Positions 1-33,394 of a DNA stretch of 33,394 nucleotides are shown here, in pieces. The stretch is taken from contig JAFTXD010000027.1 in NCBI GenBank assembly GCA_017461775.1, positions 1-33,394 on the forward strand, read 5' to 3'. The first letter of the stretch is position 1. Every line of letters starts with the position of its first letter. Origin of the DNA: Lachnospiraceae bacterium (GTDB lineage Bacteria > Bacillota > Clostridia > Lachnospirales > Lachnospiraceae). A model generated the notes under the pieces. That model was not told where the DNA came from. It worked only from the letters and a program-made list of their open reading frames with translations, and made no database searches. The translations under genes and the position numbers were made by a program.

Positions 1-2
1 CC

Positions 3-35
3 ACGGAGGCTGAAATCTGCAGCTGGGGCTACTAA
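3..35 (+). CDS. 3' tail of an upstream gene (tentative)
   Basis: An open frame enters from the left edge and ends at TAA 33-35, giving the terminal residues TEAEICSWGY. The stop lies 29 bases before the next start, which suits an operon. The other forward frames either stop at once or run into the next gene. Too little is left to name the protein; a pilin or another part of the pilus apparatus is a guess from context only. Confidence 0.3.
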   Translation, partial: TEAEICSWGY

Positions 36-64
36 CATAAACAAACGGAAAGGCTGGACGAAGA

Positions 65-1723
65 ATGGCTGAAAAGGTACTGAGTATTGAAATTGGAATG
101 CATACGACCAGAATCTGTATGACGGATTATAAGGTGAAAAATCCTAAAGTGTATGCTCATGCAAAATTTCCCACACCGAAGGGGTCCATTATTGATGGTG
201 AGATTCAGGTGACGGAGGAATTGGTGGATACCATAAAAAGTACTCTTTCTGCTAACAAAATGAACTGCAAGCAGGTGGTATTCACGGTGGCATCCTCTAA
301 GATTGCCAACAGAGAAATCGTGATTCCCAAGGCAAAGCCGAAGCAGATTGCTTCCCTGATTGCCAATAATGCCAGCGATTATTTCCCCATTGATTTGTCG
401 CAGTATGAGCTGGGACATGTGATTTTAGGGACTGTGCAGGAAAACAGTATTGAGAAGTATAAGGCTCTGGTACTGGCATTTCCTTTAAGTCTTTTGGAGA
501 GCTATCGGGAGATGGCTCATGCCATTGGTAAGCAGATTGCTGCGATTGACTATTCTGGTCACAGTATCTATCAGATGGTGAAAAATGAATGTGACGAGGG
601 CGTGCAGATGGTGGTGAAGATTGACGAAGAGTCTTCCATCGTAACCATCTTGAAGGAGAAGACCATCGTGCTGCAGAGAAATGTGGCATATGGTATCAAT
701 GATGCTTTGGCAACGATTATGGAAACACCTGCTTTCATGGCTCCGACCTATGAGGAAGCAGTGGATTTAAGTACCCGCAAAACCTGCACCAAGCTTTCCA
801 TCAGTGCGAAGCAGATGATTGAGGCGGAGGAAGAAGAAGAGGACGCCATGCTGCTTGCCGGAAAGCAGGCGGTGGCAAATTCCCTGAAAATGATTATCAA
901 CGGTATCGGCAGAATCATGGATTACCATGCATCCCGCAACAATGGGGAGGGTGTGGAGCAAATCTATATTACCGGTATGGGTGCGAATTTCAGTGGTTTA
1001 TCCAAGCTTCTGACCAATGAGCTGGGCGTGAAGACCAAGGGACTGGTGCATTTGGAAGGCTTCAATATCGAAAAAGCCTTTAAGGATGGGCTCTTTGGTG
1101 AGTATATCGCTTGTATCGGAGCGGCAGTGGCTCCGCTGGGATTGGTTTCTGATAAAAAGGATAAGGACAATAAGGCGAAGAAGGCCGGAAATGATTATAC
1201 GGGAGCATCCGTTTTACTTCTGATAGGCGGCACGCTGATTGGTATCGCATTAGTGGCAGTATCCTACATGAATTACATGCAGGCAGAGCAGGAGTATAAC
1301 AATAATATTCGCCGGATGAATGAATTGGTGGATATTCGTGGTCTGCATGCTAATTATCTGGTGACAGAGGATGCCTATGGGCAGATTCAAAAGCTTTATG
1401 CAGTGACGGAGAATCACAATGAGAATATGTTGCAGTTTATCTCAGAGCTGGAGGAAAAGATGCCTGCCAATATCCGGGTGAAAACGTTCAGTGCCATGCT
1501 GGATAATGTGACCATGAACATCGAAGTGGACACCAAGGAAGAGATGGCGGTGGCGCTTCAGGAGCTTCGTCATATGAAGTCCGTGGAGACGGTGACGGTA
1601 ATGGGTGTGTCCGATGACGTGGATGAGAATGATAATCGTGTGGTGACCTTTACGGTCAGCTGTATATATAAGACCATGGAGCAGATGGCCTTGGAAGAGG
1701 CACTGCTTAAGGAAGGCAACTAG
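65..1723 (+). CDS. pilM: PilM-PilN fusion, type IV pilus inner-membrane assembly protein
   Basis: The 552-residue protein joins two proteins that are normally separate. Residues 1 to about 360 resemble PilM, the actin-like cytoplasmic ATPase of the type IV pilus alignment complex: an N-terminal phosphate-loop-like segment (IEIGMHTTRI, 8-17), a second one near 183-195 (KIDEESSIVTI), and an adenosine-type motif near 300-312 (IYITGMGANFSGL). A lysine-rich linker is followed by one membrane span at about 379-402. The outer part (403-552) resembles PilN: a short coiled coil, then MLQFISELEEKMPANIRVK and the beta-alpha-beta pattern of its ferredoxin-like domain. PilM alone is usually about 350 residues. 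The nucleotide motifs are diverged from the usual DIGSSSxK form, so ATP binding is uncertain. Start ATG 65 follows GGAAAGG at 47-53. The next gene begins 11 bases downstream. Family assignment is from motif pattern, not from a search. Confidence 0.8.
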   Translation: MAEKVLSIEIGMHTTRICMTDYKVKNPKVYAHAKFPTPKGSIIDGEIQVTEELVDTIKSTLSANKMNCKQVVFTVASSKIANREIVIPKAKPKQIASLIANNASDYFPIDLSQYELGHVILGTVQENSIEKYKALVLAFPLSLLESYREMAHAIGKQIAAIDYSGHSIYQMVKNECDEGVQMVVKIDEESSIVTILKEKTIVLQRNVAYGINDALATIMETPAFMAPTYEEAVDLSTRKTCTKLSISAKQMIEAEEEEEDAMLLAGKQAVANSLKMIINGIGRIMDYHASRNNGEGVEQIYITGMGANFSGLSKLLTNELGVKTKGLVHLEGFNIEKAFKDGLFGEYIACIGAAVAPLGLVSDKKDKDNKAKKAGNDYTGASVLLLIGGTLIGIALVAVSYMNYMQAEQEYNNNIRRMNELVDIRGLHANYLVTEDAYGQIQKLYAVTENHNENMLQFISELEEKMPANIRVKTFSAMLDNVTMNIEVDTKEEMAVALQELRHMKSVETVTVMGVSDDVDENDNRVVTFTVSCIYKTMEQMALEEALLKEGN

Positions 1724-1734
1724 GAGGGGAGCAG

Positions 1735-2445
1735 ATGAAAAAGAGTGATATCAATTTGTTATTGGCTTTTTTAGGCATTATGGTTGCTTTCTGCTCCTAT
1801 CAGTTTGTATACAAGAAGATGGAAGAGAGAACGGCGGCACTGGAGGCGAGAAATGCTCAGATGAGGACGGAAATCGCCACTATGGAAAGCTGGTTGCCGG
1901 ACAAAGAGTTTTACGAATCGGAAATGGACAGGATGCATGATGAGATATCCAGGATGGTGAGAGAGTTCCCGGCAAATGTGCTTCCGGAGGATGATATTAA
2001 GCTGGCATATCAGATGGACAATCGTTTGACGGGGGATTATGTGTTTGTCAACAGCATGTCCTTTACGGATCCGGTGGCATCCTATACCACCACCTATGAT
2101 ACCTCCAAGGCGGATATTTCCCAGGTAAATCCCATTACCGTGGAACCTCTGTATCCGGTATATACTCTGTATAATACCCAGGTGAATATGGGGATTGACT
2201 GTAGCTATGGTGGTATCAAGGATATGATTGAGACCATTTATAATAAAAAGGAACGAAAGGCTATTGATTCCATCGTGCTTTCCTTTGATGAAACCACGGG
2301 AAGGCTGGGAGGAAGTCTGGCCATGACCTCTTATTTCCTGTATGGTACGGATACGGTGTACATGGAGCCGGATTTGCATGAAGTGAATAAGGGAACGGAT
2401 AATATTTTTGGTACAGTGGAGTCGTCGGAGGACGATGACAATTAA
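1735..2445 (+). CDS. pilO: PilO-like inner-membrane protein
   Basis: A 236-residue bitopic protein. It has a short cytoplasmic N-terminus (MKKSD), one membrane span at about 6-25, a charged coiled coil at about 28-75 and an extracytoplasmic globular part. This is the architecture of PilO, which pairs with PilN to link PilM to the outer parts of a type IV pilus machine. Its position directly after the PilM-PilN fusion supports this. The N-terminus reads INLLLAF, which recalls the INLLP peptide with which PilN usually grips PilM, so it may combine PilN- and PilO-like roles. The ribosome site is very strong (AGGAGGGG at 1722-1729) and overlaps the previous stop codon. The acidic tail is EDDDN. 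Sequence identity to known PilO is not obvious; the call rests on topology and context. Confidence 0.65.
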   Translation: MKKSDINLLLAFLGIMVAFCSYQFVYKKMEERTAALEARNAQMRTEIATMESWLPDKEFYESEMDRMHDEISRMVREFPANVLPEDDIKLAYQMDNRLTGDYVFVNSMSFTDPVASYTTTYDTSKADISQVNPITVEPLYPVYTLYNTQVNMGIDCSYGGIKDMIETIYNKKERKAIDSIVLSFDETTGRLGGSLAMTSYFLYGTDTVYMEPDLHEVNKGTDNIFGTVESSEDDDN

Positions 2446-2456
2446 GAAAGGGCCAC

Positions 2457-2481
2457 AGGCATGCGCTCATGGCGCATGCCT
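2457..2481 (+). promoter_or_regulatory. intergenic hairpin between pilO-like and first prepilin gene
   Basis: A perfect 10-bp inverted repeat: AGGCATGCGC, loop TCATG, GCGCATGCCT. It fills the only sizeable gap (2446-2506) in the upstream part of the pilus operon. It is followed by TTTCATGCTTT, a weak U-rich stretch, so it could act as a partial terminator/attenuator or as an mRNA-stabilising end for the pilM-pilO segment. Confidence 0.65.
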
Positions 2482-2506
2482 TTCATGCTTTATATCAGAA
2501 AGTGAA

Positions 2507-3835
2507 ATGGAACAGGTGAAAGAGCTATTTTTTCGGAAAAAGAGAAAATTGAATAATAAGGGTGTCACCCTTGTGGAACTGCTTGTTTCCATTACCATAC
2601 TCAGTATTGTGGTGGGAGCCTTTTACAGTTGCTTTGTACTGGCGGCAAAGACCAATGCCAAGGCAAAAATGGCTCACAAGGCCACCACATTGGCGCAAAA
2701 CCTTATGGAGAATATTAAGTCGGAGGATATGGACAATCTGATGGGACAGATTGTGTGGCCTACTTATACGGTTGCGCAGGAGGATGGAAGTGTCAGAACT
2801 GTGCAGAATTTCCGTCTGGTGTCCCAGAGTGGGTATGATGTAGGGAATGTGATTTCCTTTGCAGAGGCAGATAAGCCCTATGCCACAAGTAATGATGGGG
2901 GAATCACCACAGTATATAACCCGGAGGTGGATTCCTATAGCTTTAGTCTGCGGAATGTGAAGATGGAGAATACCTCTTTTGATGCACTGGTGACGGTGAA
3001 GGCTTCTGAGGCTGTGGATGGAGCCGGGGAGTCCATTGGTACAAAGGATATGGTGCATATTCCTTCTATGGATTCTAATTATGATGCGGTGGTATCCAAT
3101 GCGGCAGTGTACGATGTGGAGGCGTTGTCTTACTTTGAGTCCAAGGGTGTGTATGATGTGCTTTCGCACGGTAATATTACCAGAACCATTACGGTGGATG
3201 TGGATAAGGACCCAAAGCTGAGTGGTCAGATAGGGTACGAGGTAAAGGCGACCTACCGCTACGAATGTGAGGATGAGCTGTACGAGGTGACGGATCTGGC
3301 TTTCAGTAATGAAGGGGACATGTCCAAGGCACTTCGGAATGTGTTTATTTTTTATAAGCCCCATTTTAGCTGGGTGGATACGGATGACTGGACGGAGAAA
3401 ATCGTGGCGAATAATCCGGATGATTATCCTTTGGATTTGTATTTGATAAAGCAGCAGCCTACGGATGATGAGGGCGAGCTGGGACAGGAAGAGACTACGG
3501 AATATTGTGTGGCTATCGATATTAATGAGCCCTACAGTAGTACGGATGAGCACTCCTCCATACGAATAAAGACCAATTTAGGATATGCTTTTAAGAATCC
3601 GACCATTCCCATGACTCTATATAAACAGGGCGTGTATACGGTGAATGGGGCCAGTGTTTCCAATTACGAAGATTTTTTCCGGATGGCCGCATTGACCAAC
3701 AAAAGCGAGACGGAGCTTTTGTTCGATGTGAATATTAGGATTTATGCAGGGGATGCCACCAGAACGGTAAGTGGGGCATCATCCTATGACGGGGAAACGG
3801 TTCTTGCGGAACTGAATGGTACCCTTAGAAACTAG
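2507..3835 (+). CDS. large type IV prepilin-like protein (PilV/GspI-like)
   Basis: A 442-residue protein with a class III (prepilin) leader: 19 residues rich in K/R ending in LNNKG, then VTLVE with glutamate at +5 and a hydrophobic helix (LLVSITILSIVVGAFYSCFVLAA). Prepilin peptidase would cut after G19. The helix is followed by the K-A-T-x-L-A-Q-N-L pattern common in minor pilins of the PilV/GspI type. The rest (about 60-442) is a beta-rich extracellular body I do not recognise, with two cysteines only near the helix and middle. It is much larger than typical minor pilins (about 150-200 residues). The frame is open upstream to 2408, including ATG 2435 with GGAGG only 3 bases away, but that start would translate through the hairpin at 2457-2481 and give an unusually long leader, so ATG 2507 is preferred. 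The ribosome site before 2507 is weak. Confidence 0.75.
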   Translation: MEQVKELFFRKKRKLNNKGVTLVELLVSITILSIVVGAFYSCFVLAAKTNAKAKMAHKATTLAQNLMENIKSEDMDNLMGQIVWPTYTVAQEDGSVRTVQNFRLVSQSGYDVGNVISFAEADKPYATSNDGGITTVYNPEVDSYSFSLRNVKMENTSFDALVTVKASEAVDGAGESIGTKDMVHIPSMDSNYDAVVSNAAVYDVEALSYFESKGVYDVLSHGNITRTITVDVDKDPKLSGQIGYEVKATYRYECEDELYEVTDLAFSNEGDMSKALRNVFIFYKPHFSWVDTDDWTEKIVANNPDDYPLDLYLIKQQPTDDEGELGQEETTEYCVAIDINEPYSSTDEHSSIRIKTNLGYAFKNPTIPMTLYKQGVYTVNGASVSNYEDFFRMAALTNKSETELLFDVNIRIYAGDATRTVSGASSYDGETVLAELNGTLRN

Positions 3836-3845
3836 GAGACAGTTT

Positions 3846-6077
3846 ATGAAGCTTTTTCAGAAGAGGAAAAAACTGAATAACGATGGTATGGCGCTGGTGC
3901 TGGTTATCGTGGTAATCGCCGTGGTAGCTATCTTTGCGTCGGTGCTGATGTCGCTTGCTCTTCTGAATTTCAAGATGATGATGACGGAGCGGGAGGCGAA
4001 GAAAAACTTCTACTCCGCAGAAGAGGTGCTGGACCAGATTCATATCGGTCTGGAGGAAATTGTGTCCGATGCCATCAATGAGGCATATACGAAGGCTATG
4101 CAGACCTATAAGGTGGATGAGTTTACGGAGCAGTATCGTGTGGCGCAGTTTAAGCTGGATTATATGACTTATGTGGAAGGAAAATTGCGTGATGTAGCAG
4201 CAGTGGATCAATATAAGGTGGATTCTTTGGTAAATATGCTGGCTGTGGATTTGCAGGCGAAGTACGATCCAGACAATGGACCACTTATCATTCGCTGTGG
4301 ACTGGGAGAAGGCGTGGCGAATCTGGAGGCGACGACGCAGGGACTTATTTTAAAGGATGTTTCCATCGAATATGCGGAGGGGGACTACTACTCCCATATC
4401 GAAACGGATATCCGCATCGGTTACCCGGAGGTGGAGCTGAATGAGGCGACGGTGATTCCCAATGTGTTTGATTATAGTATCATCGCCCATGAGAAACTTA
4501 CTTTTGACCAGAGTGTAGATGTAAGTGTAAAAGGGAATATATACGCCGGTGAAGGCGGTGCAGAGCTGCTCAATGGCTCTGAGATAAATGTAGAGAATGT
4601 GAATTACTTTGTAACCAGAGGTGAGCTGGTGGTAAATGAAGCTACCCGTCTGTCCCTGGAAGGGGATGGCTTCTGGAGCAGAGGAGTTGTGGTGAATAAG
4701 AGTGGTAAGCTTTCGGTGGATGGCGATGTGTATGTGCAGGATGATTTGACTATCTCCGGCAAGGGTGCCCATGTGGTGCTTGCGGGCAACTATTATGGTT
4801 ATGGGGACGGCAGTGAGGTGCTGGCAGGTATTTCCGCAGGAAACAGTGCTATTATCCTGAATTGCAAGGATGCGACTCTGGATATGAATGGGCTGGATAC
4901 CCTGATGCTTTGTGGAAACGCTTATATTAATGGAAATTCCATCAAGGTGGACGATGCGGATGTATCGGAGAGTGCAACGCACAATTCTGAGCAGATTATG
5001 CTGGGAACCTCTGTAGCTATGAAGACGGATCAGATAGCGTTCCTTGCACCGGCAGAATGCCTGGGAACGGTGCTGGAAAATGGTCAGACGAAGGTGATGG
5101 TAGGAAGTAATCCCATGTCGGAAGCAGAATATGAAAAGTGGTATAACACATATTCTACCCTGGTGGGATATAAAAAACTGGATGAGAATGTGGCAGTCTC
5201 TGCCTTGAAATCTCCGCTTTCTGCTTATGGACTGACTTCGGCAAGCTTTCAGACAATTTTTAAAAGAGTGGGGGCGGAGACCATATGTTATGTATATCTG
5301 AGATTTGATTCTCAGGAGCAGGCAGACAGGTATTATCGGGATTATATGACAGCCTGTGAAGAGCGGATGGAAAAATATCTGGAAAAGTATAACAATACTG
5401 TGCTGTTTGACCGGATGAGTACGGAGCAGCTTACCCGGGGAAATATCCTGACCTATAGTAGCAATAATGGGTATCTGGAGCCTTTGCGTGGAACGATTAC
5501 AGAGTCTATGGACAGTGAGGATAAGAAGACTTTGGCACAGCAGAAAAGTACGATGGTGAAAAATTACGGGGCGCTGTGCAGTAAATTGAGTATTAATTAC
5601 AACGGTCTGACCGCATTAGAGCTTAGCAGGGATGTGTATGAAAATCTGATTTTACAGACGGCGGTAGAAAATATCGGCGTAACAGAGTACACCCTGAATG
5701 ACATGACAGCACTGATTGGTGACAATAATGACGAGGGAAGTGCTCCGGTGCGTGTCGGCAGCAATGCTTCGGGAAATGAGAATTGTAAGCTGGTAATTGT
5801 TACCGGAGATGTGGAGGTCAGTGGAAATTTCGAGGGGCTGATTATCGCCGGTGGTGAGGTAAAGGTTACAGCTGGAGCAGGAGCTGTACTGGGAGGAGAC
5901 AATGCTGCGGTAACCAAGCTTTTACAGCATAAACCGGAGGCACTGGGGGGCCAGACGTTGATGGAAGCATATTTCATTGATGGCGCCAAGTATATCCTGA
6001 AGGGAAATGCCCTAAATGATTCGGCATATGTGAATCTGGATAGTGTGATTACTTATGTGAACTGGACAAAGAAGTAG
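3846..6077 (+). CDS. PilX/GspK-like giant pilin with beta-helix-like body
   Basis: A 743-residue protein. The leader MKLFQKRKKLNNDG is followed by MALVLVIVVIAVVAIFASVLM. It matches the N-terminus of PilX/GspK-type minor pilins, which have G-x-A-L and lack the +5 glutamate; GspK/PilX sit at the very tip of pseudopili and pili. After the helix comes a conserved-looking Y-S-A-E-E segment. Residues about 220-370 and again near the C-terminus (VTGDVEVSGNFEGLIIAGG) have short, regularly spaced beta-strand repeats of the kind seen in bactofilin-like or beta-solenoid folds. Start ATG 3846 has AGGAG at 3834-3838, overlapping the previous stop; the frame stays open upstream to 3816 but without a better site. 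Length is well above known GspK (about 320). The fold of the body is inference. Confidence 0.7.
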   Translation: MKLFQKRKKLNNDGMALVLVIVVIAVVAIFASVLMSLALLNFKMMMTEREAKKNFYSAEEVLDQIHIGLEEIVSDAINEAYTKAMQTYKVDEFTEQYRVAQFKLDYMTYVEGKLRDVAAVDQYKVDSLVNMLAVDLQAKYDPDNGPLIIRCGLGEGVANLEATTQGLILKDVSIEYAEGDYYSHIETDIRIGYPEVELNEATVIPNVFDYSIIAHEKLTFDQSVDVSVKGNIYAGEGGAELLNGSEINVENVNYFVTRGELVVNEATRLSLEGDGFWSRGVVVNKSGKLSVDGDVYVQDDLTISGKGAHVVLAGNYYGYGDGSEVLAGISAGNSAIILNCKDATLDMNGLDTLMLCGNAYINGNSIKVDDADVSESATHNSEQIMLGTSVAMKTDQIAFLAPAECLGTVLENGQTKVMVGSNPMSEAEYEKWYNTYSTLVGYKKLDENVAVSALKSPLSAYGLTSASFQTIFKRVGAETICYVYLRFDSQEQADRYYRDYMTACEERMEKYLEKYNNTVLFDRMSTEQLTRGNILTYSSNNGYLEPLRGTITESMDSEDKKTLAQQKSTMVKNYGALCSKLSINYNGLTALELSRDVYENLILQTAVENIGVTEYTLNDMTALIGDNNDEGSAPVRVGSNASGNENCKLVIVTGDVEVSGNFEGLIIAGGEVKVTAGAGAVLGGDNAAVTKLLQHKPEALGGQTLMEAYFIDGAKYILKGNALNDSAYVNLDSVITYVNWTKK

Positions 6078-6093
6078 GAGGCCGGGGAGCAAC

Positions 6094-6603
6094 GTGAGGA
6101 AGAAAAATTCATTTCAACTGAATAATCGAGGCATTTCTCTTACGGAGCTGATCGTTGTGATTGCCATCACTGCGGTTCTTGCGGGAGGTGGTATCACCTT
6201 GATGGGGCTGATACCCAGAACGCAGGTGAATGGATGCGTGCAGGATTTTGCAGGAACCATGAACCGGGTGAAGACCAACACCATGAGTTTCCAGGAGGTG
6301 AAGGTAGAGCTGTATCAGGATTCCACCGGTGTGTATATGCAGGTGTATAAGGGAAGTGATGCAGAGGACCCGGTGCTGATTGGAGAAAAGGGTGTTTGTG
6401 TGAAGGCTGTGATAGGCGGCTTAGAGCAGGAGTTGAATGGTAAGCGCCTGAAGCTGTCCTATGACCGGAGCAGTGGCGCTTTCAATGATGTGGAAATTGT
6501 TGGTGGCGGCGCATCCGGGGAATGCAGCAGTATTACCTTTTATAAGGGAATCACGCAGCGGACAGCGACGCTGGTGAAGCTGACCGGGAAGATATCTTAC
6601 TGA
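6094..6603 (+). CDS. minor prepilin, GspH/FimT-like
   Basis: A 169-residue prepilin. The leader MRKKNSFQLNNRG (13 residues) is followed by ISLTELIVVIAITAVLAGGG, with the +5 glutamate needed for assembly into a pilus. Size and the single beta-rich domain match GspH/FimT-type minor pilins, which help start pilus assembly. Two cysteines flank the middle of the domain. Start is GTG 6094 with GGGGAG at 6084-6089; a second AGGAGG overlaps the previous stop. The stop is TGA, which shows that TGA is a normal stop codon in this genome. It lies between the PilX-like and PilW-like genes with 16-base gaps on both sides. Confidence 0.8.
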   Translation: MRKKNSFQLNNRGISLTELIVVIAITAVLAGGGITLMGLIPRTQVNGCVQDFAGTMNRVKTNTMSFQEVKVELYQDSTGVYMQVYKGSDAEDPVLIGEKGVCVKAVIGGLEQELNGKRLKLSYDRSSGAFNDVEIVGGGASGECSSITFYKGITQRTATLVKLTGKISY

Positions 6604-6619
6604 GGATGAGGGAATTTGT

Positions 6620-9343
6620 ATGAGAAATTTCTTGAGGCATAGAAACAAAGGTTTTACACTTGTGGAGCTGATTGTAACCATTGCAATCATCACCATTGTG
6701 GGAGGTATCATAACCTCCTTCCTTTTGGTGTCTCAAAGACAGTATAACAATGGTGTGGCGGAAACCAGTGTACAGTATGATGCCCAGTTGGTGGGCAATC
6801 AGATTCATGATCTGCTCATCGATGCCCAGAGAGGCGTTTCCTATGGGTATGTCAGTGAGCTGGCAGATGGTACTACGGAGTCGGGTCTGATTATGGATAG
6901 CAGCACTCTGGGGGATTATCGTTCTTTGGAGTTGTATGTGTATAATTACGATAAGTACTACCGGATGCGCTGGGATAAGGATGCGAAGACGCTTTATTTT
7001 GCAGAGGCTGCGCCGGGAGTGACAATAACAAATAGTATGGAGGCGCTTCTGGCGGAGTTTGTAACGGATTTTTCCGTGGATTTGTCGGAGCTTTTAGCCA
7101 AAAAGACCATTCGCTACAGCATTACCTTTCGGAAGGAAGAGTCAGGAAGAGAGTATACCACCAATCATACGGTGAAACTGCGAAATGATGTTTTGATGAA
7201 TGCCTCAGAGGATGAAATATATGTGCCGGATCCGCCACTTGTGGAGGCTACCGGAATTGATGTATATCCGGAGAGCGTGGCCATTTGGCCGGGAGAGAGT
7301 GAAAAGCTGGCATCCAGAGTGACCAGTAACGTGGGGCTGATGCCTTCACAGGAGGTGGCGTGGTTTATCGCACCTCTTCCCAGTGGGGAAAGCTCTATAA
7401 CAGATACAACGACCGGATTTACGGAGGATGTGCTGTATATTGGTTTAAATGAAGAGGGGAAAACCATCGATGGAGAGCAGGGACGAATCAATGTGTATGC
7501 AAAGTCCACGGCGGTAGCCAATCTGCAATCGGATTACGTGAAGGTGGGAATACGCAGCATCCGCAAGCTTTCCACCAAAGCATATCAGTCAGAGGGAAAT
7601 TATGGGCTGGGAAGCAGCAGTAATGCTCAGAATGGAAGCTATAATATATCCGTAGTTGCCGGGCAGGAGGATATCTGCATCGATTTGGAGGCGTTTAAGG
7701 GCTTACATATCGGCGATTTGGTAATGGCAGATATGGAAGAAACCATTTCCAATATGGGAGGTATCACTATTACAGTAGGTGGGAATTATCTGCTTCTGGA
7801 TACCACGCTGGAGGAGGCGCAGAAGACCGGAAAAATACGGTTTGATGTGAAAAATATCATCGATTTTGGGGAGCAGAGCTCGGTGACTGCTCCGGTGACG
7901 ATTCGTTGTAACCGGGCTCCCTATACGGATGTACAGGAAACCATAAACGTGGTCATCACGCCGAAGGTGGTAAATGACCCAATCGACGTATCCAAGGGCT
8001 GGAAGCGAAATGGTGTGCTGGATATTGATTTATCCGAAATTCGTGGTGCGGTAGGTGATGGTACGGTAGTGGATGTGCATGTAAGATTTTATGGTATCAA
8101 TGCGGCAGGAGAAAAGCAGGGCTTTGATGCTTTGTATACTTACGGTGACCAGGACAGGCATGACCCGGATGTGGACGAGGAATTCCCGGATTATGTGGTG
8201 CAGCATCAGGAGGGAACTCCCTGTGAGCTTTTGTTTAACAAGGAGAACTTCAATGACGTGAAGCTGCGTCTGAAGGCTCATGAGGTATCCTACAGTGGCG
8301 CGTACTATGGATATTGGGGCGGCTTTGAGACCATAAGTGGTGCCTGGATATATATTACCTACGGGGAATATACCTCGAAGGTATACGATGTGGCCATAGA
8401 ACCGGTTTCTATGGAATATTCGTTGGATGGAATCAATTTATCCTCTTGGGACAAAGAGGGGGATATGACCATATATGCGGCACCGGTATCCGAGTATAAT
8501 AATTACGATATGTACAATGGATATTATTATGGTGCTAAGGATACCAGTCGTGAATATTATAAAACCTATAGGACGTATTATCGTCTTACCGGCGGCTGGC
8601 ACGTTTCTTCTGTGAAGGAAGAGTATACGATGAAGGATGATCAGTTTACCTGTATCATTGATGGAATGGCAGGTGTGGAAATTAAGACCGGTGATTATTC
8701 TTCGGAGAAGTTCTATTTTACAAAGAATGGTTATAGTGACGCCATGCAAAAGGATGGCTATATTGAGGTTGCATCCGGAGAGGATTCCTTTGGATACTAT
8801 ATCGATGTGAAGGTGCCGGATTCCCTGAATCAGTATTATGCAGAAAAAGGCAGTACCATGGTAGTGGTATATGAAGGAAACAGGGGGAGTGGACTTGCAA
8901 ATGAGCCGGATAACTTTGAGTTGATGAATGGCTGTGAATATGGCTTCAAGGTGAAATTTGTGGAGGATAATCTAAAAGAGGATTATGGAGTCTATGAACT
9001 GGTAAGAGATAGCTGGTTGTGGTGGAAGGAGCATTGGGAGTACAAGACCTATACCTTGTCAAGTCTCCCATCCACTCAGTATTGTCCGGCACAAAGTGAG
9101 CTGAAATCCCAGGGCTATGGAAATGGTACATATTTCTATATTTCACCTCAGGAAAGATATTATATCCGCACAGTTACCACAGGTACAAAGGAGACCTATT
9201 ATATCACCTTTGAGAAGTATACCTCTTCCATCGCCGGCAGTGGCAGATGGGCAGGTCAGTGGAAGGATAAGAATAAGTACACTATCTGGTTTTCTTATAA
9301 TCAGGATGATAAAGAGTGGCAGTACAGTACCATGAAATTTTAG
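6620..9343 (+). CDS. giant PilW/GspJ-like prepilin with Ig-like region
   Basis: A 907-residue protein with a canonical prepilin N-terminus: leader MRNFLRHRNKG, then FTLVELIVTIAIITIVGGII, +5 glutamate present. The next part (about 30-190) has the S-Q-x-x-Y-N-N and Q-x-x-L-I-D-A pattern typical of PilW/GspJ-like minor pilins. Residues about 212-320 (starting near ATGIDVYPESVAIWPGESEK) look like a bacterial Ig-like domain. The C-terminal 500 residues are unrecognised, beta-rich and unusually rich in tyrosine, particularly around 625-660. Minor pilins are normally 200-350 residues, so this carries a large extra adhesin-like body. ATG 6620 has only a weak site (GAGGGA). It is directly followed by the 1634-residue secreted protein, suggesting that the two work together at the cell surface. 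Confidence 0.75.
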   Translation: MRNFLRHRNKGFTLVELIVTIAIITIVGGIITSFLLVSQRQYNNGVAETSVQYDAQLVGNQIHDLLIDAQRGVSYGYVSELADGTTESGLIMDSSTLGDYRSLELYVYNYDKYYRMRWDKDAKTLYFAEAAPGVTITNSMEALLAEFVTDFSVDLSELLAKKTIRYSITFRKEESGREYTTNHTVKLRNDVLMNASEDEIYVPDPPLVEATGIDVYPESVAIWPGESEKLASRVTSNVGLMPSQEVAWFIAPLPSGESSITDTTTGFTEDVLYIGLNEEGKTIDGEQGRINVYAKSTAVANLQSDYVKVGIRSIRKLSTKAYQSEGNYGLGSSSNAQNGSYNISVVAGQEDICIDLEAFKGLHIGDLVMADMEETISNMGGITITVGGNYLLLDTTLEEAQKTGKIRFDVKNIIDFGEQSSVTAPVTIRCNRAPYTDVQETINVVITPKVVNDPIDVSKGWKRNGVLDIDLSEIRGAVGDGTVVDVHVRFYGINAAGEKQGFDALYTYGDQDRHDPDVDEEFPDYVVQHQEGTPCELLFNKENFNDVKLRLKAHEVSYSGAYYGYWGGFETISGAWIYITYGEYTSKVYDVAIEPVSMEYSLDGINLSSWDKEGDMTIYAAPVSEYNNYDMYNGYYYGAKDTSREYYKTYRTYYRLTGGWHVSSVKEEYTMKDDQFTCIIDGMAGVEIKTGDYSSEKFYFTKNGYSDAMQKDGYIEVASGEDSFGYYIDVKVPDSLNQYYAEKGSTMVVVYEGNRGSGLANEPDNFELMNGCEYGFKVKFVEDNLKEDYGVYELVRDSWLWWKEHWEYKTYTLSSLPSTQYCPAQSELKSQGYGNGTYFYISPQERYYIRTVTTGTKETYYITFEKYTSSIAGSGRWAGQWKDKNKYTIWFSYNQDDKEWQYSTMKF

Positions 9344-9367
9344 ATGTAACGGAGTAGGTATTACAGT

Positions 9368-12300
9368 ATGAGGAATTGGAAGAAAAATCCGAACTTCATA
9401 AAGGGAATGTGTTTTATGCTGGCAGGAGCCTTGGTTGTGTCCTCGGTAGTTGTTTTTGGGGGCGATAAAATGAAGGTTTCTGCGGCAAAAAATACCCTGC
9501 CGGGAATTGAACAGCTTCGGGAGGAATATATCGCCAATACGAAGACCTACCGTATTTTAGAAATTGTTCCCACGGTAGAGCAGGCAGAAATAGGGTATTA
9601 TATCGGTGGCCAGGAGCCGTTTTCGTTGCTCTATGATGAGGAAAGCAATGCTTACAGAACCTGGCAGGAGGTTCTTCTTGCACAGGAGGATGAGGCGGCA
9701 CGATATGCTTTTATGGAGGAGCTTTGCCAGCAGGCGGAGAGTGTGAATTCCTATTACAAAGAGGCAGGGATGGAGCCTTTTACTATCCGAGAGTATAAGG
9801 AGTATGAGGAGGGAGAACAGCCGGAGGATGCCACAGAGATTAAATTTGATGGCGATGTGAAAAGAGGCTATCTGGAGTATGCCGCAGGTGAGTGGGATGC
9901 TACTTTTACGGTGCTTTTGGATAGGGATATGTCTCTGGATGAAATAAATCATAGTGTTACCACACCCTATTATCGGGCAATGAATGTGGAAAAAGCTTTT
10001 TCCTACGAGGAGCTGAAGGTTTTTGCTGAGGAATATCCGGAGGAGGATTTGTATATTCTTCGTCCGGAGGGGCATCTGGAATATATGGGAGGTGCCCGGG
10101 AAGTATGGGAGGAAACCAGCGTTTATCTGGAAAAGCTTTTGGCTTCCGTCAGTGGAAACGATGTTTCCTCAGGGGATAGTACGGTGTCCGGTGGAAATAC
10201 AGTTCAGGATATCTGGCAGGAGCCTTCGGGCTTTTTTCATCCGTGGTTTGTGTTGATAGATTATGAGAATCCCATATCTCCGGGAGAGCAGGTGTATCTG
10301 ATGAGTGATGCCCAGTATATAGGAGAGGAGAAGGGGCATTACCAGCTGGTGGAGACCGTGGAGCGGGAGCAGCCGGGAGAGAGTTTTGCTTATGCAGCAA
10401 CCTTTCTGTACTTTACCGGTGGAGTGATCAATAATGAAGTTTTCAAAAAAGAAGTTTTTGGGCTGGAGGAGCAGGAGTGCAGCAGTCTCCGTGTGGAAGT
10501 GGAGACGGTAACCCCGGCTATGCTGAAAGCTCTTTTGGAAGAGAAAAAAATCACCAGTGTTTTAGAGGGTGCAGAGCTGTTTGCAGATTATAATTTTGTA
10601 TACATAAATGGCGGCGCTGCAATGACGGAAATTAAGGGTGTTGCCGGAAATTTCAGTACGGAAAATGACATTACGGCCATGCTGCTTGGGGCACTGGGCA
10701 TGTATATTTCTGTGGAAAAGGTGCCCTGTATTTTTGATTTACAGCCTTTTGTGAGTGCGAATACACACAGCTATTCTGTGAAGGATACGGAGGATGTAAA
10801 TGTGTCGGATACCTATCTGGGTAGGTTGGCGTATTTTCTGTTCGCTCCGGCATATGCAGAGACCGGGGATGATATTAAGGCGGATTTTTACTGGACGTAC
10901 GGGCCGAATTTATGGACTCTTGTCAATAATATGGGAAATTTGGATTTTACCTATTCTACCAATGAAGCCTGCTTTGGTTCCGGGTGGGCGGAGCTGGAAA
11001 ACCGGAAGGACGAGAGCGTGGCAGCACGGGATGCCTCCTTCGTAAAGGGCAATGTGTGGTTTATCTGTAATGAACCTGCCACAATTGGAGACGATTCCCT
11101 TGGAAACAGAGGTTTATTTTCCGATATGGAATATGCTTTGGAGCAAATAAAGGCCGGATTTTTGGGAGTGTATCAGGAAATTGGTGTGGAAAATATGTAT
11201 CTGGCAGAGCAGCAGGAAGAGCTTTTGGATACCAGAATTTACGATGCCAGTGTGTGCCGGTACATTATCAATTTCTGCAATCAGAGGCAGATGAGTAAGG
11301 ATGCTTTGGATGTGCTGGTAATTGAACCAGCGGGTAGAATATCGTCTCTCAGTGCAGAGGATTTTTCGGGGCTGACAGGAATTGAGGCGGGGAAAATTAC
11401 ATTCCATGTGATGGCTATGAATGAGTTTGTAGGACGCATTGAGGATTTGAATGCTTCCTATGACATCATATATTTTGATGCCAATACTTCCAATATGGTG
11501 ACCAGGGATGGACTCACTGTCTACAATGACAGCTCCATGAATGGGCTTTTGTATAGTCATGTGGGAGATACGTTGGAAGCTTTTGCGTCCATCAGTGGTC
11601 TGCTGGATACGGACTATACAGGGGATAACAGAAATGCAGCCACCCTAAAGGAGACTACCGTTCACCGGTACAGCGGAAATGATTTGTCCGTGGAGAAGTA
11701 TAATGCACTGATGGATTATCTGGATGCTAATTATCCTGTGGTGATTTCTTCAGAGCTGGTAAATGCGGATGGCACCGGAGCTAACGACGCAAGAGTGGAT
11801 AATTCTTCTTATTTATATGAGTTTTTAAGTGAGATATTAACGGATAAAACCAGAAGAAATATTTTTGTCAGCGGTTCCCTCAAGGAGCAGAAAAGTGCTT
11901 TTGCTTTTTATGCAAACAGGCCGAAATTATCTTTATATTCACCGGAGTATGAGGATTTAATCATGACAAAGGAGGTATATCTGGCTGACGGGGAGACGCA
12001 GAGTAATGTGACGCAGATTGTGCCCAGCGGTGGTAGATATTATCTACAGTTTGATTTTATCATTGAAAATGATAGTGCGGCCAATTTTGGCGATGATTAT
12101 ACCTGTAAGCTGTATCTGGATGCCAATGCAGATGGTAAGTTCTCGGAAAAATATGAGGAGCTGACGCTGGCGGGAAGTGATATCGTGAATGTATCCACGG
12201 GGCTTTCTGTGGGCAGTACGGATAAGCTGAAAACGGGAGTGCGTTATCAGGTTTCCAGAGAGATACCGGATTCCTTCTTTGGTTGTATTACCTGGCAGCT

Positions 12301-14272
12301 AGAGGTGTCCCAGACGGGATGTCCCAGCATTCGTACCCAGCATAAAGGGTATACCAAGCTCTCCGGTGGAGATGCGGCATATATCAAGGTTTTGCAGGTG
12401 TACTACCGGGAAGAGAGCAGAGTTATCAATCTGGAGCAGTCTATAGGACATTTTGAAAATGGAGCTTATGATAACTTCGGTATGACGTATGTCACCGATT
12501 ATTTTAAGGAGGTGGCGCAGAATGTCAGTGAGGATTATGTTCTGGACATCAAAACTATCTCAAAGGATGTGTTTGATACCGGTTATTATGATGGTGTCGG
12601 AGGTGTAGAACCCATTATTTTAAATGAGTATGATATGCTGATTCTGGGCTTTAGTGATGGTAATAATGCAGGGATGGACTGGAATCAGGGTATTGATACG
12701 GATTTACCCTGTGTGGATGCATCAGGAAATGTGATAAAGAATAATAATATCAGCCATTTCATTGAAAGTGGAAAGAGTGTGCTCTTTGCCCACGATATGA
12801 CTTCGACTATTAATGTACCCAATTATAATATGACGGTGGGAAGTAGTCTGGGAGAGGAATACCGCGTGGCGGAAAATGAAGGGCGGCTTGCCAGACAGTT
12901 CTATTATACGTCGGAGAATTTTTTCAATGAATATGCATGGGGTTATCGAATCAACACAAAGCTGCGTAGTCTGGTAGGTATGGATACCTATGGTATATCC
13001 GGTGGCTCTGCTGTCGGTGTCCTGCAGAAGGGAAAGAACTTGACGCAGGTAGAAAATACCACGCTATATAAGCTTGGTGAGGAGGGGCTTCTGGCACCTT
13101 ACAAGGTAGGAGAGCGGTACGTATATGGTGTACAGGACGTGGCCTTTGCGCCAAATACCGGAAGAAAATATACTACCTCTCAGGTACAGGGCTTTACGGC
13201 TTATGCGTTGAATATGCGTGTATATGGGGATGAGAATAATGTGGGCTATTATCGTAATGGTATGGCTCCCAATCGTTCCAATTACTATGCTACGACGGCG
13301 GAGAAGGTAAATGATGGACAGATTACCAATTATCCGTATATGATTAGTGAGATGCCTGCTTTGGCCAGAACTCACCAGCAGTATTATACTATGGATTTAA
13401 ATGCGGATAGTGACATGGACGGGGAAACTGATATTGTTGTCTGGTACAATTTGTCCGGTGCGGGATATGATGAGGCAACAGGCGATGTGAAGAATAATTA
13501 TTATATTTACAGTAAGGGTAATGTTATTTATACCGGTATGGGACATGCTGCCAGCATAAGTGGCTGGTATAACAGTAATTATTACAATTATTTCCAGACC
13601 GCGGTTACTATGGATGAGGCCAAGCTCTTTATCAACACTATGATAGCAGCCTATAATGCGGGGCAAAGAATTCCGGAGATTGTGACCATGGGTGCCAGTG
13701 GTGTGGCTACGGATGTGGTGTATAATTATTATGATTCTTTGATTTGGAATAGTGAGGCCAGTGTGGATTACGCCCAGGTTTTACCTTCTGATGATAAGGT
13801 GGAGGCATATTATCGAGTGGATGATTTGAACATTACTCAGGGTACCAAGGAAGTAGAGCTTCATTATTACATGGAGGTGGAGGCGCCTCTTGCCCAGATG
13901 CTTTCTGGAGAGGAGAATGGATATACGGTGGTAAGGGCAGCTGATTTACCGGATAGTGGTAGTGAAATGCCGGCGGATGTATATCTGGTGGAGGTGACGG
14001 ATTATTTGTTACCATACACCTATACTTCGGATGGAGAGAAGGTGCAGCTTACCGCCAGTGGCTATCTGCAGCCGGAAACAGTATACCGGGTAGAGATTCC
14101 GCTAAAATATTTTGATGCGGACAGTCAGGGCTACCGCAGCAGCTTTTACATCGGTGGAAGAACGGTGATGACCCATTCCTCCATCATTGATGGTTCCAAG
14201 GTGGCTTCCTATACTCCTTATGTGTATGCGCAGCTACAATGTGTGAATGTGGAGTTGTTTGATTTGGATTAA
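9368..14272 (+). CDS. giant secreted protein, DUF5057-like, candidate pilus-tip protein
   Basis: A 1634-residue exported protein. It has a Sec signal peptide (basic start MRNWKK, hydrophobic core about 12-31, likely cleavage after KVSA at about 39) and no prepilin motif, LPXTG anchor or C-terminal membrane span. The mature start (YRILEIVP ... EIGYYIGGQEP) and the C-terminal end match what I remember of Lachnospiraceae DUF5057 proteins; no function is established. Residues about 1085-1150 have a Rossmann-like alternation (YDMLILGFSDGN, then FIESGKSVLFAHDMTST) reminiscent of glutamine-amidotransferase-like domains without an evident catalytic set. Two acidic loops resemble calcium-binding motifs: D918-A-N-A-D-G and D1343-L-N-A-D-S-D-M-D-G. 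A serine/glycine linker (SGNDVSSGDSTVSGGN) lies near 262-277. It is the last gene before the terminator and stands where pilY1 stands in Gram-negative minor-pilin operons. Confidence 0.6.
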   Translation: MRNWKKNPNFIKGMCFMLAGALVVSSVVVFGGDKMKVSAAKNTLPGIEQLREEYIANTKTYRILEIVPTVEQAEIGYYIGGQEPFSLLYDEESNAYRTWQEVLLAQEDEAARYAFMEELCQQAESVNSYYKEAGMEPFTIREYKEYEEGEQPEDATEIKFDGDVKRGYLEYAAGEWDATFTVLLDRDMSLDEINHSVTTPYYRAMNVEKAFSYEELKVFAEEYPEEDLYILRPEGHLEYMGGAREVWEETSVYLEKLLASVSGNDVSSGDSTVSGGNTVQDIWQEPSGFFHPWFVLIDYENPISPGEQVYLMSDAQYIGEEKGHYQLVETVEREQPGESFAYAATFLYFTGGVINNEVFKKEVFGLEEQECSSLRVEVETVTPAMLKALLEEKKITSVLEGAELFADYNFVYINGGAAMTEIKGVAGNFSTENDITAMLLGALGMYISVEKVPCIFDLQPFVSANTHSYSVKDTEDVNVSDTYLGRLAYFLFAPAYAETGDDIKADFYWTYGPNLWTLVNNMGNLDFTYSTNEACFGSGWAELENRKDESVAARDASFVKGNVWFICNEPATIGDDSLGNRGLFSDMEYALEQIKAGFLGVYQEIGVENMYLAEQQEELLDTRIYDASVCRYIINFCNQRQMSKDALDVLVIEPAGRISSLSAEDFSGLTGIEAGKITFHVMAMNEFVGRIEDLNASYDIIYFDANTSNMVTRDGLTVYNDSSMNGLLYSHVGDTLEAFASISGLLDTDYTGDNRNAATLKETTVHRYSGNDLSVEKYNALMDYLDANYPVVISSELVNADGTGANDARVDNSSYLYEFLSEILTDKTRRNIFVSGSLKEQKSAFAFYANRPKLSLYSPEYEDLIMTKEVYLADGETQSNVTQIVPSGGRYYLQFDFIIENDSAANFGDDYTCKLYLDANADGKFSEKYEELTLAGSDIVNVSTGLSVGSTDKLKTGVRYQVSREIPDSFFGCITWQLEVSQTGCPSIRTQHKGYTKLSGGDAAYIKVLQVYYREESRVINLEQSIGHFENGAYDNFGMTYVTDYFKEVAQNVSEDYVLDIKTISKDVFDTGYYDGVGGVEPIILNEYDMLILGFSDGNNAGMDWNQGIDTDLPCVDASGNVIKNNNISHFIESGKSVLFAHDMTSTINVPNYNMTVGSSLGEEYRVAENEGRLARQFYYTSENFFNEYAWGYRINTKLRSLVGMDTYGISGGSAVGVLQKGKNLTQVENTTLYKLGEEGLLAPYKVGERYVYGVQDVAFAPNTGRKYTTSQVQGFTAYALNMRVYGDENNVGYYRNGMAPNRSNYYATTAEKVNDGQITNYPYMISEMPALARTHQQYYTMDLNADSDMDGETDIVVWYNLSGAGYDEATGDVKNNYYIYSKGNVIYTGMGHAASISGWYNSNYYNYFQTAVTMDEAKLFINTMIAAYNAGQRIPEIVTMGASGVATDVVYNYYDSLIWNSEASVDYAQVLPSDDKVEAYYRVDDLNITQGTKEVELHYYMEVEAPLAQMLSGEENGYTVVRAADLPDSGSEMPADVYLVEVTDYLLPYTYTSDGEKVQLTASGYLQPETVYRVEIPLKYFDADSQGYRSSFYIGGRTVMTHSSIIDGSKVASYTPYVYAQLQCVNVELFDLD

Positions 14273-14280
14273 TTTTGAGA

Positions 14281-14315
14281 AGGCATTGGCTTATTAGAGC
14301 CAGTGCTTTCTTTTT
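14281..14315 (+). terminator. rho-independent terminator of the pilus operon
   Basis: Stem GCATTGGCT (14283-14291) pairs with AGCCAGTGC (14298-14306) with one G-U pair and a 6-base loop, followed by TTTCTTTTT. It lies just past the stop of the giant secreted protein and closes the pilus unit. Confidence 0.88.
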
Positions 14316-14346
14316 GCACATTTTATGAACTTTAGAAATTTTTTCC

Positions 14347-14375
14347 TTGTAATTCAATTTCTTTTGTTGTATAGT
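14347..14375 (+). promoter_or_regulatory. sigma-A-type promoter of topA
   Basis: TTGTAA at 14347-14352 and TATAGT at 14370-14375 with a 17-base spacer, about 75 bases before the topA start and after the upstream terminator. The expected transcription start is near 14382. Confidence 0.6.
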
Positions 14376-14394
14376 TGTTCACGATTGGACTCAA

Positions 14395-14414
14395 AATAGG
14401 AAATACATCCTATT
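14395..14414 (+). promoter_or_regulatory. inverted repeat in the topA leader
   Basis: AATAGGA, 6-base spacer, TCCTATT: a perfect 7-bp dyad placed between the predicted transcription start and the ribosome site. It could be an operator or a small mRNA hairpin; nothing shows which. Confidence 0.4.
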
Positions 14415-14450
14415 ATTAATAGAAGAAATGGAAATAAGGGGTTTTTGCTG

Positions 14451-16439
14451 ATGGCAAAGTATTTAGTAATCGTGGAGTCACCTGCCAAGGTGAAGACAAT
14501 TAAAAAGTTTTTAGGGAATAATTATGAGGTTTGTGCAAGTAACGGTCACGTGCGTGATTTGCCCAAATCCACTCTGGGCATTGGGCCGGAGAATGGTTAC
14601 GAGCCCAAATACATTACCATCCGTGGAAAGGGTGATATTCTGGCCAATCTTCGCAAGGAAGTGAAGAAGGCAGAGAAAATTTATCTGGCAACGGACCCGG
14701 ACCGTGAAGGAGAAGCGATTTCCTGGCATCTTCTTTACGCGCTAAAATTGAATGACCAGAAGGAGAAGAAGGTATATCGTATTACCTTCAATGAGATTAC
14801 CAAGAATGCGGTGAAGGATTCCTTAAAGAATGCCAGAGAGATTAACATGAATCTGGTGGATGCCCAGCAGGCGAGACGTGCACTGGACCGTATGGTGGGC
14901 TATCGGATTTCCCCGCTTTTATGGAGTAAGATTAAACGTGGTCTTTCCGCGGGGCGTGTGCAGTCGGTGGCACTGCGTATTATCTGTGACAGAGAGGCGG
15001 AGATTGACGCGTTTGTACCTCAGGAGTATTGGACCCTGGATGCCAATCTAAAGCTGGAGGGCGAGAAGAAGCCCATCATTGCAAAGTATCATGGCAAGGG
15101 TAAGGAAAAGGCGGAAATCGGTTCTGAGGAAGAAATGAATGCCATTTTAAAGGAGCTGGAGGGCGCAGCTTTCGCAGTAACGGAGATTAAGAAGGGAGAG
15201 AGAAGCAAGAAGGCTCCCCTTCCCTTTACCACCTCTACTCTGCAGCAGGAGGCAAGTAAGGTACTGAATTTTTCTACCCAGAAAACCATGCGTCTGGCGC
15301 AGCAGCTCTATGAAGGTGTGGATATTAAGGGAGAAGGTACGGTGGGTCTGATTACTTATCTTCGTACTGATTCCACCCGTGTATCGGAAGAAGCGGAGAA
15401 CATGGCTCAGGAGTATATCACCAAAAAGTACGGTGAGGAATATGCTGCCACAGTAGTTCGTGAGAATAAAAACAATCAGAAGATTCAGGATGCTCACGAG
15501 GCTATCCGTCCTACGGATTTAAATCGTGAGCCACTGACCATAAAGGATGAGCTGCCCAGAGATTTGTTCCGTCTCTATCAGTTAATCTGGAAACGTTTTG
15601 CGGCATGCCGCATGGCACCTGCGAAATTTGAGACTACATCAGTGAAAATCAGTGCGGGAGAGCATGTATTTACCCTTTCGGCTTCCCGTAGGCTGTTTGA
15701 TGGCTTTATGAGCGTGTATGTGCAGGAGGATGATAAGGAGGTGGAGAATAAGCTTTCCAAGGAGCTTTCCGTGGGAAGTGAGCTTTCCTTAGAAAACTTT
15801 GAACCGAAGCAGCATTTCACTCAGCCACCGGCACATTATACCGAGGCTTCTCTGGTGCGTGCCTTAGAGGAGCTGGGAATCGGTCGCCCCAGTACCTATG
15901 CGCCAACAATTACTACCATTCTGGCGAGACGCTATGTGGGTAAGGAGAATAAGAATCTGTTCGTCACTGAGCTGGGCGAGGTAGTAAACAAGATGATGAT
16001 GGATGCGTTCCCTTCCATTGTAGATGTGAATTTTACAGCCAATATGGAAGCGCTTCTGGATGGTGTAGAGGAAGGAAGCATTAAGTGGAAAACCATCATT
16101 GAAAATTTCTATCCCGATTTGGATGAAGCTGTAAAGCAGGCGGAAGTCTCCCTTGCAGAGGTGAAGATTGCAGACGAGGTAACAGAGGAAATCTGTGAGG
16201 TTTGCGGCAAGAATATGGTGATAAAATACGGTCCCCATGGCAAATTCCTGGCTTGCCCAGGCTTTCCGGATTGTCGTTTTACCAAGCAGTACCTGGAGAA
16301 AATCGGTGTTCCCTGCCCTAAGTGCGGCAAGGAAGTGGTAGTGCGTAAGACCCAGAAGGGTAGAAGATACTTTGGCTGCGAGGGCTATCCGGAGTGCGAT
16401 TTTATGTCATGGCAAAAGCCGTCAGTAGACGCAAAATAA
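14451..16439 (+). CDS. topA: DNA topoisomerase I
   Basis: A 662-residue type IA topoisomerase, which relaxes negative supercoils by cutting and rejoining one strand. The Toprim domain opens the protein (VIVESPAKVKTIKKFLG, catalytic E9; acidic triad motif D82-P-D84-R-E86). The active-site tyrosine is Y303 in GLITYLRTDSTRVS. The C-terminus has two four-cysteine zinc motifs (CEVCG...CPGFPDC and CPKCG...CEGYPEC), fewer than the three of E. coli TopA but normal for Firmicutes. The chosen start is ATG 14451 with AAGGGG at 14436-14441; the frame is open two codons further upstream (TTG CTG) without reason to start there. It has its own promoter and is not part of the pilus unit. The topA-codY-flgB order recalls Bacillus. 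Confidence 0.98.
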   Translation: MAKYLVIVESPAKVKTIKKFLGNNYEVCASNGHVRDLPKSTLGIGPENGYEPKYITIRGKGDILANLRKEVKKAEKIYLATDPDREGEAISWHLLYALKLNDQKEKKVYRITFNEITKNAVKDSLKNAREINMNLVDAQQARRALDRMVGYRISPLLWSKIKRGLSAGRVQSVALRIICDREAEIDAFVPQEYWTLDANLKLEGEKKPIIAKYHGKGKEKAEIGSEEEMNAILKELEGAAFAVTEIKKGERSKKAPLPFTTSTLQQEASKVLNFSTQKTMRLAQQLYEGVDIKGEGTVGLITYLRTDSTRVSEEAENMAQEYITKKYGEEYAATVVRENKNNQKIQDAHEAIRPTDLNREPLTIKDELPRDLFRLYQLIWKRFAACRMAPAKFETTSVKISAGEHVFTLSASRRLFDGFMSVYVQEDDKEVENKLSKELSVGSELSLENFEPKQHFTQPPAHYTEASLVRALEELGIGRPSTYAPTITTILARRYVGKENKNLFVTELGEVVNKMMMDAFPSIVDVNFTANMEALLDGVEEGSIKWKTIIENFYPDLDEAVKQAEVSLAEVKIADEVTEEICEVCGKNMVIKYGPHGKFLACPGFPDCRFTKQYLEKIGVPCPKCGKEVVVRKTQKGRRYFGCEGYPECDFMSWQKPSVDAK

Positions 16440-16511
16440 TTTCTCATTGTATATAATGTCAGAATTTTTGAAGAAAACGCAAAAAATATGCTTAAATTAA
16501 CTATTTATTCG

Positions 16512-16540
16512 TTGTAATTTGTTTTTAATTATGTTAAAAT
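16512..16540 (+). promoter_or_regulatory. sigma-A-type promoter of codY
   Basis: TTGTAA at 16512-16517 and TAAAAT at 16535-16540 with a 17-base spacer in an AT-rich 155-base gap after topA. The expected start is near 16547. No terminator hairpin was seen between topA and this promoter, so some readthrough from topA is possible. Confidence 0.6.
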
Positions 16541-16562
16541 GCGTTTATAGGCAGGAAAAAAC

Positions 16563-16578
16563 ATTCTATTCATAGAAT
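16563..16578 (+). promoter_or_regulatory. inverted repeat next to the codY ribosome site
   Basis: ATTCTA TTCA TAGAAT, a perfect 6-bp dyad with a 4-base loop, ending three bases before the AGGGAGG ribosome site. It could be an operator or a hairpin affecting ribosome access. Confidence 0.4.
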
Positions 16579-16594
16579 AAAGGGAGGTTTTCGC

Positions 16595-17383
16595 ATGAGC
16601 AGTGTACAGTTACTTGACAAGACCAGAAAAATTTTGAAGCTTCTCCATAACAATAATTCCAGTAAAGTGGTATTTAACGATATTTGTAAGGTTATGAGGG
16701 AGATTCTTGGCTCTAATATTTTGGTAATCAGCCGTAAGGGTAAGGTTCTTGGTGTTGGAAAGTGCGACGGGGTGGATGCCATCCACGAATTGATTGATGA
16801 TTCTGTGGGCGGATTCATAGACGGCATGCTCAACGAGCGACTTCTCGGTGTTTTGTCTACCAAGGAAAATGTAAATCTTGCCACTCTTGGTTTTGAAAGC
16901 CCGGATATTAAAAAGTTTCAGGCGATTATCACCCCGATTGAAATTGCAGGAGAGCGTCTTGGTACCTTGTTTATTTATAAGATGAATGAGCAGTATGGTA
17001 TTGATGATATCATTCTCTGTGAATATGGTACCACGGTGGTTGGTCTGGAAATGCTTCGTGCGGTGAATGAGGAAAGTGCAGAGGAAAACCGTAAAATCGG
17101 TGTTGTGAAGTCTGCCATCAGTACTCTTTCTTTCTCAGAGATGGAAGCAATTACCCATATTTTTGATGAACTCAATGGTATGGAGGGAATCCTGGTTGCC
17201 AGCAAGATTGCAGACAGAGTGGGCATTACCCGTTCCGTAATCGTCAATGCGCTTCGTAAGTTTGAAAGTGCCGGTGTCATCGAGTCACGTTCTTCCGGAA
17301 TGAAAGGAACCTACATCAAGGTGTTGAATGATGTGGTATTTGATGAAATTGAAGAGCTGAAGAGACAGAGCGGCAGGGATTAA
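16595..17383 (+). CDS. codY: GTP- and branched-chain-amino-acid-sensing repressor CodY
   Basis: A 262-residue CodY, the full family length (about 259). It represses stationary-phase, nutrient-uptake and often motility genes when GTP and branched-chain amino acids are plentiful. The N-terminal GAF ligand domain occupies about 1-155. The winged helix DNA-binding part is at about 180-262, with the highly conserved recognition region ASKIADRVGITRSVIVNALR and RSSGMKGTYIKVLN. It has a strong ribosome site AGGGAGG (16581-16587), 7 bases from ATG. It has its own promoter and terminator, and lies immediately upstream of the flagellar operon, as in Bacillus, where CodY controls the fla/che promoter. 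No convincing CodY box (AATTTTCWGAAAATT) was found by eye at its own promoter or at the flgB promoter. Confidence 0.97.
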   Translation: MSSVQLLDKTRKILKLLHNNNSSKVVFNDICKVMREILGSNILVISRKGKVLGVGKCDGVDAIHELIDDSVGGFIDGMLNERLLGVLSTKENVNLATLGFESPDIKKFQAIITPIEIAGERLGTLFIYKMNEQYGIDDIILCEYGTTVVGLEMLRAVNEESAEENRKIGVVKSAISTLSFSEMEAITHIFDELNGMEGILVASKIADRVGITRSVIVNALRKFESAGVIESRSSGMKGTYIKVLNDVVFDEIEELKRQSGRD

Positions 17384-17405
17384 TGATATAAAATTTATTG
17401 CAGAG

Positions 17406-17443
17406 AAAAAGGATTTGTTGTGAGAACAATGAATCCTTTTTTT
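17406..17443 (+). terminator. rho-independent terminator after codY
   Basis: AAAAAGGATT (17406-17415) pairs with AATCCTTTTT (17432-17441), with an inner TTGT/ACAA extension around a short loop and a run of seven T. The A-tract on the left means that it could also work in the reverse direction. It insulates codY from the flagellar operon. Confidence 0.9.
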
Positions 17444-17467
17444 GATGATGTTTTAGGCAATATTTGG

Positions 17468-17494
17468 TATTGTGTGGCAAAAAAAAACACAATA
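17468..17494 (+). promoter_or_regulatory. dyad upstream of the flagellar promoter, candidate operator
   Basis: TATTGTGT (17468-17475), 11-base A-rich spacer, ACACAATA (17487-17494): a perfect 8-bp dyad about 26 bases upstream of the -35 element of flgB. The half-site TTGTGT appears again at 17520-17525 within the -35 region. It may bind a regulator of motility; the identity is unknown. Confidence 0.45.
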
Positions 17495-17519
17495 TACTGT
17501 CAAAAATATCAAAAAAAGG

Positions 17520-17547
17520 TTGTGTTTTTCGAGAAATGACTTATAAT
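17520..17547 (+). promoter_or_regulatory. sigma-A-type promoter of the flagellar operon
   Basis: TTGTGT at 17520-17525 and a perfect TATAAT at 17542-17547 with a 16-base spacer, about 60 bases before flgB. No sigma-28-type element (TAAA ... GCCGATAA) was seen, as expected for an early operon. Transcription should start near 17554, right at the hairpin below. Confidence 0.65.
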
Positions 17548-17556
17548 GAAATAAGG

Positions 17557-17573
17557 TGGGTACTTTATACCCA
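17557..17573 (+). promoter_or_regulatory. hairpin at the 5' end of the flagellar mRNA
   Basis: TGGGTA CTTTA TACCCA, a 6-bp dyad with a 5-base loop, falls at or just past the predicted transcription start. It may protect the 5' end of the long operon transcript, or be an operator overlapping the start. Confidence 0.45.
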
Positions 17574-17601
17574 TTTTGTCGAAACTTAAGGAGGTAAATG
17601 T

Positions 17602-17991
17602 ATGTTTAATACAAATGCTTTTGATTATATTAATGTGCTTGACAGAGCAGCGGACGCAACCTGGCTTCGAAATGAAGCGATTTCTAATAATATCGCAAAT
17701 GCTACCACTCCGGGATACAAGCGTCAGGATGTAGCTTTTGAGTCCGAGCTGAGAAAAGCGCTGGGGTATGATTTATGTGAATCCATGGATGAGAAGGTGT
17801 CCGATTTCCAGACAAAGAAGTTCTCACCCAAGGCTTATACGGACAGTCAGGGATATTCTTACAGACTGGACGGTAACAATGTGGATATCGACAATGAGAA
17901 TGTATATCTGGCTGAGAACCAGTTAAAATATCAGGGACTTATCAGTGCTATGACTTCTGAGTTCCAGAATTTACAGTCAGTGATGAAGTAG
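17602..17991 (+). CDS. flgB: flagellar basal-body rod protein FlgB
   Basis: A 129-residue proximal rod protein exported by the flagellar type III system, first gene of the flagellar operon. The family signature NNIANATTPGYKR lies at about 29-41 after an N-terminal amphipathic helix, and the C-terminus ends in the usual helix for rod packing (NQLKYQGLISAMTSEFQNLQ). Start ATG 17602 has AAGGAGGT at 17588-17595. An overlapping ATG at 17598 is out of frame. Confidence 0.97.
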   Translation: MFNTNAFDYINVLDRAADATWLRNEAISNNIANATTPGYKRQDVAFESELRKALGYDLCESMDEKVSDFQTKKFSPKAYTDSQGYSYRLDGNNVDIDNENVYLAENQLKYQGLISAMTSEFQNLQSVMK

Positions 17992-18005
17992 GGGGATAAA
18001 TAAGT

Positions 18006-18467
18006 ATGAGTATGTTTTCGGCTTTTAACATTAATGCTTCCGGTATGACTGCCCAGAGATATCGTATGGACATTATTTCGGAAAATGTTGCCAATGCCAA
18101 TACCACACGTACCGCGGACGGTACACCTTATCGCCGTAAGGTAGTGGTTTTTGAGGAGAAGGCAGGAAGAAATACCTTTGGTTCCACGCTTGCCAATGCC
18201 AGCGAGAAATTATCCGGCTCCGGTAAGTACAGCGGTCAGGGTGTGAAGGTGACCGGTGTGTACGGAGATTATGAAACGGAGATGAACAAAGTATATGACC
18301 CATCTCATCCGGATGCGGACGAGGATGGATATGTTACATATCCCAATGTAAATATCGTTTCGGAAATGACCAACATGATTGATGCCAGCCGCGCTTACGA
18401 GGCGAATGCAACTGCATTTTCTGCAAGTAAGTCCATGGCACTTCTTGGATTAGAGATGGGAAAGTAA
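18006..18467 (+). CDS. flgC: flagellar basal-body rod protein FlgC
   Basis: A 153-residue rod protein that follows FlgB in the proximal rod. It shows SGMTAQRYRMDIISENVANANTT near 12-34 and the C-terminal PNVNIVSEMTNMIDASRAYEANATAF segment that defines the family. A GGGGGA site lies 9 bases before ATG, 14 bases after flgB. Length is normal. Confidence 0.97.
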   Translation: MSMFSAFNINASGMTAQRYRMDIISENVANANTTRTADGTPYRRKVVVFEEKAGRNTFGSTLANASEKLSGSGKYSGQGVKVTGVYGDYETEMNKVYDPSHPDADEDGYVTYPNVNIVSEMTNMIDASRAYEANATAFSASKSMALLGLEMGK

Positions 18468-18478
18468 GGTAGGATAGT

Positions 18479-18820
18479 ATGGATTTAAGTGCAATCAGCG
18501 GAATCGGCAGTTTGACTGCCCAGAAAATAAATACCGGAGAGCTCGCCTCTATATCCGGGTTGACAGCGGAAAAGTATGAGAATGCGGAGGGTACCGTATT
18601 CCAGACCTTTTTAAATTCGGCCATTGACAATATTAATTATACCAATGCGGCTTTGTCAAATGCAGAGAATGAAGAGATTAAGTTTGCACTGGGTGAGACG
18701 GAAAATACCCATGACCTGACCATTGCGCTTCAGAAGGCATCCACCGCGCTTCAGTACACTGTGGCGGTACGCGATAAGCTTTTAGAGGCATATAAAGAGA
18801 TTATGAATATGCAGATTTAA
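18479..18820 (+). CDS. fliE: flagellar hook-basal body complex protein FliE
   Basis: A 113-residue protein, the adaptor between MS ring (FliF) and rod. The family's C-terminal helical segment is clear: THDLTIALQKASTALQYTVAVRDKLLEAYKEIMNMQI (the DVxxAMxKAxxAxQxxxxVRNKxxxAYxEIMxMQ pattern). It lies 11 bases after flgC and 56 bases before fliF; that gap holds only a ribosome site. Confidence 0.95.
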   Translation: MDLSAISGIGSLTAQKINTGELASISGLTAEKYENAEGTVFQTFLNSAIDNINYTNAALSNAENEEIKFALGETENTHDLTIALQKASTALQYTVAVRDKLLEAYKEIMNMQI

Positions 18821-18876
18821 GCTTGTACGGCAGAGTCTGAAAGAAGGATAAATTTTAGTAACAAGGGAGAAGCTTC

Positions 18877-20472
18877 ATGGAAAAGCTAATGGAGATTCGA
18901 GATAAGATTCTCGCATGGTGGAATAAATATACAACAAAACAAAAGACGGTCATAGTGGGTATTTTTGCTGTGGCAGTCTTCACAATTGCTATTTTGGCAT
19001 ATGTATTTTCCAGACCTACATATGTGGCAATTAAGACCTGTGAAAATCAGGCGGAAACATCAGAGGCTAAGGCAGCACTGGAAAGTGCAGGCGTGGCAGT
19101 GGTTGTTGGTAAGGATGCGCTGACCATCAGTGTAGAAGAGAAGGATGAAATAACGGCCAGACTGGCTCTTGCATCTGCCGGTTTTTCTGCAACGGAGCCG
19201 GATTTGGGTGATTACTTGAGCGGAAGTCTTTCTACGACCGAGTCCGATAAGCAGAAGTATTATGCGGAGTTTTGGGCTGATAAGCTGGAGGCAAATTTCT
19301 CCAATTATGAGAATGTAAAGCGTGCAACTGTAGAATTGAATCTTCCAAAGGAGGATGGCACCTTAATCCGCAAGGAAGAGGAGGCATCTGCGTATATTTG
19401 TCTGGAGCTGGAAGGCAGCTTTTCGCAGGACAATGCGGCAGCCATGGCGAAGGCTACTGCAGCAGCACTGGGGAATACCGACACCTCAAATATCGTTATT
19501 GTGGATACTAAGGCAAATGTTTTATTTGCCGGAGAAGATGATTACACTACTGCAGGACAGGCCAGCAACTTCATGGAGCTGAACACCCAGGCAGAAAATT
19601 ATATCAAGTATAAGATTGCCAATGCTCTTCTTATGACGGGACAATTCGATATGGTGGAGGCAGCGCCTCACCTGAATTTCGATTTCTCTTCTTATGAGCA
19701 GACCAATCATTCTTATGATGCGCAAAATGGCAGAGAAGAGGGATATAAGAGTCATGAATCCGTGACCTCCGGTGAGGATTCCTCCGGTGTGGGCGGAGTA
19801 CCGGGAACAGACTCCAATGATGGTACATCTTATCTTTACCAGGATGGAAGCGAGACTTCCTCTTCTTACGAAACCAGAGATACGGATTATGTATTGGATG
19901 AAGAGATTTTGTCCAAGGTAACCCCTGCGGGTGTTATTGATTACAATACATCTTCCATTTCTGTGACGGCTATTACATATAATCGAATTTATGAGGAACT
20001 GGCAGAGAGCCAGGGACTTTTGGAAGGAATTACCTGGGAGCAGTACAAGCTCCTTAACGATACCTCTACCAAGATTGAGGTGGACGAGGAGTTCTATAGT
20101 GTGGTGGCAACCGCTACCGGTATGGACCCGGAAAATATCACGATCATGGCGTTCCGTGAGAATCTCTTTATTGACGAGGAAACGGAAGATATTAACTGGA
20201 GTGATATAACCAGTATTGTACTTATTGTAATCATTCTGGCACTCCTGGCATTTATGATTCTCCGCAGCATGAGCCGTAACAAGGAAGAAGTGGAAGTGGA
20301 GGACGAGCTTTCTGTAGAGAAGCTTCTCCAGTCTACGCAGGAGAATACTGTGGATGATATCGAGGTTGAGACCAAGTCTGAGACTCGAAAGATGATTGAG
20401 AAATTTGTTGATGAAAATCCGGAGGCGGCAGCAAGTCTGCTCCGCAACTGGTTAAATGATGACTGGAGGTAA
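18877..20472 (+). CDS. fliF: flagellar MS-ring protein FliF
   Basis: A 531-residue membrane ring protein, the base on which the flagellum is built. There are two membrane spans (about 24-45 and 445-467) with a large outer domain between them that includes the ring-building motifs. The region around 270-335 is acidic and serine-rich, typical of the variable collar. The C-terminal tail (ENPEAAASLLRNWLNDDW) is the FliG-binding helix. The ribosome site of fliG overlaps its stop, indicating coupled translation with its direct binding partner. Slightly shorter than E. coli FliF (552) and similar to Bacillus (536). Confidence 0.97.
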   Translation: MEKLMEIRDKILAWWNKYTTKQKTVIVGIFAVAVFTIAILAYVFSRPTYVAIKTCENQAETSEAKAALESAGVAVVVGKDALTISVEEKDEITARLALASAGFSATEPDLGDYLSGSLSTTESDKQKYYAEFWADKLEANFSNYENVKRATVELNLPKEDGTLIRKEEEASAYICLELEGSFSQDNAAAMAKATAAALGNTDTSNIVIVDTKANVLFAGEDDYTTAGQASNFMELNTQAENYIKYKIANALLMTGQFDMVEAAPHLNFDFSSYEQTNHSYDAQNGREEGYKSHESVTSGEDSSGVGGVPGTDSNDGTSYLYQDGSETSSSYETRDTDYVLDEEILSKVTPAGVIDYNTSSISVTAITYNRIYEELAESQGLLEGITWEQYKLLNDTSTKIEVDEEFYSVVATATGMDPENITIMAFRENLFIDEETEDINWSDITSIVLIVIILALLAFMILRSMSRNKEEVEVEDELSVEKLLQSTQENTVDDIEVETKSETRKMIEKFVDENPEAAASLLRNWLNDDWR

Positions 20473-20476
20473 GCTT

Positions 20477-21502
20477 ATGGCAGCAAGAGCTGGTATGGCT
20501 GATCAGGAAATCCACGGACTGCAGAAAGCGGCGATATTACTTATCGCCCTTGGTCCGGAGCGTTCCGCAGGAATATTTAAACATCTGAAGGAAGAAGAAA
20601 TCGAAGAGTTAACCTTGGAGATTGCAAACACCAGAAATGTTACTCCTCAGGTGAAGGAAGAAGTTATTAATGAATTTTATGAAGTGTGTCTTGCACAGCA
20701 GTACATTGCAGAAGGTGGTATCACTTATGCAAAGGAGCTTTTGGAGAAGGCTGTGGGTACGGAGAAGGCAATGGAGGTTATCGGCAAGCTGACCGCATCC
20801 CTCCAGGTAAAGCCGTTCGAGTTTGTGAGAAAGACCGATGCTTCTCAGCTGCTCAACTTTATTCAGGACGAGCATCCGCAGACCATTGCACTTATTTTGT
20901 CCTACCTGTCTGCGTCGCAGTCAGCCCTTATTATTTCGGCACTGCCGCCTGACAGACAGGCAGATGTTGCAAGACGTATCGCAGTTATGGACCGTACAAG
21001 TCCGGATATTATCAAGGAAGTGGAAAGAGTGCTGGAAACAAAGCTTGCAAGTCTCGTAAACCAGGATTACACCATTATCGGTGGTGTGGATGCGGTTGTA
21101 GAGATTTTGAATACCGTAGACCGTGGAACAGAGAAGCACATTATGGAGACCTTGGAAATCGAAGAGCCAGAGCTGGCAGACGAAATCCGCAAGAAGATGT
21201 TCGTATTCGAAGATATTCTGCTGCTTGATGACCGTGCGATTCAGAGAGTACTTCGTGATGTGGCTAATGATGACCTTGCAATTGCGCTTAAGAGTGCAAA
21301 TGAGCAGGTACAGACAGCAATCTTCAACAACATGTCTAAGCGTCTTGCTATCATGATTAAGGAAGATATGGACTTCATGGGTCCTGTTCGTATGAAGGAT
21401 GTTGAGGAGGCTCAGCAGAAGATTGTTAATATCATTCGTAAGTTAGAGGATGCAGGCGAAATTATTATTTCACGAGGCGGAGGTGACGAGCTCGTTGTCT
21501 AG
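20477..21502 (+). CDS. fliG: flagellar motor switch protein FliG
   Basis: A 341-residue C-ring protein that couples the stator to rotation. The conserved E132-H-P-Q motif contacts FliM, and the C-terminal torque helix ELADEIRKKMFVFEDILLLDDRAIQRVLRDV carries the charged residues that face MotA. The start chosen is ATG 20477 with GGAGGT at 20465-20470, which lies on the fliF stop. The frame stays open upstream to an ATG pair at 20456 inside fliF, but without a ribosome site. The last codons overlap the start of fliH by 8 bases. Confidence 0.97.
   Translation: MAARAGMADQEIHGLQKAAILLIALGPERSAGIFKHLKEEEIEELTLEIANTRNVTPQVKEEVINEFYEVCLAQQYIAEGGITYAKELLEKAVGTEKAMEVIGKLTASLQVKPFEFVRKTDASQLLNFIQDEHPQTIALILSYLSASQSALIISALPPDRQADVARRIAVMDRTSPDIIKEVERVLETKLASLVNQDYTIIGGVDAVVEILNTVDRGTEKHIMETLEIEEPELADEIRKKMFVFEDILLLDDRAIQRVLRDVANDDLAIALKSANEQVQTAIFNNMSKRLAIMIKEDMDFMGPVRMKDVEEAQQKIVNIIRKLEDAGEIIISRGGGDELVV
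21479..21486 (+). promoter_or_regulatory. strong ribosome site that places the fliH start on a TTG codon
   Basis: GGAGGTGA inside the end of fliG, an eight-base match to the 16S 3' end, 8 bases before TTG 21495. No ATG or GTG lies at a suitable distance in that frame. Confidence 0.8.
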
Positions 21503-22358
21503 TAATTTATTAAAAGGCTTTTATATAAATAATAATGACAGTGCCTCTACCGAGAAATATATCATTGATACCAATGAACTGGCGAAGAAGCGTCTGGAGT
21601 TGATTGCAGAGTCCTTACGGAAGGAGACGAAGGAGAGCAGCAGTGGTGGTTTTGTGCAGGGATTGAATGCAGAGACTGTGGAACTTTTGCTTACCGATGA
21701 AGAAAGCGAAGAGCCGGCAGTGATAAAGGCCCAGCCAAAGAACCCGGAGGATTTGCTTTCAGAGGCAAGAGCAGAAGCGGAGGCGATTATTGCTAACGCC
21801 AATGCCAGAGCGGAAAGTATCCTCTCCGAAGCCAAAAGACAGGCGCAGCAGTCCCTGATTCAGTCCGTGGAAGAGGGCAAGAAGCAGGGCTACAGGGAAG
21901 GTACCAGTAAGGCCATGGCTGAGCTGGACAAAATGAAAGAGGAACTTAAAGATAAAGAGGCGCAGCTGGATGTACAGTATCAGAAGCAGCTGAATATGAT
22001 GGAACCGGAGCTGGTGGATGTGATTACCGGTATATATGAGCATATTTTTCATGTGGAGCTCCGTTCCTATCGTGAGATTCTGACGCATCTGATTGCTACC
22101 ACCATGCGCAAGATTGATGGTAGCAGGGATTTTATCATTCATGTTGCCAAAGAGGATTATCCTTTCGTCAGTATGCAGAAGAAGCAGCTGGCGGCAGGTG
22201 TGGCAAGCTCCAGCAGTAATGTGGAGGTTGTAGAGGATATGACCCTTTCCCGTAATCAGTGTATGATTGAGACGGAGGGTGGTATTTTCGATTGTGGTCT
22301 TGGAACGCAGATGCATGAGCTCCGCCAGAGATTACAGTTATTATCTTATCAAAAATAG
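21495..22358 (+). CDS. fliH: flagellar export ATPase regulator FliH
   Basis: A 287-residue FliH, which dimerises, holds the ATPase FliI and links it to the C-ring. The middle has an alanine/glutamate-rich coiled coil (EARAEAEAIIANANARAESI..., about 95-180) with small residues at regular spacing, and the C-terminal domain (from about 185) has the conserved segments DVITGIYEHIF and EGGIFDCGLGTQMHELRQRL. Start is TTG 21495, giving MSSNLLKGF, because a near-perfect ribosome site sits 8 bases upstream; the frame runs open to 21450 without a better signal. It overlaps fliG by 8 bases and precedes fliI by 13. Confidence 0.93.
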   Translation: MSSNLLKGFYINNNDSASTEKYIIDTNELAKKRLELIAESLRKETKESSSGGFVQGLNAETVELLLTDEESEEPAVIKAQPKNPEDLLSEARAEAEAIIANANARAESILSEAKRQAQQSLIQSVEEGKKQGYREGTSKAMAELDKMKEELKDKEAQLDVQYQKQLNMMEPELVDVITGIYEHIFHVELRSYREILTHLIATTMRKIDGSRDFIIHVAKEDYPFVSMQKKQLAAGVASSSSNVEVVEDMTLSRNQCMIETEGGIFDCGLGTQMHELRQRLQLLSYQK

Positions 22359-22371
22359 GTAGTGAAGATTA

Positions 22372-23694
22372 ATGGCGTTACAAACAATTGATGTAGATAA
22401 ATACAAAATGGTTGCAGACAAAATCTTTTTTCGCAAGCTGGGAAAGGTAGTGAATGTGGTAGGCCTTACCATTGAGTCCGCCGGTCCTGATGCGAAGCTG
22501 GGTGATGTCTGCAGAATTATACCCGGGGGTGAGGAAGAACTTCCGCCGGTTATGGCAGAGGTGGTGGGCTTTAAGGATAAAAAGACCCTGCTGATGCCAT
22601 TTGGTTCAACAGATGGAATTGGTTTGGGGTGCACAGTGGAGAACACAGGTGCGCCTTTAAGTGTTGTAGTAAGTGATGATATGCTTGGTAAGACCGTGGA
22701 TGGTCTGGGACGCCCGGTGGATGGAACGCAGATCATCGGAAAAGAGTATTCGGTAGAGAATACGGCGCCGGATCCTATGAGCAGAGAAATTATTGATGAA
22801 GTGCTTTCTCTGGGCGTGCGTGCAGTGGACGGTATCATGACGGTAGGTAAGGGGCAGCGTATCGGTATCTTTGCAGGTTCCGGTGTAGGTAAGTCCACAC
22901 TGATGGGTATGTTTGCCCGCAATACCAAGGCAGATATCAATGTTATCGCTCTGATTGGCGAGCGAGGACGTGAGGTACGTGAGTTTATCGAGCGTGACCT
23001 GGGAGAAGAGGGTATGAAGCGTTCGGTGGTGGTGGTTGCTACCTCCGACAGACCGGCCCTTGAGAGAAATAAGGCAGCGAAGACAGCTACGGCTATTGCT
23101 GAGTATTTCAGAGACCAGGGAAAAGATGTGCTCCTTATGATGGACTCGCTGACGCGTTTTTCCATGGCACAGCGAGAAATCGGTTTGTCCAGCGGGGAAC
23201 CGCCGGTAACCAGAGGTTATCCGCCATCGGTATATTCAGAGATGCCGAAGCTCCTTGAGAGAGCGGGAAGGGCGGCAAAGGGCTCCATCACCGGACTTTA
23301 CACCGTGCTTGTAGATGGTGACGATTTCAATGAACCGATTACAGATACGGCCAGAAGTATTTTGGACGGTCATATCATGCTGAGTAGAAAGCTGGTACAT
23401 AAAAATCATTATCCGGCAATTGATGTGTTGCAGAGTATTTCCAGATGTATGAGTCAGATTACTCCTAAGGATCACAAGAAGGCTGCGGGCAAGCTGAAAA
23501 ATGTGCTTGCGACCTATAATGAGGCAGAGGATTTGATAAACATCGGTGCGTATAAGAGCGGAAGCAATCCGGAGATTGATTATGCGATTACCATGATTCA
23601 GCAGGTGAATGAATTTTTACGTCAGGATGTTGAAGAGAAGATGGACTACGAGGAAACCATTTCTACGCTCAAAAACATGTTTCTGGCGGAATAG
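22372..23694 (+). CDS. fliI: flagellum-specific export ATPase FliI
   Basis: A 440-residue ATPase of the F1-beta/type III secretion family that powers unloading of export substrates. The Walker A motif GSGVGKST is at 169-176, the Walker B aspartate at D258 (VLLMMDSLTRF), and the catalytic glutamate region is LIGERGREVREF. The signature GLSSGEPPVTRGYPPSVYS is intact. Length matches the family. The ribosome site is weak (GGTAGTGA), so translation may be coupled to fliH, its partner immediately upstream. Confidence 0.98.
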   Translation: MALQTIDVDKYKMVADKIFFRKLGKVVNVVGLTIESAGPDAKLGDVCRIIPGGEEELPPVMAEVVGFKDKKTLLMPFGSTDGIGLGCTVENTGAPLSVVVSDDMLGKTVDGLGRPVDGTQIIGKEYSVENTAPDPMSREIIDEVLSLGVRAVDGIMTVGKGQRIGIFAGSGVGKSTLMGMFARNTKADINVIALIGERGREVREFIERDLGEEGMKRSVVVVATSDRPALERNKAAKTATAIAEYFRDQGKDVLLMMDSLTRFSMAQREIGLSSGEPPVTRGYPPSVYSEMPKLLERAGRAAKGSITGLYTVLVDGDDFNEPITDTARSILDGHIMLSRKLVHKNHYPAIDVLQSISRCMSQITPKDHKKAAGKLKNVLATYNEAEDLINIGAYKSGSNPEIDYAITMIQQVNEFLRQDVEEKMDYEETISTLKNMFLAE

Positions 23695-23706
23695 GAGTGT
23701 TAATCC

Positions 23707-24177
23707 ATGGGAAGATTTCGGTATCGGATGCAGAGTATTCTTGATATTAAAATCAAAATGGAAACCCAGGCCAAGCAGAACTTCGCAGCAGCTAAGAAGG
23801 TGCTGGACGAGGAAGAGGAAAAGCTGGAGGTCTTATATCAGCGTAAGGCTGCTTATGAGGAAGAGGCAAAGGAGCTTTTGGCTGGGACTTTGAATGTATT
23901 GGAAATCACTACAAACAAAGAAGCGATTCTCCGTATGGAGGAGTATATCGTTTTGCAACTGCAGGTTATTGAGCGGGCGAGACGTAAGGTGGAAAATGCA
24001 AGAGAAGCATTAAAAGAGGTTATGCAGGAAAGAGAAATTCAGGAGAAGCTGAAGGAAAAGGCTTTTGAGAATTTCCTTGCGGAAGAGAAGGCTTTGGAAA
24101 GTAAGGAGATTGACCAGCTTGTCAGTTACACTTACGGAAAGAGAATTCAGTATAACAATGCATTGAACGGAGAATAA
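23707..24177 (+). CDS. fliJ: flagellar export chaperone FliJ
   Basis: A 156-residue, nearly all alpha-helical coiled-coil protein beginning FRYRMQSILDIKIKMETQAK, the typical FliJ N-terminus. FliJ works with FliH and FliI as the stalk-like part of the export ATPase complex. The position after fliI fits. The sequence is dominated by E, K, A and L, so the call rests on the N-terminus, length and neighbourhood. Confidence 0.93.
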   Translation: MGRFRYRMQSILDIKIKMETQAKQNFAAAKKVLDEEEEKLEVLYQRKAAYEEEAKELLAGTLNVLEITTNKEAILRMEEYIVLQLQVIERARRKVENAREALKEVMQEREIQEKLKEKAFENFLAEEKALESKEIDQLVSYTYGKRIQYNNALNGE

Positions 24178-24182
24178 GCAGT

Positions 24183-25043
24183 ATGGCTACAACGGATGAT
24201 AAGAAGAGAATAAATGACGAAAAGAAAGAGCTGAAAAGACAGCAGAAGCTTCAGAAAAAGGAAGCGAAGCGCCGCGCAAAGGAAATCTCCAAAAAGCAGG
24301 TGGAGCTGGATGAGTCCGAGGATGGTGGCGGAATCAGTACTTTTCTGGCTACGATTTTTATTGTAATCGTATGGCTGGCAGTAATCTGTGTCATCATCAA
24401 GCTGGATGTGGGTGGCTTTGGAAGCAATGTGCTGACCCCGCTTCTTAAGGATGTGCCGGTGGTAAATCTGATATTGCCGGGAAGCAGTCTGACAAACCCG
24501 GAGGGTACGGAAGGCGAGAGTGAAAGCTATGGCGGATATTCTGACCTGAAGGAGGCTGTGGACCAGATTCGTCTGTTAGAGGCAGAGCTGGAAACAGCGC
24601 AGACCAGCAACGCGGCGAAGGCGGAGGAGATTACGGAGCTTCGTGCAGAGGTGGTGCGGCTGCAACAGTATGAAGCGTTACAGGCAGAGTTTCAGCGTAT
24701 CCAGACCCAGTTTTATGAAGAGGTGGTTACCGCAGAAGAGGGACCGGGCCTGGAGGCTTACAGGGAATATTATGAAAGTATGGACCCTGCAACCGCAGAA
24801 TATATTTATCGTCAAGTGATTGTACAGATTGAAGAGAGCGATGAGATTCAGGATTATGCAGCGGCATACTCTGATATGAAGCCCAAGCAGGCAGCCGGTA
24901 TCTTTGAAGAAATGACCAGTGATCTTGACCTGGTGGCAAGAATTTTGAGAGTAATGGATTCTTCCAGCCGTGGTGAAATTTTGGGGGCTATGGATCCGGA
25001 AGTTGCAGCAAAAATAACGAAAATTATGGACCCTGAGTCTTAA
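24183..25043 (+). CDS. MotE/YlxF-like membrane protein of the flagellar operon
   Basis: A 286-residue bitopic protein. The cytoplasmic N-terminus is very basic (K/R-rich, 7-39), one span lies at 52-73, a coiled coil at about 118-172, and the C-terminal domain (about 190-286) has two short MgtE-N/MotE-like helical repeats (YSDMKPKQAAGIFEEM and SRGEILGAMDPEVAAKITKIM). This is the architecture of YlxF in Bacillus and of MotE, a stator chaperone described in Helicobacter. The place between fliJ and fliK is the ylxF place. The function is inferred from family: support for the stator or for the rod/hook region. Confidence 0.75.
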   Translation: MATTDDKKRINDEKKELKRQQKLQKKEAKRRAKEISKKQVELDESEDGGGISTFLATIFIVIVWLAVICVIIKLDVGGFGSNVLTPLLKDVPVVNLILPGSSLTNPEGTEGESESYGGYSDLKEAVDQIRLLEAELETAQTSNAAKAEEITELRAEVVRLQQYEALQAEFQRIQTQFYEEVVTAEEGPGLEAYREYYESMDPATAEYIYRQVIVQIEESDEIQDYAAAYSDMKPKQAAGIFEEMTSDLDLVARILRVMDSSSRGEILGAMDPEVAAKITKIMDPES

Positions 25044-25110
25044 GTATTTGGGACTTTTGGTCGATATATTTAATGGCGTATTTTAAAATTTTTTAGAAAG
25101 GAGGAGAGAG

Positions 25111-26406
25111 ATGACGAGTTCGACTGTAAAATTACACGGAATTTCCGGCGCCGGAAGTTTTGCGTATCCTACCCCGCAGGTGCAGGGAAATGGCGGAGCG
25201 GACTTTGGTCAGTTCTTGGAAAATGCCACTGCCAGAGAGGATGTACAGCCAGCAGATGCTTATGAGAGCAATGAGGTAAAGGCGAAAGAGGCTCCGGTGG
25301 AAGAGGTTTCCGAGACAGAGCAGCCGGAGGTACGCGATGTGAAGGAAGAGCCGAAGGGGGTAACCGAAAGTCAGAAGCCGGACAATGTGGAAGTTTCGGA
25401 GGAAGACTTGGAGGAGGCCATGGAGGTGATTCAGACTTCCGTACTGGAGATTCAGCAGATGCTTTGCGAAAAGCTTGGAATGTCTCAGGAAGAGCTGATG
25501 CAGGCACTGGATGCACTGGGAATGACGGAGCTGGACATGCTTACAGCAGGCAATGTGACGAAGCTGGCGCTTTATGCAGAGGGACAGAATGAAATGGCGC
25601 TTCTGACAAATGAAGAACTGTACAATATGGTACAGGATTTGGAAGCGACAATGGCACAGATGTCTGATGAACTGATGGAAGGCATGCAGGCAGTATCCTC
25701 AGAGGATGCAGACGGTCTTATGGAGCAGGCCTTGAAGGCGTTGAACGATATGGGAGCGAAGGAAAGTGCAGCAGTAACCGTAACAGGTGAGGCAGTGACC
25801 GAGATATCCCATAAGGAAAACGATGGGGAACAGGGACAGAATCCAGCCGGAGAGAATATGTTGATGGCAGGACAGAATGTGGACAAGCTTCTGCAGGCAG
25901 CACAGAATACCCAGAGTGCACAGGAAGCACAGGCGGCCTTTGACATGGAGCAGACCCGGATGATTATGGACCAGATTATGGAACGTATGAACATTCGTCT
26001 GAACGCGGAGGAAACTTCTTTGGAGATGCAGCTTCATCCGGAAGAGCTTGGTAATCTGCATATCACCATTTCTGCAAAGGAAGGTGTGATGACAGCCCAG
26101 TTTACTGCGGAGTCTGAGGCAGTGAGAGCTGTTTTGGAAAATCAGATTATGCAGCTGCAAAGTAAGTTAGACCAGCAGAATATCAAGGTTGAGGCGATTG
26201 AGATTTCCGTAGCAACCCATGGCTTTGAACAGAATCTTGAGCAGGGAAGAGGCAATGAGAATTCCTATCAGGAGGAAGAGAAAAAGTCCCCTATGAGAAG
26301 AATTGACTTAAGCAGCTTAGACGCTGTGGATGAACTGCCGGAGGAAGACCAGGTTGTGGCTGATATGATGCAGCTTCATGGCAACAGGGTTGACTACATG
26401 GCATAG
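25111..26406 (+). CDS. fliK: flagellar hook-length control protein FliK
   Basis: A 431-residue protein. The N-terminal 280 residues are low complexity and rich in E, Q, A and M, as in FliK rulers. The C-terminal substrate-switch domain (about 295-375) carries the family motif LEMQLHPEELGNLHITI starting at L304 and the segment VRAVLENQIMQLQSKL. FliK measures the hook and signals FlhB to switch export. AAAGGAGGAGAGAG lies before ATG. The 67-base gap before it shows no clear terminator. Confidence 0.93.
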   Translation: MTSSTVKLHGISGAGSFAYPTPQVQGNGGADFGQFLENATAREDVQPADAYESNEVKAKEAPVEEVSETEQPEVRDVKEEPKGVTESQKPDNVEVSEEDLEEAMEVIQTSVLEIQQMLCEKLGMSQEELMQALDALGMTELDMLTAGNVTKLALYAEGQNEMALLTNEELYNMVQDLEATMAQMSDELMEGMQAVSSEDADGLMEQALKALNDMGAKESAAVTVTGEAVTEISHKENDGEQGQNPAGENMLMAGQNVDKLLQAAQNTQSAQEAQAAFDMEQTRMIMDQIMERMNIRLNAEETSLEMQLHPEELGNLHITISAKEGVMTAQFTAESEAVRAVLENQIMQLQSKLDQQNIKVEAIEISVATHGFEQNLEQGRGNENSYQEEEKKSPMRRIDLSSLDAVDELPEEDQVVADMMQLHGNRVDYMA

Positions 26407-26420
26407 AAAAGGAGCAGGAT

Positions 26421-27062
26421 ATGAGTTTAATGGCACCCGTTGAAAACGGACAGGTAGTATCTACCACTTCACAGACTTCCCTTTCCGGAAAGACCGGTGG
26501 AGCGAGTGATATGGATAAGGATTCGTTCTTACAGCTTCTTGTAGCACAGATGAAGTATCAGGATCCATTGGAGCCTACTTCTAATACCGAGTACATTGCA
26601 CAGTACGCCCAGTTTACTCAGGTAGAGGAAATGCAGAATATGTCCTCCAGTATGGATTTGATGAGAGCAAGCGGTCTGGTAGGTAAGGAAGTATACATGA
26701 AGGTAACAAGTGCTTCCACCGGTGAGACCTCTTATGTTACAGGCAAGGTGGATTATGTGGTATATGAAGGTGGCAAGGCATACCTTTCTATCGACGAATC
26801 CCTTTATGCATTGGATGATTTGGATACCATCGTGGATGGTGAGTATTCTGTTGCGTATGAGATGGCAACAGCACTTGTGACAGAAATCAACAAGCTTCCA
26901 AGCATAAACAATGTTACCAATTCTGATATCTCTAAGATTGAAGAATTAAACGAGACCTATGAGAACATGAATGATTACCAGAAATCATTTGTAGCATCGG
27001 AGAAGGTTACTGCACTGAAGGCTTATCTTGCGAAAGCCCAGAGCCTGAAAAATCAGGAGTAG
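26421..27062 (+). CDS. flgD: flagellar hook-capping protein FlgD with C-terminal helical extension
   Basis: A 213-residue scaffold for hook assembly. The signature FLQLLVAQMKYQDPLEPTSN and EYIAQYAQFTQVEEMQNM lie at about 36-77, followed by a short Tudor-like beta region (GLVGKEVYMKVTSASTGETS, ending near ALDDLDTI). Residues about 150-213 are different: ALVTEINKLPSINNVTNSD and YENMNDYQKSFV follow the pattern of the three-helix (FIVAR-like) modules repeated in many Clostridia surface proteins. Such an addition is not part of Bacillus FlgD (about 140) or E. coli FlgD (FnIII domain). The FlgD assignment is firm; the extension's identity is inference. Confidence 0.93.
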   Translation: MSLMAPVENGQVVSTTSQTSLSGKTGGASDMDKDSFLQLLVAQMKYQDPLEPTSNTEYIAQYAQFTQVEEMQNMSSSMDLMRASGLVGKEVYMKVTSASTGETSYVTGKVDYVVYEGGKAYLSIDESLYALDDLDTIVDGEYSVAYEMATALVTEINKLPSINNVTNSDISKIEELNETYENMNDYQKSFVASEKVTALKAYLAKAQSLKNQE

Positions 27063-27085
27063 AGCGGAGAAGGAGCGCATAGGCG

Positions 27086-27487
27086 ATGATTCAGAATTCT
27101 AATTTTCTGACAGCGCTACAATTACAGGAACAATATAAAAACAGCCAGAATAAATCTGCTGCACAAAGCGCGGGAGAGGGGATGTCCTTCCAGGATGTGC
27201 TTTTAAAGCAGAGTGAAATACGGGGCTCAGAGGGAAGCTTAAAATTCTCCAAGCACGCAAGTGCACGTTTGCAGCAGCGGGGCATCAGTTTAACCAGTGG
27301 TCAGATGAAGCGACTGGAGGATGCAACCACAAAAGCTTCGGAAAAGGGAATTAAGGATTCACTGGTAATTGTAGATGAGCTGGCATTTATTGTTAATGTG
27401 AAGAGCCAGACCGTGGTAACCGCACTTAACAGTACGGATACAAATGAAAATGTATTTACGAATATTGATGGGGCAGTAGTTATGTAG
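27086..27487 (+). CDS. flagellar operon protein, TIGR02530 family
   Basis: A 133-residue soluble protein between flgD and flgE, where Firmicutes and others carry a gene called 'flagellar operon protein' (TIGR02530). The family hallmarks are present: LKFSKHASARLQQRGISL, KGIKDSLVIVDELAFIVNV and the C-terminal NVFTNIDGAVVM. The molecular role is not established; the place suggests hook assembly. Start ATG 27086 has AAGGAG at 27070-27075. Confidence 0.88.
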   Translation: MIQNSNFLTALQLQEQYKNSQNKSAAQSAGEGMSFQDVLLKQSEIRGSEGSLKFSKHASARLQQRGISLTSGQMKRLEDATTKASEKGIKDSLVIVDELAFIVNVKSQTVVTALNSTDTNENVFTNIDGAVVM

Positions 27488-27563
27488 CTGGACCTTAGGG
27501 GAGCTACCATTTCCTGACTGACAGAGGGAAAACTGCCAAAGAGACTTAGGAGGTCAATTAATT

Positions 27564-29321
27564 ATGATGAGATCACTTTTCTCTGGTGTATCCGGTCTTA
27601 AGACACACCAGACAAAGATGGACGTTATCGGTAACAATATCGCTAACGTAAACACCGTAGCATTCAAATCCAGTTCTGTAACCTTCAGTGACTTGATGAG
27701 TCAGACAACCCAGAGTGCCAGCGGACCCAATGCAGAAAAGGGTACCGGCGGTGTAAATGCAAGACAGATTGGTCTCGGTGTGAAATCCGGAGCAATCAAT
27801 ACAAATATTTCTACGCAGGGTGCAGCACAGTCCACAGGTAATCCTTTTGATATTATGATTACCGGTGACGCATTCTTCGTAGTAAACAACGGTGTAGAGA
27901 ATTTCTTTACCCGTGACGGTTCTTTCTATGTGGATGGAGCAGGTAACCTTGCTATGACATCCACCGGTTACAATGTAATGGGATGGCAGGTGGATGAAGA
28001 GACCATGTCCATCAAGCAGGATACCGTATCTTCCTTGCAGATTATGGGAGCTGCCAATATGACATATCCTCCGGAGGCTACCTCCAAGGCGTATGTTTCC
28101 GGTATTATCGATAAGAACGATACCGACGTTACCAGCATTTCCGGAAAGACCATTAACCTGAATTTCTATGATAACCTTGGTTACAGCTATAGTGCAAAGA
28201 TTACCATGAAGCAGTCTGAGCAGCCTAATGTATATTCTCTGGAATTGACCGGCTTGGTTGATTCTAAGGGTGTAGAGGTAGAAGGCTGGGAGAATATTTC
28301 CCTTACCGGTATGACTGACCCAGCAAGTGGCTATGTAAATCAGGAGAATCTTCCTACCGAGGCTATTGAGACCGTAGTAACCTTGAACGGCAATTATGAG
28401 TGGCAGGGGCAGAAGCTGGTACGTGTCAGCAAGGACGAGATGGGTAACGATGTGGTTGAGGATATCGCGGATTTAAGCGATGGCGCAAGTGCAGAGGACT
28501 GGAAGGCGATTGCAGCAGCTTATGGTTATGAGGATGATGTAAAGACCTTCAGAAACCTTTATCTGGATTTACCGACTTTAAATGGTTCTGTTGTAGAGGA
28601 TGGTACCGAGGGTGCTACCTCTGTAAAATATAGTGTACAGCAGCTTGTGCTGAACCTTGCAGATGGTGCAGCAACTACTCCAAATATCAATTCTGTAGTA
28701 GGTGATGATAATACTTTCACTGCAGACGGACGCTTCTATGATGGTCTGACAGTTACCTATGATGCTGACAATGGTGTATTTGCAGGAATTAATGGGGAAG
28801 AAACCGTATCCACTGTAAATTTTGATTTCAGTGCTATCGGCGGTAATTTCAGCAATATCGAAGTGGACTTCTCCGAAAGCTCCATGTTCGATAATAAAGG
28901 TACCTCCACCATCGGCGCTACCAGTGGTGACTTTGATGGTCTGGGAACCGGTAGAAGACTTGGTGATATGATTGGTGTATCCATCCAGAATAACGGTATG
29001 ATTTACGCTTCCTATGACAATGGTATGACAAAGCTGCTTGGTCAGATTGCTACCGCAGAGTTTGCAAATGCATCCGGTCTTGAGAAGCAGGGCGACAACC
29101 TTTATTCTGCAACCTTAAACTCCGGTGAGTTTGACGGAATCGGTATCGATGTAACTGCGAACGGCGGATATATGTCAACCGGCGTACTGGAAATGAGTAA
29201 TGTGGATTTATCCTCTGAATTTACGGAGATGATTACCACGCAGCGTGGTTTCCAGGCAAACAGCCGTATTATCACTGTATCTGATACCTTGCTTGAGGAG
29301 CTTACAAACTTAAAACGATAA
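27564..29321 (+). CDS. flgE: flagellar hook protein FlgE
   Basis: A 585-residue hook subunit, larger than E. coli FlgE (402) because of an enlarged middle domain, as common in Firmicutes. The N-terminal rod/hook signature MDVIGNNIANVNTVAFKSS is at about 19-37, the FDIMITGDAFFVV segment near 98-110, and the C-terminal packing region SEFTEMITTQRGFQANSRII closes the protein. It starts at the first of two ATG codons (27564) with AGGAGGT 9 bases upstream. The 76-base gap before it and the 105-base structured gap after it suggest that its expression is set apart from its neighbours. Confidence 0.96.
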   Translation: MMRSLFSGVSGLKTHQTKMDVIGNNIANVNTVAFKSSSVTFSDLMSQTTQSASGPNAEKGTGGVNARQIGLGVKSGAINTNISTQGAAQSTGNPFDIMITGDAFFVVNNGVENFFTRDGSFYVDGAGNLAMTSTGYNVMGWQVDEETMSIKQDTVSSLQIMGAANMTYPPEATSKAYVSGIIDKNDTDVTSISGKTINLNFYDNLGYSYSAKITMKQSEQPNVYSLELTGLVDSKGVEVEGWENISLTGMTDPASGYVNQENLPTEAIETVVTLNGNYEWQGQKLVRVSKDEMGNDVVEDIADLSDGASAEDWKAIAAAYGYEDDVKTFRNLYLDLPTLNGSVVEDGTEGATSVKYSVQQLVLNLADGAATTPNINSVVGDDNTFTADGRFYDGLTVTYDADNGVFAGINGEETVSTVNFDFSAIGGNFSNIEVDFSESSMFDNKGTSTIGATSGDFDGLGTGRRLGDMIGVSIQNNGMIYASYDNGMTKLLGQIATAEFANASGLEKQGDNLYSATLNSGEFDGIGIDVTANGGYMSTGVLEMSNVDLSSEFTEMITTQRGFQANSRIITVSDTLLEELTNLKR

Positions 29322-29333
29322 GATAATATAAGG

Positions 29334-29368
29334 AGTCCTACGCCGCCCGGTAGGGGCGGCTAAGGACT
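29334..29368 (+). promoter_or_regulatory. GC-rich hairpin after flgE
   Basis: AGTCCT and GCCGCC pair with GGCGGC and AGGACT around a 7-base loop, with a 2x2 internal loop between the two stem parts. It is markedly GC-rich for this region. It is followed by TT only, so it is a weak terminator at best; more likely an mRNA-stabilising or processing element. Confidence 0.6.
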
Positions 29369-29371
29369 TTA

Positions 29372-29386
29372 AGTATTGTAAATACT
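29372..29386 (+). promoter_or_regulatory. second small hairpin in the flgE-flbD gap
   Basis: AGTATT GTA AATACT, a perfect 6-bp dyad with a 3-base loop, directly after the GC-rich hairpin. Some 14 bases later comes a T-rich stretch (ATTTTTGTTTTTG). Together the two may attenuate transcription into flbD. Confidence 0.4.
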
Positions 29387-29426
29387 GGATGGTACAGCGA
29401 TTTTTGTTTTTGTAGGGGGAAAAAGG

Positions 29427-29612
29427 ATGATTGAAGTAACGAAAATTAATGGAGTAAAGATACTTGTGAACCCACATTTGTTTGAAGTTGTGGAGGAAAC
29501 ACCGGATACGGTAATCACTCTTACTACAGGAAGAAAAATAATTGTAAAAGAAAGTAGACAAGACATAAAAAATCTTGTAAAATTGTATAGAAAAGATATT
29601 TTTGTCGACTAA
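29427..29612 (+). CDS. flbD: flagellar protein FlbD / SwrD
   Basis: A 61-residue soluble protein of the FlbD family (SwrD, formerly YlzI, in Bacillus). It matches in length and in the motif MIEVTKINGVKILVNPHLFEVVEETPDTVITLTTGRKIIVKES. In Bacillus, SwrD is needed for swarming and raises motor power. It sits between flgE and motA, with structured gaps on both sides (105 and 67 bases). The ribosome site GGGGGAAAAAGG lies just before ATG. Confidence 0.92.
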   Translation: MIEVTKINGVKILVNPHLFEVVEETPDTVITLTTGRKIIVKESRQDIKNLVKLYRKDIFVD

Positions 29613-29627
29613 TTCAAAAAATATTAA

Positions 29628-29659
29628 GTGAATTTGTTGAAATGAAAAAACAAATTTAC
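29628..29659 (+). promoter_or_regulatory. hairpin between flbD and motA
   Basis: GTGAATTTGTT (29628-29638) pairs with AACAAATTTAC (29649-29659): an 11-bp stem with one G-U pair and a 10-base loop. No T-run follows, so it is not a terminator. It ends about 20 bases before the motA start and may block RNA decay or adjust stator expression. Confidence 0.55.
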
Positions 29660-29679
29660 GGAAAAGTTGGGTGATAACT

Positions 29680-30474
29680 ATGGATATAGCGTCAATAATT
29701 GGTCTTATATTTGGTTTCGTTTTGATGATTTTCGGTATTATATCAAATGGTGTATCGGTACTGGATTATGTAGATGTGCCTTCTGCTTTGATTACTTTTG
29801 GTGGATCTATTTGCGGTGTATTGGCAAGTAACAGTGTTTCCAGTTTTGTGAACGGAATGAAGTCCATTACACTTACCTTTAAAGCTCCGGTGTTTAATAT
29901 TGAAGAGATGATTCGGAGTATTATTGATATGTCCAATATAGCTCGTAAGGAAGGCTTGCTTTCGTTAGAAGAGGCTGCGACAGAGCTGGAGGATCCTTTC
30001 TTGAAGAAGGGTATCTTGCTTATTGTTGATGGTACCGATCCTGAATTGGTTCGTGCTATTTTGGAAACGGAAATCATGAGTGTGGACTCTCGTCATAGAG
30101 ATGTTATTGGTTTCTGGGAATGCTGGGGAGCGCTAGGTCCCTCGTGGGGTATGATTGGTACCCTAATTGGTCTTATTGCGATGTTAAATGATATGAGTGA
30201 CCCTAGTTCCATCGGTCCTTCCATGGCAGTAGCGTTAATTACAACTTTATACGGTTCATTGCTTGCGAACTGGATTTGTGCTCCTACGGCAAATAAGCTG
30301 AAGAGGAACAACGCAAACGAGATGCAGCTGAGGGAGGTTATGATTGAAGGCTTGTTATCTATCCAGGCCGGAGAAAATCCACGAGTTATTGAAGAAAAGC
30401 TGAAATCCTTCTTGCCACCTGTGTCCAAAAACATGAACAGTGAGGGTGATGATATGGGAGGTATGGAAGAATAA
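29680..30474 (+). CDS. motA: flagellar motor stator protein MotA
   Basis: A 264-residue stator subunit with four membrane spans (two near the N-terminus, two around 148-210). The conserved channel segment is GPSWGMIGTLIGLIAML with the key proline, followed by PSMAVALITTLYGSLLANW. It forms the ion-driven stator with MotB and pushes on FliG. The chosen start ATG 29680 has GGGTGAT at 29669-29675 and gives MDIASIIGLI, the family's usual beginning; a GTG three codons upstream lies within that site. The stop overlaps the motB start by one base. Confidence 0.95.
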   Translation: MDIASIIGLIFGFVLMIFGIISNGVSVLDYVDVPSALITFGGSICGVLASNSVSSFVNGMKSITLTFKAPVFNIEEMIRSIIDMSNIARKEGLLSLEEAATELEDPFLKKGILLIVDGTDPELVRAILETEIMSVDSRHRDVIGFWECWGALGPSWGMIGTLIGLIAMLNDMSDPSSIGPSMAVALITTLYGSLLANWICAPTANKLKRNNANEMQLREVMIEGLLSIQAGENPRVIEEKLKSFLPPVSKNMNSEGDDMGGMEE

Positions 30475-31328
30475 TGGCAAAGCGTAAACCGGAAGAGCCG
30501 AAAGCCGGTTCTCCAGAGTGGATGACCACGTTTAGTGATTTAATGAATCTGTTACTTTGTTTCTTCGTATTGCTTTTTTCTATGTCAACTGTAGATGAAG
30601 CAAAGTATAATGCTCTGGTTGCTTCCATGTCATCGGCCTTCAGTATTTTAGATGGCGGTGCTTCAGCCATTGGTGACGGAATTCTGGTCAGTAACGGTGT
30701 GAGTCAGTTGAATGAGCTTGCACAGTACATAAACAGTATGGGAGCCTCTTCCGATGGTGAAGTGGATAGTACGGAGATGGATGAGTATGAGGCGGCTGTA
30801 GGAACCATTGAAACAGATGAGCAGTATGAAATTGTCGGTGAGGCAATGGAAAACTACGTTCTGAAGGAAAATGAAGAGCTGGCAGAGAAAATCACAGAAT
30901 CTGTGGTAGAAAGTAATATGGCTGAGCAGATTGAGGTGAACTTTACAGGGGAATATGTACTGCTTACCGTAAAGGGAGGACTTCTCTTTGATTCCGGTAA
31001 GGCAGAGTTGAAGGAGAGTTCTACCGCTGTAATGGATAAGGTGGGAGCGATTCTGGAGAGGTATTCTGAGGGAACCATTGAAATCGAAGGTCATACAGAT
31101 ACTGTTCCTATGAGTAGTGGGAATAAGTACAAGGATAATAATGAGCTTAGTAGTGCCAGAGCTTTGTCAGTATTTAATTACCTGATGGAGAACACACTGC
31201 TTGAGCCCGCAAACATAAAGCATTCCGGTAGAGGTGAGTATGTACCGATTGCTGACAACAGCACTGCAGAAGGCAGGGCAAAAAATAGAAGAGTGGAAAT
31301 AAAAATTTACAATCCACCCATTCCGTAA
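30474..31328 (+). CDS. motB: flagellar motor stator protein MotB
   Basis: A 284-residue stator subunit. The single span at about 20-42 carries the ion-carrying aspartate D22 (FSDLMNLLLCFFVLLFSMS). The C-terminal OmpA-like peptidoglycan-binding domain is complete (LLFDSGKAELKESS, IEIEGHTDTVPMSSGN, NNELSSARALSVFNYLM, NRRVEIKI). An acidic stretch at about 85-145 forms the plug/linker region. It starts at ATG 30474, sharing one base with the motA stop, so the two are translationally coupled. The ion used (H+ or Na+) cannot be read safely from the sequence. Confidence 0.96.
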   Translation: MAKRKPEEPKAGSPEWMTTFSDLMNLLLCFFVLLFSMSTVDEAKYNALVASMSSAFSILDGGASAIGDGILVSNGVSQLNELAQYINSMGASSDGEVDSTEMDEYEAAVGTIETDEQYEIVGEAMENYVLKENEELAEKITESVVESNMAEQIEVNFTGEYVLLTVKGGLLFDSGKAELKESSTAVMDKVGAILERYSEGTIEIEGHTDTVPMSSGNKYKDNNELSSARALSVFNYLMENTLLEPANIKHSGRGEYVPIADNSTAEGRAKNRRVEIKIYNPPIP

Positions 31329-31341
31329 GGAGTATTAACGT

Positions 31342-31860
31342 ATGAAGAAAAATCTATTATCAGTTTTGATTCTTGCACTGCTTGTAGTGAACGTAATCTT
31401 AACAACCATAATGATGGTTAATGTAACACAGACAAACAATCGAACGGCAGAGCTGGTAGGAAATATTGCAGCGGTACTGAATCTGGAACTGGATTCCATG
31501 GGTACCGAGGAAGCCGTTCCTATGGAGCAACTGGAGGTGTTTGACTTATCTGCACCTATGACGATTCCTCTTTTAAGCAATGATGGAAAGAGTCATTATA
31601 TGGTATGTAACATTTCTTTCTCTTTAAACAATAAGGGAGAGGGATACAAGGATTTTGGTGGCGAGAAGTTTGCAGGCTACGAAAGTCTTATTAAGGATGC
31701 CATTGAGGCTACCGTATCACAGTATACGGTAGAGGAAGTTAATGACGGCGAGAAGTTCGAAGTGATTCGAGAGGAAATCTTAAAGGCTGTAAAGGCATTA
31801 TTCGTTGATAAGAATGAGTTTATCTATAAAGTGGCAATCAGTGAGAGAAAAACGCAATAG
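31342..31860 (+). CDS. fliL: flagellar basal body-associated protein FliL
   Basis: A 172-residue membrane protein with one span near 6-26 and an outer SPFH-like domain. FliL rings surround and stabilise the stator. Supporting features are the size, the single span, the C-terminal pattern IREEILKAVKALFVDKNEFIYKVAIS and the position between motB and fliM, as in many bacteria. Sequence conservation in this family is low. ATG 31342 follows AAGGAG. Confidence 0.9.
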   Translation: MKKNLLSVLILALLVVNVILTTIMMVNVTQTNNRTAELVGNIAAVLNLELDSMGTEEAVPMEQLEVFDLSAPMTIPLLSNDGKSHYMVCNISFSLNNKGEGYKDFGGEKFAGYESLIKDAIEATVSQYTVEEVNDGEKFEVIREEILKAVKALFVDKNEFIYKVAISERKTQ

Positions 31861-31900
31861 CCTCTGACTATAAAGCTATGATAGACAGGAGGTGAGATTT

Positions 31901-32881
31901 GTGGGTGATGTTCTATCACAAAGCGAAATAGATAGTCTGCTGGCGGCATTGTCCTCCGGCGAACTCGATGCGGATAATATGCAGGGCGGAGATGAGAGAC
32001 AGGTTAAGAATTATGATTTTAACCGTCCGACCAAGTTCTCTAAAGAACATCTTCGTACCATGGAAATTATTTTTGAACACTATGGAAGACTTATTTCCAC
32101 GAATCTTCCGGTGTACTTAAGGAAGAATATTCAGGTCACTGTAGCAAGTTCTGAGACAGTAACCTTTTCGGAATTCAGTAATTCCTTATCCAGTCCGGCG
32201 ATTTTGGGAATAATCGATTTCTTTCCATTAAATGGAAATATCATTCTGGAATTATCTACCAACCTCGGCTATACCATTATAGACCGAATGCTTGGAGGAA
32301 GCGGTGCGCCGCTGGAGAAGACCAGAGAGTTTTCAGAGATTGAGATGTCGATAATACTTCGTATTATGACTATGTTTACCCAGTTGATGCAGGATCCATG
32401 GCGTAACGTTATTGAACTCAGTCCGGTAATCAGCAGATTGGAAACCAATCCGCAGTTTGCACAGGTTGTTCCACCATCAGATATGGTAGCGATTGTAACG
32501 CTAAACGTAAAGATAGGTGACGTCGAAGGATATATCAACGTCTGCTTACCATTCTTCACATTGGAGGATGTAATGGACAAGTTAAATACCAAGTACTGGT
32601 TCTCTACCATGCAGGAGTGTCCTGATGAGAATTACGAGGACTACATCGAGGCCCTTATTCGTAAGGTGGATGTGCCGGTGAAGGCGGTATTGGGTAAGAG
32701 TAAGATATCTGTAGCCGACTTTATGGGACTACAGCTTGGAGATGTCATTCGTCTAAATACGAAAGTGGACAGCGATATGGATATATTTGTTGGTAATATT
32801 CGTAAATTTACTGCACTTCCCGGAGCTAGTGAAGATGCTTATGCAGTAAGGGTAACATCAGTTATCAGAGAGGAAGAATAA
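31901..32881 (+). CDS. fliM: flagellar motor switch protein FliM
   Basis: A 326-residue C-ring protein. The N-terminal peptide MGDVLSQSEIDSLLAAL binds phospho-CheY; the middle domain has the FliG contact region (LEKTREFSEIEMSIILRIM with the preceding RMLGGSG); the C-terminal SpoA domain (from about 245) has VPVKAVLGKSKISVADFMGLQLGDVIRL. The start is GTG 31901, 5 bases after a perfect AGGAGGTGA (31887-31895); the frame is open to a GTG at 31892, but that codon lies inside the ribosome site. fliY follows after 31 bases. Confidence 0.96.
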   Translation: MGDVLSQSEIDSLLAALSSGELDADNMQGGDERQVKNYDFNRPTKFSKEHLRTMEIIFEHYGRLISTNLPVYLRKNIQVTVASSETVTFSEFSNSLSSPAILGIIDFFPLNGNIILELSTNLGYTIIDRMLGGSGAPLEKTREFSEIEMSIILRIMTMFTQLMQDPWRNVIELSPVISRLETNPQFAQVVPPSDMVAIVTLNVKIGDVEGYINVCLPFFTLEDVMDKLNTKYWFSTMQECPDENYEDYIEALIRKVDVPVKAVLGKSKISVADFMGLQLGDVIRLNTKVDSDMDIFVGNIRKFTALPGASEDAYAVRVTSVIREEE

Positions 32882-32912
32882 AGGGCTGCAATGCAGCGGA
32901 ATGGAGGATACA

Positions 32913-33394
32913 ATGGATGGAATGCTATCACAGGACGAAATAAATGCCCTCCTTAACGGTATGGATTTGTCCAGCGCATTGGAAGATAGCGAAGAACCAG
33001 TCCAGGATGTTTCGTACTCAGAGGCTCCTGTATCAGGTGGGAGTGAGCTTCTTACCGATGTAGAAAGAGATGCTATCGGTGAAGTGGCAAACATCAGCAT
33101 GGGTTCATCTGCGACTACTTTATATTCGTTAGTGAACTTAAAGGTTAACATTACTACACCGATTGTTTCTATGGCAGAATGGAAGACCTTGTTGGATGAG
33201 TATGAAAAGCCTTGCGTATTTATTCAGATTAAATACACTCAGGGCTTGGATGGTTCCAATATCTGAGTATTGAAGGAAAATGATGTTAAGATTATCACTG
33301 ATTTAATGATGGGTGGTGATGGGACCAATACAGATGGAGAACTTGGAGAATTACATTTAAGTGCAATTTCTGAGGCGATGAATCAGATGATGGG
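32913..33394 (+). pseudogene. fliY: fliY, motor switch phosphatase, interrupted by in-frame TGA and cut by the window end
   Basis: FliY is a C-ring protein that also dephosphorylates CheY-P, built as CheY-binding peptide, CheC-like domain and C-terminal SpoA (FliN) domain. The start ATG 32913 has GGAGG at 32903-32907 and gives MDGMLSQDEINALLNGM; an ATG at 32901 overlaps the site. The first CheC-type phosphatase motif is complete: D53-x3-E57-x2-N60-x22-P83. Codon 118 (33264-33266) is TGA. The same frame then continues without a stop to the end of the window as VLKENDVKIITDLMMGGDG..., including the second phosphatase motif S150-x3-E154-x2-N157. No frameshift is needed; a single base change (for example TTA to TGA) would explain it. 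If real, the product would be 117 residues and lack the FliN domain, which would be expected to harm motility. Confidence 0.85.

Follow-up and report, generated by a model that had tools for sequence, protein, structure and literature searches.

In diderm bacteria such as Neisseria, Pseudomonas and Myxococcus, the type IV pilus combines four minor pilins (FimU, PilV, PilW and PilX) with PilC/PilY1, a very large Sec-secreted non-pilin protein. PilY1 has a variable N-terminus and a conserved C-terminal carrier according to the available text of PMC8179133, and the accessible part of a 2023 paper (PMC9934059) states that monoderms lack this non-pilin effector found in diderm pili. The type IVa pilus of the monoderm Streptococcus sanguinis has oversized modular minor pilins (PilA, PilB and PilC) that sit at the tip and carry vWA and lectin modules; these three pilins do not form an H-I-J-K set, and the same part of PMC9934059 describes no non-pilin cap. 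Clostridial operons, for example those of C. perfringens, are of the pilB-pilC-pilD-pilM-pilN type, and no giant cap is mentioned for them in the available portion of PMC3244431.

Here we analyzed a 33,394-nt stretch of DNA from a Lachnospiraceae bacterium (contig JAFTXD010000027.1, hereafter the window), in which positions 65 to 14272 make up the distal half of an operon for a type IVa pilus. Its machinery genes are of the clostridial type. As in the diderm PilC/PilY1 set, four minor pilins are encoded together with a very large Sec-secreted non-pilin (the giant), the PilX (K) subunit lacks Glu5, and the giant is variable toward its N-terminus and better conserved in its carrier. Unlike in those systems, the host is a monoderm, PilX is several times longer than its Gram-negative counterparts, and the giant has no PF05567 propeller by profile search but a DUF5057 carrier with two homologous α/β-type domains. 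With S. sanguinis the locus shares a monoderm host and oversized modular minor pilins, PilW bearing large extra modules, and it differs in having a four-pilin set plus a separate giant.

All genes are on the forward strand in the order PilM-PilN fusion, PilO, PilV, PilX, FimT, PilW and the 1634-aa giant, followed by a terminator. The fusion protein (65..1723) consists of an actin-like PilM domain that matches PilM_2 (PF11104, E = 1.8e-15), a membrane helix and a PilN-like domain, the latter assigned by eye from the sequence; a profile built from 8 orthologues matched PilM structures (best E = 1.8e-21). The PilO-like protein (1735..2445), which matched no Pfam family above its cut-off, was identified from its position and from orthologues at the equivalent place in relatives, and this completes a PilM, PilN and PilO alignment complex. 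A rho-independent-type terminator lies 3' of the giant gene (14276..14318; -24 kcal/mol, z = -6.3 against shuffled sequences) and is followed by a T run; a consensus terminator scan listed none in this stretch. The core of the type IVa machine, namely PilB, the platform protein PilC, the major pilin PilA and the prepilin peptidase PilD, is encoded elsewhere in this genome, close to one end of contig C14, the pilD ORF having only 175 aa compared with approximately 250 in relatives. The retraction ATPase PilT is encoded on contig C152 (profile E = 4e-171), its gene being inside the pil operon in many relatives, and the operon is unbroken in several of them. A platform protein and small pilin-like proteins are encoded in a separate small cluster on contig C51, and ComEC is also present in this genome.

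The initial annotation, made from the window alone, had placed five consecutive genes here, and all are where it put them. It had read them as a type IV pilus operon of a Firmicutes bacterium, with minor pilins of the H/I/J/K type and a giant secreted protein where pilY1 would be, which our analysis bears out. It would have given up this reading had orthologous clusters lacked any pilus ATPase or prepilin peptidase; genes for both, and for PilC and a major pilin, are present. Its description of a largely undescribed surface organelle was too strong because the machine is of the ordinary type IVa kind and S. sanguinis is already known to have large modular pilins at the pilus tip.

The prepilin set is real, with N_methyl matches in three proteins, a weak PilX_N match in the fourth and a conserved gene order. 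PilV (I-type, 442 aa, 2507..3835, LNNKG/VTLVE) matches N_methyl with E = 1.6e-7 and contains Glu5, and its match to TIGR02523 pilV (2.2e-8) is under the family cut-off. PilX (K-type, 743 aa, 3846..6077, LNNDG/MALVL) lacks Glu5 and matches PilX_N (Pfam) below the curated cut-off (6.2e-4); it has a long repeat-like β region, and profile searches linked it weakly to ice-binding proteins and bactofilin (best E = 0.046). PilX translation may also start at an in-frame ATG at 3816. FimT/GspH (H-type, 169 aa, 6094..6603) matches N_methyl with E = 3.4e-5 and contains Glu5. PilW (J-type, 907 aa, 6620..9343; N_methyl, E = 6.4e-8) is a modular pilin in which approximately 700 aa of extra C-terminal modules are grafted onto a pilin N-terminus. 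The four cleavage contexts are LNNKG, LNNDG, LNNRG and RNKG, three of them sharing the LNNxG form as first annotated. Together these proteins make up an H-I-J-K set, four prepilins in one operon with a K subunit devoid of Glu5. Glu5 was absent from PilX in all 30 operons tabulated and present in every PilV, FimT and PilW with a cleavage site named by our script, which favours Glu5-containing sites and left one PilA (L122) without a call. Gram-negative minor pilins are smaller, and three of the four in the window are 2 to 4 times their size. This agrees with the size difference claimed initially, but within the lineage a long PilX is normal (669 to 1303 aa across the 30 operons), whereas PilW varies from 168 to 1049 aa, many orthologues having 168 to 310 aa compared with 907 in the window.

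The last gene of the operon (9368..14272) encodes the giant, our proposed non-pilin tip cap. It is a member of the DUF5057 family (PF16480, E = 8.1e-39; 134.5 bits, curated cut-off 27.9; residues 771–1143), which has no assigned function and is here tied to type IV pili. Its N-terminus is signal-peptide-like (by eye and hydropathy), and its sequence contains neither a sortase-like motif nor a second strong hydrophobic segment. From the N-terminus the protein comprises region D1, domain D2, an intervening region, domain D3 and a C-terminal tail, VELFDLD. D2 and D3 are homologous and of the α/β type (hhalign probability 95.8, E = 7.4e-9); an internal repeat formed by D1 and D2 was rejected, homology being found for D2 and D3 only. 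Homology to PilY1 was likewise rejected by profile search, the PilY1 β-propeller PF05567 having no match in the giant at E ≤ 1, so that the giant is "unrelated" to PilY1, as had been proposed, at the sequence level only. The same profile matched 0 of 295 order genomes, an uncontrolled negative as no control genome matched either. Pfam recognised no known adhesive domain and no DNA-binding domain in the window's own giant, the giant core had no match to PDB sequences at E ≤ 1, and a scan of viral contigs gave no relative. D3 gave only three chance-level matches to solved structures (E = 0.42–0.43) and a weak match to ThuA, of the class I glutamine amidotransferase-like fold, in 2 of 20 D3 sequences (best E = 0.022). 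Seven His, Asp and Glu residues are invariant across these 20 aligned sequences, which come from 27 giants considered (the other giants either escaped the pattern or were excluded): D1097, H1142, D1143, H1336, D1373, H1393 and E1417 in window numbering. AlphaFold models based on two-sequence alignments (the window and one relative, L041) reached a pLDDT of 29.8 for residues 640–1634 of the giant and 36.0 for PilX, values too low for the models to be used.

Past residue 1430 the giant is no better conserved than in its N-terminal part, the extreme C-terminus excepted. Leucine occupies position -2 in all 24 giants tabulated from the order and class, and the tail motif [LMI][FY]xLx is found in 21 of the 24, compared with 41 of 40185 internal positions; this set leaves out the three most distant giants, from f56, and the one from G084, which end in -RY and -DSI, respectively, and have no Leu at -2 or LFxL tail. 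In a later set of 40 tails, one of them cut at a contig end, Leu was at -2 in 37 and the strict motif was complete in 29.

DUF5057 genes sit in pil operons across the family, the order and beyond, which makes the giant a part of the type IV pilus system. Among near relatives DUF5057 was found in 10 of 61 genomes, in all 10 within pil operons. In the order sample, the giant profile matched 17 and PilX 40 of 295 genomes; 15 of the 17 also had PilX, and in those 15 the minor-pilin genes directly precede the giant gene. The other two are G184, with a partial D3-like match at a non-pil locus, and G084, whose giant is on a contig fragment. The family sample contained DUF5057 in 63 and PilX in 68 of 299 genomes, and 56 of the 63 DUF5057 genomes also had PilX at E ≤ 1e-20 (Fisher p ~1e-40, which ignores shared ancestry). 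Among the seven DUF5057 genomes with no PilX match, three (G724, G842 and G871) carry the giant together with the genes from pilMN to pilW, PilX being divergent; a contig end of G759 bears a PilX fragment, the locus is rearranged in G745 and cut in G945, and in G980 the giant is an orphan. At 40 further DUF5057 loci (the stronger part of the matches, minus genomes already seen and a second G756 locus, C121), pilX lies upstream in the same run in 33, six are cut or rearranged and one is the orphan. Three of these seven loci begin at the edge of a contig, and in a fourth a truncated ORF was read as PilW modules, the pilX half of all four genomes being on different contigs, which stop within or ahead of the giant; the other three are another cut PilW-module-like ORF, a rearranged pilB-pilT-pilC-giant fragment and the orphan. 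The synteny proposed as a check thus extends far beyond the window's own genome, most adjacency loci having been selected through their DUF5057 match. Outside the order, the giant gene adjoins pil genes in 4 of 4 DUF5057 genomes, and in f56 this linkage is kept although the giant gene is divergently transcribed. Giants from outside the order carry PA14 or ice-binding-like adhesive domains, and NPCBM occurs in a tandem neighbour.

The giant also co-varies with PilX length. By locus, it accompanies a long PilX in 67 of 68 cases and a short PilX in 0 of 4, a biased comparison since most loci were fetched by their DUF5057 match. We therefore used a count starting from PilX. The family sample has 65 genomes with a long PilX, and 64 of these have a giant or a secreted-looking protein in its slot; 56 of the 65 were scored by co-occurrence in the same genome and not by adjacency. 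Six operons without a DUF5057 match have in this slot a secreted-looking protein of 726 to 1024 aa with a similar start and chain end. A giant or such a protein is absent from all four short-PilX operons inspected that have visible downstream sequence (two each from the family and order samples); further short PilX-like matches occur in the order sample's other families. Departures from the pattern are found in family f22, where all four inspected operons, broadly of the clostridial kind, have a long PilX or PilX-like gene without an adjoining giant, and in single genomes of f24 (G085), f2 (G062), f5 (G265) and the window's family (G816). In G039 a vWA and lectin protein is encoded 3' of pilW, with one other gene between. 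The orphan giant of G980, an 85%-complete genome, lies near topA with no nearby pil genes and no PilX match elsewhere; read by eye, its flanking genes are comM-like and dprA-like.

Gene content and order, conservation, the terminator, the conserved tail and the co-variation with long PilX are best explained if the giant is a non-pilin cap docked on the long K subunit at the pilus tip, similar to PilC/PilY1 in role and unrelated to it in sequence, which we consider likely. The four minor pilins would assemble into a complex of the H-I-J-K type, which initiates the filament and comes to lie at its tip, with PilX, which lacks Glu5, as the outermost pilin. The giant would be exported by Sec and bind the complex, the long PilX extension being the most likely docking site and the conserved C-terminal strand of the giant, which closes the chain as LFxL[D/E], the most likely contact. 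It would then ride outward on the tip. Docked and carried in this way, it would work like PilC/PilY1 with a sequence-unrelated carrier. It is probably a tip cap that grips surfaces or sugars: its variable N-terminal part and inserted modules, together with the PilW and PilX modules, would contact the target, which may be a surface, a mucus or plant polysaccharide or other cells, and PilT retraction would draw the cell toward it. A bolder version, which we regard as speculative, is that monoderms evolved their own cap, a DUF5057 carrier clipped by its C-terminal strand onto an enlarged K. Because of its invariant His, Asp and Glu residues, the possibly ThuA-like D3 may then bind or process a sugar or polymer, making the tip ligand-specific or even enzymatic.

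Three other explanations were weighed. The H-I-J-K set is common to type II secretion systems, and the available parts of PMC7541494 and PMC10191384 describe interactions between it and secreted effectors there. The giant could thus be the dedicated substrate of a type II secretion-like piston, engaged by the minor-pilin complex and released rather than retained at the tip, as its ordinary signal peptide and the lack of a wall anchor would allow. We think this unlikely given that many relatives encode PilT within the operon, and this genome at another place, and that a single constant partner whose tail is conserved is more in keeping with a structural part; moreover, monoderm bacteria lack an outer membrane through which a piston would have to push. 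Somewhat less probable still is that the giant is a protein of the cell surface or matrix that acts independently of the pilus and shares its transcript purely for regulation. Neighbourhood alone is no proof of contact, the giant has no known anchor or binding partner, and the G980 orphan fits such a protein, but the linkage holds in the order, the class and beyond despite the divergent transcription in f56, and both the co-variation with PilX length and the conservation of the extreme C-terminus speak against this reading. A DNA-uptake pilus with the giant as DNA-capture device, to which ComEC and the comM-like and dprA-like neighbours of the orphan could point, appears very improbable: the small cluster on C51 is separate from this operon, no DNA-binding domain was recognised in the giant, and in some relatives its slot is occupied by PA14, NPCBM, lectin-type or adhesive domains.

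Under the tip-cap reading, the element that looks new is the non-pilin cap family and not the pilus machine. If it is correct, type IV pilus tips would have a second, sequence-unrelated cap, the part reported missing from Gram-positive bacteria. A domain of unknown function would gain one if DUF5057 proteins fill the PilC/PilY1 role, and an adhesive organelle would be predicted for roughly one in five genera sampled in the window's family (63 of 298).

The window is one entire contig of an assembly of 172 contigs (2.9 Mb, 82% complete), and its 5' edge falls inside a pil operon. On the forward strand, this operon encodes a PilM-N fusion (65-1723), a PilO-like protein (1735-2445), PilV-like (2507-3835), PilX/GspK-like (3846-6077), FimT/GspH-like (6094-6603) and PilW-like (6620-9343) proteins, and a secreted giant protein of 1634 residues (9368-14272, forward strand). 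The initial annotation had ascribed prepilin N-termini to the four consecutive genes from pilV to pilW, and we found them in all four. The giant gene follows pilW after a gap of 24 bases, and a hairpin (-24 kcal/mol, z -6.3) and then a T run lie 3' of it; the simplest reading is therefore that the operon ends with this gene. Downstream of it are topA, codY, and the flagellar genes flgB to fliM with a cut CheC-domain protein (17602-33266), so that genes of the pilus, the CodY regulator and the flagellum neighbour each other. The topA-codY-flgB-flgC order recurs in another fetched locus (L035). Judging by length and profile, most operons seen in the family, treated as Lachnospiraceae, share the window's PilM-PilN fusion; in some distant operons (L037, L094, L119) the two proteins are separate.

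The pilB, pilC, pilD and major pilin genes that the initial annotation proposed to look for are present on another contig of the same genome, C14. Searching for the extension ATPase identified PilB on this contig (E 1.2e-136), which reads in reverse pilB, pilC, pilA (prepilin site LNNKG|FSLVEL) and a pilD-like ORF, whose end lies 425 bases short of the contig end. This pilD ORF (L015:426-953, minus strand) encodes 175 amino acids compared to about 250 in relatives, and lies near the contig end. PilT is encoded on contig C152. In several relatives the order pilB-(pilT)-pilC-pilA-pilD-pilMN-pilO-pilV-pilX-fimT-pilW-giant is uninterrupted, and a one-contig genome (G006) carries the whole operon, without pilT at that place. 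The C14 genes and these unbroken operons thus show that the minor pilin cluster does have a pilus ATPase and a prepilin peptidase. The assembly also contains a second pilV-pilX pair on a contig of 3380 bases (L104, contig C101), with DNA identities of 85% to L041, the locus of a Lachnospiraceae MAG from the rectum of a roe deer, and about 75% to the window; this contig probably comes from a related species and was binned into this genome. Contig C51 (L016:8903-11656) carries a further, small cluster for a type IV filament, possibly of the competence type, in which a PilC-like platform protein is accompanied by several small pilin-like genes.

The giant belongs to Pfam DUF5057 (134.5 bits), and its association with pil genes was analyzed in several samples (co-occurrence counts are given as they stand, uncorrected for shared ancestry). 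Among near relatives, DUF5057 occurred in 10 of 61 genomes, each time inside a pil operon. In 295 genomes of the order, the giant profile matched 17 and the PilX profile 40; in the 15 with both, the minor-pilin genes are directly followed by the giant, and the 2 exceptions are G084, a contig fragment, and G184, where a partial match lies among polysaccharide-type genes. In 299 genomes of the window's family, DUF5057 was present in 63, PilX (E<=1e-20) in 68, and both in 56. From this family sample 40 DUF5057 loci were fetched in listed order, leaving out genomes already seen; pilX lies upstream on the same strand in 33 of them (in one case only as a fragment of 105 aa where the contig ends). 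Among the other loci, the sequence of L131, L149 and L160 starts only at a contig end, and L141 contains a truncated ORF, read as PilW modules; the genomes of these four encode PilX on other contigs, which stop in or before the giant. L147 has a cut ORF resembling that of L141, and L148 is a rearranged pilB-pilT-pilC-giant fragment. The last one is an orphan giant (L143:12112-16059) near topA, flanked by comM-like and dprA-like genes; the 20 kb retrieved contain no pil genes, and its genome (G980, 85% complete) has no PilX match. Tandem or repeated copies also occur: in L096:8171-18301 (G278) one pil operon is followed by two giants, and in each of G877, G756 and G958 two contigs carry DUF5057 genes. 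Sampling 398 genomes of the phylum outside the order added four DUF5057 genomes, and in all four the giant adjoins pil genes. Three of these giants are divergently transcribed; they combine Ig-like repeats with an ice-binding-like adhesive domain (PF20597, E 8.5e-50 to 4.7e-40). The remaining giant has a PA14 domain (2.8e-8), and the protein encoded in tandem with it has NPCBM (2.2e-47). In L119:2633-12369, pilW is followed by tandem large secreted proteins, first one with NPCBM and then one with PA14 and DUF5057; each of the two has -SLD as its chain end.

Twelve family genomes have PilX without a DUF5057 match. One of them (G799) encodes a 2847-aa giant that was found with a fuller giant profile, and in another (G859) the giant is truncated by the contig end. 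Six (G162, G739, G780, G812, G900, G968) encode, directly after pilW, a protein of 726-1024 aa with a signal-like N-terminus. By eye, these six slot proteins start like the ILEIVP of D1, the N-terminal region of the giant, and have Leu at position -2 of the chain end; the D1 profile matches 2 of 6, and BLAST (E<=1e-4) connects 5 of 6 to giants. G816 has a long PilX with neither giant nor slot protein. In G830, G903 and G895 PilX is short (250-348 aa) and a giant is absent, the sequence of G895 stopping at pilW. In two genomes of the window's own genus (G235, G322), a short PilX (244 and 246 aa) and a 703-aa PilW are directly followed by topA. Counting from PilX, a giant or slot protein is present in 64 of the 65 long-PilX genomes of the family sample (for 56 of the 65, by co-occurrence in the genome). 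Among short-PilX operons whose downstream sequence could be seen, two from the family sample and two from the order sample, 0 of 4 have one. In the window's family a long PilX extension and the putative cap therefore go together, and this co-variation agrees with a cap that docks on the K subunit. A strict rule is contradicted by family f22, where in all 4 operons inspected a long PilX or PilX-like gene stands without an adjoining giant, and by single genomes of f24, f2 and f5 with the same arrangement; short PilX-like matches occur in other families too, and the pattern described here is that of the window's family. In L088:11902-16302, a vWA and L-type lectin protein takes the place of the DUF5057 giant, and a small protein, S-layer-homology-like by eye, lies between it and the pil operon.

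In all 30 tabulated operons PilX lacks Glu5, as is characteristic of the K subunit that caps H-I-J-K complexes; Glu5 is present at the PilV, FimT and PilW sites that the script could assign. Published work describes a K subunit without Glu5 that occupies the tip (PMC9934059, PMC7541494). Lengths in the 30 operons range from 669 to 1303 aa for PilX and from 168 to 1049 aa for PilW, which places the window PilW among the subset with large grafted modules; no module was recognised in it. The PilX of one relative (G022) resembles fascin and CBM56 models, and the giant of that genome resembles models of the crystallin type; every one of these matches falls under the curated cut-offs.

Within the core of the giant, domains D2 and D3 are homologous (hhalign probability 95.8, E 7.4e-9), and comparison did not extend this kinship to D1. 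D3 has a set of polar residues invariant across 20 aligned sequences, 2 of which weakly match ThuA (best E 0.022). The giant of the roe deer MAG is 65% identical to that of the window. Among five near relatives (10 pairs), mean pairwise identity is 0.35 in the core compared to 0.26 in the N-terminal part, and the stretch past residue 1430 equals the latter (0.26). At the chain end, giants of the order and class have Leu at position -2 in 24 of 24 and [LMI][FY]xLx in 21 of 24, with an internal background of 41 in 40185 positions; the motif is missing from the giants of family f56 and G084, tabulated apart from these 24. Of the later 40 loci, one of them cut at a contig end, 29 show the strict tail and 37 have Leu at -2. 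We read this conserved tail as a putative docking strand.

Excerpts of earlier work state that PilC/PilY1 is absent in monoderms (PMC9934059), list meningococcal PilC among proteins missing from Gram-positive species (PMC4471445), and describe a complex of PilY1 with minor pilins that primes the pilus and forms its tip (PMC7541494). A full-text search of open-licence papers gave no match for the term DUF5057, and no Gram-positive counterpart of PilC/PilY1 was among the matches listed from that literature (titles and abstract starts), so one may be in print. A pil operon is reported as a virulence factor of Paenibacillus thiaminolyticus (PMC9765702). With gene content, order, conservation and co-variation as observed, the giant is best read as a PilY1-type cap that shares with PilY1 its proposed role but is built from a different protein family, and which would form a complex with the minor pilins, dock at the pilus tip and mediate adhesion.
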